This document shows positions 1 to 64,000 of a stretch of DNA of 64,000 nt, in pieces. The stretch is taken from positions 62,001 to 126,000 of the forward strand of contig CALXHQ010000005.1 of the NCBI GenBank assembly GCA_944388145.1. Direction: 5' to 3'. Every line of letters starts with the position of its first letter. Within the stretch, counting starts at the first letter, position 1. Below the pieces are notes generated by a model. The model was not told the origin of the DNA. It searched no databases and saw nothing but the letters and a program-made list of their open reading frames with translations. This DNA is from an uncultured Gemmiger sp. (GTDB lineage: Bacteria; Bacillota; Clostridia; Oscillospirales; Ruminococcaceae). A program made the position numbers and the translations under genes.

Positions 1-3874
<3,874 letters not shown>

Positions 3875-3890
3875 GAAAGGAGGTTCCGCC

Positions 3891-5369
3891 TTGAAAAATC
3901 AAGAAAAAGGATTTTGGTCCAGTCCGCTGGCCGCTTCCCTGGTAAAAGGCGACACGGTGCGCCTGCCCGAGATGCTGTTCGGCTATTTTATCGGTCCATT
4001 TGGCGCGCTGCTGGCCTCGGGCATCTACACCAGCATCCTGCAAAACTACTTTACCGACGTACTCAAGCTGGACCTGAACTTTTTGACCGGGCTCCAGCTG
4101 TTCTCCACCATCCTCATCGTGGCGGCTAACCTGATTGTGGGCCAGCTGATCGAGCGCACCCACTGTCTGGCCGGCAAGGCACGACCCTGGATTTTGCTCA
4201 GCGCGCTGACACTTTCGGTGGCGTCGGTGTTGATGTTCATTGTCCCCTTTGAGGGCGTGACCCGCATGGTCTGGATCGCCATTGCCTACAACCTGTTCTA
4301 TGCGGTGGCCTACCCCATCTACAACACCGCCAACTCCACGCTGATCCCCGTTTCCACCAGAAACTCCCAGCAGCGCAGTGCACTGGCCTCCTTCACCAAC
4401 GTGGCCGGTCTGGGCGTGATGGGGGTAGGTTCGATGATCTTCCCGATGCTGGTTTCCTTCGCCCTCAAGGAAGATCAGGGCCGCTGGTTCCTGGCCATGC
4501 TGGCGGTGGCCATCTTCACCGCGCTGACCGTGCTGCTGCAGTACAAGTTCACCCGGGAGCGCGTGACCGAGGAGCTGCAGGCTTCCGGCACGCCGGGCGC
4601 CGGCGGGCAGACCGGCCAGCACGCGGCCACCGCGCCGCTTGCCACCCAGCTGCAGGCCATTGCCTCGGAAAAATGGTGGTGGATCGTCATTCTGTTTTAC
4701 CTGTTTTTCCAATGGTCCGGCGCGATGAAGAACGGCTCGATGGCCTACTTCTGCAAGTGGGTCATGGACAACACCTTCTTCGGCTCGGCAGACGCCTGGG
4801 GCGCCTCCCAGTCGCTGCTGGCAGTGCTGGGCGCCATCCCCATGGCGGTGGCGGCGCTGTTTGTTGTGCCGCTGTCCAACCGGTTTTCCAAGCGTCTGGT
4901 CTGCATGGCGGGCATGCTGCTGGGCGCCGTGGGCGGCGTGATCGCCGGGCTGGGCAACGGCCAGATCGTCCCCGTGGCCATCGGCGTGGCGCTCAAATGC
5001 TTTGGCTCGGCCCCGGCCTGCTACCTGATCCTTGCCATGCTGGCCGATGTAATTGACCACATCGAGTACCGCCGCGGCATCCGCACGGACGGCTTGACCA
5101 TGAGCATTTACAGCTCGATTATGGTGGCGGGCACCCCCGTCTGCAACGCGATCTTCTCTGGTATCCTCAATGCGGTGGGATATAACCAGTCCGCCGACGT
5201 GGCGCTGGGCACCGCGGCACAGTCTGCCGCCGCGCAGAGCGCCATCACCATCAGCTATATCTGGGTCGAGACAGTCTGCTATGCGGTCTGCGCACTGTTG
5301 ATCCTGTTCTGGACTGTGGAGAAAAACCTGCCCGCCGAACAGGCAGAGATCGCCCGGCGCAAGGGCTGA
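3891..5369 (+). CDS. GPH-family sugar:cation symporter (MelB-like)
   Basis: A roughly 492-residue, 12-helix membrane protein of the glycoside-pentoside-hexuronide family, expected to import a glycoside with a cation. Family signals include the N-terminal EMLFGYFIGPFGALLASGI and the loop GKARPWILL. I chose the TTG at 3891 because AAAGGAGG (3876-3883) sits 7 bases upstream. An in-frame TTG at 3864 would overlap the lacZ-like gene and lacks a ribosome site. It directly follows two GH2 enzymes, so a beta-galactoside is the likely cargo (inference). A related symporter lies at 37881-39530. A strong hairpin terminator ends the unit. Confidence 0.85.
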   Translation: MKNQEKGFWSSPLAASLVKGDTVRLPEMLFGYFIGPFGALLASGIYTSILQNYFTDVLKLDLNFLTGLQLFSTILIVAANLIVGQLIERTHCLAGKARPWILLSALTLSVASVLMFIVPFEGVTRMVWIAIAYNLFYAVAYPIYNTANSTLIPVSTRNSQQRSALASFTNVAGLGVMGVGSMIFPMLVSFALKEDQGRWFLAMLAVAIFTALTVLLQYKFTRERVTEELQASGTPGAGGQTGQHAATAPLATQLQAIASEKWWWIVILFYLFFQWSGAMKNGSMAYFCKWVMDNTFFGSADAWGASQSLLAVLGAIPMAVAALFVVPLSNRFSKRLVCMAGMLLGAVGGVIAGLGNGQIVPVAIGVALKCFGSAPACYLILAMLADVIDHIEYRRGIRTDGLTMSIYSSIMVAGTPVCNAIFSGILNAVGYNQSADVALGTAAQSAAAQSAITISYIWVETVCYAVCALLILFWTVEKNLPAEQAEIARRKG

Positions 5370-5440
5370 TTGCCGCCCCGGCCCCTGCGGGGAAGCCGCG
5401 GACGTGCCTTTGTTTTTCCCCGGAAAGAGTCCCGCACAAC

Positions 5441-5490
5441 AAAAAAGCGCCAGCTGGCTTTTGCTACGGCCAGCCGGCGCTTTTGGTTTG
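5441..5490. terminator. Bidirectional intrinsic terminator
   Basis: A 16-base inverted repeat (5443-5458 with 5469-5484, one wobble pair) is flanked by A-runs on the left and T-rich sequence on the right. It sits between two convergent units, the beta-galactosidase operon (+) and the sucrose operon (-), and can end both. Confidence 0.85.
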
Positions 5491-5510
5491 TCATGCAGGG
5501 TGGGGTGTGC

Positions 5511-7298
5511 TCAGATCATCTTTGCCTCATAGGGCGCAAGGGTAACGGCGGCCTCCAGGCCCAAGGTTTCCGGGCTGTCCAGGCGGACGGTCTGGGGCTG
5601 TTCGCTGAAGTTGAACAGCCCCACCAGGCGCTGGCCGCCGCAGCGGCGGACCATGGCCAGCACGGCGGGGTTATCCCCGCCCCAGGTGGTCACCGCAGCG
5701 TCGGGGGCAAAGCAGGCATGGGCGCGCAGTTTGCGCAATTCGGTCAGCCCCTGCCAGATGCGGTTTTGCAGGGTTCCCGGACGGCGGCGCAGGGCAGCTT
5801 TGTGCCAGTTGAACGCTGTGCGGTGCAGGTTGCGGCTGTCATCCGCACGGTCAGGATCGTCGTGATAGTCCCAGCCGTTGAGCTGACCGATCTCGTCACC
5901 GCTGTTCAGCATCAGGAACCCCTTGCAGAAGGACGCCGCGCTGTGCAGCAGCAAAATGCGTTTGATGGCCAGATCCATCGCTGCGGCGTCCTTTTGCTCC
6001 AGCGCCGCCTCCACACCGCACAGGCTGGCCGCGGTACCGCAGGTGCGGGCATCGCCGGTGATGGGATCGTAATTATACAATTCACCTCTGGCCCAGCTGC
6101 CGGGGAACTCACCATCATAAAAGCGGTAGAGATACTCCTTGTGCCGCTGCGGATCAATGCCCAGGCGGCGTTCCTCGTCCTCATCCAGGCCCCAGCCGAT
6201 GTCGTCGTGGCAGCGCAGATAGTTCACAAACCAGCAGTGCTCCGGCAGGGCGTCCAGCTCATCCAGCTGGGCTTTGAGCAGGCGGGTATCCCGCGCGGCC
6301 AGCGCGCTCCACAGGTTGACCATCACCGAGACATTGTAGAGCATGTGGCATTCCGGCTTTTCCGGTGTGCCATAGTAGGCTGCCAACTCCCGCGGGGCCA
6401 TGACCACCTCGCCTTTCAGGATTACCGCCGGGCAAACGCATTCCAGGATCATGCGCACCATCCGCACAATGGTGTGCACCTGGGGCAGGTTGCGGCAGGT
6501 GGTGCCCAGGGTTTTCCAGATATAGGGCACCGCATCAATGCGCAGCACCTCCACCCCCAGGTTGGCCAGGTGCAGCATACTTTTGACCATCGCCACCAGT
6601 ACCGCCGGGTTACGGTAGTTGAGGTCCCATTGATAGGGGTGGAAGGTGGTCAGCACCCAACGCTGCATCTCCTGGTTCCAGGTGAAATTGCCGGGGGCAG
6701 TGCCGGGAAACACCTGGGGCATCGTCTGTTCAAACTGGTCCGGGATGGTCCGGTCCGGGTAGCAGCAGTAATACGCCTGATACACCGGGTCCCCGGCCTT
6801 GGCACGCATCGCCCAGCGGTGGGTGTCGGCGGTGTGATTCATCACAAAGTCCAGGCACAGGCTGATACCGGCCGCCCGCAGTTTGCCTGTCAGGTCGGCC
6901 AGGTCCCGGTTGGTACCCAGGGCCGGGTCCACCGTGTCGAAGTCCTCCACCGCATAGCCGCCGTCGTTGTGGGGGTGGGGCATTTGCAGCAGCGGCATCA
7001 GGTGCAGGTAGGTGATATTCTGTTCCTGCAGGTACGGCAGCTTTTGGGCCAGCTTTTTCAGGTTGCCGGCAAACAGATTGGTGTACATCGTCATACCCTG
7101 CATGGAGCCGCGGCGATACCAGTCAGGGTCAGCCTCCCGGGCGGCGTCCAGCGCTTTCAGCTCAGCACTGCGCGCGGCAAAGGCGGCAGCCATTTCGGCT
7201 TCCAGCGTGTTCAGTGCGGCGCGGTCATTGTACAGTTCCATGAACAGCCATTCCAGCTCGTCCCTGTGGCGGTTCAGGCGGTTCTCCCATTCTTCCAT
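5511..7298 (-). CDS. Amylosucrase, GH13
   Basis: A 595-residue GH13 enzyme of the amylosucrase type, which splits sucrose, releases fructose and transfers glucose to a growing alpha-1,4-glucan (or to water). The protein follows the known amylosucrase layout: helical N-terminus, then a barrel with YLHLMPLLQ, DGGYAV, DFVMNH, the nucleophile in LRIDAVPYIWK (Asp255), the acid/base in KGEVV (Glu297) and the third acid in CHDDIGW (Asp365), then a C-terminal beta domain. The ATG at 7298 has GGAGGAAG upstream; the longer open frame to 7451 overlaps the GH32 gene. It is last in the sucrose operon. Sucrose phosphorylase is less likely because the FxWDLNY and HDDIGW motifs are amylosucrase-like. Confidence 0.9.
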   Translation of the reverse strand: MEEWENRLNRHRDELEWLFMELYNDRAALNTLEAEMAAAFAARSAELKALDAAREADPDWYRRGSMQGMTMYTNLFAGNLKKLAQKLPYLQEQNITYLHLMPLLQMPHPHNDGGYAVEDFDTVDPALGTNRDLADLTGKLRAAGISLCLDFVMNHTADTHRWAMRAKAGDPVYQAYYCCYPDRTIPDQFEQTMPQVFPGTAPGNFTWNQEMQRWVLTTFHPYQWDLNYRNPAVLVAMVKSMLHLANLGVEVLRIDAVPYIWKTLGTTCRNLPQVHTIVRMVRMILECVCPAVILKGEVVMAPRELAAYYGTPEKPECHMLYNVSVMVNLWSALAARDTRLLKAQLDELDALPEHCWFVNYLRCHDDIGWGLDEDEERRLGIDPQRHKEYLYRFYDGEFPGSWARGELYNYDPITGDARTCGTAASLCGVEAALEQKDAAAMDLAIKRILLLHSAASFCKGFLMLNSGDEIGQLNGWDYHDDPDRADDSRNLHRTAFNWHKAALRRRPGTLQNRIWQGLTELRKLRAHACFAPDAAVTTWGGDNPAVLAMVRRCGGQRLVGLFNFSEQPQTVRLDSPETLGLEAAVTLAPYEAKMI

Positions 7299-7314
7299 CG
7301 CGCTTCCTCCCCGA

Positions 7315-8796
7315 TCACTCCAGGCGATATTGCACAACATCCAGCCGCACCGGTGCCCCCTCAGCCTGGAAGGTGATGCCCTTGGCTTCCAGCGGCGTAT
7401 CCAGCACAGCCGAGAGCACCCGCTCACCATTGTTGACAAACAGCTCCGCACTATCCTGGTCCAGGATCAGGCGCAGTGTCAGCTTGCCCGCCTGGGGTAC
7501 CGCCTTGATATGGCGGGTATGGGGAGCATCACGGCGGCTGCCGCCGTGGCTGCGGTCAAACGCCAGCTCGCCGCGGTCCAGATCACAGCGGATCTCATTG
7601 AACAGCATCGTACTCTTGGCAAACCGAATGGTGAAGCGGCGGCAGTCGGGGCTGGCAGCCGCATCCACCACCACGGTCAGATCGAGGCTTCGGCCATGGA
7701 TTCCCGGCAGCTCGGAGGGTTCGGACACCGTCACGCCGGTCAGTTCCGTTTTGTCCCGCCACAGCGTCTCAATCTCCCGCACCGGGCACTGATACAGGCG
7801 GCCGCTGCGCACATGCAGTTCCCGCGGCAGGCTCATCCGGCCAAACCAGGGCTTGGGGTGCGGGGCTGTGTTGGCGGTGGCCCAGCTTTGCATCCAGCCC
7901 ACCAGAATGCGCCGGCCATCGGGAGCCTGCGTGGTCTGGGGGGCGTAAAAATCAAGGCCGTAATCGACAGCCTGGGCCTTCTGGCGGGCAAAGGCGTGGG
8001 TGACAGGGTCGTAGCGGCCCAGCAGGGCGACGGTACCGTCGCCGGCATGGAACTCGCTGTCCGGGGTTGCGCGCATCTCCTGTGGGCTGACCAGCAGCAC
8101 CTGGACACCGTCCAAGGCAAAGAAATCGGGGCATTCCCACATTTTGCCCAGCGCATCGTGGCTGGAATCCAGCACGCTCACATACCGCCAGGCATGGCCG
8201 TCGAGGCTTTCAAACAGCAGGATCGTCCCCTGTTCCGTCTGGTGGCGGGCTGCGGCCACGCAGTAGTATTTGCCGTTTTCCGTCCAGATCTTGGGATCGC
8301 GGAAGTCAACTGCGCAGTAGCCTTCGGGCAGCATGGTGGTAGGGATGACCGGGTTGGCTTCGTCTTTTGTGAAGTTGTACCCGTCACCAACGGCCACGCA
8401 CTGGGCCTGCTGCTCCTTGTGGCCGGTGGCGGCGGGCTGCACGCCGGTGTAAAGCAGCAGCAGGCGGCCGTCGGGCAGGGGCACGGCGCTGCCGGAAAAG
8501 CACCCCGCCGCATCGGCCGCGGTGTCCGGGGCCAGGGCGCAGGGCTGATAGTCCCAGTGAAGCAGATCGGTGCTGACGGCGTGGCCCCAGTGCATGGGGC
8601 CCCAGACAGTGTTGTAGGGATAGTACTGATAGAACAGATGGTAACAGCCATTGTAATAGCAGAACCCGTTGGGGTCATTCATCCAGCCCACCAGCGGCGT
8701 CAGGTGGAAACCCGGGCGGCAGCTGGCGGGGATCTTGGCGGCCTCCCGCCGTTCAAAATCGCGGGCAGTCTCCAGTTTACTCATAGTGTGAGGCAT
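7315..8796 (-). CDS. Beta-fructosidase / sucrose(-6-phosphate) hydrolase, GH32
   Basis: A 493-residue GH32 enzyme that hydrolyses beta-fructofuranosyl bonds in sucrose or short fructans. The five-bladed propeller motifs are present: GWMNDPNG (nucleophile Asp41), VDFRDPK (Arg166-Asp167) and WECPDFF (acid/base Glu221), followed by a C-terminal beta-sandwich. There is no signal peptide, so it acts inside the cell. The ATG at 8796 follows AAAGGA at good spacing; a second in-frame ATG lies at 8784. The amylosucrase gene follows after 16 bases. Whether it prefers sucrose, sucrose-6-phosphate or oligofructose cannot be read from the sequence. No PTS gene is nearby, which favours unphosphorylated substrate. 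Confidence 0.92.
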   Translation of the reverse strand: MPHTMSKLETARDFERREAAKIPASCRPGFHLTPLVGWMNDPNGFCYYNGCYHLFYQYYPYNTVWGPMHWGHAVSTDLLHWDYQPCALAPDTAADAAGCFSGSAVPLPDGRLLLLYTGVQPAATGHKEQQAQCVAVGDGYNFTKDEANPVIPTTMLPEGYCAVDFRDPKIWTENGKYYCVAAARHQTEQGTILLFESLDGHAWRYVSVLDSSHDALGKMWECPDFFALDGVQVLLVSPQEMRATPDSEFHAGDGTVALLGRYDPVTHAFARQKAQAVDYGLDFYAPQTTQAPDGRRILVGWMQSWATANTAPHPKPWFGRMSLPRELHVRSGRLYQCPVREIETLWRDKTELTGVTVSEPSELPGIHGRSLDLTVVVDAAASPDCRRFTIRFAKSTMLFNEIRCDLDRGELAFDRSHGGSRRDAPHTRHIKAVPQAGKLTLRLILDQDSAELFVNNGERVLSAVLDTPLEAKGITFQAEGAPVRLDVVQYRLE

Positions 8797-8851
8797 AGGG
8801 GATGGTCCTTTCTGTGCGGCCGGTGTGCGGCCTTGCGATTTGCATACCAGA

Positions 8852-8881
8852 AAGGCCAGCGCCCCACAGGACGCTGGCCTT
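8852..8881 (-). terminator. Hairpin between binding-protein gene and GH32 gene
   Basis: A perfect 10-base stem (8852-8861 with 8872-8881) with a 10-base loop. On the minus strand it is followed by CTTTCTGG, a weak U-tract. It probably lowers read-through from the transporter genes into the enzyme genes rather than ending transcription fully. Confidence 0.6.
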
Positions 8882-8897
8882 AACAATGAAACGGCGT

Positions 8898-10601
8898 TTA
8901 TTCAGCGCTCTCAGCGGTGGCAGCCGGTGCGGTGTTTTCCTCCGCGCCCGCGGTTTCCACATAGCGGTCGTAGGCGGCCTGGTAGACTTCCAGCAGATCG
9001 TTCATGCCGTAGCTGTTCAAGTCGTCTTTGTAGGCTTCCCAGGATTCATCGGTGATGCCGCCATCGCGCAGCCAAGTTGCCTCTTTCTGCGCCACATATT
9101 GCTCGAAGCTCGTGCGGTACTGGTCGATGATGTCCAGCTCATCGCTGGTAAAAACGCAGTCAACGGGGTAGCAGGTGGTGTCCTTTACGTAAGGCATCCA
9201 GTAGTCATACAGATCGTTCAGGCGTTCCTGGGCACGGGGCTCCATCTCAAAGGTGGTGCGGTAGTAGTCGGAGAGGATCAGCTTCGGACCGGAGACTTCC
9301 CACTCGCCCTTCAGCTCGCCGGCGCTCTTGCCGAACTGAGCCTCGGCTTCCTCGTCGCTGATACTCTGCCACAGACCGTTCGAGTCCTGCTCGGTGAAGT
9401 AGGTGCCGATGGGGCCGTACTGCAGCTGCATGACGTTTTCAGGGTCATACCACTGGTCGTAGAACTTCAACAGATTGATGGGGCTTTCACAGGCGGAAGT
9501 AATGCTCAAGTTGCCGGAGTTGATGCCGCCGCCGTCACGGACAGTGACGTTATGGGTGCCGTCGGGGCCATCCAGAATTGGCAGGAACACATAGTCGTCG
9601 GAATGGTCGCCCATGAGCTCCTCAATGTACCACCAGGTAGCCACGCCCACGCGGCCCTGGCTGCACTTGGCCATATACTGGGTGTCATCCTGGCTGAACA
9701 CTTCCTGGTCGATCAGGCCCTCAGTGAACCAGTCGTGGAAGTATTCCAGTGCAACGCGGTAGTTATCGTCATCACAGACGAAGTTGACCTTGCCATCGGG
9801 CTGAAGCAGCAGGTCCATGCAAACGTCGTTGGTCCAGTTGGTGAAGCCGAAACCGGCGTAGTAGATGTTCTGGCCCCAGCACCACTGGTCAATGCCGAAG
9901 GACATGGGGATGGTGGACCCCGGGTCATTGCCGTACATGGTGGCCATATCGCTTTCCTTGAAGGCCACCAGAGCATCGTGCAGTTCATCCAGCGTGGTGG
10001 GTACTTCCAGGCCCAGCTCATCCAGCCAGGTCTTGTTGATCATAGAATACTAGGGGATGGTGTAGATGTTGTAGTCCTCCGGCTTGCCGATACCGGCGGT
10101 GCCCATCTGTTCCCCGGCGGGCAGGCCGTAGATGCAGCCGTCGTCCATGGTGATGGCGGCGCGGATGTCGGGGTGCTCCTCCAGGATCTTGGTCAGGTTG
10201 GGCATGTATTCCTCGGTGATGTAGGGGGTCAGGTCGATGAACACGCCATCCTCGCCGTTTTTGGTCAGATCGTAGTTGGAAAAGCCGACCGCATTGAAGG
10301 CATCGGGCAGGTCGTTGCCGGCAATCCGGATGTTGACCTGTTCCGACAGGGAATCGCTCATCGTCTCCCAGGTGATGGAGATGCCGGCATTTTCGGCCAT
10401 CTCGTTGAGGACCGGGTTGTCATCGTAGCCGCCGGACAGCGCCGAGATGCCGCTGATGATGTTGAATTCGGTCTGGTCGGTGTTGGTGTTGGCCACGCCA
10501 GGTTCAGTCCGGTTGGCGTTGCCACCGCCGCAGCCAGCCAGACTGGCGGCGAGGGAAGCCGTCAGGGTCAGTGCGCCGATGCGCTTGGCGAGTTTTTTCA
10601 T
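8898..10601 (-). pseudogene. CUT1 sugar-binding lipoprotein interrupted by an in-frame TAG
   Basis: One reading frame encodes a family-1 extracellular solute-binding lipoprotein of 567 codons, with a signal peptide and lipobox SLAGC (Cys24). An in-frame TAG at 10050-10052 (codon 184) interrupts it. The halves join without a frame change: upstream ends ...YNIYTIP, downstream resumes YSMINKTWLDELGLEVP, a conserved stretch of this family. AAAGGAGA precedes the ATG at 10601. Its neighbours are two permeases upstream and GH32/amylosucrase downstream, so the intended ligand is probably sucrose or a fructoside. Explanations are a recent nonsense mutation (CAG or TGG to TAG), a sequence error, or read-through. 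A downstream restart would give an unexported fragment. Confidence 0.82.
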
Positions 10602-10639
10602 GGTGGTTCTCCTTTTCTGTTTTGTTGCATAAAGCCTTG

Positions 10640-10826
10640 AGGAATTGGGTCGGCGGGGAGAAGGATTTCCGGCAGCACGCTTGGCTGCTTGCTGCCGGAA
10701 GGCAGCTGCCCGGCTCTCTTGCGGTGCCCGAATCGCACGGCGTATGCTGAAGCATACTTGTGCTCTTCGACCGCTGCGCCTAAAATTTCTCCCTGTTTCC
10801 GCCGCAGGCGGCGGTCGAAATTTTAG
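10640..10826. other. Hairpin-rich intercistronic spacer
   Basis: The 221-base gap between permease and binding-protein genes holds three perfect inverted repeats. They are 10667-10677 with 10690-10700 (11 bases), TATGCT-GA-AGCATA at 10743-10756, and 10790-10799 with 10817-10826 (10 bases, enclosing a GC-rich inner hairpin and reaching the permease stop). No coding frame was seen. Such spacers often protect or process the mRNA so that the binding protein is made in excess; that role is inferred. Confidence 0.5.
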
Positions 10827-11736
10827 CCCTTCACGGCGCCGGCCATGAAGCCTTGTTCAAAGTACTTCTGTACGAAGGGGTAGATGATAAGCATGGGTGC
10901 GGCCGCCACAATGATGGAGCCAAACTTGATGGACTCGGTCAATTTATTCAGCTCGGCGTAGCCGCCGGAGATCATGCTGGCCTGGCTGGCCGAGGTTTCG
11001 CTGGCAATCAGGATGTTGCGCAGCACCAGCGGCAGCGGGGCGCGGCCTTCGCCGGTCATGTAGATCAATGCGGTAAACCAATCGTTCCAGTAGGCCACCA
11101 TGCTGAACACGACCATAACGGCCATGATCGGGCGGCTCAGCGGGATGATAATGTTCCAGAAGATCCGCAGTTTGGACGCGCCGTCAATCTCGGCCGCCTC
11201 CTTCAGCTCCTTGGGGATGCTTGTCTCGAAATAGTTGCGGGCAATGATCATGTTGGACACTGCAACGCCGCCGGGAAGGAACATGGCGAAGATGGTGTTG
11301 ATCAGGCCAGTGTCCCTTACGATCAAGTAGGTGGGGATCAGGCCACCGCCAAAGTACATGGTGATGACAAAGAAAACGTTGAAGACTTGCGCCCGGGCAG
11401 ATCCGGGTTGGACAGCGGGTAGGCGGTAATGTAGATCATCACCACCGAGAAGATGGTGCCCACCACTGTGTACTTGATGCTGTTCCAGTAGCCGACCAGG
11501 ATGCTGTCATCCGAAAAGACCGCCTTGTAGCCATCCAGCGTGAACTGGCTGGGCAGCAGGAAAGTCTTGCCGGCGTAAACGTCGTAGGGGTCGGAGAAGG
11601 ATGCCACCAGGATATAGTACAGCGGGTAGGCCACCAACAGCATGATGACCACGCTCAACACCACCAGGATGATATCGCTCGCTTTGTCAGAGAGGCCGCC
11701 GGGTTTCTTGCCCAAAGCCTTGGTATTTGCAGACAT
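10823..11736 (-). pseudogene. CUT1 ABC permease (LplC/MalG type) with a one-base deletion
   Basis: Two overlapping frames make one permease. The first part (start ATG 11736, strong AAGGAGG) encodes the N-terminus to ITAYPLSNPDLPGRK. The rest, in another frame, encodes MYFGGGLIPTYLI and the EAA loop (EAAEIDGASKLRIFW) to the end. Losing one base near 11385 explains the break: adding a G after AAG restores K-V-F-N-V-F-F, as expected for this family. As written, translation runs out of frame after about 115 residues, and five or so transmembrane helices are lost. It lies between the partner permease and the amber-containing binding protein of the same importer. Confidence 0.82.
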
Positions 11737-11748
11737 CAAACCCCCTCC

Positions 11749-12726
11749 TTACACAAACTGCACGTCGCTTGCCTTCTTGGCAATGCGGCTGACAATGATA
11801 AGCAATATGATATTGACTGCTTTGTTGAACAAGCCGATTGCCGTTGTGTAACTGTACTGGGTTCTCTGAATACCTTGTTCGTACACATAGACTGCGATAA
11901 TGTCACTGGTCTCAATGTTCAGATCAGTCTGCAGCAGAAAAACTTTTTCGAAGCCGACGTTCATCAGGTTGCTGGCGCTGAGGATCAGCTGCAGCACCGC
12001 CATGGGCACCAAAGCCGGCAGGTCGATGTGCAAAATGCGCTGGAACACCGAGGCGCCGTCCACCTTGGCAGCCTCATACAGCGAGGTGTCCACACTGGAC
12101 AGGGTGGCCAGATAGATGATGGTACCCCAGCCAGCCTCCTGCCAGATGCCGCTGGCCACATAGATGGTTCGGAACATGGAACTTTGGTTGAGGAAGTCGA
12201 TGCTAGTACCGAAGATCAGGTTGATCAAGCCGCCGGAAGGGCTCAGGAAGATGCGAAGCATGCCGCAGATGATCATGGTGGAGATGAAGTGCGGGGCGTA
12301 CAGCACCGTCTGCACCACGCGCTTGAGTTTGTGGAAACGCAGCTGGTTGAGCGCCAGGGCCAGGATGATCGGCACCGGGAAGCTCCACAGCAGGCTGTAC
12401 AGGCTCAGCAGAACGGTGTTCTTGATCATACGCCAGCAGTTTGGCGAGGAGAAGAACCGCTCGAACCACTTCAGGCCAACCCACTTGCTGCCTGTGATTC
12501 CGCCGCTGGGCGTGAAATCGCGGAAGGCGATCTGGATGCCGTACATCGGCCCGTACTTGTAAATGATGGTGATTAGGACCGGGATTAGCAGCAAAAGATA
12601 CAGCTGCCAATTTTCTTTCAGCCGCGTTTTCAGCGGCTTGCGGTGGGCGGGCACCAGTGCAGGCTCTTTCTTTTTTGAGAAGAGTGTCCGCTTTTGTGCC
12701 TTGGCCGCCGCGGAAGTGCTACTCAT
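11749..12726 (-). CDS. CUT1 ABC transporter permease (LplB/UgpA type)
   Basis: A 325-residue inner-membrane permease, first gene of the sucrose/fructoside import operon. It has a charged N-terminal tail, six predicted helices and the EAA loop EAAKVDGASVFQRILHIDLP that contacts the ATPase. The ATG at 12726 follows GAAGGAGGTAATCGC. No ATP-binding subunit is encoded nearby, as is usual for Firmicute CUT1 importers that share an MsmK-like ATPase. The frame is intact, unlike its partner permease and binding protein, so the importer as sequenced is probably not functional. Confidence 0.9.
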   Translation of the reverse strand: MSSTSAAAKAQKRTLFSKKKEPALVPAHRKPLKTRLKENWQLYLLLLIPVLITIIYKYGPMYGIQIAFRDFTPSGGITGSKWVGLKWFERFFSSPNCWRMIKNTVLLSLYSLLWSFPVPIILALALNQLRFHKLKRVVQTVLYAPHFISTMIICGMLRIFLSPSGGLINLIFGTSIDFLNQSSMFRTIYVASGIWQEAGWGTIIYLATLSSVDTSLYEAAKVDGASVFQRILHIDLPALVPMAVLQLILSASNLMNVGFEKVFLLQTDLNIETSDIIAVYVYEQGIQRTQYSYTTAIGLFNKAVNIILLIIVSRIAKKASDVQFV

Positions 12727-12789
12727 GCGATTACCTCCTTCATGTATCAATGGGTGTGTGGCGGCACGCTGAAACAGTTCGCAAATTAT

Positions 12790-12803
12790 GTGAATCGTTT
12801 CAC
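12790..12803. promoter_or_regulatory. LacI-type operator for the import operon
   Basis: GTGAATCGTTTCAC is a near-perfect palindrome lying 16-29 bases past the -10 box of the minus-strand promoter, in the transcribed leader. It shares GTGAA/TTTCAC half-sites with the other palindromes in this gap. The adjacent LacI regulator is the likely binder (inference). Confidence 0.65.
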
Positions 12804-12818
12804 GCTATCTGTGAACTA

Positions 12819-12847
12819 AAAATAGCATGTTTGGGGGCTCACGTCAA
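12819..12847 (-). promoter_or_regulatory. Sigma-70 promoter of the sucrose import/hydrolysis operon
   Basis: On the minus strand, TTGACG (12842-12847) and TATTTT (12819-12824) are separated by 17 bases. It reads into the permease gene at 12726, with the operator just downstream. Confidence 0.75.
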
Positions 12848-12946
12848 GAAAAATTCACAATTTTCCGGTGCTCAATCGGCTTTTTGGCTATTTTTACAAA
12901 GAATGTGGCCGAAATTTAGTTAAAACAGCGAAACCCCATTCTCATG

Positions 12947-12975
12947 TTTTCACGCATTTTTTCGTGAAATTTCAC
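12947..12975. promoter_or_regulatory. Clustered operator half-sites, central
   Basis: TTTCACG (12948-12954) and CGTGAAA (12963-12969) form an inverted repeat, and GTGAAATTTCAC (12964-12975) is a perfect 12-base palindrome. They lie between the two divergent promoters, a position that would suit looping or cooperative repression. Confidence 0.6.
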
Positions 12976-12996
12976 TGCTACATTTCATAAATCATA

Positions 12997-13025
12997 TTGA
13001 TTTTCGCGTGAAATCATGCTACAAT
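12997..13025 (+). promoter_or_regulatory. Promoter of the LacI regulator gene with embedded operator
   Basis: TTGATT (12997-13002), a 17-base spacer and TACAAT (13020-13025). The palindrome TTTCGCGTGAAA (13002-13013) fills the spacer, so the regulator probably represses its own gene. Confidence 0.75.
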
Positions 13026-13123
13026 ATATTCAAATCAATGTGGCAGCCAAAGCCCCCGCCTCTCCGCGTTTGCATGTCAAAGAGGGGGATGCCATAACTC
13101 TAAATGAAAGGAAGGAGCCTCCT

Positions 13124-14116
13124 ATGCGAAACAAACAGGCCGCCACCATGAGCGATGTTGCCCGTGAAGCCGGCGTGGCGCTGGGCACCGTGTCCAAGGT
13201 CATCAACGGCCAGCCTGTGGGTGAAAGCTACCGCCTTCGGGTGGAAGCCGCCGTCAAAAAACTGGACTACCAGGTCAACGTCAGCGCCAAGGCGCTGAAA
13301 AGCAGCCGCAGCGGGTTCATTGCCCTCATCATCCCGGACACCATCACCCCCTATTTTGCACTGCTGACCCAATATGTCAACCTTGCGCTGGAAAAGCGGG
13401 GGTATAAAATGATGCTCTGTTTTACCGCCCGGGATGCCAGCCGCGAGCAGGAATTTATCCGCATGGTGCGCCACAACCAGGCCGACGGCATCATTGCCCT
13501 GACCTATACGCCGGACCTGATGATCCCCACCGGCATCCCCTTTGTGACCATCGACCGTTTTTTCAGCGTGGAGGTGCCCTGTATTGCATCGGACAACTTC
13601 GGCGGCGGCCGGTTGGCGGCGCAAAAGCTGGCCGAGCTGGGCTGCACGCACCTGGCCTGCCTGCGCAAAGGTTCGCTGCTGGTCAACGAACCCAGCAAGC
13701 GCAAGGACGGGTTTGTGAGCGGCTGCATGGAACTGGGACTGCCCTTTGAGGTGTGCAACCTGCCGGATGGCTCGCCCCTTTCCGCCTTTGAGGTGTTCCT
13801 CAAACGGAACATCCTGGAAAGCGATCACCCGCTGGACGGCATCTTCTGCGGTAACGACGCCCTGGCATGGCAGGTGGTCAACATCCTGCGCGGCATGGGC
13901 CGCCGCGTACCGGACGACATCCAGGTGATCGGTTTTGATGGCACACGCATGTTTGGGGATCTGGACTATGTCTGTTCCACCATTGTGCAGCCGCTGCCGG
14001 ATATTGCCGAGACGGCGGTGAACATGGTGCTTTCCAACGATTTCACCGGGCTGCCGCCGCTGATCTGCCTGCCGGTACGCTATCAGCCCGGCGGCACCAC
14101 CCGCGACAGCCGGTAG
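13124..14116 (+). CDS. LacI-family transcriptional regulator
   Basis: A 330-residue repressor. The N-terminal LacI helix-turn-helix is clear (MSDVAREAGVALGTVSKVING). A hinge and a periplasmic-binding-protein-like effector domain follow (about 65-330), with the family's DGIFCGNDALAWQ and VIGFDGTRM signals. The ATG at 13124 follows AAGGAG; the open frame to 13016 begins upstream of the likely transcription start and is rejected. It is divergent from the fructoside import operon and leads a short plus-strand unit with the YesL-like and fructokinase genes. It therefore most likely senses sucrose, fructose or a fructoside and binds the GTGAAA/TTTCAC sites in the shared gap. Confidence 0.92.
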   Translation: MRNKQAATMSDVAREAGVALGTVSKVINGQPVGESYRLRVEAAVKKLDYQVNVSAKALKSSRSGFIALIIPDTITPYFALLTQYVNLALEKRGYKMMLCFTARDASREQEFIRMVRHNQADGIIALTYTPDLMIPTGIPFVTIDRFFSVEVPCIASDNFGGGRLAAQKLAELGCTHLACLRKGSLLVNEPSKRKDGFVSGCMELGLPFEVCNLPDGSPLSAFEVFLKRNILESDHPLDGIFCGNDALAWQVVNILRGMGRRVPDDIQVIGFDGTRMFGDLDYVCSTIVQPLPDIAETAVNMVLSNDFTGLPPLICLPVRYQPGGTTRDSR

Positions 14117-14155
14117 CCCCTGCGGCTAACCCGTTTTTATGGAGGCAATGTTCCC

Positions 14156-14950
14156 ATGGCATTCAATCTTTTTCGTCCCTTCAGCACCGGTGAGCCCCGG
14201 CGGGACGAACGCGGCCGCCTGACCGGCATCGACCGGTATCAGGATGTCCTTGGCCGCAACTGGAAGCGCTTTTTCCTGACCGGCCTGGTCACACTGGCCG
14301 GCTGCCTGCCCCTGGGGCTGGGCATCGCATATGCCATCCTGAGCAGCAGCATTTTGGTGTTGCTGCCGGCCGGCCTGGTGGGCGGCGCCATCGCCGGTCC
14401 CTTTTTGGCCTGCCTGTACGACTGCATCCTGCGGGCCCTGCGGGACGCTCCCGGCCGCTGGCGGGACAATGTGCGCCGTGCCCTGCGCCAGAACTGGCGC
14501 GGTGCCCTTCTGCCCGGCGCACTGACCGGCCTGTTTATCGGCGCCGCCGCCTTTGCCGCCATGATGCTGTTCGGCTGGAGCAGGGTCTGGCCCTCGGTGG
14601 GGACGATCTGCCTTTACCTGTTCAGCTGGTTGGTATTCTTTGCCATCTCCACGCTGTACTGGCCGCAGCTGGTGCTGTTTGAGCAGAAAAACATCGTGCG
14701 GCTGCGCAATATGCTGCTATTTTCCCTGAAATACTTTTTGCCTGTGGTGGGCACGGCCGCACTTCAGCTGGTGTTTTGGCTGGTGATGGTGCTGTTTGCC
14801 CCCTGGACGCTGCTGCTTTTGCCCTTTGTGGCCATTTGGTTTATCCAGTATGCCGTGCTGTTTCTGCTCTATGACAAGCTGGAGGAGGCCTTCCAGCTGG
14901 AGGAGGAGATTGCCGCGCAGTTTCCGGATCAGCCAATCCGCCGGGATTGA
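14156..14950 (+). CDS. YesL/DUF624-family membrane protein
   Basis: A 264-residue membrane protein with five or six hydrophobic segments. Its N-terminus (FNLFRPFSTG, then NWKRFFLTGLVTLAGCLPL) resembles the YesL family. A GG-rich second helix and an acidic C-terminal tail (KLEEAFQLEEEIAAQF) are visible. YesL-like proteins are often encoded beside CUT1 sugar importers, but their biochemical role is unknown. The ATG at 14156 follows GGAGG. It sits between the LacI gene and the fructokinase gene in one apparent transcript. Confidence 0.75.
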   Translation: MAFNLFRPFSTGEPRRDERGRLTGIDRYQDVLGRNWKRFFLTGLVTLAGCLPLGLGIAYAILSSSILVLLPAGLVGGAIAGPFLACLYDCILRALRDAPGRWRDNVRRALRQNWRGALLPGALTGLFIGAAAFAAMMLFGWSRVWPSVGTICLYLFSWLVFFAISTLYWPQLVLFEQKNIVRLRNMLLFSLKYFLPVVGTAALQLVFWLVMVLFAPWTLLLLPFVAIWFIQYAVLFLLYDKLEEAFQLEEEIAAQFPDQPIRRD

Positions 14951-14995
14951 GGATTGTTCACACTGTCTATTCTTGTTGTTTAGGAGGTCCGCACC

Positions 14996-15946
14996 ATGAT
15001 CGATGTTGTTGCCCTGGGCGAATTGCTCATTGACTTCGCCCCTGTCTCTACTGATGAATCCGGCTATCCCACCCTCAAGGCGCAACCGGGCGGTGCGCCG
15101 GGAAATTTCCTGGCCGCGCTGCAAAAATACGGCTGCTCCACCGCCATGATCGGCAAGGTGGGGGCAGACAGCTTTGGCCGGCTGCTGGTGGATACCGTGG
15201 CAGCCAAGGGCATCGGGACGCAGGGCATTGTGAGCGACCCCGGCGTCTTTACAACGCTGGCCTTTGTCACGCTGGACGCCACCGGCAACCGGGAGTTCAG
15301 TTTTGCCCGCAAGCCCGGCGCCGACACCTGCCTGACGCCGGAGGAGGTGGACACAGCCCTCATTGGTCAGGCACGGGTGTTCCACTTTGGCACGCTGAGC
15401 CTGACCAACGAGCCGGCCCGCACCGCAACCCAAAAGGCAGTCGCCTTTGCCCGGGAGCAGGGCAAGCTTATCAGTTTTGATCCCAACCTGCGCAAGCCGC
15501 TGTGGCCCAGCGAGGCTGCCGCCAAAGAGCAGATCGAGTGGGGGCTGCGGCAGGCCGACATTGTCAAAATCAGTGACGAAGAGATCGACTTTCTGTGGGG
15601 GCTCTCCCCGGAGGAAGGCGCGCAGAAACTGCTGAACGAGTATGGCGTTGGTTTGGTTTATGCCACCCTTGGCCCCAAGGGCTGCCATTTTGCCAATCGA
15701 AACGGCTGCGGCGAGGTGCCCAGCCCCACCGGGCTGCACGTCATCGACACCACCGGCGCCGGCGATATCTTTGGCGGCAGCGCCATGAGCCAGTTCCTGA
15801 AATCGGGCAAAGCCCCCGCCGACCTGACGGTGGAGGAACTGCGCCGCATCACCCGGTTTGCCTGCTGTGCAGCCAGCCTGTCCACCCAGACCCACGGCGG
15901 CATCAGCAGCGTGCCGGAGGAAGCGGCTGTGCGGGCGATCCTCTGA
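14996..15946 (+). CDS. scrK: Fructokinase, PfkB family
   Basis: A 316-residue PfkB-type sugar kinase that phosphorylates fructose to fructose-6-phosphate. The N-terminal signature GELLIDFAP, the sugar-binding QPGGAPGNFLAAL, and the C-terminal PfkB signature DTTGAGDIFGGSA (catalytic Asp257) are intact. The ATG at 14996 follows TAGGAGG. Fructose set free by the GH32 enzyme and by amylosucrase in the divergent operon would be its substrate. It is the last gene of the unit and is followed by a perfect terminator hairpin. Fructokinase is strongly favoured over ribokinase by context and by the GAGDIFGG variant. Confidence 0.9.
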   Translation: MIDVVALGELLIDFAPVSTDESGYPTLKAQPGGAPGNFLAALQKYGCSTAMIGKVGADSFGRLLVDTVAAKGIGTQGIVSDPGVFTTLAFVTLDATGNREFSFARKPGADTCLTPEEVDTALIGQARVFHFGTLSLTNEPARTATQKAVAFAREQGKLISFDPNLRKPLWPSEAAAKEQIEWGLRQADIVKISDEEIDFLWGLSPEEGAQKLLNEYGVGLVYATLGPKGCHFANRNGCGEVPSPTGLHVIDTTGAGDIFGGSAMSQFLKSGKAPADLTVEELRRITRFACCAASLSTQTHGGISSVPEEAAVRAIL

Positions 15947-15970
15947 TCCTTTTCCACGGAACATGACATC

Positions 15971-16003
15971 AAAGAGCAGCACGGTTCGTGCTGCTCTTTT
16001 TGT
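15971..16003 (+). terminator. Intrinsic terminator after the fructokinase gene
   Basis: AAAGAGCAGCAC and GTGCTGCTCTTT form a perfect 12-base stem around a 5-base loop, followed by a run of T. Confidence 0.92.
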
Positions 16004-16070
16004 ATGCCGGGGCCTTTCTCCACCCAAACTACACCTTTGTGTGGTACACTGTACTGAGGGAGGGATTGCC

Positions 16071-16745
16071 ATGGCCAAGGTGATTTTGGTGATTGAGGAT
16101 GAGGAGTCGATCCGCAACGTCATCCGGGCGTTTTTGGAGGACGCCGGGTATACGGTGTTGACCGCCGCCGACGGGGCCGAGGGCATTGACCGGTTCCGCC
16201 GGTTCAGTCCGGATCTGGTGCTGCTGGACGTGCTGCTGCCCAAGGTGGATGGGTTTACCGTGTGCAAGACTTTGCGGCGGGAGAGCCGCGTCCCCATCCT
16301 TCTGCTGACCGCACTGGGGGACGAGGACAGCCAGATGCAGGGCTTTGACGCGCTGGCGGATGATTACATTACCAAGCCCTTCTCGATGCCGGTGGTACTC
16401 AAGCGCATCGAGGCGGTGCTGCGCCGGTCGGAACCGGGAGGTGCCGAGCCGCCGGTGCTGCGGTACAAAAACATCGTGCTGGACACAGACAGCCTGACCG
16501 TCACAGTGGACAGCGTCCCCGTGGCCCTGACGGCACGCGAGTTTGAGATTTTGAAATTGCTGCTGGAAAATCAGGGCCGGGTACTTTCCCGGGAGCAGCT
16601 GCTGGACGGCGTGTGGGGCTACGACTATCTTGGTGACGGAAAGATCATCAATACCCACATCAAAAATATCCGCAAAAAGCTGGGTGTGGACTGTATCCAG
16701 ACAATACGGGGAGCGGGGTATAAAATTGAGAATGAAAATTCGTGA
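16071..16745 (+). CDS. OmpR/PhoB-family response regulator
   Basis: A 224-residue response regulator. The receiver domain (about 1-115) has the acidic pocket EDEE, phospho-acceptor Asp53 in LLDVLLPKVDGF, the switch Thr in LLTALGD, and a Lys in YITKPF. The C-terminal winged helix (about 130-224) has LTAREFEILKLLLENQG and a recognition region ending VDCIQTIRGAGYKIE. The ATG at 16071 follows GGGAGGGA; the open frame to 15858 overlaps the fructokinase gene. It overlaps its kinase gene by 14 bases. It lies just upstream of a three-lipoprotein importer cluster and may control it, though no site is evident. Confidence 0.93.
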   Translation: MAKVILVIEDEESIRNVIRAFLEDAGYTVLTAADGAEGIDRFRRFSPDLVLLDVLLPKVDGFTVCKTLRRESRVPILLLTALGDEDSQMQGFDALADDYITKPFSMPVVLKRIEAVLRRSEPGGAEPPVLRYKNIVLDTDSLTVTVDSVPVALTAREFEILKLLLENQGRVLSREQLLDGVWGYDYLGDGKIINTHIKNIRKKLGVDCIQTIRGAGYKIENENS

Positions 16746-18090
16746 AAGCATCCGGGCCAAGACATTCCTCAGCATGCTGGCACTGCTGGCCGTGTGCTGC
16801 GCAGCAATCTACGGCGTGGTGATGATCTTTTTGCCCAAAAGCACCTACTCGGACCTGGAGGGGCAGGTCCTTGGGGATATGAACAATATGGCGCTTGTCC
16901 TGGTGCGGGACGGTTGGGAGGACGGCACCGAAACCCTGACGAAATTTTCCCTGTCACATGACGCTGCCGTACAGATCATCGATGACGCCGGCAACGTCCT
17001 GTTCACCGAGGATAACAGCACCACGGAGGAGGCGAATTCTTCCATCCCCATCATCAACGGTTCCGTCGCCTTCCAACGGGACGGGCAAACCTACTATCTA
17101 ATCGCCAGCGCCGCGCCGGTGGCAGTGACACAGTCCTATACCATCTTGCTGAAGCTCATCCCCCTGGTTGCCGCGGTGATCCTGCTGGTTTCGGTCGTGG
17201 GGGCGCTGCTCTGTTCACGGTACTATGCAAAACCGCTGGTCCGCATCAGCCAGACAGCCAAGCGAATGGCCGCGCTGGACTTGACCGGGCAATGCAAGGT
17301 GGACCGCCAGGATGAAATTGGCACACTGGCCCGCAGCCTGAACGAAATGTCGGCCCATCTGAGCGAGGCGCTGACCAGCCTGCAATCAGCCAACAAACAG
17401 CTCAAGCAGGACATTGAACAGGAACGGGCACAGGAAAAACAGCGAATCGAGTTTTTCACCGCGGTTTCCCACGAGCTGAAAACACCGCTGGCCATCCTCA
17501 AAGGCCAGCTGGAGGGAATGATCTGCCAGGTGGGGGAGTACAAGGATCGGGACCTCTATCTGCGCCGCTGCCTGAAAACCACCAATGATATGGAGACTCT
17601 GGTTCAGGAGATCCTGGCTGTGGCCCGGATGGGCGGCAGCGATTTTCGCCTGACGCGCACCGACCTGGACCTTAGCCGGATGCTGCAGGCCGTCTGCCGA
17701 AAATATTCGGGCCCTGCGGAGGACAAGCAGATCGCGCTGCACACTTCCATCCAGCCTGGTGTCCACTGCCAGGGGGATCCACGGCTGATGGAGAAGGCGT
17801 TTTCCAACGTGATCGGCAACGCTGTGACTTACTCGCCGCCGGGTGCATCGGTTCATGTTGCCCTGACAGACAAGACGTTTACGGCGGAGAACACCGGCGT
17901 CCATTTGGAGCCAAGGGACCTGTGCCAGGTATTTACGCCGTTTTACCGGGTGGATAAATCCCGCAGCCGCAACAGCGGCGGCAGCGGGCTGGGGCTGTAC
18001 ATCACAAAAACCATTTTGGAGCGCCACGGCATCCACTGCGCGATGACCAACACCAAGGACGGTGTGTTGTTCACTGCGGGTCTGGAATGA
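16732..18090 (+). CDS. Sensor histidine kinase (BaeS/PhoR-like)
   Basis: A 452-residue membrane kinase partnered with the response regulator. Two transmembrane segments (about 12-34 and 143-164) frame a 110-residue external sensor. HAMP and coiled-coil regions follow, then the HisKA box AVSHELKTPLAIL (His247) and a catalytic ATPase domain with N-box NVIGNAVTYSPPG and G2 box SGLGLYITKTI. I took the ATG at 16732; a TTG at 16726 is also possible. Both lie inside the 3' end of the regulator gene, implying coupled translation. The signal sensed is unknown. A terminator follows. Confidence 0.92.
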   Translation: MKIRESIRAKTFLSMLALLAVCCAAIYGVVMIFLPKSTYSDLEGQVLGDMNNMALVLVRDGWEDGTETLTKFSLSHDAAVQIIDDAGNVLFTEDNSTTEEANSSIPIINGSVAFQRDGQTYYLIASAAPVAVTQSYTILLKLIPLVAAVILLVSVVGALLCSRYYAKPLVRISQTAKRMAALDLTGQCKVDRQDEIGTLARSLNEMSAHLSEALTSLQSANKQLKQDIEQERAQEKQRIEFFTAVSHELKTPLAILKGQLEGMICQVGEYKDRDLYLRRCLKTTNDMETLVQEILAVARMGGSDFRLTRTDLDLSRMLQAVCRKYSGPAEDKQIALHTSIQPGVHCQGDPRLMEKAFSNVIGNAVTYSPPGASVHVALTDKTFTAENTGVHLEPRDLCQVFTPFYRVDKSRSRNSGGSGLGLYITKTILERHGIHCAMTNTKDGVLFTAGLE

Positions 18091-18111
18091 CATCGGCGCC
18101 AAGCAACCTCC

Positions 18112-18153
18112 GGGGGCTTTCGCACATTGCCATGCGAAAGCCCCCTTTCTTTT
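18112..18153 (+). terminator. Intrinsic terminator after the kinase gene
   Basis: A perfect 13-base stem (18112-18124 with 18133-18145), 8-base loop and a TTTCTTTT tract. It separates the two-component genes from the binding-protein cluster, which therefore needs its own promoter. I found no convincing -35/-10 pair for that promoter between 18155 and 18255. Confidence 0.92.
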
Positions 18154-18267
18154 GCCAGACTCCATCAAAAAAACACCGGCACTCCACCGCAGCTCCATTT
18201 TTCTCCTGTATCATTATGATAAAGTTAGCCGTATCTTGTTCAAAGAATTTATGCAAAGGAGCATGTC

Positions 18268-19641
18268 ATGAGGTCTTCATCCCGCAATCTTGCCTGCCTG
18301 CCACTGGCCTGCCTGTTTGCCCTGACCGCCTGCGCGCAGGACAGCGGTACCGACACCGAGCCTGCCCCCATCGAGGTTCCCCCGCCGGTGGAGCAAACGA
18401 ACGAAGGGCTGACGATCTTTTGTACGGATTTCATCTATCGTGAATCTACAATTCTAGATGCCGCCGTAAACCAGTTCAACCAACTGCACCCGGAGACCCC
18501 TGTCACTTTGGACAAGCACTTCACTGACGAGTCAATTGCAAACCACCAGGAAGCCTATACGAAAATGATCACCGAAGTGATGGCGGGTGACGGGCCGGAT
18601 ATGTTTTTATATGATTACACGACCATGGATATCGAAAAGATGGCCCGGCGCGGCGTGTTTGCCGACATGCAGCCCTATTTCGAAGCGGATAACTTTGACT
18701 GGTCGGGCTACAACCAGGCCGTCATGGACGGCGGCGTCTGGGACGGGCATCGGCTGGTCATTCCGCTCGAATACGAACTGCCGATGCTGTACACCTCGCA
18801 AGGCGCGCTTGACGAGACCGGCTTCGATGTAGAAAACTGTGGCAGCTTCGACGGTCTTTTGACCGAAGTGGAAAAGATGCAAGCCGACCCGGAACAAGAC
18901 CGCGAAGTTTTCCGGACCAAACTTACTTTTTACTATTTTCCACAATATGCGGGGATTCCCTATGTGGACTATGATCGGCAAATAGCAGACCTCTCTTTCC
19001 CGGAGCTTGAACGGGGAATGGCTGTCTACAAAAACCTGAACGGGATAGAGATCGGCTTCGGAGATGGAAATTCGATTGCCGGTGCCGCTGATATTCGGGA
19101 CGGAAAATGCCTGTGGATCTGCCCGGAACAACCCTTGGATGGTTTTTTCACCTCGGTTGGCGTCATCAACAAGTTTGACGATGCGGTCATGCTGCCGATT
19201 CGTGACGTAGAGGGCGGCATCCAGGCACGGGTCACCTCTGCCATTGCCGTGCGTAACAGCAGCCCCAATCTGCAAATTGCCTACGAATTTATCAAGTTCC
19301 TGCTCAGTGAAGAATTCCAGGTGGATACGTTGAGCTATCGCTGGCATGACTTTTCCGTACTGGATGCCACCAATGCGGCGTATTACCAGCGTGAAACCAC
19401 GGAGCGGGAGCAGTCAAAAATTTCTCCGGATAATCCCTTTGGCTTCGAGGGAAATATCGAAATTTCTCAGGCAGATTTTGATGAGTTGATGTCTTACTTG
19501 AACGATGTCAGCGGAACCTTCTATTTTGCGAAAGAGGCCAATTTTGTAAAAAAAATGAGCGCCTATCTGGCCGGAGAAGAATCGTATGAAGCGGAGATGC
19601 GGGATGCAAAGCGTCAATTGGACATTTATTTGTCGGAATAA
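18268..19641 (+). CDS. Extracellular solute-binding lipoprotein, copy 1 of 3
   Basis: A 457-residue binding protein of the CUT1 (family 1) type. The signal peptide ends in a lipobox (FALTAC), so it is a membrane-anchored lipoprotein outside the cell. A proline/acid-rich linker (TEPAPIEVPPPVEQ) leads to the bilobed ligand domain. Family hallmarks are TEVMAGDGPDMFLYD and NSSPNLQIAYEFIKFLLSEEFQ. The ATG at 18268 follows AAAGGAG. Two close paralogs follow at once, then two permeases. The ligand is unknown; no glycosidase is encoded in this operon to hint at it. Confidence 0.9.
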   Translation: MRSSSRNLACLPLACLFALTACAQDSGTDTEPAPIEVPPPVEQTNEGLTIFCTDFIYRESTILDAAVNQFNQLHPETPVTLDKHFTDESIANHQEAYTKMITEVMAGDGPDMFLYDYTTMDIEKMARRGVFADMQPYFEADNFDWSGYNQAVMDGGVWDGHRLVIPLEYELPMLYTSQGALDETGFDVENCGSFDGLLTEVEKMQADPEQDREVFRTKLTFYYFPQYAGIPYVDYDRQIADLSFPELERGMAVYKNLNGIEIGFGDGNSIAGAADIRDGKCLWICPEQPLDGFFTSVGVINKFDDAVMLPIRDVEGGIQARVTSAIAVRNSSPNLQIAYEFIKFLLSEEFQVDTLSYRWHDFSVLDATNAAYYQRETTEREQSKISPDNPFGFEGNIEISQADFDELMSYLNDVSGTFYFAKEANFVKKMSAYLAGEESYEAEMRDAKRQLDIYLSE

Positions 19642-21254
19642 TGCCTTACTGAAAAGGAGAGCAGCACTATGAAACCATCCCGCCGCAAACTGTTCTGCCT
19701 GCCACTGGCCTGCCTGTTTGCCCTGACCGCCTGCGCGCAGGACAGCGGTACCGACACCGAGCCTGCCCCCATCGAGGTCCCGCCGCCGGTGGAGCAAACC
19801 AACGAGGGGCTGACGATCTTTTACACCGACTACAACGAAGTGGAAGCCAAAATTCTGGACGCCGCCATCAGTCAGTTCAACCAACAGCATCCGGATACTC
19901 CGGTCACGGCGGACAAATACTTCACGGATGGGCTATATACAAGCCACCAGGACGCCTATACGAAAATAACCACCGAGGTGATGGCGGGTGAGGGGCCAGA
20001 TCTGTTTCTTTACGACTTTCTCACCATGGACGTAGAAAAAATGGCCCGCCGCGGGGTGTTTGCCGATCTGGAACCCTATTTCGAAGCGGATAACTTTGAC
20101 TGGTCCGGCTACAATCAGGCCGCCATGGAGGGCGGCGTGTGGGACGGACACCGTTTGGTCGTGCCGCTGTCCTATATGCTGCCCGTGCTGTACACGTCGA
20201 AGACGGCGTTGGAGGGAACCGGCTTTTCGGTGGAAAACTGCGATACTTTTGACGGTTTTTTGGACGAGGTCGAGAAGATGGAGTCCGACCCAAAGCAGAC
20301 GCGGGAAGCTTTCCGATCGGGAGAGGCATTTTATTATTTTCCGTACAATTCCGGGCTCCCCTATGTGGACTATGACCGGCAAAAAGTGGACCTTTCTTTC
20401 CCGGAACTGGAACAGGGCGCCTCCATTTATAAAAACTTGAATCCGGTCATTGAGCTTGGCTTTAGCGATGGAAATGATATGGCTGGTGCCGCCGATATCC
20501 GGGATGGGAAATGCCTGTTTACCTACCCGAACTTTCCGCTGTATGGTTTCTTCCTGGCGGAAGGCTGTATCAACAAATTTGACGATGCGGTCATGCTTCC
20601 GGTCCGCGATACACAGGGCGGCATCCGCGCGCGGATCACCTCCGCCGTAATGGTGCGCAACAGCAGTCCAAACCTGCAGGTCGCCTATGAGTTCATCAAG
20701 TTCCTGCTCAGCGGAGAGTTCCAGTTGGACACAATCGGGTGGCGCTGGCAGTATTTTTCGGTGCTGGACGCAGCCAACGAGAGATACTACATCGAAAACA
20801 CAGTCGAGCGCAGCAATTCGATGATCGCCCCCGACAATCCTTACGGCTTCGAGGGCAACATCGTATTGCCGCAGGAAGATTATGACGAGCTGGCGTCCTA
20901 TATGAACGAGGTCAGTGGAGTGTTTTTCTATACCAAAGCGACAAATTTTCTGAGTAATATAGGTGATTATCTTTCTGGTGACGCGTCCTATAAAGAGGCA
21001 GTTCGGAGTGCCGAGCGCCAGATGAATCTTTACCTATCGGAGTGAGTGCTACGGCTCGTCACAGCCCGATTTTTCCCAAGGAGGCCCCCATGAAACCTGT
21101 ACGAAAACGTGTTTGCCGCAAACTGCTCTGCCTGCCACTGGCCTGCCTGCTGGCCCTGACCGCCTGCGCGCAGGACACCGGCGCCGACACCGAGCCTGCC
21201 CCCATCGAGGTTCCCCCGCCGGTGGAACAGACCAACGAGGGGCTGAATATCTGG
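18296..21254 (+). repeat. Nearly identical leader repeated in three tandem lipoprotein genes
   Basis: The signal-peptide and linker DNA is repeated at 18296-18420, 19697-19821 and 21130-21254. Between copies 1 and 2 I count four differences in 125 bases, all synonymous. Copy 3 differs more, with some amino-acid changes (for example Phe to Leu and Ser to Thr). The rest of each gene is much more diverged. Confidence 0.9.
19669..21045 (+). CDS. Extracellular solute-binding lipoprotein, copy 2 of 3
   Basis: A 458-residue paralog of the preceding protein with the same lipobox (LTAC) and linker, start ATG 19669 behind AAAAGGAG. The binding domain keeps landmark stretches (TEVMAGEGPDLFLYD, FEADNFDWSGYNQA, FINKFDDAVMLPVRD-like region) but differs at many positions that could line the ligand cleft. 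The gap to copy 1 is 27 bases. Divergent binding domains on one shared leader suggest different ligands for one permease pair, or different affinities (inference). Confidence 0.9.
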   Translation: MKPSRRKLFCLPLACLFALTACAQDSGTDTEPAPIEVPPPVEQTNEGLTIFYTDYNEVEAKILDAAISQFNQQHPDTPVTADKYFTDGLYTSHQDAYTKITTEVMAGEGPDLFLYDFLTMDVEKMARRGVFADLEPYFEADNFDWSGYNQAAMEGGVWDGHRLVVPLSYMLPVLYTSKTALEGTGFSVENCDTFDGFLDEVEKMESDPKQTREAFRSGEAFYYFPYNSGLPYVDYDRQKVDLSFPELEQGASIYKNLNPVIELGFSDGNDMAGAADIRDGKCLFTYPNFPLYGFFLAEGCINKFDDAVMLPVRDTQGGIRARITSAVMVRNSSPNLQVAYEFIKFLLSGEFQLDTIGWRWQYFSVLDAANERYYIENTVERSNSMIAPDNPYGFEGNIVLPQEDYDELASYMNEVSGVFFYTKATNFLSNIGDYLSGDASYKEAVRSAERQMNLYLSE

Positions 21255-22466
21255 TATACCGATTATGGTATGACAGCGAAGTATCTCGACGCTGCGGTGA
21301 CCCAGTACAACCAGCAGCACCCGGATAACCCTATTACGGCAGAAAAGTATTTTGCTGATGATTCCGCCGAAAGCAATGACGAGGCGACCCAGCAGATGCT
21401 TACTGAGGTGATGGCAGGAAGTGGCCCCGATCTAATTTTCTTTGATGTCGGCAACATGGACATTGAAAAAATGGTTCGCCGCGGCGTTTTTGCCGATTTG
21501 GAACCGTATTTTGAGGCCGACAACTTTGACTGGTCGGGCTATAACCAGGCCGTCATGGACGCTGGCGTCTGGGATGGGCACCGGTTAGTCATTCCACTGC
21601 AATACAACTTTCCAATGCTATATACCTCCCAGACAGCGCTGGATGAGACCGGTTTCTCTATGGAGAACTGCGATACTTTCGGCGGTTTGTTGGATGAGAT
21701 AGAAGCCATGCAGGCAGACCCCGGCCAGACACGGGATGTGTTCCGGGCGAAATTCACCTTTTATGATTTTGCGCACTATGCGGGGATTCCCTATGTGGAT
21801 TACGATAGGCAGAAAGCAGACCTTTCTTTCCCGGAGCTCCAACGGAGCGCAGAGATATTTCAAAATCTGGGGGGCCTTGAACTCGGCACTTATGACATGG
21901 GTATAGACAGTGCTGCTGACATTCGTGACGGCAAGGCACTGTGGACCTGCCCTTTTCCACCGGTGGACGGTTTTTATACCGGGCCAGAAGTCATCAACAC
22001 CTTTGACGATATGGTCATGATGCCGATCCGTGACGTGGATGGCGGTATCCAGGCTGAAATCACTTGGGCAGTGGCGGTGCGCAATAACAGCCCGAATCTG
22101 CAAAACGCCTACGAATTCATAAAGTATCTGCTCAGTGAGGAATACCACACCGAGACCCTCAACTACCGTTGGCTCTATTATTCGGTGCTTGATGCTGCCA
22201 ACGATGCTTACTTTCAAGACTATGTGTATGGCCGCGCCGTGCCACTTACACCACCAAAAAATGCCTACGGCTTAGATAGCGTGGACGTCCGACAGGAGGA
22301 TTTTGACGAGTTGATGGACTATACCCGGCAAATCACGGGCGCTTACTTTAGCTGTGCTGAGACCAACTTTATGAGAAATATGCGCGGCTATATTTCCGGC
22401 GAAGTTTCTTACGAGGATGCCGTCAAAGAAGCCGAACGGCAGATGAACCTTTACCTTTCGGAGTAG
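21090..22466 (+). CDS. Extracellular solute-binding lipoprotein, copy 3 of 3
   Basis: A 458-residue third paralog. The ATG at 21090 follows AAGGAGG; the longer frame from 21042 overlaps copy 2 and is unlikely. Signal peptide, lipobox (LTAC) and linker match the other copies, with small changes (DTGAD instead of DSGTD). The ligand domain is the most diverged of the three, for example NIWYTDYGMTAKYL near the start and FDDMVMMPIRDVDGG in the middle. It is followed after 44 bases by the first permease. It is probably also an ABC-importer receptor. Confidence 0.9.
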   Translation: MKPVRKRVCRKLLCLPLACLLALTACAQDTGADTEPAPIEVPPPVEQTNEGLNIWYTDYGMTAKYLDAAVTQYNQQHPDNPITAEKYFADDSAESNDEATQQMLTEVMAGSGPDLIFFDVGNMDIEKMVRRGVFADLEPYFEADNFDWSGYNQAVMDAGVWDGHRLVIPLQYNFPMLYTSQTALDETGFSMENCDTFGGLLDEIEAMQADPGQTRDVFRAKFTFYDFAHYAGIPYVDYDRQKADLSFPELQRSAEIFQNLGGLELGTYDMGIDSAADIRDGKALWTCPFPPVDGFYTGPEVINTFDDMVMMPIRDVDGGIQAEITWAVAVRNNSPNLQNAYEFIKYLLSEEYHTETLNYRWLYYSVLDAANDAYFQDYVYGRAVPLTPPKNAYGLDSVDVRQEDFDELMDYTRQITGAYFSCAETNFMRNMRGYISGEVSYEDAVKEAERQMNLYLSE

Positions 22467-22510
22467 GCCGCCGGCCTGCACCGATTTCCGCACGATGGGA
22501 GGTTTTTTCC

Positions 22511-23365
22511 ATGAAACTGAAAACCCGAAACGCCCTGGCCGGGTATCTGCTGGCGCTGCCGTTTTTGATCGGCTTCGCCGGGTTTTACCTGATTCCCTTT
22601 TTGTGGAGCATCCGCTTCACCTTCACCAGCGGCTCCGGCGGCACCGCCTTTGTGGGGCTGCGCAATTACATGGATATTTTCGGCAGCGCGGCGTTCCGGC
22701 TGGCCGCCTGGAACACCTTCCGCTTTATCCTCATCGGCGTGCCGCTTTTGATGCTCGTCTCCTTAGTGCTCGCACTGCTGCTGTTTGATAAATTCCGCGG
22801 GGCCAGCTTTTTCCGCTCGCTGTTTATGTACCCGCTGGTGCTGCCTGCGGCCTCGGTGGTCATTGTGGTGCAGGCGTTTTTCTCAAACGACGGGCTGCTC
22901 AACCAGTTTTTGTCCTGGCTGGGGCTGCCCATTGAGGATTGGATTCAATCGGAATACGCCTTCCCGCTTTTGATCGCCCTGTACATCTGGAAAAACTGCG
23001 GCTATGACCTGGTGCTGTTTCTGGCGGGGCTTTCCGCCATCCCGCGCGAATACCGCGAGGCCGCCGCCAGCGAGGGCGCGAGCTACTGGCAGACGCTCCG
23101 CTACATCACGCTGCCGCTAATGACCCCGACCTTCTTCTTTATCCTGATCGTATCCATCATCAACTCGTTCAAGTCCTTCCGCGAAGCCTACCTGCTGGGC
23201 GGCGCCAATCCGCACGAGAGCATTTATATGTTACAGCACTTTATGAACAACAACTTCCAGAACCTGAGCTACCAGCGGCTTTCGGTGGCGGCGCTGCTGG
23301 TGTTCCTGGTGATCTTTGTGCTGGTACTGGTACTGTTCCGGCTCAAGGCGCGCAACGAACGGTAA
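22511..23365 (+). CDS. CUT1 ABC transporter permease (UgpA/MalF type)
   Basis: A 284-residue permease with six predicted helices and the EAA loop EAAASEGASYWQTLRYITLP. The start ATG at 22511 has TGGGAGG upstream. It is paired with the permease starting 13 bases after its end. Together they form the membrane channel for the three upstream lipoproteins. No ATPase gene is present in the operon, so a shared MsmK-type ATPase elsewhere is assumed. Confidence 0.93.
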   Translation: MKLKTRNALAGYLLALPFLIGFAGFYLIPFLWSIRFTFTSGSGGTAFVGLRNYMDIFGSAAFRLAAWNTFRFILIGVPLLMLVSLVLALLLFDKFRGASFFRSLFMYPLVLPAASVVIVVQAFFSNDGLLNQFLSWLGLPIEDWIQSEYAFPLLIALYIWKNCGYDLVLFLAGLSAIPREYREAAASEGASYWQTLRYITLPLMTPTFFFILIVSIINSFKSFREAYLLGGANPHESIYMLQHFMNNNFQNLSYQRLSVAALLVFLVIFVLVLVLFRLKARNER

Positions 23366-23378
23366 AGGGGGCCATCGC

Positions 23379-24176
23379 ATGAAAGCCAAGCGTTTTTCCG
23401 CCCTGCGGCTGGTGTTTCTCTGCTTCTTCGGGCTGTTTGTGGTCATCCCGATTTTGTTCACGCTGGTCAATTCCTTCTCCACCGGCACGGCGTACAGCCT
23501 GCTGCCGCAGCAGTGGTCGCTGGCCGGCTGGTTCGAGGTGTTCCTCCGCCGCCCGCATTACCTCATCAAATTCTGGAACTCGCTGTTTTTGAGTACGGCC
23601 ATCGTGGCCGGGCAGACACTGGTCTCGAGTCTGGCCGGGTATGCTTTCTCCAAATTCCGCTTTCCCGGGCGGGAAGCGCTGTTTTTTATCGTCATCATCG
23701 TCATGATGATGCCCTACCAGGTGACGCTGGTCTCCAACTACTTTGTCATCCGCGAACTGGGGCTGATGGGTTCCTGGGCCGCGCTGATCATCCCGTCCAT
23801 CTTCTCGCCCTTTGGTGTGTTTCTGCTGCGGCAGGTGTTCGACACCTGCCCAGACGACCTGCTGGACGCCGCGCGGATCGACGGGGCCGGCAACCTGACG
23901 ATCCTGTTCCGCATCCTGCTGCCGCGCAGCCGGGCGGGGGTCGTCTCGCTGGTGATTCTGACCTTTGTGGACGCCTGGAATATGGTGGAGCAGCCGCTGG
24001 TCTACCTGGACAGCTCCTACGACTACCCGCTGTCGGTTTTCCTGTCTCAGATGAACGGGCAGGACGTGGGCGTGCTGTGCGTCTGTGGCATTTTGGCCGC
24101 GCTGCCGGTACTGCTGCTGTTTTTGTACTACGACCAGGATCTGGCGGACGGGATTTCGCTGTCGCAGATCCACTGA
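23379..24176 (+). CDS. CUT1 ABC transporter permease (UgpE/MalG type)
   Basis: A 265-residue partner permease with six helices, the RFPGREALFFIVIIVMMMPY segment typical of MalG-like subunits, and EAA loop DAARIDGAGNLTILFRILLP. The ATG at 23379 follows AAAGGGGG; the frame open from 23316 overlaps the previous gene. A strong hairpin and a small anchored-protein gene follow. Confidence 0.93.
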   Translation: MKAKRFSALRLVFLCFFGLFVVIPILFTLVNSFSTGTAYSLLPQQWSLAGWFEVFLRRPHYLIKFWNSLFLSTAIVAGQTLVSSLAGYAFSKFRFPGREALFFIVIIVMMMPYQVTLVSNYFVIRELGLMGSWAALIIPSIFSPFGVFLLRQVFDTCPDDLLDAARIDGAGNLTILFRILLPRSRAGVVSLVILTFVDAWNMVEQPLVYLDSSYDYPLSVFLSQMNGQDVGVLCVCGILAALPVLLLFLYYDQDLADGISLSQIH

Positions 24177-24209
24177 GCGTGTCAAAAGGGGCAAAATTTT
24201 CTTGGCGGT

Positions 24210-24247
24210 GTCGCCGTCGTCGGCGCATGTCCGCCGACGACGGCGAC
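24210..24247 (+). other. Very stable GC-rich hairpin between permease and small-protein genes
   Basis: A perfect 16-base inverted repeat (24210-24225 with 24232-24247) with a 6-base loop, followed only by GGTTTTG. The short T-run makes it a partial terminator or an mRNA-processing or stabilising element rather than a clear end of transcription. Confidence 0.7.
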
Positions 24248-24280
24248 GGTTTTGAAATAAAGGAACGGTGGAGGTCTTCT

Positions 24281-24709
24281 ATGAATCGCAAACGAATCTT
24301 GCGGTGGGTGGCGGCGGTGTGCCTGCTGGTGCTGGCGGTGTGTACGGGGGTCTCGTACTTTGTGTACGATGCGCTGCTGCCGCGGGTGGAAGTCTACGAC
24401 TTCCTGGTGCGGGACACCCCCGACCCCAACGACTATGGCGCGGAATGGTGGGTGCCGGAGTCCTGCATTCAGAGCCGGGACGAAAACGGCCGGGTGACCA
24501 TTTACCGCGTGCGCTCCCGTGACGGCATCTTCGGCATCGAATACTTTGTCGAGGCCATCGACGGCGAGATCCTCCGCGAAGCCGACGGCGAGGTGGAGCT
24601 GGACGCCCCGGCGATGGACCTTGTGGAAAAGCTGGTGCTGACCACCGATAAGCCGCTGCAATCCGGCGCCGTCGTGTCCATCCTCAACCCGGAGGTCTGG
24701 CAGGCGTAA
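24281..24709 (+). CDS. Small membrane-anchored extracytoplasmic protein
   Basis: A 142-residue protein I do not recognise. It has a basic N-terminus (MNRKRILRW), one hydrophobic helix (about 9-30) and an acidic soluble domain rich in beta-prone stretches, ending in SILNPEVWQA. The helix lacks a lipobox, so it is probably an uncleaved anchor with the domain outside. The ATG at 24281 follows GGTGGAGG. It is the last plus-strand gene after the importer permeases, separated by the large hairpin, and may be an accessory of that importer; nothing in the sequence proves this. Confidence 0.7.
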   Translation: MNRKRILRWVAAVCLLVLAVCTGVSYFVYDALLPRVEVYDFLVRDTPDPNDYGAEWWVPESCIQSRDENGRVTIYRVRSRDGIFGIEYFVEAIDGEILREADGEVELDAPAMDLVEKLVLTTDKPLQSGAVVSILNPEVWQA

Positions 24710-24950
24710 CAGCGGTGTTCCGGGCATCTGTCGTGCACGGCACAGGAATTTCCGCGCAAAACCGCACCGTTTTTCACGGATGTGCCCCAGAGGATATCTG
24801 AAAAATTCCCAGCACGGTCCAATTCTACCAAAAAGTAACGTCTGCTGCGTTGCTCAACCTTGGAATGCATCAGGGGTTCCTGCGGTTTGGCACCTTATAT
24901 TCGCCGTTTTTCAGCGAATTTTCCAGCACGTTTGATGGATCAGATACACC

Positions 24951-25934
24951 CTAATTGCCGGGACTTTGCAGGCGGCGCCGGTATTCCTTCGGCGTAATGC
25001 CGAAAGCCTCTTTGTAAATGGTGTAAAAGTAACTGGTGGTTTCGTACCCCACCGCCTCGGCGACAGCCTGTACCGGCAGTTTGGTGGTGCACAGCAGCTG
25101 TTGGGCCCGGTCCAGGCGCTTTTGCTGCAGCAGCTCCTTGAAGGTGCTTCCGGTGGCCTTGCGGATCAGGGCACTCAGATAGGGCAGTGACACATGGCAG
25201 CTTTCCGCCACGCGGGACAGGCTGGCGCCACGGCAGTCATCCTCGATCTCCCGCAGGGCAGCCAACACCAGTGGGCTGCCCTGACCCGGCTCGCCCTGCA
25301 CCTCGATGCAGTCATGGTGATTGAGCAGGTCCAACAGCAACACCGCCATTCGCATCTGGTTGGCGCGGCGGGCGCCGGGCTCGTTGTGCAGCAGGCTCCA
25401 CACCATACTTTCCACCTGGTTTTGCACCGGCAAAAGCTCGGCAGTGTGGCAGAGCAGGTGGGTGATCTCACTCCCGCCGCTTTTCAGCGTGCCCAGAAAG
25501 AATCGGCCCAGCAGGTTGGAGGTTCCCACAATCTGGAACGCAAAGTCAAAAAACTGGGGCAACACAATAAAGTTGACTGCCACATCCCCCGCCTCTGCCC
25601 GCTGGATGGCATGGCTGGCCCGCTGGTTCAAAAACAGCAGTTCCCCCGCATGCAGGTGCACCGGCGTACCGCCGCCGATCAGGTGGGTGGTCTGCCCGGC
25701 GCACATGTACATAATCTCCACATAGTTGTGGCTGTGGCGAGGGAAAGCCACGAACCGGGTGTGGGGCCGTATGGTGATCAGCTGCCCCTGCCGCAGAAGC
25801 TTGGCGGCCTCAATTTCAAAGCCGTGGCCGGTGGCATACAGGTTCCGGTCCAGCGGTTCGCCGTCCCGCAGCTTTTGTTCCTCCGGCGTGATGCGGGACA
25901 ATGCGCCCAATATTTCCGCGTTGATGGCGGCCAT
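24951..25934 (-). CDS. AraC-family transcriptional regulator
   Basis: A 327-residue regulator with an N-terminal cupin-like sensing domain (PHTRFVAFPRHSHNYVEIMYMCAG region) and a C-terminal pair of helix-turn-helix motifs. The first is in LSRVAESCHVSLPYLSALIRKATG; the second leads to the family signature VGYETTSYFYTIYKEAFGITPKEYRRR. The ATG at 25934 has GGAAGGGAG immediately upstream, which is close. The open frame to 26246 runs through the divergent esterase gene and is rejected. The 240-base gap downstream (24710-24950) holds only a weak hairpin near 24898-24920. It probably acts on the divergent esterase or the neighbouring importer. Confidence 0.9.
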   Translation of the reverse strand: MAAINAEILGALSRITPEEQKLRDGEPLDRNLYATGHGFEIEAAKLLRQGQLITIRPHTRFVAFPRHSHNYVEIMYMCAGQTTHLIGGGTPVHLHAGELLFLNQRASHAIQRAEAGDVAVNFIVLPQFFDFAFQIVGTSNLLGRFFLGTLKSGGSEITHLLCHTAELLPVQNQVESMVWSLLHNEPGARRANQMRMAVLLLDLLNHHDCIEVQGEPGQGSPLVLAALREIEDDCRGASLSRVAESCHVSLPYLSALIRKATGSTFKELLQQKRLDRAQQLLCTTKLPVQAVAEAVGYETTSYFYTIYKEAFGITPKEYRRRLQSPGN

Positions 25935-26042
25935 CTCCCTTCCGTTTTCAAAATCACAGGCGGCGTGTCCGGCGCATGCATCTTTTGGCCCACGGCCCGT
26001 GCCTGATGTTTGTGCGGCCTTCCCTGCCGGGGGCCTGCTGCG

Positions 26043-26071
26043 TTGTGTTCCGGCAATTTTCGGCGTATACT
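26043..26071 (+). promoter_or_regulatory. Promoter of the esterase gene
   Basis: TTGTGT (26043-26048), 17 bases, TATACT (26066-26071). It lies 41 bases before the esterase start, in the divergent gap with the AraC gene. Confidence 0.6.
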
Positions 26072-26112
26072 GGAAGGAAAGAATCGAACCAGTTGAAAGG
26101 AGCCGGACGCCC

Positions 26113-27120
26113 ATGCCTGCCCAAAACCGGGTGCACCCCACCGCTCGCACCGCACCGCTGCGGGTTTTTGTGGATAACATGACCGCGCTGAACCTTGCCC
26201 CCTGCCCGAAGGCCCCCTGGGCCGGGGGCCGGGTGCTGCGCCACATTGCCTATGAGGATTGTTCCCCGGCCCAGTGGCTGAACCTCTATCTGCCTGATAC
26301 GCCCTCCCCTGCACCGCTGCTGATTCTGGTGCATGGCGGCGGCTTTGTGACCAATGACGCCGAGTCCCGCCAGGCCCGGCTGATGTACCGCTTTTTCCGC
26401 GACCGCGGCTATGCCTGTGCCACCGTCAACTACCGGCTGGCCGGGGAGGCGCGTTTTCCCGCCGCCATTGAGGACGTGAAGGCCGCCGTGCGGTTTTTGG
26501 GGCAGCAGGGGCAGACATATGGCTACGACACCGGTCGCACCGCCATCTGGGGGGAATCCGCCGGGGCCTATCTGGCGGCTATGGCTGCCCTGACGGACGA
26601 CGACACATTTGCCGGCACGCCCTGCCTGGGGGAAACGCCGGGCCGTCGTTTTCCCATGCTGCGGTTTGCGGCGCTGGCCGACTTTTACGGTCCCTGCAAT
26701 CTGCTGAGCCAGGAGGCCCAATTCCAGGCAATGGGCATTCCCCGGTGGGTCCGCCGTCTGGCCAACCGTTGGCTGGACCGGTATTCCGAGGGGTTTGCCA
26801 CCGCCGAAGAGTGCTGGATGGGCAAGCCGCTGGCCGCCTGGACACAGGGGGAACTGCAGGCCTTTCTCCCCTGCCGCCAGGCGGAGGCAGGCCGCAGCCC
26901 CAACCCGGGGATGCGCAGCTGGATACTGCACGGTCTGTCCGACATTACGGTTCCGGCCGACCAATCCCGGGAATTTGCCCAGGTGCTGGGCCGGGCGTTC
27001 GGTCCGGACCGGGTGGAGCTGGTGCTGGTGCCCCACTGCAAGCACGCCGATGACCGGCTGTTCCGGCCACAGCTTCTGGCTCAGCTGGATCATTTTCTGC
27101 GGGAAAGCCTGGACGAATAG
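26113..27120 (+). CDS. Alpha/beta hydrolase (carboxylesterase, BD-FAE/lipase class)
   Basis: A 335-residue cytoplasmic esterase. The oxyanion-hole motif HGGGFV, the nucleophile elbow WGESAGAYLA (Ser149), an Asp in SDITVPADQS and a His in PHCKHADDR supply a full catalytic triad. The type resembles BD-FAE and hormone-sensitive-lipase relatives that remove acetyl or feruloyl groups from plant polysaccharide fragments. The ATG at 26113 follows AAAGGAG; upstream in-frame sequence belongs to the AraC gene. Context (sugar importers, AraC regulator) suggests deacylation of oligosaccharides, but the substrate is not determined. Confidence 0.88.
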   Translation: MPAQNRVHPTARTAPLRVFVDNMTALNLAPCPKAPWAGGRVLRHIAYEDCSPAQWLNLYLPDTPSPAPLLILVHGGGFVTNDAESRQARLMYRFFRDRGYACATVNYRLAGEARFPAAIEDVKAAVRFLGQQGQTYGYDTGRTAIWGESAGAYLAAMAALTDDDTFAGTPCLGETPGRRFPMLRFAALADFYGPCNLLSQEAQFQAMGIPRWVRRLANRWLDRYSEGFATAEECWMGKPLAAWTQGELQAFLPCRQAEAGRSPNPGMRSWILHGLSDITVPADQSREFAQVLGRAFGPDRVELVLVPHCKHADDRLFRPQLLAQLDHFLRESLDE

Positions 27121-27144
27121 GCTGCGGCACCAACCGCATGCACA

Positions 27145-27182
27145 AAAGGAGGGCGCTGCTCAGGCGCCCTCCTTTGCTTTTG
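27145..27182. terminator. Bidirectional terminator between esterase and LytTR two-component genes
   Basis: AAAGGAGGGCGC (27145-27156) pairs with GCGCCCTCCTTT (27164-27175). A-rich sequence on one side and GCTTTT on the other allow use from both strands. The stop codon of the minus-strand kinase lies in the loop. Confidence 0.85.
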
Positions 27183-28500
27183 CCGGGACGGGCAGCACGA
27201 TATCAACCTGAAAGAGCTGGTCCTCGGTGGAGATTTCCAGGTTGCCGCCGTATTTGTCCACAATGCGGCGGATGCTGCGCATCCCGTAGCCATGGCCCGC
27301 CTTGTCCCCCTTGGTGGTCAGGGGCAGGCCGTCCCGCAGCTGCACCTTGCCCTCAAAGTGATTTTCCACATGGATCACCAGCATCTGGCTTGCAGGCCGC
27401 ACCGAAAGATGGATAAACCGCTTGTCCGGCGGCAGTTCCGCCTCGTACTCAATGGCATTGTCCAACATGTTGCCAAACAGCGAGAAAATGTCCATTGCCT
27501 CCATGAAGTTCATCTTTTCCCCTTCGGCAATACAGGTAAACTGAATATTGTGGGTGGCACAGTGCAGCCGCTTGTCGGTCAGCACCACATCCAGCGTCTC
27601 GTTGCCGGTGCGCACCGCGCTGTTGTACAGGTTGACCGACTGTTCCAGACTTTCCAGATAAGCCGGGTCCACCTGGCCGGTTTCCCGCAGGTGGCGGATC
27701 TGGTGTTTCAGATCATGGCACTTGATATTGATGGCATCGATATTTTCTTTGGTCAGCCGGTACTGGCGTTTTTCCTCCGCCCAGATGGTCTGCATGGCCA
27801 GCAGTTCGCTGCGGTCCCGGGCTGCGATCAGCGTAAGCACCTGCATCATCAACATAAACAGGTAAAAGACAATCTCGCCCATGTTGAGCAGGTTGTAGAA
27901 AAACAGGTCGTAATTGGCAATGACCTGGCTTTCAAAATAGAAAATCGGTGTGAGGATGCAGACCAGCGCAAACATCAAAAGCGAGTTCTGCATGGGGATC
28001 TCGCCCCCGGAAAAGCGCCGCATACGGCGTTCCACCGTAAAAAAGATGGAGGAATATCCAATCAGGAAGCTGCCAAAATACATCAGGATGTGGGAAATGG
28101 TCCCCTCCACAAACAGCGGCTGGAGGGTGTTGTTCTGCCGGCAGACCGACGCCATTACCAAAAACAGCCGGTCGGTGATGTACCAGGTCATAAACCCGGA
28201 GCCAAAATAGAACAGCATATTCCAGAACGATTCCCGATAGCAGCACATCAGCCCCAGCAGCATCAGGCAGATCAGAACCCCGGAGTAGATGGCCTCGATG
28301 GCAATGCTGCCGCCGTAGGTGGCGGCAAACACCAGGCACAAGAATCGGATGCCCACCAGCCACAGCGCCGCCCGCAGCCAGAAGCGGGGCCGGCGCTGGC
28401 AGTGGCCGGCGAACAGCAGCGTTGCCGCGAGGAAGGCCACAAAAATATCAAAGAATTTGAAATGGGCAAGGAGCGCCGCTATCATTCCGTTAGAAGCCAT
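27160..28500 (-). CDS. GHKL-type sensor histidine kinase (AgrC/ComD-like)
   Basis: A 446-residue kinase with six or seven N-terminal transmembrane helices (about 1-215). A cytoplasmic part has the phospho-acceptor motif KCHDLKHQI and a GHKL ATPase domain with FGNMLDNAIEYE and a glycine box KAGHGYGMRSI. This is the HPK10 type that usually pairs with LytTR regulators. The ATG at 28500 has AAGGGGG upstream and lies 12 bases after the regulator gene. No peptide-pheromone or maturation gene is nearby, so the signal may be a metabolite. A paralogous pair lies at 42420-44449. Confidence 0.9.
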   Translation of the reverse strand: MASNGMIAALLAHFKFFDIFVAFLAATLLFAGHCQRRPRFWLRAALWLVGIRFLCLVFAATYGGSIAIEAIYSGVLICLMLLGLMCCYRESFWNMLFYFGSGFMTWYITDRLFLVMASVCRQNNTLQPLFVEGTISHILMYFGSFLIGYSSIFFTVERRMRRFSGGEIPMQNSLLMFALVCILTPIFYFESQVIANYDLFFYNLLNMGEIVFYLFMLMMQVLTLIAARDRSELLAMQTIWAEEKRQYRLTKENIDAINIKCHDLKHQIRHLRETGQVDPAYLESLEQSVNLYNSAVRTGNETLDVVLTDKRLHCATHNIQFTCIAEGEKMNFMEAMDIFSLFGNMLDNAIEYEAELPPDKRFIHLSVRPASQMLVIHVENHFEGKVQLRDGLPLTTKGDKAGHGYGMRSIRRIVDKYGGNLEISTEDQLFQVDIVLPVPAKAKEGA

Positions 28501-28512
28501 GGGCCCGCCCCC

Positions 28513-29217
28513 TTACTGCCGGCTGAGATAGCCGGTGACCGCGGCGTAGAATGCCTTGCGCCGCCGCTGGCTGACCGGCAGCCGGGTGCCCGCCACCATC
28601 ACATCGTTGCCGTTGACGGAATCCACGTGCCGCAGATTGACCAGGTGGGAGGTACTGCACCGGGCAAAGCCCCAGGGAGCCAGCTGGGCTTCCACCTCCG
28701 AAAGTTTGCCCCAGGCGGTCAGGTTGCCCTGCTCGGTATGGTAGATCAGCAGGTGGTCCCGGATCTCCACATAATAGAGCGTGTCCACCAGGATGCGGGT
28801 GATACCGCCGGCGGATTGGATCACCACCTCCCGGGATTGCCTGTTGGCGATCCGCCGCAGTGCCCGGCGCATCATGGAGGAGAATCGGTAATAGTTGATG
28901 GGTTTGACCACAAAGTCCAACGCGTCCACCGCATAGCCGCTGACTGCATACTGTTCCAGATTGGTCACAAATACCAGCGTGACGGTTGACCCCCTTTCCC
29001 GCAGACGGCGGGCCACCTCCATGCCGTTCATCGCCGGCAGATCAATGTCCAGAAAAAGCAGGTCATAGCCAGGCTGGCACTGTTCCAGAAAAACCGCCGG
29101 ATCACTGAACGAGGCGATGGAAAACCGCTGCCGCTGCTCCCGGGCGTACCGGTCCAGGCAGTCTTTCAGCGAGGCAAGATCCGACGGATCATCCTCCAAA
29201 ATTGCAATTTGAACCAT
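28513..29217 (-). CDS. LytTR-family response regulator
   Basis: A 234-residue regulator. The receiver (about 1-120) has ILEDDPSD, phospho-acceptor Asp57 in LLFLDIDLPAMNG and Lys in FVVKPI. The C-terminal LytTR DNA-binding domain (about 130-234) has YYVEIRDHLLIYHT and FARCSTSHLVNLRHVDSV. The ATG at 29217 follows TGAGG; the extension to 29310 crosses the promoter. It is transcribed with the GHKL kinase. The target genes are unknown; candidates are the O-acylation cluster just upstream or the carbohydrate genes. Confidence 0.92.
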   Translation of the reverse strand: MVQIAILEDDPSDLASLKDCLDRYAREQRQRFSIASFSDPAVFLEQCQPGYDLLFLDIDLPAMNGMEVARRLRERGSTVTLVFVTNLEQYAVSGYAVDALDFVVKPINYYRFSSMMRRALRRIANRQSREVVIQSAGGITRILVDTLYYVEIRDHLLIYHTEQGNLTAWGKLSEVEAQLAPWGFARCSTSHLVNLRHVDSVNGNDVMVAGTRLPVSQRRRKAFYAAVTGYLSRQ

Positions 29218-29263
29218 GGCACAGACCTCATTTCCACAGGCAGACAGCCGTCCTTCTGTTTGT

Positions 29264-29293
29264 ATTGTAGCACGCACCCGACCCGGCGGGCAA
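29264..29293 (-). promoter_or_regulatory. Promoter of the first LytTR/GHKL unit
   Basis: On the minus strand TTGCCC (29288-29293) and TACAAT (29264-29269) are 18 bases apart, ending 47 bases before the regulator start. Confidence 0.6.
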
Positions 29294-29387
29294 GGGGATC
29301 CTTTTTCCATCAGTTCCCCTCCGGGCGGGCGCCAATTGCTGCGCCGCCGCTGTACCGGTCAGAGCCCGGTCAGACAGGGCGGGCACA

Positions 29388-30713
29388 TCAGCGGATGTTG
29401 GCCGCGTAGCCGGACCAGAAATAGCTGAGCTTGTAATCGTCCGCCGCCCCATCCGGCACCAGGATGGACACATCGGCGGCGCAGCCGTCCAGCAGGCCCT
29501 GGCCAGGGACACAGGCAGTGGGGTCGGCGCTTTGCAGCCGGATGGCACGCAGCGCATCACAGCCCGCAAAGGCGCCGTCCGCGATGGCGGTGACGGGCAG
29601 GCCCTGCCAGTGGGTGGGCACGGTCAGCGTTTTGCGGCCGCGGCCCTCCTCCGCCACACCGGTCAGCACCGCGGCGCCGCCCCGCTGCTCAAAGGTAAAG
29701 CAGGCGGCATCGCTGTCATCGCCCGCCGCCGTCTCTGCCGTGGCCAGTTCCGGCATGGCGGGAATGGGGATGCCGGTTTTGCTGGTGTCGCCCAGCTGGG
29801 CCTTCAAATCCCGCACCAGCGTGCGGGTGTTCAGCTGCCGCCCGGCGCTGTTCAGATGGAAGTTGGTGTCATAAAACCAGGCCGGGTCCAGGACGCAGGC
29901 GTTCGGGTCGCCCAAAATCGGAAAATCCAGCTGTCCGCGCAGAAAGTCATAATAAGTGTCCGGGTCGCCCTGCACCGCCGCGGCGTTCATGGGACAGAAG
30001 CGGTAATAAACCTGCGCCCCCTGTTCCGCCGCGCGGGCCGCCCAGGTGTTGACAAACTCCACAAATTCCGCATCCAGCACCCCGGGCTCCAGCAGCACCG
30101 GGGTGTTTTGGTCCCAGCCGCCGGGCATGATGTTGGCGGGGGTATCGGCGCGCACATCCCCGCGGCTGTCAAAGCTGGCATGTCGGTAAACGCCCTCCGG
30201 CACCGGCTTTTCGCCCCGGAGGAAATAGTTCAGCTTGCGGGCGGCAAAGTAGGGGAACTGCCCCAGCAGCGCACCGAAGTGGGAGGAATCCAGCCGGGCC
30301 AGCAGGGCGAAATCACCGTCCAGCGCCTGCCAGGCGGCCTCGGCGTTGAAATAGCAGGAAAGGGTCTGCGCCTGCTGTTCCGGCGAGAGGATGACGATAT
30401 CCCCTTCCCGGAACTGGCCGTCCGACAGTTCCAGCATCAGCTGGGTGCCCAATGCGGCGTACAGCCCGAAATTGACCACGGTATAGCCGGGGAACTCCTG
30501 TTCCAGCAGGGCGCTGTCCACCCCAAAGGCCAGGCTGCTGCCCCCCACCAGGATGATCCGGGGGGAGGGGCTTTGTTCCAGCAGGGCGCACTTGTCCGAA
30601 AGCTCGCCCAGAAAGCTCTCGTCATACTGGGCGGGCAGGCCAAAGCCGCACCCCAGCAGGAACGCCGGGCCGGCCAGCAGCAGGGCCAACAGTTGCAGCA
30701 ACAGTTTTTTCAT
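29388..30713 (-). CDS. SGNH-type (AlgJ/DltD-like) protein with C-terminal leucine-rich-repeat region
   Basis: A 441-residue exported protein. The N-terminal hydrophobic segment ends in LLGC (Cys22), either a lipobox or an anchor. An SGNH-like domain (about 50-320) has the block-I serine in ILVGGSSLAFG (Ser59/60) and a D-x-x-H motif in YDTNFHLNSAG. The last 100 residues look like a BspA-type repeat (VPTHWQGLPVTAIADGAFAGCDALRAIRL). Such SGNH proteins hand acyl groups from an MBOAT protein to a polymer. The gene starts 12 bases after the MBOAT gene. Its domain order is the reverse of that in the lipoprotein at 32299-34086, its apparent paralog. Confidence 0.72.
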   Translation of the reverse strand: MKKLLLQLLALLLAGPAFLLGCGFGLPAQYDESFLGELSDKCALLEQSPSPRIILVGGSSLAFGVDSALLEQEFPGYTVVNFGLYAALGTQLMLELSDGQFREGDIVILSPEQQAQTLSCYFNAEAAWQALDGDFALLARLDSSHFGALLGQFPYFAARKLNYFLRGEKPVPEGVYRHASFDSRGDVRADTPANIMPGGWDQNTPVLLEPGVLDAEFVEFVNTWAARAAEQGAQVYYRFCPMNAAAVQGDPDTYYDFLRGQLDFPILGDPNACVLDPAWFYDTNFHLNSAGRQLNTRTLVRDLKAQLGDTSKTGIPIPAMPELATAETAAGDDSDAACFTFEQRGGAAVLTGVAEEGRGRKTLTVPTHWQGLPVTAIADGAFAGCDALRAIRLQSADPTACVPGQGLLDGCAADVSILVPDGAADDYKLSYFWSGYAANIR

Positions 30714-30725
30714 GGCAGTCCCCGG

Positions 30726-32081
30726 TCAGAATTGGAAATAGATGAAGGCGTTGCCCGCCCCGGCTGCCAGCAACGACAGCCAGGCCAGCGCAATGCCGGC
30801 GGTCAGGAAAAATCCGGCGGCCGCCGCGCGGCGGGGCTGTGTGACCGGCGCGGGCCAGCCACGCAGCCGGATCAACAGCGCCGCGCCCAGGGCGACCTGC
30901 AGCAGGTCGGGCAGGGCCAGGCCCAGGTCGGGCAGGGCACCCCAACCGGTGGGCAGCGACGCCGCCAGCGCAAGCGCGTCCGCCACCGTGTCGGCCCGGA
31001 AAAAGATCCAGGCAAAGCAGACAAAGGCAAAGGTCAGGCACTGGCCCAGGCGGCGGGGCAGCCAGGCCCGGGCGGGCAGCAGCGTCTCGGCCACCATGGC
31101 GGCGCCGTGCAGGCCGCCCCAGACAACAAAGGTCCAGTTGGCGCCGTGCCACAGGCCGCTGGCCAGGAACACCGCCATGATGTTGGCGCAGTGGCGCAGT
31201 TTGCCGCACCGGCTGCCTCCCAAAGGGATGTAGAGATAGTCGGTCAGCCAGCTGGTCAGGCTGATGTGCCACCGGCGCCAAAACTCCCGGATGGAGGCCG
31301 CGGTATAGGGGGCGTCAAAGTTTTTCATCAGCCGCACGCCCATCAGCCGGGCGGCACCGCAGGCAATGTCCGAATAGCCGGAGAAATCGCCGTAGATCTG
31401 CAGCGCAAACAGCACTGTGGCAGCGGCCACCGCCGGGCCGGAAGCGTTCGCCGCGCCGGCGTAGACCGGGTCCACAAAGCGGGCGGAAAAATCGGCAATG
31501 ACCAGCTTTTTGCAGTAGCCACGCAGCAAAAACTGCGCCCCCGCCCAGTAATCCTCGGCGGTGGGATTTTGGGCGGCGTGCAGCTGGGGCAGCAGGTTCT
31601 GCGGGCGCTCGATGGGCCCAGCCACCAGCTGGGGGAAATAGGCCACAAACAGCGCGTAGTAGCCAAAGTGCCGCTCCGGCTGCATGGTGCCCCGGTAGGC
31701 GTCAATGACGTAGGAAAGGTTCTGGAAGGTATAAAAGCTGATGCCCACCGGCAGCATCAGCGCCGGGGCGCTCAGCCCGAACAGCGATGCCGCAAAGCCC
31801 AGGTACTTGAACAGGAACAGAATTCCCAGGCAGGTGGCCAGCGCCAGCGCCAGCCAGGCGCGGCGGGCGGCGGTGCTTTGGCTTTCGGCCACCCGCAGCG
31901 CCGCCAGGTAACACACGCCGGTGGCGAGCAGCAGCAGCGGGAAGGCCGCCGGCTGGCCGCTGGCGTAAAACAGCCAACTGGCCGCCAGCAGCGGCACCCA
32001 CCGCCAGCGGGGGACGGTCAGCCGCCAAACCAGCAGCACCAGCGGAAACAGCAGCACAAACTGCGCCGAGGCAAAGTTCAT
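30726..32081 (-). CDS. MBOAT-family O-acyltransferase (AlgI/DltB-like)
   Basis: A 451-residue multi-pass membrane protein. MBOAT hallmarks are FKYLGF, LPVGISFYTFQNLSYVID, YFPQLVAGPIERP, REFWRRWHISLT, YIPLGGSR and the catalytic His in SGLWHGANWTF. These proteins move acyl groups across the membrane onto cell-surface polymers such as alginate or teichoic acid. The ATG at 32081 overlaps the stop of a 74-aa membrane-protein gene (ATGA) and follows GGGAGGG. It is flanked by two SGNH-type partners, which fits acyl hand-off outside the cell. No alginate or dlt genes are visible, so the polymer is unknown. Confidence 0.92.
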   Translation of the reverse strand: MNFASAQFVLLFPLVLLVWRLTVPRWRWVPLLAASWLFYASGQPAAFPLLLLATGVCYLAALRVAESQSTAARRAWLALALATCLGILFLFKYLGFAASLFGLSAPALMLPVGISFYTFQNLSYVIDAYRGTMQPERHFGYYALFVAYFPQLVAGPIERPQNLLPQLHAAQNPTAEDYWAGAQFLLRGYCKKLVIADFSARFVDPVYAGAANASGPAVAAATVLFALQIYGDFSGYSDIACGAARLMGVRLMKNFDAPYTAASIREFWRRWHISLTSWLTDYLYIPLGGSRCGKLRHCANIMAVFLASGLWHGANWTFVVWGGLHGAAMVAETLLPARAWLPRRLGQCLTFAFVCFAWIFFRADTVADALALAASLPTGWGALPDLGLALPDLLQVALGAALLIRLRGWPAPVTQPRRAAAAGFFLTAGIALAWLSLLAAGAGNAFIYFQF

Positions 32082-32302
32082 CGGCCGTCCCTCCCCCGCC
32101 CCAGGCAGGCAAGGGCCAGCACCAGCGCAGCCAGCATCAGCTGCTGCAGGGTAGCGCCGCAGACAAGCGCCGCCACGGCCAGCACCACGGCCAGAAAGAT
32201 GGCAAACAGCATACAAAACACCCCAAAAGTCTGGTTTTCATCGGCGTACCCGGTGCGCCCCAATCCATGGGGCCGCCCGGAATGGTTTCTGAGGCAAATC
32301 AT
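32078..32302 (-). CDS. Small two-helix membrane protein (74 aa)
   Basis: A 74-residue frame squeezed exactly between two genes. Its ATG (32300-32302) overlaps the upstream TGA by four bases, and its own TGA (32078-32080) overlaps the MBOAT ATG by four. A polar N-terminus (about 25 residues) precedes two hydrophobic segments (VFCMLFAIFLAVVLAVAALVCG and LMLAALVLALACLG regions), then a basic tail. No family is recognised. The double ATGA overlap and the membrane character argue for a real subunit, comparable in position to DltX beside DltB, although no similarity was seen. Confidence 0.65.
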   Translation of the reverse strand: MICLRNHSGRPHGLGRTGYADENQTFGVFCMLFAIFLAVVLAVAALVCGATLQQLMLAALVLALACLGRGRDGR

Positions 32303-34086
32303 TCTTCCGGCACGTTCCGCACGCTGCCCGGCGGCAGGTATTCCGCCAGCCAGGCAAGCACCTGCCGGGTGCGGATTGCCACACCCTCGGTGGAGAGGTG
32401 GTTGTCGGTACCGTAAAGGTACCGCCCCGGCCAGAGTGAATCCTCCAGCGTGCCCAGCACCGGCACGCACAGGTTCTGCCGCAGGCTGGCGTCCAGCTCG
32501 GCCCGGGCTTCGGGGGTACTGTCCGCCGAGAGCGCCTGGGCGTTGCGGGGCGCGTAGGTGAAGAACACCTGCACCCCCTTGTCCAAAAAGCGTTGGAACA
32601 TGGCGTTGAGCGGCGTGACAAACTGCCCGGCAGGCAGGCCGTGGGTGGTGTACTCCACCGCCAGGCCGTAAACCGGGGCGTCGTCCGCCGCATTGGGGCG
32701 GTAAAGGCAGTAGTCGCCGTACCTGTTGTAGCTGGGGGTGTCGGTGGGGTTGCCGTCCTCGTCAAAATCGGCCGGGGAGAGGCCATAACTTTTTTCCGGC
32801 AGAGAGGCACGATTGGCCAGATACTCGGCCAGGGCGGCAAACGCGCCGGAGGTCTGGCGCAGGTTCAGCGCCGCCAGCATCTGGTAGTTGGCCTCCATCA
32901 TGCAGAAGAAGGAATCGTCCAGCTTGCCGGTGGTGCAGAACTGCCGCTGGGCGGCATCAAACTCGGGGGAATCCAGCAGGATGTCCCCCGCCTGCATGCA
33001 GTCCAGGATCAAAAGCAGCTGGGGCGTGGCGTTGGTGTAGGCAAACACCCCCATGTTGACCACATCATACCCGGGCAGGGCGGCGTCCAGCAGGGCGCTG
33101 TCGTACCCGAAGCGGGTGGATGACCCGGAAAACAGCACCAGCTTTCGGGTATCCCGCAGTGCCAGCAGCCGGTCATACTTGTCGGCAAAGGCGGCAAAGT
33201 AGCCGCCGCTGTACCGGGGTGCGGTGGCCGCTTGCAGCCGCAGCGTTTGCAGAGCGGGGCAGTTTTGCACCGGGTCGGCGTGCAGGCTGGTGATATCGTC
33301 AAACATCGTCAGCACGGCAAGATTGGGGCACTCCCGGATCGCCCCCTCCTCCAGCCGAGCCAGGCCCTGGGGCAGCACAATCTCCCGGCAGGGCAGGCCG
33401 GACATCGCCCCCGATGCAATGCCCACCACCGGGCGGCCATCGATCTCGGCGGGCACTGCCAGAACCGCATCTTCTGCGGTGCAGCCGGTGATGACGGCCC
33501 CCGCCCCTTCCGGCAGCCAGGTGAAGCAGGCGGCATCGGTCCAGGGCTGCCAGACGGCATAAATGTCCAGCGTTTCCTGCCCTGCAAAGTCCAGCCGGCC
33601 GCCCTGCACCACCGCCTGGCCGCCGTCCGGGGCAGTGCTCCAGCCGGTCTGGGTATAGCCATCCCGGGAAAACAACCTCGCCCGCGGGGTGTTCAGCCGG
33701 GCGTGAGTGTCCAGCACCGCCTGCCGCACCGATGCGCCGGTGCCGTCGTTGGCATGGCAGACAAAGGCGGTGCCGCTCTGCTGTGCGGTGACCGTGACCA
33801 CCGCGGGGTAGCGCACCTCTTCCAGCGTCAGGGTATAGCCATCGGCCGAGGGTTCCAGCATAGCATCGGGGTAGTCGCAGCCGGTGAGAGTGTAGCCATC
33901 AGCCGGGCGCAGCGCAAACCGCACCGTTCCGCCCCGCACCACTGTCTGCACCGGGTCGGCGGCGGTGAAGGCTTTGCTCTCCTCCAAAACCACCTGGCAG
34001 GTGTCCGCCGGGGCGGCGGGCTGCGCAGTGCAGCCCGCCAGCAACAGCGCGGCCAGCAAAATGGCCAGAATTTTGCGCACGGGCAT
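32299..34086 (-). CDS. Lipoprotein with repeat region and C-terminal SGNH domain
   Basis: A 595-residue exported lipoprotein (lipobox LLLAGC, Cys19). An N-terminal beta region (about 25-115) is followed by a Listeria/InlB-type repeat (YTQTGWSTAPDGG to YAVW). Next is a BspA-type leucine-rich segment (VPAEIDGRPVVGIASGAMSG and LPQGLARLEEGAIREC), and then an SGNH-like domain (about 270-595). That domain has FSGSSTRFGYDSALLD and GTDNHLSTEG. The start ATG 34086 follows AAAGGGGG; the frame open to 34305 runs through a hairpin. It is first in the unit with the 74-aa protein, MBOAT and second SGNH protein. It may bind or modify a surface glycan. Confidence 0.72.
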   Translation of the reverse strand: MPVRKILAILLAALLLAGCTAQPAAPADTCQVVLEESKAFTAADPVQTVVRGGTVRFALRPADGYTLTGCDYPDAMLEPSADGYTLTLEEVRYPAVVTVTAQQSGTAFVCHANDGTGASVRQAVLDTHARLNTPRARLFSRDGYTQTGWSTAPDGGQAVVQGGRLDFAGQETLDIYAVWQPWTDAACFTWLPEGAGAVITGCTAEDAVLAVPAEIDGRPVVGIASGAMSGLPCREIVLPQGLARLEEGAIRECPNLAVLTMFDDITSLHADPVQNCPALQTLRLQAATAPRYSGGYFAAFADKYDRLLALRDTRKLVLFSGSSTRFGYDSALLDAALPGYDVVNMGVFAYTNATPQLLLILDCMQAGDILLDSPEFDAAQRQFCTTGKLDDSFFCMMEANYQMLAALNLRQTSGAFAALAEYLANRASLPEKSYGLSPADFDEDGNPTDTPSYNRYGDYCLYRPNAADDAPVYGLAVEYTTHGLPAGQFVTPLNAMFQRFLDKGVQVFFTYAPRNAQALSADSTPEARAELDASLRQNLCVPVLGTLEDSLWPGRYLYGTDNHLSTEGVAIRTRQVLAWLAEYLPPGSVRNVPEE

Positions 34087-34183
34087 GGTGTGCCCCCTTT
34101 CCGGAAGATGTGCAGGGAATCCGAAGGCTGAAAAGCCGGGCGGCGCCGCCCTTGCTGAGCGCCCACGCCCCCCCGCCATAACA

Positions 34184-34225
34184 CCACGGAAGCCCCCGCG
34201 GGCACAGCGCCTGCGGGGGTTCCGT
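34184..34225 (-). terminator. Strong hairpin after the GH3 unit
   Basis: CACGGAA plus CCCCCGC pair across a short loop with their complements, with one bulge. The T-tract on the minus strand is poor, so it may be a partial terminator between the GH78-symporter-GH3 unit and the O-acylation genes. Confidence 0.55.
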
Positions 34226-34258
34226 GTGATTGGGAAGTAAAATGTCAGCGTGTTCGGT

Positions 34259-34678
34259 TTAGGCTTCCTTGGTGATGTCGAAGAAGGAGGCAAACACCGC
34301 CACAACGCAGCCGATCAGCAGGCAGGCCAGGCTGATGATGCAGCTTTGCAGGTCGGCCATATTTTCGGCGCTGTTGGTGAAGGTCATAATGGCGGCAATG
34401 GCATTGATGCGGCTGACCAGGAACAGGACAAAGCCGACCATCAGCAGCACGGGGGCCGCCACGGGCAGGATGTCCATCCAGGTCTTCTGGCCTTTTTGGG
34501 CCACGGCGATCAGCAGCACTTCCACCACAATGGCAGCGACGGTGCATCCGATCACACCGGGGTTGACGCCATCCGCGATAAAATAATTGGTGTTGCAGTT
34601 GATGAAGTAGAACACAAGGCCGACAATGGCCAGCACGGCGGACAGGGCCGTGAGGGGAAATCCGGCAGATTTTTTCAT
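34259..34678 (-). CDS. Four-helix membrane protein of unknown function
   Basis: A 139-residue protein with four hydrophobic segments (about 8-27, 40-62, 70-92 and 110-133) and short polar loops. The last loop includes TFTNSAENMADLQS. No family is recognised from the sequence. The ATG at 34678 follows GGGAGGG, 18 bases after the GH3 gene, so the two are probably translated from one message. The close link with a membrane-tethered GH3 suggests an accessory or anchoring role; that is only inference. Confidence 0.7.
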   Translation of the reverse strand: MKKSAGFPLTALSAVLAIVGLVFYFINCNTNYFIADGVNPGVIGCTVAAIVVEVLLIAVAQKGQKTWMDILPVAAPVLLMVGFVLFLVSRINAIAAIMTFTNSAENMADLQSCIISLACLLIGCVVAVFASFFDITKEA

Positions 34679-34696
34679 GATCGTACCCTCCCGTTA

Positions 34697-37600
34697 TCAG
34701 GACTTTTTGCGCTTGGCGGCGCGGATGTACATAGCGGCACCGGCCAGCGTCAGCAGGGCAAAGGCGATCTGCGCGCCGGTCAGAGCATTGTCGTACCAGG
34801 TGCGCACGCTGACCAGGCGGCTGGTGGAGGACAGGCCGTCCATGGCGTTGGAGTTGGCCAGGGCGTAATTCTGCCACAGCATGTCCTGCTTGAGGGCAGC
34901 CAGAAGGGTAGCGTCCTGGCTGACATTCTCAACCGTCCAGTAGGGCCACTTCTCACTGACGGCTTCCATGGTGGAATCGCCGGTGTTGCAACTCATGGTG
35001 ATGCCGTTGATGACGGCTTCCTTCAGGGCGGTATAGTTGGCGTCCTGGATGAAGTCCTCACTCATCAGACCCTGGAAGCCCCACTCGCCGCGGAGAATGT
35101 TGATCATCAGGCCGGTGTGGGAGTTGCTGGTGAAGCAGCCCACGCGGTTGTAAGCGGTCATGACGCCCAGCGCGCCGGCGTCCTCGATGATGGCCTGGAC
35201 GCCGCGCAGCTCGTTCTCACGGGCCTGCTGCTCGGTCATGAAGACGGCCACGCCGGTACGGTTGACCTCGGTGTCGTTGAAGGCCAGGTGCTTGGGAGCC
35301 TCGATGCAGCCGTACTCCTTGGCGGCGGCCACATAGGCGGCGCCCTGGCCGGCGGTCAGGACAGCGTCCTCGGAGTAGTACTCGTGGTTACGGGCGTTGT
35401 AGGGCAGGCGATGCAGGTTGGTGCCGCAGCCCCAGTGGATGGTCAGGTTGCTCCACAGGCTGTAGTTGCCCACCACACGGCCGTACTCGGCAGCCAGCTG
35501 CTTGCTGAAGGTGGAACCGATGACCGTCTCGTTGGGCATGACACCCATCTTGTAGGTCAGGTTGGGATCGCTGGGATCGACGGCGCAGGGGTCGCCGGAG
35601 GAGGTGTCGGTGTTGGCGTACTGGCCCAGAGGATAGCTGTAGATGCCGTTGGGGCCATCGTTCTGGATGGTCTCGGGGCTCATGATGGACTCGATGGCCT
35701 TGGTGGAGGTGCCGCCGAAGCCGGTGCGGATCAGGCAGTCCTCCAGCTTGATCTGGTCCATCAGCAGGGTCCAACGCTCGTCGGTGATGTCGGTGACGCC
35801 CTTCAGGTCAGCCAGGGTCAGGCCGTTGTCGGCGCCGAAGGTGACGGAGGAGGGATCGCCGTTGGCGGTGATCTGGTAGTTGTCGTTGTCCATGACATCG
35901 AGCATCTCATCGGTGGCGGTGAGGTTCTCGTAGGTCTTGGGCCAGGTGCCCTCCCAGTCGCTGCGGGTCAGGTAGGTGACGGTGTCGGGCATCCAATAGT
36001 TCAGGTCCATGTCCTCCAGCTGGTTCTCCACGGCGGTGCCGTTCTTGCTGTGGGCAAAGGTGGTGAAATCGCTCTCGGCCAGGTTCCAGGTCTGGACCTT
36101 GGCGGCATCGCCGGCGGTCTGCTGGCCCTGGGCGGCCAGGACGTTCATGGCGGCGTCGTGGGCGTCGGTGCCGATGGCGAAGTAGTAGTCGCCGGCATCC
36201 AGCATGTAGGTGCCCTTGGTGCCGACGGCGTTGTCAGCGGAGGAATCCCAGCTGGTCATGTCCTGCATATCGGCCACCAGGGTGACGGTCTCGCTGGCAC
36301 CGGGCTCCAGCAGCTCGGTCTTGCCGTAGTCCAGCAGCTGGACACCGGCCTTCTCCACGGCGTGCTCCTTGTCGTAGTCGGTGTAGGGCAGGCTGACATA
36401 CAGCTGCACCACATCCTTGCCGGCCACGTCGCCGGTGTTGGTGACGGTGACCTCGGCGGTGACGGTCTTGGCCTCCTTGTCCACCGTCAGGCTGTCCAGA
36501 GACTGGGTGAAGGTGGTGTAGCTCAGGCCGTAGCCGAAGGGATAGGTGACCTCGTCGTCATAGTTCCAGGCGGAGCCGGTGGTGCTGCCCACGGTGGAGC
36601 TGGCGTTGCCCTGGCCCAGGACGGTATCCATGTAGCGGGTCTCGTAGTACTTGTAGCCGATGTAGATGTTCTCGGCCTCCACCAGCTCGGAGTTGATGGA
36701 AGTCTCGGGGTTGGCGTTGGTCCACTCCAGATCGCCGTAGTTCTGCGCTGCGGGGGAGTTCTCATTGTCCACAGCGTAGGTGTCGGGCAGACGGCCGGAG
36801 GGGTTGGCGGCGCCGGACAGGATGTCCGCCACGCCGTAGAAGCCGTAGCCGCCGGGCAGGCCCACCTGCAGGATGGCGTCCACGCCCTCATTGTCCTGGA
36901 TCTCCTGCACCTCCATGGCGCTGGAGTTGTTCAGGATGACGATGACCTTGCCGCCGTTGGCTGCCTTGGCGTCCACCGCGGCCTGGATCAGGTCGCGCTC
37001 GTCGTCGGACAGGCCCAGAGGATCGGTCTGGTTCAGGTTCTGGGTGGGGTCCACGCCGGCGGTGCCGGGGGTGTAGTTGGCGTTCTCGGAACCGGCGCGG
37101 GCGATGGTGACGATCATGACGTTGTAGTCATTCAGGGTATCCTTCCAGCCTGCGCTGGCCTGCTCCATGGCGGCCTGGCTGGGCTCCTTGCTGCTGAACA
37201 CGCTGCCGATGGAGGGCGCGGTGATGTTCAGGTAGCTGGTGGTGCCGCCCCAGCTCTCCACCTCGGTGGTGTAGGTGCTCTCCAGGGAGGTGTAGATCTG
37301 CTGCAGGGTGGGGTTGATGGCAAAGCCCTTGGCCTGGAAGGCCTGGACCATGTCCACGGTGTCGGCGTCGGTGCCGGTGTTGGCGGTCAGGCTGGAGCCC
37401 ATGATGCCGCCCATCACCGGGTGATAGCTGGAGAAGCCCAGCAGAGAGAGCTTCTGGGTTTCCTCCTGGGTCAGGGGCAGGGCGCCGTTGTTCTTGAGCA
37501 GGACGGAGCCCTCCTCGCTGATGCGCTCGCCCAGATCCTCGATGGCATCCAGCAGCTCGGTGGTGGTGGAATAGTCGGACGTGTAGGTATACACGGTGGC

Positions 37601-37780
37601 AGGGTCCGCATCCTCGGTGACGATCTTGGTGGACTGGGTCCCCAGGAACTTGTCGATGTCGGTGCGGAAGCTGTCAACAACAGTGCCGGCGCAGATGCTC
37701 AGCGACAGGACCGTTGCGCAGGTAGCCGTGACGCCGCGCCAGACGCGCTGGCTGTGGCGGCCGGTGGAATCTTGCTTCAT
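34697..37780 (-). CDS. Permuted GH3 beta-glycosidase, membrane-tethered
   Basis: A 1027-residue GH3 enzyme with the usual domain order swapped. The alpha/beta sandwich domain (about 60-360, with SEEGSVLLKNNGALPL and GRLPDTYAV) and fibronectin-III-like region (about 400-510) come first. The TIM-barrel domain with KHLAFNDTEVNRTG and the nucleophile in GLMSEDF (Asp909) comes last. Hydrophobic helices near the N-terminus (about 16-36) and C-terminus (about 1000-1020), the latter followed by KRKKS, suggest the enzyme is held on the outer face of the membrane. The ATG at 37780 follows AAGGAGG. It shares a unit with a GPH symporter and GH78, pointing to rhamnosyl-glucoside breakdown. Confidence 0.9.
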   Translation of the reverse strand: MKQDSTGRHSQRVWRGVTATCATVLSLSICAGTVVDSFRTDIDKFLGTQSTKIVTEDADPATVYTYTSDYSTTTELLDAIEDLGERISEEGSVLLKNNGALPLTQEETQKLSLLGFSSYHPVMGGIMGSSLTANTGTDADTVDMVQAFQAKGFAINPTLQQIYTSLESTYTTEVESWGGTTSYLNITAPSIGSVFSSKEPSQAAMEQASAGWKDTLNDYNVMIVTIARAGSENANYTPGTAGVDPTQNLNQTDPLGLSDDERDLIQAAVDAKAANGGKVIVILNNSSAMEVQEIQDNEGVDAILQVGLPGGYGFYGVADILSGAANPSGRLPDTYAVDNENSPAAQNYGDLEWTNANPETSINSELVEAENIYIGYKYYETRYMDTVLGQGNASSTVGSTTGSAWNYDDEVTYPFGYGLSYTTFTQSLDSLTVDKEAKTVTAEVTVTNTGDVAGKDVVQLYVSLPYTDYDKEHAVEKAGVQLLDYGKTELLEPGASETVTLVADMQDMTSWDSSADNAVGTKGTYMLDAGDYYFAIGTDAHDAAMNVLAAQGQQTAGDAAKVQTWNLAESDFTTFAHSKNGTAVENQLEDMDLNYWMPDTVTYLTRSDWEGTWPKTYENLTATDEMLDVMDNDNYQITANGDPSSVTFGADNGLTLADLKGVTDITDERWTLLMDQIKLEDCLIRTGFGGTSTKAIESIMSPETIQNDGPNGIYSYPLGQYANTDTSSGDPCAVDPSDPNLTYKMGVMPNETVIGSTFSKQLAAEYGRVVGNYSLWSNLTIHWGCGTNLHRLPYNARNHEYYSEDAVLTAGQGAAYVAAAKEYGCIEAPKHLAFNDTEVNRTGVAVFMTEQQARENELRGVQAIIEDAGALGVMTAYNRVGCFTSNSHTGLMINILRGEWGFQGLMSEDFIQDANYTALKEAVINGITMSCNTGDSTMEAVSEKWPYWTVENVSQDATLLAALKQDMLWQNYALANSNAMDGLSSTSRLVSVRTWYDNALTGAQIAFALLTLAGAAMYIRAAKRKKS

Positions 37781-37880
37781 GATAGACCTCCTTGGTTTCG
37801 ATAGACGTATATTTCCGGCGCATCCGCCCCGTTTTCTTCCCTCCGGGGCCGGGTGTGCAAAGGACGATTTGGGGCACGCA

Positions 37881-39530
37881 TCACTTCTTTTTGGCGTGCT
37901 TGGCCTGGTATTTGGCCTCTTCCTCGGCAAAATTCAGGCCCTTTTTGGCGCATTTTGCCTTGAGTTCCTCAATGCGGGCGGCCTCGGCCTCCTTCTCGGC
38001 CTGCTCCTGCTCGCGGCGCAGGCGCTCGGCAGGCTCAACCCACTCGCCGCCGGCGGCCAGCACGGCAGCCTTCTGGTGCTCAAGGATGACAGCCTGGTCC
38101 TCCTTGATGTGCTTTTCCACCTTCAGGAAGCTCATCAGCACAACAATGATGGCGTAGCAGACCAGCTCAACGCCCAGGTAGCAGATGACCAGCATATTCT
38201 GGACGGCGGGGTTCTGGGCGGGCAGGCTGGCATCGTAGCCTGCGGCGGTCAGCAGTACGTTGATGATGCCGTTGCCCAGGCCGGTCATGCCGACCATAAT
38301 GGCGCCGTACACCGACATGGTGAAGCCGTCGGAGCGGAAGCCGTTCTTTGCCTCCAGGTGGTCCAGCACATCGCTGAGCAGGGCCAGGGTGACGTACATG
38401 GCGGGGATGGAACCGATGCCCTTGAGGATGATACCGATGCAGACGATGACGAAGTTATGCACATCGATAAAGCTGGCCAGGCCGCCGATGACCGAGACGG
38501 CCAGGCCCAGCACCACGGCCCGCTGCTTGCCCAGCTTGTTGGCGATGGGCCAGGCCAGCACCATGCCGATGGCCGTGGGGATGCCGCCGATGGCGCCCAG
38601 CAGGCCCATGGCGGTGCCGCTGTCGATGCCCTCGAACACCCAGGTGCAGTAGTAGTTCATCGAGCCGTTCTTGACCAGGCCGCCCAGCTGGAACAGCAGG
38701 AAGTAGAGGATGATGATCCACCAGTATTTGTTGCTCATGCAGACCTTGATCTGCTTGGACATGGGGATTTTCTTTTCCTCCACCGGCATCTTGAGGCTTT
38801 CCTCGGTGATGCGCTCGCGGCTGAAGTAGTATTCGATCAGGATGCCGATGGCGGTGATGACGCACAGTACCACCATGACCACCCGCCAGTTGGCGTAGCT
38901 GGCATCGGCGTTGATGGAACCATCGGCGTTGGGCACAAACAGGAAGTTCTGCAGCAGCATCGGGACCAGGATGCTGGCGCCGATGCCCACGGCGGCCACG
39001 CCGGAGGCGTTGGAGAAGGTGGACAGCAGGCCGCGGTCGTTGGAATTGCGGGTGGACAGCGCCACCAGCGAGGAATGGGCGGTGTAGTACAGCGGGTAGG
39101 CCACCGAGTAGTACAGGTTGTAGCTGACGGCGATCCAGACCATCTGCATGGCGGGCGCGGCCTGTTTGGGCACCACGAACAGCGTGATGATGGCCACCGC
39201 CAGCAGCGGGGCGGACAGGATCAGGTAAGGCCGGGCCTTGCCCTGGGTGGTTTTGGTGTTGTCCATCAGCCGGCCGACCACCAGGTTGCCGATGATAACG
39301 CAGATCACCGACAGGATGGGCAGCAACGCCGAGAAGTTGCCGAACCGGCTGGTGTCGGTCCAGACCAGGACGTCGGAGTAGTAACGGTTTAAGTAGCTGC
39401 CGAAGATCGCGTTGGAGATCAACGCGCAAAAGGGGCCGATCAGGTAGCCCAGCAGCATCTCGGTGGGCTTGACGTTGGCCGAGGTGATCCGCGTCTTGAA
39501 TACCGGCGCTTCGATCCATTTCATGTTCAT
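37881..39530 (-). CDS. GPH-family sugar:cation symporter with charged C-terminal tail
   Basis: A 549-residue, 12-helix symporter related to the one at 3891-5369 (shared EMLLGYLIGPFCALISNAI, GKARPYLIL and RNSNDRGLLSTF regions). It has an unusual extra tail of about 65 residues, rich in Glu, Lys and Ala, likely helical or coiled coil, ending AKHAKKK. AAGGAGATGTCAGG places the start at 39530. It lies between the GH78 rhamnosidase and GH3 genes, so it probably imports rhamnose or a rhamnosyl-glycoside. It is not the RhaT or RhaY type. Confidence 0.88.
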   Translation of the reverse strand: MNMKWIEAPVFKTRITSANVKPTEMLLGYLIGPFCALISNAIFGSYLNRYYSDVLVWTDTSRFGNFSALLPILSVICVIIGNLVVGRLMDNTKTTQGKARPYLILSAPLLAVAIITLFVVPKQAAPAMQMVWIAVSYNLYYSVAYPLYYTAHSSLVALSTRNSNDRGLLSTFSNASGVAAVGIGASILVPMLLQNFLFVPNADGSINADASYANWRVVMVVLCVITAIGILIEYYFSRERITEESLKMPVEEKKIPMSKQIKVCMSNKYWWIIILYFLLFQLGGLVKNGSMNYYCTWVFEGIDSGTAMGLLGAIGGIPTAIGMVLAWPIANKLGKQRAVVLGLAVSVIGGLASFIDVHNFVIVCIGIILKGIGSIPAMYVTLALLSDVLDHLEAKNGFRSDGFTMSVYGAIMVGMTGLGNGIINVLLTAAGYDASLPAQNPAVQNMLVICYLGVELVCYAIIVVLMSFLKVEKHIKEDQAVILEHQKAAVLAAGGEWVEPAERLRREQEQAEKEAEAARIEELKAKCAKKGLNFAEEEAKYQAKHAKKK

Positions 39531-39542
39531 CCTGACATCTCC

Positions 39543-42092
39543 TTACTGATATTGTTCGCTGACAGTATACACGCCGCTGCCGAAGGTTTTGGCAGTTCCG
39601 CCGGGCAGGGTCACCTCGCAGGTGGTGCCCACCGGCACGGTCACGGTGACGGTCAGGGTCCCGTTTTCGATCTTCCAGTCGCTGCCGGCCAGGCCGTAGG
39701 GGGTCTCCACCTGCGCTTTGGCGCTGGTCAGACCGCCGCCGATCACCGGCTTGACGGCAAATCGCTTGTAGCCGGGCTCAGTGGCCTGCAGTCCGGCGAT
39801 GCGCTGGTAGAGGAAGGCACCCACCGCGCCGGATGCATAATGGTTGTAGGAGATCATCTTGTCGGTGCCGTCATCGCCGATGGGGCAGGTGCCGTTCTCG
39901 TCCAGGCCGTCCCACCGCTCCCAAATGGTGGTGGCGCCCACGCGGACCTCGTACAGCCAGCTGGGGCACTTGGTGTTCATCAGCATCTTGTAAGCCACGT
40001 CCGGACGGCCGTTGTCGGCCAGGGCGAACAGGATATAGGGCGTGCCGGGAAATCCGGTGCCGATGCAGTAATCGCTCTTTTCCACCAGGCGGACCAGGTT
40101 GTCCACCGCCTTGGCGCGAACGTTCTCGGGGAACATCTTCAGGTAGAGGGGCAGCACGTAGGCGGTCTGGAACTCCTCCAGCAGTTTGCCGTTGCCATCG
40201 GTCAGCAGGGTGCAATAGGCATCGGCAGCAGCATCGCTCAGCGCCTGGTAGGCCCTGGCGTCGGCGTCGTTACCCAGGATGCGGGCGATTTTTGCCACCA
40301 AACCGCTGGTGCTGCGCAGGCTGGCGGTGCCGGTCCACTTGTTGCGGGCCTGCCACTGGCTCATCTGCGGCACATCGGGGGCAACCCAGTCGCCAAAGCT
40401 GAAGGCGCCCGGCATGGCCCAGATGTACCTCTTTTTGCCGGTGCTGAACAGCCCGGCCCAGAACTTGCAGGCGCCCACATATTTTTTCATGGTGGGGTAC
40501 ATATCGCGCAGGACCCCCACATCGCCGGAGGCCTGGTAGATGGCCCAGGGCACCAGCACGCAGGCATCGCCCCACCAGGCAATGGCCATTTCCGGCATGG
40601 TTGCGGGGAACCCGTAGCCCTGTACCGGCACCGTGTTGGGGATGCCGCCGGTTTTCAGCTGCTCGGTTTTCACATCCCGCAGCCACTTTTTCAAAAAGCG
40701 GCTCACGTCAAAGTTGAAGCAGGCGGTAGGGCCAAACACTGCAATGTCGCCGGTCCATCCCATGCGCTCATCCCGCTGGGGGCAGTCGGTGGGGATATCC
40801 ATAAAATTGGAGCGGGCGCTCCACAGGATATTGGACTGCAGGCGGTTGAGCATCTCGTCCGAGCACTGGAAGCTGCCGATCTGCCGCACATCCGACCAGA
40901 GGGCCAGCGCCTCGACGGTCAAGGCGGCCTCGTCCGCGCCGGTGACGCTGATGTAGCGGAAGCCCATGTAGGTAAAGCGGGGATGCCAGGTCTGAACGCC
41001 CTCACGGCAGATGTAGGTGGCGGTGGCTTTGGCCGTGCGCAGGAAGGCGGTGTTCAGGCTGCCGTCCGGGTTGAGGATCTCGGCGTGACGGATGGTGATG
41101 ACCTGCCCGGCCTTTGCCTTGACGTTGAAGCGGACAACGCCGGCAAAGTTCTGGCCGAAGTCGTAGATCAGCTCCCGACCGCGCCGGGTGCAGGAGACCG
41201 GTTTCATGACCTTTTGGGCCTTGACCGGGGCGCCGATGTCGGCGCTGATGGCGGGATTGATCCGCAGCGTTTCCGGGGCGGCCGCGTGCCAGCCGGCGCG
41301 CTCGATGTCCACGGTGGCGTCGTAGGTCTCGCCGTCGTAGAGGTCCGCCATGCGGACAGGACCATCCTCGGTGACCTGCCAGCTGGAGTCGGTGCCGATG
41401 ACCTCCTCGCTGCCGTCGGTGTAGGTGACGCGCAGCTCGGCCAGCAGGGCCTGGCGGTCGGCGGTGACCCGGTTGACGCGGGTGAACACAAAGCTGCCCA
41501 CCGCCCAGCCGCCGGCCACAGTGGCCACCAGGGTGTTGTACTCCCCCAGCTGGCGGGTGACATCGTAGGCCTGGTACTGGAGATTGGACTTATAGCTGGT
41601 AAAACCAGGGGCAAACCACTGCTCCCCCACCTTTTTGCCGTTGAGCTCCAGCTCATAGATGCCCATGGCGGTGACATACAGCCGGGCCTTCGCGATGGGC
41701 TTGGCGGGGTGGAACGCCTTGCGGAACACCATCGGCAGGGGCGACACCTTTTTCTCGGTAAAGCGGTAGGATGGATCGCTGATCCACTGGCCCTGCCAGG
41801 GGATGTCCATGCGTCCGGTCTCAAAGTCCAGCTCCGCCGTGGCGGTATCGCCGTTGGAGGCAGTCGCCTTGAGCACCGCATGATAGCAGGTGAAGGGCAG
41901 CAGCACCGGTCCGGCATATTGGATGGTTTGGCCGGCGGCCTGCGTTTTCCAGTCCCCCACCTGCAGCTCGGCCGACGCCAGGGTGATGTTCCGGCCATCG
42001 CTTTCCAGCGCAAAGTTGAAGCTGGGATGGGAATGGTCGGTCACGCAGCCGGCCGTCAACCCTTCCACGGCAAAGCGGGTAATTTTTAACAT
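39543..42092 (-). CDS. Alpha-L-rhamnosidase, GH78
   Basis: An 849-residue GH78 enzyme that removes terminal alpha-L-rhamnose. Domain order matches the family: N-terminal Fn3/beta domains (about 1-130), concanavalin-like domain (about 130-330, with YVTAMGIYELELNGKKVG), and an (alpha/alpha)6 barrel (about 400-740) with the signature DIPTDCPQRDERMGWTGD. A C-terminal beta domain completes it. There is no signal peptide, so the substrate is imported first. The ATG at 42092 follows AAGGAGG. It is the first gene of the unit with a GPH symporter and GH3. The complete rhamnose pathway lies upstream at 44.8-49.9 kb, giving the released sugar a fate. Confidence 0.93.
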   Translation of the reverse strand: MLKITRFAVEGLTAGCVTDHSHPSFNFALESDGRNITLASAELQVGDWKTQAAGQTIQYAGPVLLPFTCYHAVLKATASNGDTATAELDFETGRMDIPWQGQWISDPSYRFTEKKVSPLPMVFRKAFHPAKPIAKARLYVTAMGIYELELNGKKVGEQWFAPGFTSYKSNLQYQAYDVTRQLGEYNTLVATVAGGWAVGSFVFTRVNRVTADRQALLAELRVTYTDGSEEVIGTDSSWQVTEDGPVRMADLYDGETYDATVDIERAGWHAAAPETLRINPAISADIGAPVKAQKVMKPVSCTRRGRELIYDFGQNFAGVVRFNVKAKAGQVITIRHAEILNPDGSLNTAFLRTAKATATYICREGVQTWHPRFTYMGFRYISVTGADEAALTVEALALWSDVRQIGSFQCSDEMLNRLQSNILWSARSNFMDIPTDCPQRDERMGWTGDIAVFGPTACFNFDVSRFLKKWLRDVKTEQLKTGGIPNTVPVQGYGFPATMPEMAIAWWGDACVLVPWAIYQASGDVGVLRDMYPTMKKYVGACKFWAGLFSTGKKRYIWAMPGAFSFGDWVAPDVPQMSQWQARNKWTGTASLRSTSGLVAKIARILGNDADARAYQALSDAAADAYCTLLTDGNGKLLEEFQTAYVLPLYLKMFPENVRAKAVDNLVRLVEKSDYCIGTGFPGTPYILFALADNGRPDVAYKMLMNTKCPSWLYEVRVGATTIWERWDGLDENGTCPIGDDGTDKMISYNHYASGAVGAFLYQRIAGLQATEPGYKRFAVKPVIGGGLTSAKAQVETPYGLAGSDWKIENGTLTVTVTVPVGTTCEVTLPGGTAKTFGSGVYTVSEQYQ

Positions 42093-42224
42093 ATTCCAGC
42101 CTCCTTGCATGGTACGGCGGGCAGCACAGCGTAGCCCTGCCTGCCAGCCGGGAACGGCTGTTCGCCGGCGGCCTTTCCCGGTATTCTGACATATGCCATG
42201 GCCCTTGCACCGCATTGTGCGTTA

Positions 42225-42350
42225 TGCAAAACATCCGGCACATATGTCTGTTATTTCTGTATATAGTATACAACGCCTTTTCTGCTTTGCCGCAGAAAAT
42301 TCATAATCCGTCGCTTTTGCAGCATGAAATGCAAAATGCTTTGTGCAAAA
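42225..42350. promoter_or_regulatory. Four TGCAAAA heptamers upstream of the GH78 unit
   Basis: TGCAAAA occurs at 42225-42231, 42330-42336 and 42344-42350, and inverted at 42315-42321. The inverted pair 42315-42336 (7-8-7) and the copy at 42344 lie upstream of the weak minus-strand promoter. That placement suits a transcription activator. Confidence 0.5.
42265..42293 (-). promoter_or_regulatory. Probable activator-dependent promoter of the GH78 unit
   Basis: On the minus strand a good -10, TATACT (42265-42270), has only a poor -35 (CGGCAA, 42288-42293) at 17-base spacing. The leader of about 165 bases to the rhamnosidase start contains no coding frame I can support. Confidence 0.45.
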
Positions 42351-42358
42351 TAGCAAGC

Positions 42359-42402
42359 AAAGCCCCCTGGGCTTTTGGCAGATTGCCAATCCAGGGGGCT
42401 TT
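42359..42402 (-). terminator. Terminator of the second LytTR/GHKL unit
   Basis: AAAGCCCCCTGG (42359-42370) pairs with CCAGGGGGCTTT (42391-42402). A second inner stem, TTGGCA-GAT-TGCCAA, sits inside. On the minus strand it follows the kinase stop at once. Confidence 0.8.
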
Positions 42403-42419
42403 ATCGTACTATCAGTATT

Positions 42420-43736
42420 CTATTCTATGTCCCCGCAGGGGATCAGGATGCGCAGCTCAAACCAGCCGTTTTCAGCGTGGACCGTCACCGAGCCGCCGTA
42501 CTTTTCCACCGTGGCCTGGATGCTCTTCAGGCCGTAGCCGTGCAGGCCCTTGTCCCGTTTGGTGGTGCGGGGCAGGCCTTTGTCCACATACAGTGACTCC
42601 CGGCAGCGGTTTTCCAGCCGGATGGAGACAAATCCCTTCTGCCGGGTCACCGCCAGATGGATCAGCCGCTGCCCGGTGTCCGGCAGGACGCTGACGCCCT
42701 CAATGGCATTGTCCAGCGCATTGCCGAACAAGGCGCTCAGGTCCATCACGTCCATAAAATCCAGCGCTGAACCGTCTGCCACACAGGTCAGCTGGATGCC
42801 GTTTTGCTGGCAGTGCAGGCTTTTGCTGGTCAGGATGGTGTCCAGTACCCGGTTGCCGGTCTTGTTTTCCGCCTCATAGGCTCGGATTTCCTGCTCGACC
42901 CGGTCCAGATATTCCAAACGCTTGCCGGATTGGACCTCGCTGCGCAGCACCGCGATCTGGTGCTTCAGGTCGTGGTACTTGCGGTTGATCAGCTCAACGC
43001 TCTCCTCGCTGCTGCGGTAGTTGGCGTATTGGGTCTGCAGGATGTTCTGCAGGGCAGTGACCTCCTGGCGAGCATGGCTTTCGCACAGCTGCAGGTGATA
43101 GGCGTACAGGATGGCCACGCCCCCCAGATAGGCAAAGGTGCGCACATTGAAGGCGTCCGCATCGGTGGTGCCAGCAAAAGGCGTCTCGATAGACATATAG
43201 CTGATGCTGGACACAAAATAGATGACCAGCGCGATGGCTGCCGCCGTCAGGACGGTGGGGGTGGTGATGTTCAGTTCCCACATTTCGGTGCGGTGGACCC
43301 GCTCGATCAGGTACATGACCAAGTAGAGCACCGCGTACAGCGGCAGGATCAGGGCGGCTTCCAACGGGCGGTTGGCCGCCTGGACACGGGGCAGCACCAA
43401 AAGCGCATACAGTTGCCAGGCCAGCGACGCGGTAAACCCGCCCAGGATGAACGCCCGGGCGCAATAGTACAGTGCGTTGCGCCAGGAAAAGCGCCCCAGC
43501 AGCAGGAAGGGCACCGCCGTAAGGGCAGCTGTGCCCACCATGCCCAGGTTGAACAGCCAATCCTGCCAGCCAGCGGTCAGCGTCATATAGACGGCCAGCA
43601 CCAAAAAGTGGCAGATCCCCGCTGCCCAGCCGCGCCAGTTGTCCCACCGGCGTGGCAAAAGCGACAGGTACAGCAGGCAGGCCAGCCAGTAGGCCAGTGC
43701 GCTCCAGACCGGCGGAATGTTGGGCAGCATATCCAT
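42420..43736 (-). CDS. GHKL-type sensor histidine kinase (AgrC/ComD-like)
   Basis: A 438-residue kinase with about six N-terminal helices (1-200) and a cytoplasmic part carrying KYHDLKHQIAVL (phospho-acceptor His) and a GHKL ATPase domain (LFGNALDNAIEG; GLHGYGLKSIQAT). It is of the same type as the kinase at 27160-28500. Its ATG overlaps the regulator's TAA by one base (TAATG), so translation is coupled. It stands between the GH78 unit and the rhamnose catabolic operon and may regulate one or both; the sensed signal is unknown. Confidence 0.9.
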   Translation of the reverse strand: MDMLPNIPPVWSALAYWLACLLYLSLLPRRWDNWRGWAAGICHFLVLAVYMTLTAGWQDWLFNLGMVGTAALTAVPFLLLGRFSWRNALYYCARAFILGGFTASLAWQLYALLVLPRVQAANRPLEAALILPLYAVLYLVMYLIERVHRTEMWELNITTPTVLTAAAIALVIYFVSSISYMSIETPFAGTTDADAFNVRTFAYLGGVAILYAYHLQLCESHARQEVTALQNILQTQYANYRSSEESVELINRKYHDLKHQIAVLRSEVQSGKRLEYLDRVEQEIRAYEAENKTGNRVLDTILTSKSLHCQQNGIQLTCVADGSALDFMDVMDLSALFGNALDNAIEGVSVLPDTGQRLIHLAVTRQKGFVSIRLENRCRESLYVDKGLPRTTKRDKGLHGYGLKSIQATVEKYGGSVTVHAENGWFELRILIPCGDIE

Positions 43737-44449
43737 TATTTGCCCACCTCATTGATATAGTTGTTCAATGCATCGAGAAACGCCTTTTTCTTGGCGCGGC
43801 TGATGGGCACCGCATCCCCTGCCACGATGGCATCGTCGCCGCGGATACCGTCCACCTGTTCCAAATTGACCAGACAGCCTTTGCTGCAGCGGAAAAAGGC
43901 CGGGGAATCCAGGCTTTTTTCCACTTCCTTCATGGTGCCGGCGGCGGTCAGCACACCGTCGCGGGTGTGGTAGATCAGCTCGTGGGTCTGCACTTCCACA
44001 TAGTTGATGCGGTCAAAGGCCAGCTTGTGGGTGCCTTCCCGGGTGGAGACAGTCAGATACCGCTGCTGGCGCCGCCGGTGCATACGGGCAAGCGCCCGCG
44101 CAATCCGCTGGCTGAAGGCATAATAGCTGACCGGTTTGAGCACATAGTCCAGCGCGTCCACCGCATACCCCTTGATGGCATACTGCGGCGAATTGGTGAT
44201 AAAGATGATGACCACCTGGTCATCCTTCTGGCGGATCATCTCGGCTGCGGTCATGCCGTCCATGAATTTCATCTCGATGTCCATCAGGATGATGTCATAG
44301 TCGGCCTTGTAGCTCAGAGCGATCTCGTCCCCGTCGGCAAAGGAGGTCACAGCCAGTTTCTCACCGCTTTCCTGCGCGTAGCGATCCAGATATTCCTGCA
44401 GCTGCCCGCGATAGATGGGGTCGTCCTCCACCAGTGCGATACGGATCAA
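43736..44449 (-). CDS. LytTR-family response regulator
   Basis: A regulator of about 237 residues. Receiver motifs are LVEDDPIY, Asp57 in IILMDIEMKFMDG and Lys in YVLKPVSYYAFS. The LytTR domain includes INYVEVQTHELIYHT and FRCSKGCLVNLEQVDGI. No ATG gives a sensible start. TTG at 44449 lies 10 bases after GGGAGGAG and makes the protein the same length as its paralog at 28513-29217, so I chose it. The open frame to 44512 begins inside the leader. Confidence 0.85.
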   Translation of the reverse strand: MIRIALVEDDPIYRGQLQEYLDRYAQESGEKLAVTSFADGDEIALSYKADYDIILMDIEMKFMDGMTAAEMIRQKDDQVVIIFITNSPQYAIKGYAVDALDYVLKPVSYYAFSQRIARALARMHRRRQQRYLTVSTREGTHKLAFDRINYVEVQTHELIYHTRDGVLTAAGTMKEVEKSLDSPAFFRCSKGCLVNLEQVDGIRGDDAIVAGDAVPISRAKKKAFLDALNNYINEVGK

Positions 44450-44527
44450 GCGGACATCACTCCTCCCAAAAAAATTTCTGCGCGGTTGCAGGGCAGTGCC
44501 GGCTGCCTGCACTGTTTTGGTTGTATG

Positions 44528-44574
44528 CTGTAACCCTCTACTGTAATACTACTGATTTCACGGAGATGCGTCAA
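44528..44574 (-). promoter_or_regulatory. Promoter and direct repeats upstream of the LytTR regulator
   Basis: On the minus strand TTGACG (44569-44574), 17 bases, TAGTAT (44546-44551). Two TTACAG direct repeats (44541-44546 and 44528-44533, 13 bases apart) overlap the start region and could be an autoregulatory LytTR site. Confidence 0.5.
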
Positions 44575-44684
44575 GGGCTGCCCGGCGGGGCGGCAGCCGC
44601 AAACGGGCATAGCCACGCCAAAAATGCCGCGGTTTTGCGGGCATCTCCGCCGCAGTGTTCGCGGCTGTACCGCTCCCGCAGCCC

Positions 44685-44739
44685 AAAAAACAGTGCCATT
44701 GGCCGGTTGCCGGGACGCCGGCATCGCAAGCCAATGGCA
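44685..44739 (-). terminator. Terminator of the rhamnose operon
   Basis: TGCCATTGGC (44694-44703) pairs with GCCAATGGCA (44730-44739), with GC-rich internal pairing. On the minus strand it is followed by CTG and six T. It lies about 75 bases after the fucO-like stop. Confidence 0.8.
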
Positions 44740-44813
44740 TGGTTGTCTGTCAGGATTTGCGGCGGGCCTTCCGTCCGCTGTGGACGGGCCTCCCACTCAG
44801 GCGCAGGCTACCG

Positions 44814-45962
44814 TCACAGCAGGCTGCGGTACAGCTCCTTGATCTCCTCCACGCTGGTGTCGCGGGGGTTGCCGGGGCAGCAGGCGTCGGCGAAGGCGGA
44901 CTCAGCCAGGAACTGGATGTCCTCCTCCTTCAGGATGCCCTTCAGGTCGGTGGGGATGCCCACATCGGCGCTGAGCTTCTTGACCGCGGCGATGGTGGCA
45001 TCGGCGGCGGCGGCATCGCTCATGGCATCGATGCCCTCCACGCCCATGGCCTTGCCGATGGCGCGGTAGCGGCCGCCGGCCACGCCCTTGTTGTACTCCA
45101 GGCCGGTGGGCAGGATGATGGCGCAGGCAACGCCGTGGGGGGTATCATACAGGGCGCTCAGGCCGTGGGCCATGCTGTGGACAATGCCCAGGCCCACGTT
45201 AGAGAAGCCCATGCCGGCGATGTACTGGCCCAGGGCCATGCCCTCGCGGCCCTCGGGGGTGTTCTGCACGGCGCCGCGCAGGTTCTCGGAGATCAGGTGG
45301 ATGGCCTCCAGGTGGAACATGTCGGAGATGACGCAGGCGCCCTTGGTGATGTAGCCCTCAATGGCGTGGGTCAGGGCGTCCATGCCGGTGGCAGCGGTCA
45401 GTCCCTTGGGCATGGTGGACATCATGTCGGGATCGACCACGGCAATCTCGGGGATGTCGTTGGTGTCCACGCAGACGAACTTGCGCTTCTTTTCCACGTC
45501 GGTGATAACGTAGTTGATGGTGACCTCGGCGGCGGTGCCGGCGGTGGTGGGCACAGCGATGGTGAACACCGCGTGCTTCTTGGTGGGGGCAACGCCCTCC
45601 AGGCTGCGCACGTCCGCAAACTCGGGGTTGTTGGCGATGATGCCGATGGCCTTGGCGGTATCCATGGCGGAGCCGCCGCCGATGGCGATGATGCAGTCGG
45701 CGCCGGAGTTCTGGAAGGCGGCCACACCGGTCTGGACGTTCTCAATGGTGGGGTTGGCCTTGATGTTGGAGTAGACCTCGTAGGGGAAGTTGGCGGCGTC
45801 CAGCAGGGCGGTGACCTTGCCGGTGACGCCGAACTTGATCAGGTCGGGGTCCGAGCAGACAAAGGCCTTCTTGTAGCCGCGGGCGGTCAGCTCGGGCATA
45901 ATGTTCTCGATGGCGCCATGGCCATGGTAGGAAATGGTGTTCAGGACAATGCGGCTTACCAT
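44814..45962 (-). CDS. fucO: Lactaldehyde reductase (iron-containing alcohol dehydrogenase)
   Basis: A 382-residue group-III alcohol dehydrogenase, the same length as E. coli FucO. It should reduce L-lactaldehyde to L-1,2-propanediol with NADH. The nucleotide-binding GGGSAMDTAKAIG and the metal-binding region GMDALTHAIEGY, then HSMAHGLSALYDTPHG, supply the Asp and three His that hold the iron. The start ATG 45962 follows AAAGGAG. It ends the rhaB-isomerase-rhaD unit; the aldolase makes lactaldehyde, so the assignment is firm in this setting. A 152-base gap with a hairpin separates it from rhaD. Confidence 0.93.
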   Translation of the reverse strand: MVSRIVLNTISYHGHGAIENIMPELTARGYKKAFVCSDPDLIKFGVTGKVTALLDAANFPYEVYSNIKANPTIENVQTGVAAFQNSGADCIIAIGGGSAMDTAKAIGIIANNPEFADVRSLEGVAPTKKHAVFTIAVPTTAGTAAEVTINYVITDVEKKRKFVCVDTNDIPEIAVVDPDMMSTMPKGLTAATGMDALTHAIEGYITKGACVISDMFHLEAIHLISENLRGAVQNTPEGREGMALGQYIAGMGFSNVGLGIVHSMAHGLSALYDTPHGVACAIILPTGLEYNKGVAGGRYRAIGKAMGVEGIDAMSDAAAADATIAAVKKLSADVGIPTDLKGILKEEDIQFLAESAFADACCPGNPRDTSVEEIKELYRSLL

Positions 45963-46030
45963 ACGTATGCTCCTTTACAAAATGTGTGGGTGGCGGACGG
46001 GGTTCGGCCCCCCTGCCGGGCAGGGAGGGC

Positions 46031-46077
46031 TGCTGTTGCTGCCAGCTTACCAGATTTTTGGCAAAAAAGCAACAGCA
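46031..46077 (-). other. Intercistronic hairpin between rhaD and fucO
   Basis: TGCTGTTGCT (46031-46040) is the perfect complement of 46068-46077, with a second GCCA/TGGC pairing inside. On the minus strand there is no T-tract after it, so mRNA processing or stability is more likely than termination. Confidence 0.45.
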
Positions 46078-46114
46078 CAGGGAGAATTTTGGGGCAATTT
46101 ATTGGTGGCCAGGC

Positions 46115-46942
46115 TCAGTCGAGGAAGTCCTCGTTGAGCTGGACGCCGAAGTCGCGGGCGATGGCGCGCAGGTCATCATCCTCGATGGTCTGGCGGATCA
46201 GGCCGCCGCCCATCGACAGCACCTTGACGTAGATCTCGGCGCTCTTCTCGATGGTGTGGGCCAGGCCGAAGGCGGTGTCAAAGTCGGGGCCGGAGACAAA
46301 CAGGCCGTGCTGCGCCCAGATGGCCGCCTGGTAGGTTTTCATCTTCTCGCTGGTGGCCATGGCGATGTCGGCGCCGCCGGGCACCATCCAGGGACAGACG
46401 CCCACGCCCTCGGGGAAGACCACCGGGCACTCGGTGGCGGACTGCCACAAAGCGCGGCTGAAGGCGCGGTCGGTCAGCGGCAGGATGTAGGTCAGCGCGA
46501 TGACGTTGGTGGCGTGGCAGTGGTAGATGACCCGGTTGGCGCCGCCGGTGGCCGCCTTGCGGACGCTGTGGTTCATGAAGTGGCTGGGGAACTCGCTGGT
46601 GGGTTTGGCGCCGTCGGCCAGGCCCCAGACGATGCGCCAGCTGTCACCGGCAGCGTTGATCTCCACAATGCCCATGCTGTGGATGGGGTCGGGCTCCACG
46701 TTGCGGAAATACTTGCCGGAACCGGTGGTGATAAAGTACTCGCCGGCCAGATTGTCCGCCTGGACGCCCATCTTGACCCACTCCCGCGGGGTCGCGTCAA
46801 AGTAGGGGCGGCAGGCGGCCACGTCCTCCTCGGTCATGCGGTAGGTCAGATTGCCGCCGTTGCGCTCATGCCAGCCCTGCAGCCAGCCGTCGTTGCACAT
46901 GCGGATAAAGCCCTTGACACAGGCGATATCAGTGATTGCCAT
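46115..46942 (-). CDS. rhaD: Rhamnulose-1-phosphate aldolase
   Basis: A 275-residue class II aldolase, almost exactly the length of E. coli RhaD. It splits L-rhamnulose-1-phosphate to dihydroxyacetone phosphate and L-lactaldehyde. RhaD features seen: the N-terminal WHERNGGNLTYR, phosphate-binding TGSGKYFRN, zinc ligands in YHCHATNV, and WAQHGLFVSG. The ATG at 46942 follows AAGGAAGAGG. It sits between the isomerase and the lactaldehyde reductase genes, matching the order of reactions. Confidence 0.95.
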   Translation of the reverse strand: MAITDIACVKGFIRMCNDGWLQGWHERNGGNLTYRMTEEDVAACRPYFDATPREWVKMGVQADNLAGEYFITTGSGKYFRNVEPDPIHSMGIVEINAAGDSWRIVWGLADGAKPTSEFPSHFMNHSVRKAATGGANRVIYHCHATNVIALTYILPLTDRAFSRALWQSATECPVVFPEGVGVCPWMVPGGADIAMATSEKMKTYQAAIWAQHGLFVSGPDFDTAFGLAHTIEKSAEIYVKVLSMGGGLIRQTIEDDDLRAIARDFGVQLNEDFLD

Positions 46943-47011
46943 GAAAAACCTCTTCCTTTCTCAACAGACAGATATGGGACAGATTATAAAGGGAAAGCGG
47001 GCCGGGCGCGC

Positions 47012-48439
47012 TTATCGGGTGATGACGTCCACCGGCACGTTGAAGATCTTGGTTACCTTCAAAATCGTGTCGATGTGGCGGCCGGACGCGGCGGCCATGT
47101 GGTGGGTGGGGCCGGCCTCGCTCCAACGGGTGACAAACTCCCGCGCGCCGCAGGCAAAGCGGGTGCGCATGTTGGTGTCGCCGAAGGTGAAGATGGGGCC
47201 GTCCTCGTTGATGCCCTCGGCCGCCACAAACTTGAAGTGGCCGTCCTTGTCCTGGGTGATGCCCAGGTAGGTCACGGGGCCAAGGTGCGGGTAGAACTGG
47301 GTCAGGTAACCGCCGCCGGTCTTGCCGTGGAACACCGGCACGATCTTCATGGTGGGCTTTTTGGAGCTGATGTCGGCATCGCCCGAGCCGGAATGGCCGA
47401 TGATGCAGATATCCTTGTCAAAATCAATGGAGTACATCTCGGACAGCTGGCCGGTGCCGGAAATGGTCTTGAGGATGGACATGGCCATGGCCACCTTGAT
47501 GTCGCCCTCCACCGCGCAGGCCACGCCCTGCTTGATAAGCATTGAGAAGGCGGGGATCAGCATGGAATCCAGCACGCCCGCCTTGCCCTTGGCAAAGCCG
47601 TCGTAGTGGGAAGCGATGAAGGCAATCTTCTCCTGCTTGACCCAGGCCTCGAAGGCAACCACATATTTGGCCATATCCCAGACCTTCTCGATGGTGCCGC
47701 CGCCCTCGATATCAAAGGTATCCAGGATATCCTGCGCCTTGGCGCGGATGGCGTCCTCATCGGTGATGTTGTCGGCGATGGCCCACATCTTCTCCCAGTC
47801 GAACTGCTTGGTGTACAGCCACATCCGGTTGTAAAGGTTGGTCTCATCGATGTACAGGTCCATCATGCCGGGGTAGGGCCGGCCGATCTGGGCCAGATTG
47901 GTGTCGCGGAAGCGGCGGCGCACCTGGGCGGCTTTGCACCAGTCCTCGATCTCGGCCTGGACGGCGGGGTCGCCGCCCTCCACCACGCCGGTAATGACGG
48001 CATGCCGCTTGCCGGCGCGCTCCAGGTCGGCAACCATCTCGCCCACAGCGCCGCAGGCGTACAGCTCACCCAGCCAGGTGGGGGTGTCGGTGTTGGCATA
48101 ATCGGGGGCGCGCTTTTTCTGCACGTTGACCAGCACCACCGGCACATCCAGGTCCCGCACGGCGGGCAGCATGTTGTAGCTGGTGGCGTAGGTCAGCAGC
48201 TGCAAAATCACCAGATCCACATCGGCGGCGCGGAACTTGTCGCCGGCCTCCTGACTTTTCTCCTTGGTGGTGACGATGCCGCCGTCGATCAGCTCCACCG
48301 TATCGGGGATGGTCTTTTTGAACGCGGCGTACTGGGCCTCGAACTCCGGCACCAGGCTGGGGAATTGGGGCAGATAAGCGCCCAGCGCGATGGCGAACAC
48401 GCCCACCCGGGCTTTGGTTTCCACAAGCGGTTTGGTCAT
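47012..48439 (-). CDS. L-fucose/L-arabinose isomerase-family protein, probable rhamnose isomerase
   Basis: A 475-residue protein that resembles the arabinose/fucose isomerase fold. An N-terminal Rossmann-like half has VELIDGGIVTTKEKSQEAGDK and LVILQLLTYATSYNMLPA. The C-terminal half has CAVEGDIKVAMAM, GHSGSGDADI and the His-rich EAGPTHHMAAASGRH. It is not a classic RhaA or RhaI, which are TIM-barrel enzymes. Yet it overlaps rhaB by four bases and precedes rhaD, exactly where a rhamnose isomerase is needed, and no other isomerase is in the window. I infer L-rhamnose to L-rhamnulose conversion. Fucose or arabinose as substrate is less likely given its partners. Confidence 0.8.
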   Translation of the reverse strand: MTKPLVETKARVGVFAIALGAYLPQFPSLVPEFEAQYAAFKKTIPDTVELIDGGIVTTKEKSQEAGDKFRAADVDLVILQLLTYATSYNMLPAVRDLDVPVVLVNVQKKRAPDYANTDTPTWLGELYACGAVGEMVADLERAGKRHAVITGVVEGGDPAVQAEIEDWCKAAQVRRRFRDTNLAQIGRPYPGMMDLYIDETNLYNRMWLYTKQFDWEKMWAIADNITDEDAIRAKAQDILDTFDIEGGGTIEKVWDMAKYVVAFEAWVKQEKIAFIASHYDGFAKGKAGVLDSMLIPAFSMLIKQGVACAVEGDIKVAMAMSILKTISGTGQLSEMYSIDFDKDICIIGHSGSGDADISSKKPTMKIVPVFHGKTGGGYLTQFYPHLGPVTYLGITQDKDGHFKFVAAEGINEDGPIFTFGDTNMRTRFACGAREFVTRWSEAGPTHHMAAASGRHIDTILKVTKIFNVPVDVITR

Positions 48440-49851
48440 TGGGGAAGCACCTCCTGGATTGCAAAACTTTGTTTGATCGCATCGCGGGCGGCCTGCAAAT
48501 CGGCGTATTCGCCCGCCGCGAGGAACTGGACCATCAGGTTGCCGAGGGCGGTGCCCTCGGTGGGGCCGGCGTAAACCGGCAGGCCGGTGGCGTTGGCGGT
48601 CATCTGGTTCAGGTAGCCGTCCTGGCTGCCGCCGCCCACGATGTTGACGCTTTCGTACGCCTTGCCGGTCAGGCTTTGCAGGGCGGATACCGCACGGCGG
48701 TAATCGTCCGCCAGCGAGTTGTAGATGGCCTGCATCACCTCTCCGGTGGTGGCAGGGGCGGGGTAGCCGGCCTCGGCGCAGGCAGCCTTGACCTCCTCGA
48801 TCATGCTCTTGGGCGCAAGGAAGCGGTCGTCATCCGCGTCCACCAGGCCGGGATAAGCGCTGTCGGCCCGGGCGGCGGCGATCAGCTCGGGGAAGGTGGG
48901 GCGGGTGCCGGTACGCTCGCCCAGTTCCCGCCGGACGGACTGGATCATCCACAGGCCCATGATGTTTTTCAGGTAACGGTAGGTGCCGCCATAGCCGCCC
49001 TCGTTGGTAAAGTTGGCGGCGGCGCTTTCCGGGGTGGTGATGGGGGCGGTGTTTTCCACCCCCAGCAGGCTCCAGGTGCCGCTGGACAGGTAGACCGCCT
49101 TGTCGTCCCGGGCGGGTACGGCCAGCCAGGCGGAGCCAGTGTCGTGGGTGGCGGGCAGCAGTACAGTGCAATCAAAGCCCACTTCAGCCTGCACCTCCGG
49201 TGTCAGGCTGCCCAGCGCGGTGCCGGGCATACGGATGGGCTGGAAGATTGCCTGCGGCAGGCCAAGCTTTGCAATGAGCTCATCGTCCCAGTCCCGGCTT
49301 ACGGCCCCCACCAGGGCGGTGGTGGAGGCGTTGGTGTACTCATTGACGGCCACGCCGGTGAGCTTGTAGTTCAGGTAATCCGGCACCATCAGGAAGGTTT
49401 TGGCCGCGGCCAGCTGTTCGGGGTGTTCCTTTTTCAGCGCGGCCAGCTGGTAGGCGGTGTTAAAGGGCTGGTACTGGATGCCGGTGCGGGCGTAGTGCCC
49501 GGCAAAGGGCAGCAGCGACTCCAGCGCCTGGCGGACGCCGTCGGTGCGGCTGTCCCGGTAGGCAACCGTGTCGCCCAGGATCTCCCCGGCCGCGTCCAGC
49601 AGCACAAAGTCCACGGCCCAGGTGTCGATGCCCACCGTGGCGGGCGTGTACCCGGCATCCTTGCAGGCCTTCAGCCCGGCCAGGACGTTTGCCCACAGGC
49701 GGTCCATCTCCCAGCAGAGGTGGCCGTTTTTCTCCACCAGGCGGTTTTCAAAGCGGTAGACTTCCCTCAGCTGCATACGGCCATCCTCCACCCAGCCCAG
49801 GATGTGCCGGCCCGAGGACGCGCCGATGTCGATGGCAAGATGATAGGTCAA
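48436..49851 (-). CDS. rhaB: Rhamnulokinase
   Basis: A 471-residue FGGY-type kinase that phosphorylates L-rhamnulose at C1. RhaB traits are the N-terminal AIDIGASSGRHILG, GIDTWAVDFVLLD (catalytic Asp), AYRDSRTDG, YQPFNTAYQL, LSSGTWSLLG and NIVGGGSQ. The frame has no ATG; TTG at 49851 lies behind AAAGGAGAGG and gives the family's normal length. It is the first gene of the rhamnose operon, and its TGA overlaps the isomerase ATG (ATGA). Confidence 0.95.
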   Translation of the reverse strand: MTYHLAIDIGASSGRHILGWVEDGRMQLREVYRFENRLVEKNGHLCWEMDRLWANVLAGLKACKDAGYTPATVGIDTWAVDFVLLDAAGEILGDTVAYRDSRTDGVRQALESLLPFAGHYARTGIQYQPFNTAYQLAALKKEHPEQLAAAKTFLMVPDYLNYKLTGVAVNEYTNASTTALVGAVSRDWDDELIAKLGLPQAIFQPIRMPGTALGSLTPEVQAEVGFDCTVLLPATHDTGSAWLAVPARDDKAVYLSSGTWSLLGVENTAPITTPESAAANFTNEGGYGGTYRYLKNIMGLWMIQSVRRELGERTGTRPTFPELIAAARADSAYPGLVDADDDRFLAPKSMIEEVKAACAEAGYPAPATTGEVMQAIYNSLADDYRRAVSALQSLTGKAYESVNIVGGGSQDGYLNQMTANATGLPVYAGPTEGTALGNLMVQFLAAGEYADLQAARDAIKQSFAIQEVLPQ

Positions 49852-49889
49852 TGTGTTGCGCCTCTCCTTTCCGTCATTTCATTGTCTTT

Positions 49890-49918
49890 ATTATAGCGGA
49901 GGCCGGCGAGGAAAATAA
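49890..49918 (-). promoter_or_regulatory. Rhamnose-operon promoter with weak -35
   Basis: On the minus strand TATAAT (49890-49895) is perfect, while the -35 position (49913-49918) reads TTATTT. An activator bound next to it is likely. Confidence 0.6.
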
Positions 49919-49920
49919 GC

Positions 49921-49944
49921 ACGTGATTTACAATAAAATCACGT
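49921..49944. promoter_or_regulatory. 9-6-9 inverted repeat adjoining the rhaB -35
   Basis: ACGTGATTT (49921-49929) and AAATCACGT (49936-49944) are perfect inverted copies around ACAATA. The position just upstream of a weak -35 is typical of an activator site. The regulator is not identified. Confidence 0.65.
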
Positions 49945-49961
49945 TCCAATTTAAGCAAAAC

Positions 49962-49978
49962 CTTGACAATTGTCAGGG
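49962..49978. promoter_or_regulatory. Palindrome TGACAATTGTCA in the rhaB/XRE divergent gap
   Basis: A perfect 12-base palindrome (49964-49975) flanked by CC and GG. It lies between rhaB and the XRE regulator gene, whose product could bind it. The rest of this 341-base gap is AT-rich. It includes a probable plus-strand -10 (TACAAT, 50127-50132) with a weak -35. Confidence 0.5.
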
Positions 49979-50192
49979 TTGCACAAATGTAACCGGCATT
50001 CTTTCAGCGTTATGCCAAGGTTTCCGGCTTTTGCTCCGGCAGCAGCGCTCGAGGATTTTCCAAATACGAAATATTTTTCATTCTTATATGGAAAATTCCG
50101 GTCTGTTTTTTTGCCGCCGCATCTTTTACAATAGGGGCTAATGGAACCGCAGGTTTCAAACCCGGCGGCACAAAAGGAAGGAAGCGTATACC

Positions 50193-51284
50193 ATGCAAGT
50201 TCTGTTGGCAGAGAACATCCGCCGCCTGCGCCGGGACAGGCACCTGACCCAGGAGCAGCTGGCCGAGGTGCTGGGCGTCGCGGTGGGGACGGTCTCCAAA
50301 TGGGAGAGCGGCAGCTCCACGCCGGATCTGGCCCTCATCATGGAACTGGCTGACTTTTTTGGTACATCGGTGGATGTGCTGCTGGGCTACCGGCAGCAAA
50401 GCACCAGTTTGGTGGGCACGCTGGAACAGCTGCGCGCCCTGCGCGACGCCCGGCAGTACAGCGAGGGACGCCGCATGGCGGAGAAGGCGGTCAAGCAATT
50501 CCCCAACAGTTTTGACGTTGCCTACCAGGGTGCGATGCTCTACGACATGGCGGCCCTGGAAAGCAGGGACCACACCGCCGCCGGCCGGGCCAAAGAGCTG
50601 TACACCCGGGCGCTGGAGCTGATGGAACAGAACACCGACCCCAAAATCAGCCGGATCGGCATTGGCAACCGCCTGGCAAATCTGGCGCTGCAGCTTGGGG
50701 AGACCGGCCGTGGCCTGGCGCTGCTCAAGCAGAACAATGTGGAGGGGCTGAACGACGCCCTGCTCGGCCAAATGCTGGCCAAGCAGCCGGAATTTCAGTC
50801 TGAAGCGCCGGAATATCTGGAAACCGCCCTGCTCAGGCTGTTGCCCCAGCTGTTTTCTCTCTGCATGGGCTACCTGAACCTGGCCGGCGCAGGCAGTTTT
50901 GACACGGCGGACGCCCGGGCGCTGATGCTGCTGGTGATCCAATTTCTGGACGGGCTGCGCCAGCCGGGCGTTGGCTCGGCGCTGGACAAGTATCTGACTG
51001 CGCTGTGGTGCGCCTGCGCCATGATGTCGGAACAGCAGCGGGATACCGCGCAGGCCGACGCCGACCTGCGGCGGGCGTATCTGCTGGCGCTGCGGTACGA
51101 CACCGCCCCCACCGGCACGCTGGCGCTGCGGTTCGTCCGCCCGGCCCAGCCGGACAAGGCCACCGCCTTTGACGATTTTGGCCCCACCGCCCGCAGCGGG
51201 GTGGAAGAAGTACTGAAAGACAACGGCGCGGATTATCCCCGCCTTTGCAGCCTTTGGGAGGAATGGAATTATGAAAACGACTGA
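50193..51284 (+). CDS. XRE-family regulator with helical-repeat C-terminal domain
   Basis: A 363-residue protein. Residues 1-68 form an XRE helix-turn-helix (LRRDRHLTQEQLAEVLGVAVGTVSKWESG). The remainder is almost all helical, with TPR-like spacing (GRRMAEKAVKQFPNSFDVAYQGAMLY; AKELYTRALELMEQNTDP), a layout like peptide-sensing RRNPP regulators. The ATG at 50193 follows AAGGAAGG. Its last 14 bases overlap the ABC exporter gene, so it probably controls that exporter in response to a small ligand. Confidence 0.88.
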   Translation: MQVLLAENIRRLRRDRHLTQEQLAEVLGVAVGTVSKWESGSSTPDLALIMELADFFGTSVDVLLGYRQQSTSLVGTLEQLRALRDARQYSEGRRMAEKAVKQFPNSFDVAYQGAMLYDMAALESRDHTAAGRAKELYTRALELMEQNTDPKISRIGIGNRLANLALQLGETGRGLALLKQNNVEGLNDALLGQMLAKQPEFQSEAPEYLETALLRLLPQLFSLCMGYLNLAGAGSFDTADARALMLLVIQFLDGLRQPGVGSALDKYLTALWCACAMMSEQQRDTAQADADLRRAYLLALRYDTAPTGTLALRFVRPAQPDKATAFDDFGPTARSGVEEVLKDNGADYPRLCSLWEEWNYEND

Positions 51285-53001
51285 CCGCAGCATCCTGGCC
51301 CGGCGCCGGCAGTTCACCCGGCAGTTTTACCGGGGCAACCACCTGAACTTTGCACTGGGGCTGGCTGCCTCGCTGATGGGCGTGGCGCTGAATTTGGGAC
51401 TTTCCTGGCTGTTGCAGCAGACAGTCGATCTGGCCACCGGCGCGGGGGGCACGCTGGGGCTTGGGCAGCTGGTGCTGTTTACGCTGGGCCTGCTGGCGCT
51501 TCTGGCACTGACCGGCGGCGTCAGCGCCTTTGCCCGGCCGCGGTTTCTCTCCCGCGCCATCGCCCAGTACCGGGAATTCGCCTACGAAAAACTGCTGGGG
51601 AAGGACCTTTCCACGTTCCAGAGTGAGAGCACCGCCACCTACCTGTCGGCCCTGTCCAACGATACCGCAGCTATCGAGACAACCTATCTGCAAAAGCTGT
51701 TTGAGTTCACCGGCGGCGCGCTGCTGTTTGCCGGGGCCATGGCCATGATGTTCTGGTACAGCGTACCGCTTACACTGGTGGCGCTGGTCCTCTCGGCACT
51801 GCCGCTGGTGGTGTCGGTGCTGGCAGGGCCGCAACTGGCGGGGGCCGAAACCGCCGTCAGCCAGGAAAACAGCCGCTATGTGGCTGCCCTGAAGGAGGGG
51901 CTGGCCGGGTTCTCGGTCATCAAGGGCTTCCAGGCCGAGGGGGAGGCGCTGCGTCTGTTTTGCCAGAGCAGCCGCCGGGCACAGGACGCCAAACGCCGCC
52001 GACTGCGGCTGGGCAGCATCCTGCAAAACCTGGGCTCGATGGCGGGGGTTGCGGCACAGCTGGGAGTGTTTCTGGCCGGGTGCTGGATGGCGCTGTCCGG
52101 CTGGGGCGTCACACCCGGCGTGATGGTCATTTTTGTCAACCTGATGGGGGCCGTCACCACCTTTGTGGCCGCGCTGCCGGACTATCTTGCCAACCGCACC
52201 TCCTGCCGCGCCCTGATTGACCGGCTGGCAGGCGCGCTGGCCGCCCACCGGCAGGCGGAGGGGCGCCCCATCCCCTGCCGGCTGGAACAGGGCATCACGC
52301 TGGAGCATCTCTCCTTCGGTTACGGGGACGGTGCGCCGGTGTTGCAGGATGTGAGCACCCGCTTTGCCGCCGGCAAAAGCTACGCCATTGTGGGAGCGTC
52401 CGGCAGCGGAAAGTCCACCCTGCTGCGCCTGCTGATGTCCGCCAGCCGGGACTATACCGGCAGCATCCGGTATGACGGCGCCGAGCTGCGCCAGGTCAGC
52501 ACCGACTCGTTGTACCGGCTGGTGTCGATGGTGGAACAGAACGTCTTTTTGTTTGACAGTTCCGTCCGGGAGAATATCACCATGTTCCGCAGTTTTTCCC
52601 GGCAGGAGTTCGACCGCGCCGTCCGGGGTGCCGGGCTGACGCCGCTGTTGGCCGCCAAGGGGGAGGACGCTCCCTGCGGCGAAAACGGCTGCAACCTTTC
52701 CGGCGGCGAACGGCAGCGCATTTCCATTGCCCGCTGCCTGCTGCGCCGCACCCCGGTGCTGCTGGCGGATGAGGTTACCGCCGCCCTGGACAGGGAGACC
52801 GCCTTTCAGGTGGCAGGCGCCATTTTGGATTTGCAGGGCATGACGCGCATTGTGGTGACCCACGCGCTGGACGCCGCGCTGCTACGCCGGTACGACGGCA
52901 TCCTGGCGCTGAAAAACGGCCGCATCGTTGAGCAGGGCACCTTTGATGAGCTGATGGCGCGCAAGGGGTATTTCTACTCGCTGTACACCGTGTCGCAGTG
53001 A
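51271..53001 (+). CDS. ABC exporter, fused membrane and ATPase domains
   Basis: A 576-residue half-transporter expected to work as a dimer. Six helices fill residues 1-320. The ATPase domain has Walker A GASGSGKST (about 371-379), signature LSGGERQRIS (about 472-481), Walker B VLLADEVTAALD (Asp-Glu retained) and a switch His in VVTHALD. The Q-loop is SMVEQNVFLFD. Start ATG 51271 follows GGGAGGA inside the XRE gene. It is of the multidrug/lipid/peptide exporter class; no peptidase domain or bacteriocin gene is present, so cargo is unknown. Confidence 0.92.
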   Translation: MKTTDRSILARRRQFTRQFYRGNHLNFALGLAASLMGVALNLGLSWLLQQTVDLATGAGGTLGLGQLVLFTLGLLALLALTGGVSAFARPRFLSRAIAQYREFAYEKLLGKDLSTFQSESTATYLSALSNDTAAIETTYLQKLFEFTGGALLFAGAMAMMFWYSVPLTLVALVLSALPLVVSVLAGPQLAGAETAVSQENSRYVAALKEGLAGFSVIKGFQAEGEALRLFCQSSRRAQDAKRRRLRLGSILQNLGSMAGVAAQLGVFLAGCWMALSGWGVTPGVMVIFVNLMGAVTTFVAALPDYLANRTSCRALIDRLAGALAAHRQAEGRPIPCRLEQGITLEHLSFGYGDGAPVLQDVSTRFAAGKSYAIVGASGSGKSTLLRLLMSASRDYTGSIRYDGAELRQVSTDSLYRLVSMVEQNVFLFDSSVRENITMFRSFSRQEFDRAVRGAGLTPLLAAKGEDAPCGENGCNLSGGERQRISIARCLLRRTPVLLADEVTAALDRETAFQVAGAILDLQGMTRIVVTHALDAALLRRYDGILALKNGRIVEQGTFDELMARKGYFYSLYTVSQ

Positions 53002-53111
53002 CGGCGGCAGGGAGGGTCCGCTGCACGCCTTCCCGGCAAAACATTCCGGCAGCAAACGGAGCGAGGCCGCTGGCAATCCCGCCCGGCGCGCCCATACCGC
53101 AAAAAAAATGC

Positions 53112-53140
53112 TTGCAGGAATGGAAGTAAGATGCTATACT
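53112..53140 (+). promoter_or_regulatory. Promoter of a short leader or small RNA
   Basis: TTGCAG (53112-53117), 17 bases, TATACT (53135-53140). Transcription from here meets a terminator within about 60 bases. Confidence 0.6.
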
Positions 53141-53146
53141 AAATTA

Positions 53147-53208
53147 TAAAATACAGCGGGACAGTGAAGTCGCGGCGCCGGTTGGCGCACGCGGCTTTTT
53201 ATTTTTTT
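53147..53208 (+). ncRNA. Candidate small RNA of about 60 nt
   Basis: The stretch from the predicted start of the promoter at 53112-53140 to the terminator tail at 53208 holds no open frame with a ribosome site. It would give a short, structured transcript. No known family was recognised. It may instead be a leader whose terminator prevents read-through to the transporter gene, which has its own promoter at 53259-53287. Confidence 0.35.
53170..53208 (+). terminator. Intrinsic terminator downstream of the ABC exporter
   Basis: TCGCG-GCGCC pairs with GGCGC-a-CGCGG around GGTT, followed by TTTTTATTTTTTT. It can end both the exporter message and the short transcript. Confidence 0.85.
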
Positions 53209-53258
53209 CGCTGCATGGCGATGAATGCGGCCGAAATACGGCGCCGGTTCTTTTTAAT

Positions 53259-53287
53259 TTGACACAAGTTCCTGGCAATTTTATAAT
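53259..53287 (+). promoter_or_regulatory. Perfect-consensus sigma-70 promoter of the AbgT unit
   Basis: TTGACA (53259-53264), 17 bases, TATAAT (53282-53287), an exact match to consensus at ideal spacing. Predicted start is near 53294. Confidence 0.88.
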
Positions 53288-53358
53288 ATATACAAAGATT
53301 TTGTAATTTTATGCATCAGTCAAGCGGCCGGTGCGTCAACAGAAAGGACTTGATCGAT

Positions 53359-54879
53359 TTGGCAAACAAAAGTTCGCTGGAGAAAAAGACCGGCGGTATC
53401 CTGGGCGCAATCGAGCGCGTGGGCAACGCCCTGCCCTCCCCCTTCATCCTGTTTGTGTGGCTGGTGGTCATCCTGATTGTGCTGACGGCCGTTCTGGCTG
53501 CCTTCGGCGTGTCGGCGGTGAACCCCACCACCGGCGAAACGGTCGCCGTGCAGAGCCTGCTGACCCGGGACGGCCTGGTATGGATTTTGGGGTCGCTGGT
53601 CACAAACTTTTCCGGCTTTGCGGCGCTGGGCATCGTTCTGCTTATGCAGATGGCCATTGGCGTAACCGAGGCCAGCGGCCTTTTGCACACTGCTGTGCGC
53701 CGCGCCGTGCTGGGCGTGCCAACCTGGGCGCTGACAGCCGTGGTCATTTTTATCGGCATTAACGGTTCCATCGCGTCGGAGGCGTCCATCGTCTTTATTC
53801 CGCCGCTGGCGGCCGCCGCCTTTTTTGCGGCGGGCAAGCATCCGCTGGCCGGCCTGATTGCCGGCTATGCGGCCACCAATGCCGGTTTTACCGCCAATGT
53901 GATGATTACCTCCACCGACGCCCTGCTTTACGGCGTCACCCAGGAGGCGGCGCAGACGATCGACCCCAACTACACCACCTCGCCCGCCAACAACTGGTAT
54001 TTCATGATTGCGTCCTGCTTTGTGCTGACCATTGTGGGCACACTGGTCAACGACCATATCATTGAGCCGCGGCTGGGCAAGTACACCGGTACCGAGGTGG
54101 ACGAGGCCCGCGACGCCACCCCGCTGGAGAAGAAGGCCCTGCGCAATGCCGGCATCTTCACGCTCATTTATATCGCCATCATCCTGATCGGCCTGATCCC
54201 CAAAAACGGCATCCTGCGCGCCGAGGACGGTTCCATCATCAAGGGGCCCTTTGTCACCGGCCTGGTGCCCTTCCTGCTGGCCTACTTTGTGATTGTGGGC
54301 ATCGTCTACGGCTTCACCGTCGGCACCTTCAAGAAAGTGGACGACATCCCCCGTGTGATGGCGGAATCGCTGACTTCTCTGACCGGCTACATTGTGCTGG
54401 TGTTCGTCATTGCGCAGTTCATCGCTATTTTCAACTACACCAACCTGGCCATGGTGGTGGCAGTGAACGCCGCCGCCTTCCTGGATACCATCGGCCTGAC
54501 CGGTGTGCCGCTGATCCTGGCCATCCTGATCGTGACCACCTTTGTCAACTTCTTTATGACCAGCGGTACCGCCAAGTGGTACATCTTCGCGCCCATCTTC
54601 GTGCCCATGTTCATGATGCTGGGTTTTGCCCCCGAATTTGCCCAGGCGGTCTACCGCATTGCAGACTCCTGTACCAACCCCATCACCCCCATTTATCCGT
54701 ACCTGCCCATGGTCATCGGCATGGCGGCCAAGTACGACAAGAAGTTCGGCATGGGCAACGTTATCTCGATGATGATCCCCTACTCCTTCGGTTTTCTGAT
54801 CGTATGGACGATCTTTGTCATCCTTTGGATGTTCCTGGACCTGCCGCTGGGCCCCGGCGCCTTCGTCTATCTACAGTAA
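53359..54879 (+). CDS. AbgT-family transporter (p-aminobenzoyl-glutamate type)
   Basis: A 506-residue membrane protein with about 11-13 helices. AbgT landmarks include RVGNALPSPFILFVWL, GINGSIASEASIVFIPPLAAAAF and MTSGTAKWYIFAPIFVPM, plus TNPITPIYPYLPMV near the end. Family members import p-aminobenzoyl-glutamate or export sulfonamide-like drugs. I favour TTG at 53359, after GAAAGGA, which gives the usual length near 507. The ATG at 53311 has no ribosome site and would lie 17 bases from the predicted mRNA start. Peptidase-like enzymes downstream fit import of an aminoacyl amide. Confidence 0.88.
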   Translation: MANKSSLEKKTGGILGAIERVGNALPSPFILFVWLVVILIVLTAVLAAFGVSAVNPTTGETVAVQSLLTRDGLVWILGSLVTNFSGFAALGIVLLMQMAIGVTEASGLLHTAVRRAVLGVPTWALTAVVIFIGINGSIASEASIVFIPPLAAAAFFAAGKHPLAGLIAGYAATNAGFTANVMITSTDALLYGVTQEAAQTIDPNYTTSPANNWYFMIASCFVLTIVGTLVNDHIIEPRLGKYTGTEVDEARDATPLEKKALRNAGIFTLIYIAIILIGLIPKNGILRAEDGSIIKGPFVTGLVPFLLAYFVIVGIVYGFTVGTFKKVDDIPRVMAESLTSLTGYIVLVFVIAQFIAIFNYTNLAMVVAVNAAAFLDTIGLTGVPLILAILIVTTFVNFFMTSGTAKWYIFAPIFVPMFMMLGFAPEFAQAVYRIADSCTNPITPIYPYLPMVIGMAAKYDKKFGMGNVISMMIPYSFGFLIVWTIFVILWMFLDLPLGPGAFVYLQ

Positions 54880-54902
54880 CCCCTCCCACACAGTGTTCAA
54901 AG

Positions 54903-54932
54903 CGCATAAGGCCGGCCCCCCGGCCTTATGCG
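54903..54932 (+). other. Perfect 13-base hairpin between transporter and amidohydrolase genes
   Basis: CGCATAAGGCCGG (54903-54915) pairs with 54920-54932 around a 4-base loop. No T-run follows. It probably tunes or stabilises the downstream message rather than ending transcription. Confidence 0.6.
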
Positions 54933-54986
54933 TCTATGTGTATCGGCCACAATGGGCAGCGTTTTCACACAGCAAGGAGTTTTTGT

Positions 54987-56258
54987 ATGAAGTATCAGAA
55001 AATATTGTGCGGGCAGCTGTACGACGGCATCGAGGACCGGCTGAAACCCGGCCAGGAAATTTTGATTGGGGACGACACCATCCTGGAGGTTGGCCCCCAC
55101 ACCGCCGCCCCCGCCGGCTGCCGGGTCATCGACCTGTCCGCCCTGACGGTGACCCCCGGCATGATCGACGCACACGTTCACGCCTCCTTCTTTGACTGGC
55201 GGGAGATCGACAGGGACGTGGTCTACTATTCCGACGGGATGCGGGCGCTGGCCGCCGCCGAGTGCGCCCGCCGCGCCCTGGCCGGCGGTTTTACCACCAT
55301 CCGGCATGTGGGCTGGTTCCGGCAGGACTATGTGCTGGATGTCAAGCGCGCCATCAACGCCGGATTCATCCAGGGGTCCCGCATGGTGGTGGCGCCCCAC
55401 TTTCTCTGCGCGCCCGGCAGCCATGGCGATTCCACCCAAAAGATCGGCGTAAACCCGGTATTGTCCAACTTTCTGGAACAGCAGTACCCCACCATGGGCA
55501 GCGGAGCGGATTTCTTCCGCAATGCCGTGCGCCATGAGGTCAAGATCGGTGCCGACTTCATCAAGATCATGGCCACCGGCGGCTTTTTCACCCCCAACGA
55601 CTCGCCGGAGGACATCCAGCTGGCGGACGATGAGCTGAAGGCCATCATTGACACCGCCCATGCACTGCACACCACCGTCACCGCTCACGCCTACACCAGC
55701 GAGCTGGTGGGCAAGCTGGCCGACCTGAACATCGACGGCGTGGAACATGCCTCGCTGGTGGATCGGGAGACCATCCGAAAGCTGGAGGACAAGGATATTT
55801 ATGTGGTGCCCACCTTCTGCCCCTATGACGAGATCGTGCTGCTGGATGAGGAGAAACTGGCACAGAAATCCCCCGAATTCCAGCGCAAGCTGCGCCATTA
55901 CCGCGACCAGCTGGTGGAAAGCCGCAGGCTGCTGATCGACAGCAGCCTGCGCCTGGGCTACGGCACCGACCTGGTGGTGGGCTACCAAAACTACGAGTGC
56001 GGGCGGGAGTACTCGGCCTGGCTGCGCAACGGCGTGGACCCCTACCGCGCGCTGAAAGCCGCCACCGCCGTGAACGCGGGCATTCTGGGGCTGGCGGACC
56101 GCATCGGCACCATCCAGCCGGGCAAGCTGGCCGACCTGGCCGGCTGGCCCCGCGACCTGCTGGGCGACCACACCGCCCTGCTGGACTGCGCGTTCGTGAT
56201 GAAGGCGGGACAGGAGTTCCCCGCCCGCTCGATTTTGAAGGAGGAGGAACCGGCATGA
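54987..56258 (+). CDS. Metal-dependent amidohydrolase (imidazolonepropionase/prolidase-like)
   Basis: A 423-residue amidohydrolase. Metal-site signals are DAHVH (His63, His65), a likely carboxylated Lys193 in ADFIKIMATGG, AHAYT and GVEHASLVD His residues, and a late Asp in GYGTDLVVG. The C-terminal stretch GTIQPGKLADLAGW is typical of the superfamily. Relatives include Xaa-Pro and Xaa-Arg/Lys dipeptidases. The ATG at 54987 follows AAGGAG. It overlaps the M32 carboxypeptidase gene by four bases and follows the AbgT transporter. It likely cleaves an imported dipeptide or aminoacyl amide. Confidence 0.87.
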   Translation: MKYQKILCGQLYDGIEDRLKPGQEILIGDDTILEVGPHTAAPAGCRVIDLSALTVTPGMIDAHVHASFFDWREIDRDVVYYSDGMRALAAAECARRALAGGFTTIRHVGWFRQDYVLDVKRAINAGFIQGSRMVVAPHFLCAPGSHGDSTQKIGVNPVLSNFLEQQYPTMGSGADFFRNAVRHEVKIGADFIKIMATGGFFTPNDSPEDIQLADDELKAIIDTAHALHTTVTAHAYTSELVGKLADLNIDGVEHASLVDRETIRKLEDKDIYVVPTFCPYDEIVLLDEEKLAQKSPEFQRKLRHYRDQLVESRRLLIDSSLRLGYGTDLVVGYQNYECGREYSAWLRNGVDPYRALKAATAVNAGILGLADRIGTIQPGKLADLAGWPRDLLGDHTALLDCAFVMKAGQEFPARSILKEEEPA

Positions 56259-57778
56259 CCTATCAGGAACATCTGGAGAGCATTACCCGGATCGGCCGGG
56301 AGTACCGCTACTGCAAGAGCATCGAATCGCTGTTTGAGCTGGACCAGTGGACGATGCTGCCGCCGCTGGGCGGCGACTACCGCCAGCAAACCGCCGCCTG
56401 GGTGGCGCAGCAGAAAAACCACCTCTATCTGACGGAAGAGGCCGCTCGGGAGGAAGCCTACTTTGACGGCGTCTCCCTCGCTGAGATCGAGGACCCGGTG
56501 GAGCGGGGCATCATCCGCACCTTTTTGTCCCGGCGCCGGATCGCCGCCCGCACCCCGGAGGATCTGCAGCGGCAGTACAACCTGCTGAAGGCCCGCTGTA
56601 TGCAGAAATGGAAGGAAGCCCGCGAGGCGAAGGACTACAAAATCTTTATGCCCTGGCTGAAGCAGGCGTTCGATCTGAAAGGGCAGATCGCCCAGGCCAT
56701 CAACCCGGACGCCCCCGCCTTTGACACATTGGTCAGCCTGACCGATGAGGGCGCCGCCGTGGGCGAGATCTCGGCCCAGTTCGAGGTGTTGCAAAAGGGC
56801 CTGCGCGCGCTGCTTGCCAAGCTCGCCGGCGGCACAGCCCCCGCAGCGGTGGACTATCCGCAGGGCGACCCGGCGGCCATGTCCGCCTTTGCCCAGAGCC
56901 TGGCGCGGGAGCTGGGTTTTTCCACCGATCTGGGCAGCTTCAACGACCGAGTGGTTCACGGGTTCACCTCCTTTATGGGCCCGCGGGACGCCCGGGTATC
57001 CACCTACCGCAACGGCAGCCACGAGCTGATCTTCACCTGCCTGCACGAGGCCGGCCACGCCATGTACTCCACCGGCAGCAGCCAGCGGCTGATCGACGCC
57101 GGGCTGTGGGGCGGCATCGAGGGTGGCTTCCATGAGGCCATCTCCCGCTTTTACGAGAATATGGTGGGCCGCAGCCGCGCCTACTGGGACTACTGCTTCC
57201 CCAAATTGGCAAAGGCCATCCCCGCGTTCGCCGCCCTGGACCCGGAACAGTTCTATCTGGGCCTGCACCGGGTGCGCCCCACCCTCAAGCGCATCGCCTC
57301 CGACGAGGTGACGTACAGCCTGCACGCCATTTTGCGGTTTGAGCTGGAGCGCGACTACTTTGCCGGTGCCCTTTGCGCCGAGGACATGGCCGACGCCTGG
57401 GACCAAAAGTACCGGGAGTATCTGGGCGTGGAGGTGCCGGACGACACCCAGGGCGTCCTTCAGGATATGCATTGGGCCGGCGACTACATCGGCTATTTCC
57501 AGAGCTATGCGCTGGGCAATATTTACGACGGCCAGATCCTTGCGGCGCTGGAGCGGGACCTGCCTGACTGGCAGCAGGATCTCCGCCGGGGCAATTTTGT
57601 ACCGCTGAACGATTGGATGCGGGAACAGATCTGGCAGTGGGGCTGCTGCTTTACCGCCGGGGAGCTGATCCGGCGGGTGACCGGCAGCAGGTTGGACGCG
57701 CGGCCCTTCCTCACCTACCTAGACCGCAAATACTCCCCCATCTACGGGCTGAAGCCCGGATTGCCGGCAGAGGGCTGA
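56255..57778 (+). CDS. Carboxypeptidase Taq-family (M32) metallopeptidase
   Basis: A 507-residue M32 carboxypeptidase, near the family's typical 500, mostly helical. The zinc motif HEAGH (His264, Glu265, His268) is followed by GFHEAISRFYENMVGRS, which carries the third ligand. The C-terminal DMHWAGDYIGYFQSYALGNIYDGQI is a family signature. It removes C-terminal amino acids from peptides in the cytoplasm. Its ATG sits in the ATGA overlap with the amidohydrolase stop. With AbgT and the amidohydrolase it forms a likely peptide or folate-catabolite salvage operon. Confidence 0.95.
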   Translation: MTYQEHLESITRIGREYRYCKSIESLFELDQWTMLPPLGGDYRQQTAAWVAQQKNHLYLTEEAAREEAYFDGVSLAEIEDPVERGIIRTFLSRRRIAARTPEDLQRQYNLLKARCMQKWKEAREAKDYKIFMPWLKQAFDLKGQIAQAINPDAPAFDTLVSLTDEGAAVGEISAQFEVLQKGLRALLAKLAGGTAPAAVDYPQGDPAAMSAFAQSLARELGFSTDLGSFNDRVVHGFTSFMGPRDARVSTYRNGSHELIFTCLHEAGHAMYSTGSSQRLIDAGLWGGIEGGFHEAISRFYENMVGRSRAYWDYCFPKLAKAIPAFAALDPEQFYLGLHRVRPTLKRIASDEVTYSLHAILRFELERDYFAGALCAEDMADAWDQKYREYLGVEVPDDTQGVLQDMHWAGDYIGYFQSYALGNIYDGQILAALERDLPDWQQDLRRGNFVPLNDWMREQIWQWGCCFTAGELIRRVTGSRLDARPFLTYLDRKYSPIYGLKPGLPAEG

Positions 57779-57950
57779 GCCCCCCGCGACCCGCGTTTTA
57801 CCGTGCTGCCGGGGCGTTTGCAAAAAGAGTACTTTGGAGGGAACCGGTGCACACGGTTTGTTTTGGCAGGTGCGGTTCGGGAGATACTGTGATATAGTAT
57901 AGGCAAAAGGATACCCGCACACCGTTTTTCCACAAAAGGAGGGACCCGCC

Positions 57951-59024
57951 ATGACAACCCCTGTTTCTGCCGGTCTGAACGCCGGCTGCAGCGCCCTGTC
58001 CTGGGATACCGCCGACGGGCTGTGTCTCTGGGGCCGCAACTACGACTTTGACCGCCTGGCCGACGGCGCCGGTATGACCTTTCTGCCCCGGGGCACCTGC
58101 TACCAGGGGGTGGTGGGACAGCCGACTGCCCCGGCCCCCCACACTTCCCGCTATGCCTGCGCGGGTGTGGGGCTGCTGCTCTCCCCCACACCGGTGCTGT
58201 ATGAGGGCATCAACGAGCGGGGCTTGATGGGCGGCCAGCTCTACTACCGGGGCTTTGCGGACTATGCACCGGCGGGCCAGCCGGATGCCCGCACACTGCA
58301 GCCGCCGTTTCTCGTCTACCATCTGCTGGCCCAATGCGCCACCGTGGAGGAAGCCGTACAGATGCTGGAAGGAGCGATCTGCCTGGCCGCGCTCCCCTTC
58401 TTTGGCGCTGTGCCGCCGCTGCACTGGGCCTTCCGGGATGCAGGCGGCGAGACCATTGTGGTGGAACCCGACCGGGACGGGCTGCATATCTACCGCAATA
58501 CACTGGGCGTAATGACCAACAGTCCCGGCTATCCCTGGCACCGGCTGAACCTGCTGAACTATGCCGGTCTGCGGGACGCCGACTACCCCGAACTGCAGAT
58601 GGCCGGCGAGACGCTGGAGCAGTGCTTTTCCGGCAGCGGCATGCAGGGCCTGCCCGGGGACTGGAGTTCCCCCGCCCGGTTTGTGCGCCTTGCCTTTTTG
58701 AAAACACATGCCTTGCCCGGCCGCAATGAGCAGGAGGGTGTCAGCCGGATGTTCCGCCTGTTCGAGAGCGCCGCCTTTCCGCTGGGGCTGGTGCGTGTCA
58801 GTCACCAGAGCCAGGTGACTGAGCTGGACAGCACGGTGCTGCCCTTCGATTACACGGTATACACCACCGTCTACTGTGCTCAGACCCTGCGGGCGTACTG
58901 GACCACCTACGAAAACCAGCGCATCCAGTGCCTGGACCTGGGTGCGCTGAGGAACCGCAGCCAGCCGCTGCACCTGCCGCTGGACCCCGTGCCGGACATC
59001 CTGAACCGTACCCCGGAAGCCTGA
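57951..59024 (+). CDS. Choloylglycine hydrolase / penicillin V acylase-family Ntn amidase
   Basis: A 357-residue N-terminal-nucleophile amidase. The nucleophile is probably Cys13 in GLNAGCSALSW, which implies removal of a 12-residue propeptide rather than just Met. Other family residues are in place: Arg29 and Asp32 (GRNYDFD), Asn88 (EGINERGLMGG), Asn190 (MTNSPGYPWH) and Arg243 (SSPARFVRLAF). Members cleave bile-salt amides, penicillin V or acyl-homoserine lactones. AGGAGGGAC precedes the ATG at 57951. No secretion signal was seen. Bile-salt hydrolase activity is possible in a gut bacterium, but the propeptide hints at the acylase side. Confidence 0.85.
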   Translation: MTTPVSAGLNAGCSALSWDTADGLCLWGRNYDFDRLADGAGMTFLPRGTCYQGVVGQPTAPAPHTSRYACAGVGLLLSPTPVLYEGINERGLMGGQLYYRGFADYAPAGQPDARTLQPPFLVYHLLAQCATVEEAVQMLEGAICLAALPFFGAVPPLHWAFRDAGGETIVVEPDRDGLHIYRNTLGVMTNSPGYPWHRLNLLNYAGLRDADYPELQMAGETLEQCFSGSGMQGLPGDWSSPARFVRLAFLKTHALPGRNEQEGVSRMFRLFESAAFPLGLVRVSHQSQVTELDSTVLPFDYTVYTTVYCAQTLRAYWTTYENQRIQCLDLGALRNRSQPLHLPLDPVPDILNRTPEA

Positions 59025-59057
59025 GCCGGCCGCAGGCATTCTTCGCCAAAACCAATA

Positions 59058-59105
59058 CCGCCGCACCGTGGGAAGTATGCCCGCGGTGCGGCGGCTGTCT
59101 GTTTT
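59058..59105 (+). terminator. Terminator after the Ntn amidase gene
   Basis: CCGCCGCACCG (59058-59068) pairs with CGGTGCGGCGG (59084-59094), followed by CTGTCTGTTTT. Confidence 0.8.
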
Positions 59106-59121
59106 AGGGCTTGGCGGCGGC

Positions 59122-59150
59122 TTGACTTTTCCGCCGGGATTCGGCACTAT
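59122..59150 (+). promoter_or_regulatory. Probable promoter of the histidine phosphatase gene
   Basis: TTGACT (59122-59127), 17 bases, CACTAT (59145-59150). A TATGAT three bases further is an alternative -10 at long spacing. Confidence 0.45.
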
Positions 59151-59270
59151 GATAGTATTCTTTGCATCAATCCGGGGGTATCCGGGGAAATTCCGGCACA
59201 TCTGCGCAGTTCCTGCGGGGGCCTGTGCTTCTGGCGGGCCCGATCCCCTCCGAGCCACAGGGAGGAACCA

Positions 59271-59810
59271 ATGGCAGACAAACTGTATTTTACGCGTCAC
59301 GGCGAGACATTCTGGAATGTGGAGAACAAGATTTGCGGTGCCACCGACATCGCCCTGACCCCCAAGGGCCGGGCCCAGGCAGCAGCGCTGGGGCAGCGGC
59401 TGCAAAGTGCAGGGCTGCCTATCGACCTGGTGCTGGCCTCGCCCCTGAGCCGCGCCGCTGAGACAGCCCGCATCCTGGCCGAAGCTGCCGGACTGCCGCT
59501 GCAGATTGAGCCGCGGCTGACCGAACAGAACTTTGGCATCTTCGAGGGCACACCCCGGAACGGTGCCGCCTTTCGCGCCGCAAAAGCCCACTTTGTCAAC
59601 CGTTTTGGCAGCGGAGAGTCGATGATGCAGATGGCCGCCCGCATCTATCCCCTGCTGGACGAGCTGCGCCGCAGCGGCAAAACCTGCCTGCTGGTGGCCC
59701 ACAACGGCATTGCCCGGGTGGTACACAGCTATTTTTTTGATATGACCAACGAGCAGTATGCCGCCTTTGGCATTGGCAACTGCGAACTGCGGGAGTATGA
59801 CTTCCGCTGA
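59271..59810 (+). CDS. Histidine phosphatase-family protein
   Basis: A 179-residue phosphoglycerate-mutase-like phosphatase. The phospho-His motif TRHGETFWN (His10), ASPLSRAAETA, an acidic Glu in TEQNFGIFEG and the second His in LLVAHNGIAR complete the active site. Members dephosphorylate sugar phosphates, cobalamin or nucleotide intermediates; nothing here picks one. AGGGAGGAACC precedes the ATG at 59271. It faces the alanine racemase gene with a 17-base gap and no obvious terminator. Confidence 0.9.
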   Translation: MADKLYFTRHGETFWNVENKICGATDIALTPKGRAQAAALGQRLQSAGLPIDLVLASPLSRAAETARILAEAAGLPLQIEPRLTEQNFGIFEGTPRNGAAFRAAKAHFVNRFGSGESMMQMAARIYPLLDELRRSGKTCLLVAHNGIARVVHSYFFDMTNEQYAAFGIGNCELREYDFR

Positions 59811-59827
59811 AGGGCGCCCGGGGCCGC

Positions 59828-61000
59828 TCACATCATGTCATAATAGCGCACCTGCGCTGTCCCGCCGCTGAGGTAAAGCCGGGGCACACGGCGGGCGATA
59901 CCGCATACGATCTCGTAGCTGATGGTGCCCGCCTTCTCCGCCAGGGTACAGGCGTTGTCGGCGCCGGGGGCAGCGCCCGGACCGAACACCAGCACCTCAT
60001 CCCCGGGCTGTACACCGGGGATCTGGGTTACGTCCACCATGGTTTGGTCCATGCAGACCCGGCCCAGCACCGGGGCCGCCCGGTCCCGGATGGTCATCAC
60101 TCCGCGGCCTGAGCACAGCCGGGGATAGCCGTCGGCGTAGCCCACGCTGACCGTGGCCACCCGCACCGGTTTTTCCGCGGTGAAGGTGCGGCCGTAGCTG
60201 ACACTCTGGCCCGGCTGTACCCATTTCACATGGGTCACCAGAGCCTTCAGGCGCATCACCGGTTGCAGCATTTCCACAGGGACCTGGCTGCTGGGCGGCA
60301 GACCGTACAGGATGATGCCTGCCCGCACCAGGTCACACCGCCATTGAGGGTGGGTGAGCTGGGCAGCGCTGTTGGCGCAGTGCACCATGCCGATGGCAAA
60401 TCCATCCGCCCGCAGCCGTTCCACCGCACGGTCAAACAGTGCATGCTGCCGGTCGGTATAGGCGATGTCGTCGGGGCGGGTGCTGTCAGCCACCGCAAAA
60501 TGCTGGAACGCGCCGGTGACTGCGATGCCCGGCAGGGTACAGCATGCTTCCATCTGGCGGACGGCGGCATCGAAATCGGTGCGCAGGGCAAAGCCGATGC
60601 GCCCCATGCCGGTATCCAGCTTCAGGTGACAGTGAACCACACAACCAGCCCGCACCGCAGCGGCCGAGAGCGCCCGGCCATACTCGATGGAGAACAGTGT
60701 CTGGGTGATATCCAGTGCGGCCAACTCATCGGCAAACTCCGGCTGGGTGTAACCCAGGATAAGGATCGGCTGCCGGATACCGTGGCGGCGCAGTTCCCTG
60801 GCCTCGGCCAGGCAGCTGACGGCGAAGGCTGCTGCTCCGGCTCGGGATAGGGCATCCGCCACGGCCAAACTGCCGTGGCCGTAGGCGTTGGCCTTGACCA
60901 CACAACAGACCGGGCCGCCCACATGGCGGCAAATCCACCGGTAGTTGGATGTGAGGGCGTCGAGATCGATCTCGGCCCAGCAGTGCTTTTCAAAACGCAC
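59828..61000 (-). CDS. alr: Alanine racemase
   Basis: A 390-residue PLP enzyme that converts L- to D-alanine. The PLP lysine lies in VVKANAYGHG (Lys36), with catalytic Tyr in SVSYGRTF, plus GYADGYPR and GRVCMDQTMVD. I favour GTG at 61000, which follows GGGGAGG by eight bases; ATG at 61021 has a weaker site and adds seven residues. It is the last gene of a minus-strand cluster with aspartoacylase-like and transglutaminase-like genes. It may be the housekeeping racemase or serve a D-amino-acid-containing product of that cluster. Confidence 0.95.
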   Translation of the reverse strand: MRFEKHCWAEIDLDALTSNYRWICRHVGGPVCCVVKANAYGHGSLAVADALSRAGAAAFAVSCLAEARELRRHGIRQPILILGYTQPEFADELAALDITQTLFSIEYGRALSAAAVRAGCVVHCHLKLDTGMGRIGFALRTDFDAAVRQMEACCTLPGIAVTGAFQHFAVADSTRPDDIAYTDRQHALFDRAVERLRADGFAIGMVHCANSAAQLTHPQWRCDLVRAGIILYGLPPSSQVPVEMLQPVMRLKALVTHVKWVQPGQSVSYGRTFTAEKPVRVATVSVGYADGYPRLCSGRGVMTIRDRAAPVLGRVCMDQTMVDVTQIPGVQPGDEVLVFGPGAAPGADNACTLAEKAGTISYEIVCGIARRVPRLYLSGGTAQVRYYDMM

Positions 61001-61075
61001 GGTGCTCGCCTCCCCTGACATGGTTCACAGGCCTCTGTGTTTTGTCCGGCGCCCTTTTCCGCCGCGGGGTGCCGG

Positions 61076-62017
61076 TTACAGCCGTTCCTCGGGCAGGATG
61101 CGGCAGGCCACCTCGTGGCCGTTGATCAATTGGGCACGGCGGCAGAAAAAGACCCGGCCCCGGCAGCCTGCCCGCAGCTGTTCCAGCATTTGACCGGTAC
61201 AGGGGTTCAGGATCTCGCCCAGCAGCTCATCCTGTTCCACCATATCTCCGGGGCGGCGGCGGTTGATCATGAGGCCGCCTGCGTGGGACAGCACATTGTG
61301 CAGCTCGCTCTCCCGCAGGATGCGGGGTTCGCCCGCCGCCGGGAAATACTGGCGGTGCAAAAGCCCCTTCACCGCCAAAAAGCGCAGGATCGATTCCACC
61401 GCCAGCCGGGCCGCCGCCTCGTCGATGCAATCGGTGGAGGTGCTGTACAGCGAGAAGGCCTGGGTGTTCCAGATCTGCCAGTTGTAGTTCAGCGTGGTAG
61501 TGTCGTAGCTGCGGGGGGTACGCAGCACAATGTAGGGCAGGCCGAAGGCGGCCGCCTCCTCCAGGTGCTGGTAGCCGGTTTCCATCATGCGTACATGGGG
61601 CAGATGGTCGCCAGGCAGATAAAAGCTGGTCAGGTGGACGCCGTACCGGTACCCTTCCAGCGCCGCAAAGATGCGGGCCGCAATGCGCTGGGTCGTCTCC
61701 CCCTGGTCATACCCGGGGAACATCCGGTTGATGTCGGTGTTGTCTGCCGCCCAGAACCGGCGCCCCACGTTCATCGAAAACTGGTTGGCGCAGGGGATGA
61801 CCAGGATACCGCAGTCCGGTGCCAGTTGGCCTGCCGCCTCGGCCACCTTCATGGCGCGGATTAGCTGACCGCAGATGTACATCTGCTGGATTTCGTTGCC
61901 GCGCAGGGCCCCCATCACCGCAAGGCTTTTGCCCTCCGGGTTGCCAAACCGCCAGGCGCGCACCTGCAGTGCCGGGCGATAGGGGGTGTCGATGGTAAAA
62001 AGGACTTCCTCTTTCAT
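61076..62017 (-). CDS. Aspartoacylase/succinylglutamate desuccinylase-like protein with degraded active site
   Basis: A 313-residue AspA/AstE-family (M14-like) protein, adjacent paralog of the next gene. Where active members have a H-G-x-E zinc motif, this one has GALRGNE: Arg39 replaces His (codon CGC at 61901-61903). The D-x-H segment reads YGVHLTS, with Asp changed to Val. The later V-V-E catalytic glutamate region reads IVLRTPRSYD. The remaining fold landmarks (NRMFPG) are kept. It is probably not a zinc hydrolase; a binding or regulatory partner of its paralog is plausible. Its ATG overlaps the upstream TGA by four bases. Confidence 0.8.
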   Translation of the reverse strand: MKEEVLFTIDTPYRPALQVRAWRFGNPEGKSLAVMGALRGNEIQQMYICGQLIRAMKVAEAAGQLAPDCGILVIPCANQFSMNVGRRFWAADNTDINRMFPGYDQGETTQRIAARIFAALEGYRYGVHLTSFYLPGDHLPHVRMMETGYQHLEEAAAFGLPYIVLRTPRSYDTTTLNYNWQIWNTQAFSLYSTSTDCIDEAAARLAVESILRFLAVKGLLHRQYFPAAGEPRILRESELHNVLSHAGGLMINRRRPGDMVEQDELLGEILNPCTGQMLEQLRAGCRGRVFFCRRAQLINGHEVACRILPEERL

Positions 62018-62958
62018 AGTGCTGCCTCCCCTTTGCCGTCGGTGTTTTCGTCCAGGATGCGGGCAATCAGGGACCCCTCGTAGACCACCGGATACTCCCG
62101 CAGGGTGAACAGCAGGCCGTCGGACGGGCTGCGGAGTGTCTGCAGGATCTCGCCGGTGAGGGGGTCCGCCACAAGACCCAGCGGTTCCCCTTTGGCAACC
62201 CGGGCAGTGTGTTCAGCGCCGGGGATAAAGATCCCCGGACAGGGCGAATTGACGAAGGAGACATGGTGATCGGTGCTGATGATTGGCTCCCGCGGGGGGG
62301 TGACCGGCCCGGTCCACATTCCCAGGGCGGCCATCAGGTTGAGGATGCCCGCCAGCAGCTGTTCGCCGTAAGCGCGGGTCAGGCGGTTGCCCACCCCCAT
62401 CTCCACCACAAGGGTGGGGGTATCCAGCGCATTCAGGCTGTACGCCAGGGTAGATTCCAGCACAGTGGCGGCGGCGTGCACCCAGATAAAATCCATGTTC
62501 AGGCAGCGGGCCATCGGTACCAGCGTTTGGGCTGTGTTGACATTGATGCGCACCTGGGGGATCTCCCGCAGATAGATGTTGCTGGCGTGGATGTCGATGA
62601 CACAGTCTGCTCCCTGCAGGTCAGCCACCAGCCGCGCTGCGATGTACTCGGACATGGAGCCGTCCTCACTGCCGGGGAAGGTGCGGTTCATATCCAGGTC
62701 GCACAGCGGGATGCCCCGGGTCATGGTGCTGATGCCCAGCGGGTTCATGGCAGGGTACAGATCCACTGTGCCCTGCAGGTGCCCGGGGTTCTGTTGCAGC
62801 AGACGGTTCAGCCGCCAGACCACATACTGACCCTCCAGCTCATCACCGTGGGTGCCGGTGACCACGCACAGCCGCTTTTTGCCGCTGCCAACCCGGTTTT
62901 TGCGAATCGTCAGTTCCTCGTCCACCGCCAGCGGCAGACGCAACACTTCCTGTACCAT
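62014..62958 (-). CDS. Aspartoacylase/succinylglutamate desuccinylase-family hydrolase
   Basis: A 314-residue zinc hydrolase of the AspA/AstE family. The zinc ligands are His37 and Glu40 in TGTHGDELEG and His124 in VIDIHASN. NRTFPGSEDG and the catalytic Glu in TLVVEMG are present, with a C-terminal beta-barrel (about 225-310). Members cut an N-acyl or terminal amide bond next to an acidic residue. The ATG at 62958 has AAAGGA 12 bases upstream, a little far. The longer open frame to 63474 is out of frame with the transglutaminase gene it crosses. It is coupled to its degraded paralog. Confidence 0.85.
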   Translation of the reverse strand: MVQEVLRLPLAVDEELTIRKNRVGSGKKRLCVVTGTHGDELEGQYVVWRLNRLLQQNPGHLQGTVDLYPAMNPLGISTMTRGIPLCDLDMNRTFPGSEDGSMSEYIAARLVADLQGADCVIDIHASNIYLREIPQVRINVNTAQTLVPMARCLNMDFIWVHAAATVLESTLAYSLNALDTPTLVVEMGVGNRLTRAYGEQLLAGILNLMAALGMWTGPVTPPREPIISTDHHVSFVNSPCPGIFIPGAEHTARVAKGEPLGLVADPLTGEILQTLRSPSDGLLFTLREYPVVYEGSLIARILDENTDGKGEAAL

Positions 62959-63025
62959 GGTATGCAAACGTCCTTTCTGCCAACGGCCGGAAAGGGCGTT
63001 TTCCGCACCGTTGCGAAACTGTAAC

Positions 63026-63820
63026 TCAAATTGTTTTGCAGGATTCCTGTTCCGCTTCCACCCGCATATGCACGGTCTGGGTCTGATCGGCATTGCCCAC
63101 AAAGATTCCCCGCTCAATGGGGCAGTCGCCAAAGTCCCGGCCGACGCCAAAGCGCAAATAGCCCTCGTCGGTCCATTGCAGGCGGGTGGGGTCAATACCT
63201 GTCCACCCCTGGTCCAGCCAAACCTCACACCAGGCGTGGCTGGCGCCCTCTCCCTCCGGCAGGCCGTTGACATAGCGGGCCGGCAGCCCCAGCCGCCGGG
63301 CCAGCGCCAGATAGACGTGGGCAAAATCCTGGCAGACCCCCTGCCCTGCCGCAAAGGCCTGGGCCGCGGTGGTGGCCACACCGGTGGCGCCGGGGGTGTA
63401 GCTGAGCCGGTCATGCACGGCCTGTGCCAGCGCCCAGGCCCGCGGGCGGGGTTGGGCAGGCAGTTGCAGCCCATCCAGCCAACAGAGCATCTCGGGGCGG
63501 GGCACCGTGTAGGCGGAGGGCTGCCGAAAGACCGGGTGGCACGGCCCGGCGCTGCGGCGGCTGTCGTCCCGCAGGGCGGTGCCCTGCACCCGGTAGCGGA
63601 AATTTGTGTGGGGCGCCTCGATGCAGCCGGCCTGGATCAAGTTGCCAAAGCTGTCGCGCTGGAGGGCCACCGGCACCGTCGGGTCCAGCGCCAGTGTCAC
63701 ATCCAGGATACGCTGCCAGGGCAGGTCGGGCGGCAGGCAGCGCAGCACAAAGCTGTGGCGCACCACCGGGCGGCTGAACTCCAGCAGAATGTCATAGCGG
63801 AAATGCAGCAGGCGGCTCAT
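63026..63820 (-). CDS. Transglutaminase-like cysteine protease-family protein
   Basis: A 264-residue protein with an N-terminal beta domain (about 1-115, typical of bacterial transglutaminase-like proteins) and a papain-like transglutaminase core. The catalytic Cys is in AGQGVCQDFAHVYLALAR, the His in GASHAWCEVWL and the Asp in TGIDPTR. Relatives are usually encoded with an alpha-E protein and a circularly permuted ATP-grasp protein and may hydrolyse or form isopeptide bonds. Its ATG overlaps the upstream stop by four bases. There is no signal peptide. Confidence 0.9.
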   Translation of the reverse strand: MSRLLHFRYDILLEFSRPVVRHSFVLRCLPPDLPWQRILDVTLALDPTVPVALQRDSFGNLIQAGCIEAPHTNFRYRVQGTALRDDSRRSAGPCHPVFRQPSAYTVPRPEMLCWLDGLQLPAQPRPRAWALAQAVHDRLSYTPGATGVATTAAQAFAAGQGVCQDFAHVYLALARRLGLPARYVNGLPEGEGASHAWCEVWLDQGWTGIDPTRLQWTDEGYLRFGVGRDFGDCPIERGIFVGNADQTQTVHMRVEAEQESCKTI

Positions 63821-64000
63821 AGCTGGAAAAGGCCCTCCACAGCGCGAAGCAGCTCCTCATCCGGGACCGGCTTTTGCTCCATCACCCGGGCCTCAATCAC
63901 CGCAAGCGCCTCCGGCCGGGCCTTCAGGTCAGTCTTGTACAGCCGGTTCAGCAGTTTTTTCAGGTCCAGGTCCAGCCGTTCACCGCCAAGGCCCAGCCGC
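63817..64000 (-). CDS. Probable alpha-E domain protein, C-terminal part
   Basis: The frame is open from the window edge to a TGA at 63817-63819. It encodes about 60 residues that are helical and charged (GERLDLDLKKLLNRLYKTD to ELLRAVEGLFQL). The ATGA overlap with the transglutaminase start shows it is a real gene end. The common gene order alpha-E then transglutaminase suggests the identity; the fragment alone is too short to prove it. Confidence 0.45.
   Translation of the reverse strand, partial: RLGLGGERLDLDLKKLLNRLYKTDLKARPEALAVIEARVMEQKPVPDEELLRAVEGLFQL

Follow-up and report, generated by a model that had tools for sequence, protein, structure and literature searches.

What does a four-gene unit that joins one MBOAT acyltransferase to two repeat-bearing SGNH proteins and a tiny membrane protein do for an uncultured Gemmiger sp.? 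The unit lies in the window, by which we mean the whole 64,000-nucleotide stretch of DNA that was analysed, and the initial annotation had placed its four genes at positions 29388-34086. All four were found there, on the minus strand (Table 1), as was the mirrored layout proposed for the two SGNH proteins, in which the repeats precede the SGNH domain in P1 and follow it in P4. We conclude that the probable task of the unit is to bring small acyl groups through the membrane and onto a cell-surface target.

Table 1. Features of the four-gene unit and its neighbours (positions in the window)
Feature	Position	Strand	Remarks
P1 lipoprotein (Flg_new/InlB-like and BspA-type LRR regions, then SGNH-like domain; Ser322, D561-x-H563)	32299..34086	-	595 aa, lipobox LAGC
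P1 BspA/TpLRR-type leucine-rich region	33217..33540	-	residues ~183-290
P1 SGNH-like domain	32338..33198	-	residues ~297-583
Small membrane protein (44 aa), probable start at Met31 of the 74-aa ORF	32078..32212	-	4-nt overlap with MBOAT start
74-aa reading of the small ORF (initial annotation)	32078..32302	-	start ATGA overlaps P1 stop
MBOAT acyltransferase with DltB-like core; LWHGANW holds the putative catalytic His312	30726..32081	-	451 aa
MBOAT C-terminal acyl-shuttle motif FIYFQF (Tyr448)	30729..30746	-	residues 446-451; motif described in PMC12148441
P4 membrane-anchored SGNH protein with C-terminal LRR region (Ser59, D282, H286)	29388..30713	-	441 aa; top Foldseek match DltD
P4 C-terminal leucine-rich region	29391..29711	-	residues ~335-441
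139-aa protein, without Pfam match, function unassigned	34259..34678	-	separates GH3 from P1 in 7 loci
GH3 glycosidase, C-terminal domain ahead of N-terminal domain	34697..37930	-	recurrent upstream neighbour, outside core
MFS_2 sugar transporter	37881..39530	-	neighbour in the window's close relatives; outside core
Alpha-L-rhamnosidase	39543..42215	-	neighbour in the window's close relatives; outside core

The MBOAT domain was readily recognised (Pfam PF03062, 91.1 bits against a cut-off of 27), and its core is DltB-like, matching PDB entries 6bug and 8jem at ~1e-27; against the NCBIfam DltB model TIGR04091 the protein scored 144.9 bits, far under the cut-off of 375. A C-terminal FxYxxF shuttle motif is present in the MBOATs of all 27 modules discussed below and in that of one further locus, L185. 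Since a motif of the same type was found in 90 of the 96 other MBOATs examined (the window's own copy being counted once among those), it is common to most of these enzymes and is therefore no marker of the module.

Taken alone, the window's P1 and P4 offer thin sequence evidence for repeats and SGNH domains: P4 had no Pfam match at E<=1, and the repeats of P1 scored under the Pfam cut-offs. Their families are more informative (Pfam, E<=0.01), with LRR_5 matching 6 of 11 P4 members and 9 of 10 P1 members, and Flg_new matching 6 of the latter. When the model of P4 was searched with Foldseek, DltD came first (7dxm, 6o93), followed by acetylesterases, with TpLRR matched for the repeats (E-values 4.9e-5 to 1.1e-3; TM-scores low, 0.16-0.30 by query length). 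The model of P1 (mean pLDDT 73.6) matched TpLRR at 1.9e-4; its matches to DltD (0.012) and to rhamnogalacturonan acetylesterase (0.017) were weak, and TM-scores were again low.

Both proteins had been credited with an SGNH serine and a D/H motif. The residues are present (Ser59 and D282-T-N-F-H286 in P4; Ser322 and D561-x-H563 in P1), but in neither protein is the spacing that of the canonical DxxH. Throughout the P4 alignment, Asp stands at H-4 rather than H-3 (26 of 27 rows), H-2 is Asn or Glu, the Ser is kept in 26/26 readable rows and the His in 27/27; these rows include L185, and the Ser of L124, blanked by trimming, is present in the L124 sequence. With Ser59 and His286 so conserved, it is P4 that provides an extracytoplasmic SGNH partner carrying both residues. 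The motif of P1 is looser. Its nucleophile, which we had placed at Ser323 and moved to Ser322 after a wider alignment, is Ser or Cys in 28/28 rows (Cys in four of them), the His is kept in 26 of 27 readable rows and lost in one, and the acid, which in the window's protein sits at H-2 and not H-3, is variable. Because of this looseness, P1 may not be catalytic in every relative. Full-length P1 occurs in only 5 of the 35 genomes of the genus.

The small ORF had been read as 74 codons joined to both neighbours by ATGA overlaps. That is true of the 74-aa ORF (32302-32078), but not of its probable product. In a close relative (L123), whose small protein is 77% identical to the window's, the reading frame is closed by a stop upstream of the counterpart of Met31, the five codons that separate the two include no start codon, and the N-terminal 30 residues of the 74-aa reading are kept in neither L123 nor L124. 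Because that stop precedes the equivalent of Met31, the window's product is likely to have 44 aa (32212-32078) and not 74, and would therefore overlap the MBOAT alone. In six other loci (L124, L125, L126, L169, L173, and L190) the small ORF's own start does overlap the stop of P1. The protein is very hydrophobic over almost its full length, and its relatives mostly have two or three hydrophobic segments. We rejected a chance ORF on the strength of a control in which all 5 two-SGNH loci, but 0 of 70 other MBOAT loci, had a small ORF abutting the MBOAT (81 loci keyed, of which 6 lay too close to a contig end; 8 of 80 genome-contig loci remained unkeyed, the match not starting at MBOAT residue 1). 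Estimates of dN/dS ranged from 0.38 to 0.55 over three pairs of 44 codons, a small sample. The suggestion that this protein accompanies the MBOAT much as DltX accompanies DltB did not survive. DltX holds the FxYxxF motif at its own C-terminus, whereas here the MBOAT carries the motif, which was found in 0 of 26 small proteins; we therefore rejected an identity with DltX.

Is the combination of genes peculiar to the window? The 27 module MBOATs form one clade (SH-aLRT 100) in a tree obtained by a quick search and midpoint-rooted for drawing only. P4 and a small hydrophobic ORF lie beside the MBOAT in every clade member, and P1 is adjacent in 26; in the remaining one it lies elsewhere in the genome, on another contig. 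Gene content is thus kept although gene order varies, with the small ORF and the MBOAT remaining paired, and the earlier proposal of a distinct, conserved module is borne out. The named relatives that carry it are Clostridia or Bacillota MAGs. L185 was rejected as a clade member, since its MBOAT has a long branch that does not join the clade, and no P1 or small ORF was found on its contig; it was dropped from the 27, yet is counted among the 28 MBOATs with a shuttle motif and the 27 rows of the P4 alignment. Our searches turned up no complete match to a described O-acetylation operon, and in the literature searched we found no published description of the module, nor of a tiny membrane protein combined with repeat-bearing enzymes in known systems of this kind. 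The module would be a new version of the MBOAT-SGNH type of system.

Several neighbouring genes were considered as further parts of the module and rejected. GH3 lies near it in 13 of 29 loci only and belongs to a large paralogous family; alpha-L-rhamnosidase lies near it in 7 of 29, namely the window's locus (L128), L124-L127, L173, and, as a fragment, L169. We regard both as neighbours only. The two-component genes at 27160-29310 recur as a clear regulator and kinase pair only in L128 and L063 of 28 loci (other matches were one to a kinase at the edge of L173 and weak ones to a regulator in L126, L178, and L184), and the BD-FAE esterase at 25726-27120 was matched, among L043-L137, only in the window's own locus.

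One of the closest known systems is Dlt, with which the module shares a DltB-like MBOAT core, an SGNH partner (P4) whose top Foldseek match is DltD, and a small membrane protein encoded alongside; one relative, L080, also has a ligase and a carrier protein. It differs in that the shuttle Tyr belongs to the MBOAT and not to the small protein, that two SGNH proteins are present, each fused to leucine-rich repeats, and that the window's operon has no DltA ligase or DltC carrier, genes of this type being found only in some relatives. The initial annotation had stated that dlt genes were absent. This holds for canonical DltD, since PF04914 had no match in the whole genome (E<=0.001), nor in 11 P4 or 10 P1 members (E<=0.01), but not for ligases: a DltA-like gene scoring below the cut-off lies elsewhere in the genome, and AMP-forming ligases stand beside the module in four relatives. 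In PatA/PatB, the Gram-negative peptidoglycan O-acetylation system, an MBOAT with a C-terminal FxYxxF is likewise paired with an SGNH protein; as characterised in PMC12148441, that system has a single SGNH protein, and neither a carrier protein nor a DltX-like microprotein. By analogy, its mechanism may be transferable to the module. We know of no leucine-rich repeats in PatA/PatB. The alginate acetylation system AlgI/AlgJ/AlgX/AlgF also combines one MBOAT with two SGNH-like proteins that have separate roles, and AlgJ departs from DxxH with the same DxH spacing as P1; however, AlgJ is a circularly permuted SGNH protein, with His before Ser (PMC4148444), whereas Ser precedes His in P1 and P4. 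The Pfam families of AlgX and AlgJ had no match in 11 P4 or 10 P1 members (E<=0.01). AlgX adds a carbohydrate-binding domain after its own SGNH domain, as P4 adds repeats. Closer to home, single-SGNH loci from the same genus and family (L129-L137) encode homologous MBOATs (39-51% identity) and P4-like SGNH proteins matched over ~285-330 alignment columns. They differ in having one SGNH protein, without repeats, no P1 in the stretch fetched and no abutting small ORF, and their MBOATs fall outside the module clade.

What was observed here is the gene content, conservation, motifs, fold matches and clade; we infer every chemical step, what P1 and the small protein do, and what the acceptor is, with the chemistry borrowed from the PatA/PatB and Dlt mechanisms as outlined in PMC12148441. 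On balance we lean, with somewhat better than even confidence, toward an MBOAT-SGNH envelope acylation module, so far found in Clostridia, that would work as the following relay. An acyl thioester would be made in the cytoplasm; in the window's genome it is probably acyl-CoA, while in others a dedicated AMP-ligase would supply the acyl group, in one relative with a carrier protein. The MBOAT (His312) would acylate Tyr448 of its own C-terminal FIYFQF on the outer face, from where the group would pass to P4, an SGNH enzyme that is DltD-like and anchored in the membrane, at its Ser59. From P4 it would reach an acceptor at the cell surface, bound by the leucine-rich repeats. The lipid-anchored P1 could act as a second relay or help to bind the acceptor, much as AlgJ and AlgX have separate roles, and the small two- or three-helix membrane protein could be a structural MBOAT subunit and not an acyl shuttle.

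Parts of this evidence can be read otherwise. The unit might be an ordinary MBOAT and P4 O-acetylation pair, with P1 a degenerate paralogue serving only as adhesin or scaffold, the small ORF a minor accessory and the repeats accessory too; the repeat-free P4 homologues that pair with MBOATs in L129-L137 favour this, as do the less constrained catalytic residues of P1. We think it unlikely, given that P1 and the small ORF accompany the MBOATs of the clade despite rearrangements of order (and the one case of a separate contig), and that the nucleophile and His of P1 are retained in nearly all rows. We hold it equally unlikely that the module is fed by a carrier and moves a non-acetyl acyl group (amino, hydroxy or short-chain), with a Dlt-like supply, the shuttle on the MBOAT, and the ligase lost or located elsewhere in the window's genome. 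Genes for such a supply are seen in L080, in a full row of ligase, carrier protein, small ORF, MBOAT, P4, and P1, and ligases also stand beside the modules of L044, L063, and L174; moreover, the window's genome has its DltA-like ligase (252 bits against a cut-off of 560) beside another MBOAT. Yet no ligase or carrier match lies in the 20 kb around the window's module, ligases accompany only 4 of 27 modules (L048, whose contig ends just past the MBOAT, cannot be judged) and a carrier protein only 1 of 27, and the C3 ligase is paired with an MBOAT of its own. Recruitment of the ligase also looks secondary, because the L080 ligase is only ~26-30% identical to those of L044 and L063.

Two further readings were weighed. 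The SGNH proteins could be esterases that strip acyl groups, with the repeats as adhesins, in a unit that handles dietary or host glycosides together with the rhamnosidase, transporter and GH3. Rhamnogalacturonan acetylesterase is among the fold matches of the SGNH proteins, the two glycosidases recur as described above, and of the 35 genomes of the genus, only G000, G006, G008, and G027, all of which bear the module, have close copies of GH3 (>=74% identity) and rhamnosidase (>=69%). In the window's close relatives the neighbours are alpha-L-rhamnosidase, a sugar transporter and GH3, a setting that suggests glycan breakdown rather than polymer synthesis, and the unit may have a role in it. 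The esterase reading itself we consider less probable still: the partner that never varies is an MBOAT bearing a shuttle motif, that is, an acyl-transfer machine; the top fold match of P4 is DltD, a transferase; more than half of the loci have no GH3 beside them and three quarters no rhamnosidase; and the module-bearing G025 has no close copy of either. Least probable, in our estimate, is an acceptor that is not a glycan but a protein or lipoprotein of the cell surface, which might be P1. Repeats of this type are seen in cell-surface proteins, and none of the recurrent neighbours was recognised as a glycan-polymer synthase, but the MBOAT-SGNH pairs described in PMC12148441 act on envelope polymers.

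Returning to the relay that we prefer, the module could, tentatively and at somewhat less than even confidence, represent an undescribed class of envelope acylation in Clostridia, in which one MBOAT clade would be tied to a microprotein family that is new and to a mirrored pair of SGNH enzymes with repeats, working as a relay, the acyl supply being exchangeable (acyl-CoA, ligase, or ligase with carrier protein) and one relay enzyme having changed from Ser to Cys in a ligase-bearing branch. To our knowledge, MBOAT-SGNH chemistry is little known in commensal Clostridia. Acylation of envelope polymers by MBOAT-SGNH pairs influences resistance to antimicrobials, the turnover of the polymers and recognition by the immune system, and in the published picture systems with the shuttle on the MBOAT have no DltX-like microprotein (PMC12148441 for both). 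The present module combines a shuttle on the MBOAT with a different sort of microprotein, and a non-shuttle role for such microproteins therefore becomes testable, as does the question of why two SGNH proteins are retained.

The four genes of the module lie closely packed on the minus strand of the window. P1 is a lipoprotein in which Flg_new/InlB-like and BspA-type leucine-rich regions precede an SGNH-like domain. After it come the small membrane protein, the MBOAT, and P4; the last is an anchored SGNH protein whose C-terminus carries a leucine-rich region. The MBOAT scores 91.1 bits in Pfam (cut-off 27), the P1 repeats give sub-threshold Pfam scores only, and P4 has no Pfam match at E ≤ 1. 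In family alignments (E ≤ 0.01), LRR_5 was detected in 9 of 10 P1 and 6 of 11 P4 members, and Flg_new in 6 of 10 P1 members. The AlphaFold model of P4 (mean pLDDT 89.7) has DltD as its top fold match (7dxm, E 4.9e-5; 6o93, 2.3e-4); rhamnogalacturonan acetylesterase ranks next, and the repeats match TpLRR (1.1e-3), all with low TM-scores (0.16–0.30 by query length). The P1 model (mean pLDDT 73.6) hits TpLRR at 1.9e-4; its matches to DltD (0.012) and rhamnogalacturonan acetylesterase (0.017) are weaker.

Coordinates of the module and of other features observed in the window, its genome, and related loci
Feature	Location	Strand	Remarks
P1	window 34086-32299	-	595 aa; Ser322
Small ORF	window 32302-32078	-	initially annotated as 74 aa
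MBOAT	window 32081-30726	-	451 aa
P4	window 30713-29388	-	441 aa; Ser59
GH3, MFS_2 transporter, alpha-L-rhamnosidase	window 34697-42215		consecutive, upstream of the unit
Second response regulator and GHKL kinase pair	window 42420-44512		40-42% identity to its counterpart at 27160-29310
BD-FAE-type esterase	window 25726-27120	opposite to the unit	near the unit; no match in the other loci compared
Second, separate Dlt-like group (L008, L192)	G000 (window's own genome):C3:145081-149359		DltA-like ligase beside ~527-aa MBOAT, then ORF (≥293 aa), N-terminus hydrophobic, unmatched in Pfam
Expanded P1, L175	5212-11391		three P1 genes in tandem
Expanded P1, L182	3916-7590		1225-aa ORF; P1 score ~2x that typical of its nearest relatives

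We mapped 28 loci, to which L190 was later added; L172 is a P1-only contig from the same genome as L171. In a quick tree of 124 MBOATs, the 27 module MBOATs form one set (SH-aLRT 100), and L004, a duplicate of the window's sequence, falls inside it. P4 and a small hydrophobic ORF beside the MBOAT were present in all 27 module loci (the small ORF of L190 has 72 aa and stops 16 nt before the MBOAT), and P1 was adjacent in 26, truncated in L080 where the contig ends; in the remaining one (L171/L172) it lies on a separate contig. The order P1-small-MBOAT-P4 occurs in 21/27 loci; L044, L048, and L063 have P4-P1-small-MBOAT, L174 has ligase-small-MBOAT-P1-P4, L080 has ligase-carrier-small-MBOAT-P4-P1, and the order in L171 is interrupted by a contig end. 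Content is therefore kept while order changes, with the small ORF staying beside the MBOAT. The initial annotation was right about the unit and its coherence. L185 carries P4 and an MBOAT that lies outside the set on a long branch; neither P1 nor a small ORF was found there.

A search of 100 genomes, including the window's own, gave P4 matches in 22 at E ≤ 0.001. The long, repeat-bearing form was found in six of these (own included), each with a P1-like gene upstream. Within the genus, the P1 profile matched 8/35 genomes, with full-length matches in five (G000, G006, G008, G025, and G027) and matches to just part of the SGNH domain in the remaining three. In partly overlapping draws that all include the window's genome, the P4 profile matched 17/394 genomes of the order at E ≤ 1e-20 (one, G400, which carries L185, was not counted as a module), 4/391 of the class (the long forms being the window's genome and G694), and 1/398 of the phylum, the window's genome only. 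A contig scan returned at least 592 stretches; two SGNH proteins of the P1 and P4 types were present in five of the best 80 loci (L044, L047, L048, L063, and L080), all labelled Clostridia or Bacillota.

The small ORF accompanies this arrangement specifically among the loci compared. In 75 examinable MBOAT loci (81 were keyed, with six too near a contig end, and eight of the best 80 scan loci were left unkeyed), a hydrophobic ORF of 38-125 residues abutted the MBOAT start in 5/5 two-SGNH loci and in 0/70 others, the latter including nine single-SGNH loci (L129-L137) from the window's genus and family. Twenty-six small proteins range from 44 to 123 aa and mostly have two or three hydrophobic segments in a crude hydropathy scan. 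They are highly divergent (mean column identity of 29% in an 18-row alignment), with a weak common pattern at one alignment position, in which Gly is followed by an acidic/polar stretch and Leu; dN/dS was 0.38-0.55 in three close pairs over just 44 codons. The annotated length of 74 aa is doubtful and probably wrong, since the reading frame in L123 is closed immediately upstream of the Met that aligns with residue 31, which points to a product of 44 aa.

The small protein had also been likened to DltX, and this was not borne out. The Tyr that carries the acyl group in the Dlt pathway belongs to a C-terminal FxYxxF motif of DltX, whereas other MBOAT-SGNH systems place this motif at the C-terminus of the MBOAT and have no DltX-like microprotein (PMC12148441); Bacillus thuringiensis DltX has 48 aa, one helix, and a C-terminal FIYNEF (PMC5541007). 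The window's MBOAT ends in FIYFQF, and the shuttle motif was found in 28/28 MBOATs made up of the 27 module MBOATs and L185, in 90/96 other MBOATs (one being the window's own second copy), and in 0/26 small proteins. The module therefore has its shuttle on the MBOAT, unlike Dlt, but also a microprotein of another kind, unlike other MBOAT-SGNH systems; this protein may be a subunit of the acyltransferase.

Catalytic residues were compared in 27 rows for P4 (L185 included, L190 excluded) and 28 rows for P1. In P4, G-x-S is found in all 26 rows that can be read there, and also in L124, where trimming had removed it from this alignment; His is found in 27/27 and Asp four residues before His in 26/27. 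Two residues before His, 23 rows have Asn and four have Glu. In P1, the nucleophile position is Ser in 24/28 and Cys in four rows (L044, L048, L063, and L174), whose loci retain Ser in P4; His is present in 26/27 readable rows and the acid is variable. From these alignments, P4 would seem to be the strict catalyst, with P1 as a more relaxed partner. By analogy with PatA/PatB, His312 of the MBOAT would use a thioester donor to form acyl-Tyr448, and the acyl group would then pass to Ser59 of P4 and on to an acceptor that the repeats would bind. For P1, a second relay step or a part in acceptor binding is possible, a proposal modelled on the separate roles that AlgJ and AlgX hold in alginate acetylation (PMC4148444).

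AMP-forming ligases adjoin the module in L044, L063, L080, and L174, with a phosphopantetheine carrier protein in L080. Three of these four loci have Cys in P1, and L080 has Ser; L048, which also has Cys, is left out of this count, as its contig breaks off shortly past the MBOAT. The L080 ligase is just ~26-30% identical to those of L044 and L063, which suggests separate recruitment. In the window's genome, which has eight MBOAT matches in 2.7 Mb, the L044 ligase matched only an ORF ~33 kb away, the DltD family had no match, and a DltA-like ligase, which at 252 bits falls short of the 560-bit cut-off, lies beside another of the MBOATs.

No published description of the combination was found by a full-text search, the coverage of which left out most subscription journals, and MBOAT, SGNH, and leucine-rich repeat together gave no full-text match. 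We rate the module as a variant of the MBOAT-SGNH kind. Its conservation, motifs, fold matches, and clade are observed, and the chemical steps, the role of the small protein as a subunit, and the acceptor are inferred. Among neighbour clusters common to at least three loci, no polymer synthase was recognized by visual inspection combined with Pfam searches of a few representatives. GH3 is present in the fetched stretch of 13/29 loci (distant and diverged in L123), and the upstream genes of the window and its close relatives encode alpha-L-rhamnosidase, an MFS_2 sugar transporter, GH3, and a 139-aa protein; outside the window's branch, these genes are mostly missing beside modules. GH3 proteins form a large family across the genus, with up to twelve matches per genome. 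Among 35 genomes of the genus, GH3 at ≥74% and rhamnosidase at ≥69% identity are confined to four that bear the module (G000, G006, G008, and G027), the remaining genomes reaching at most 43% and 48%, respectively; G025 bears the module without a close copy of either. Thus, in the window's branch, the module appears to sit in a locus for rhamnoside/glucoside use, a setting that fits glycan breakdown as well as surface acylation.
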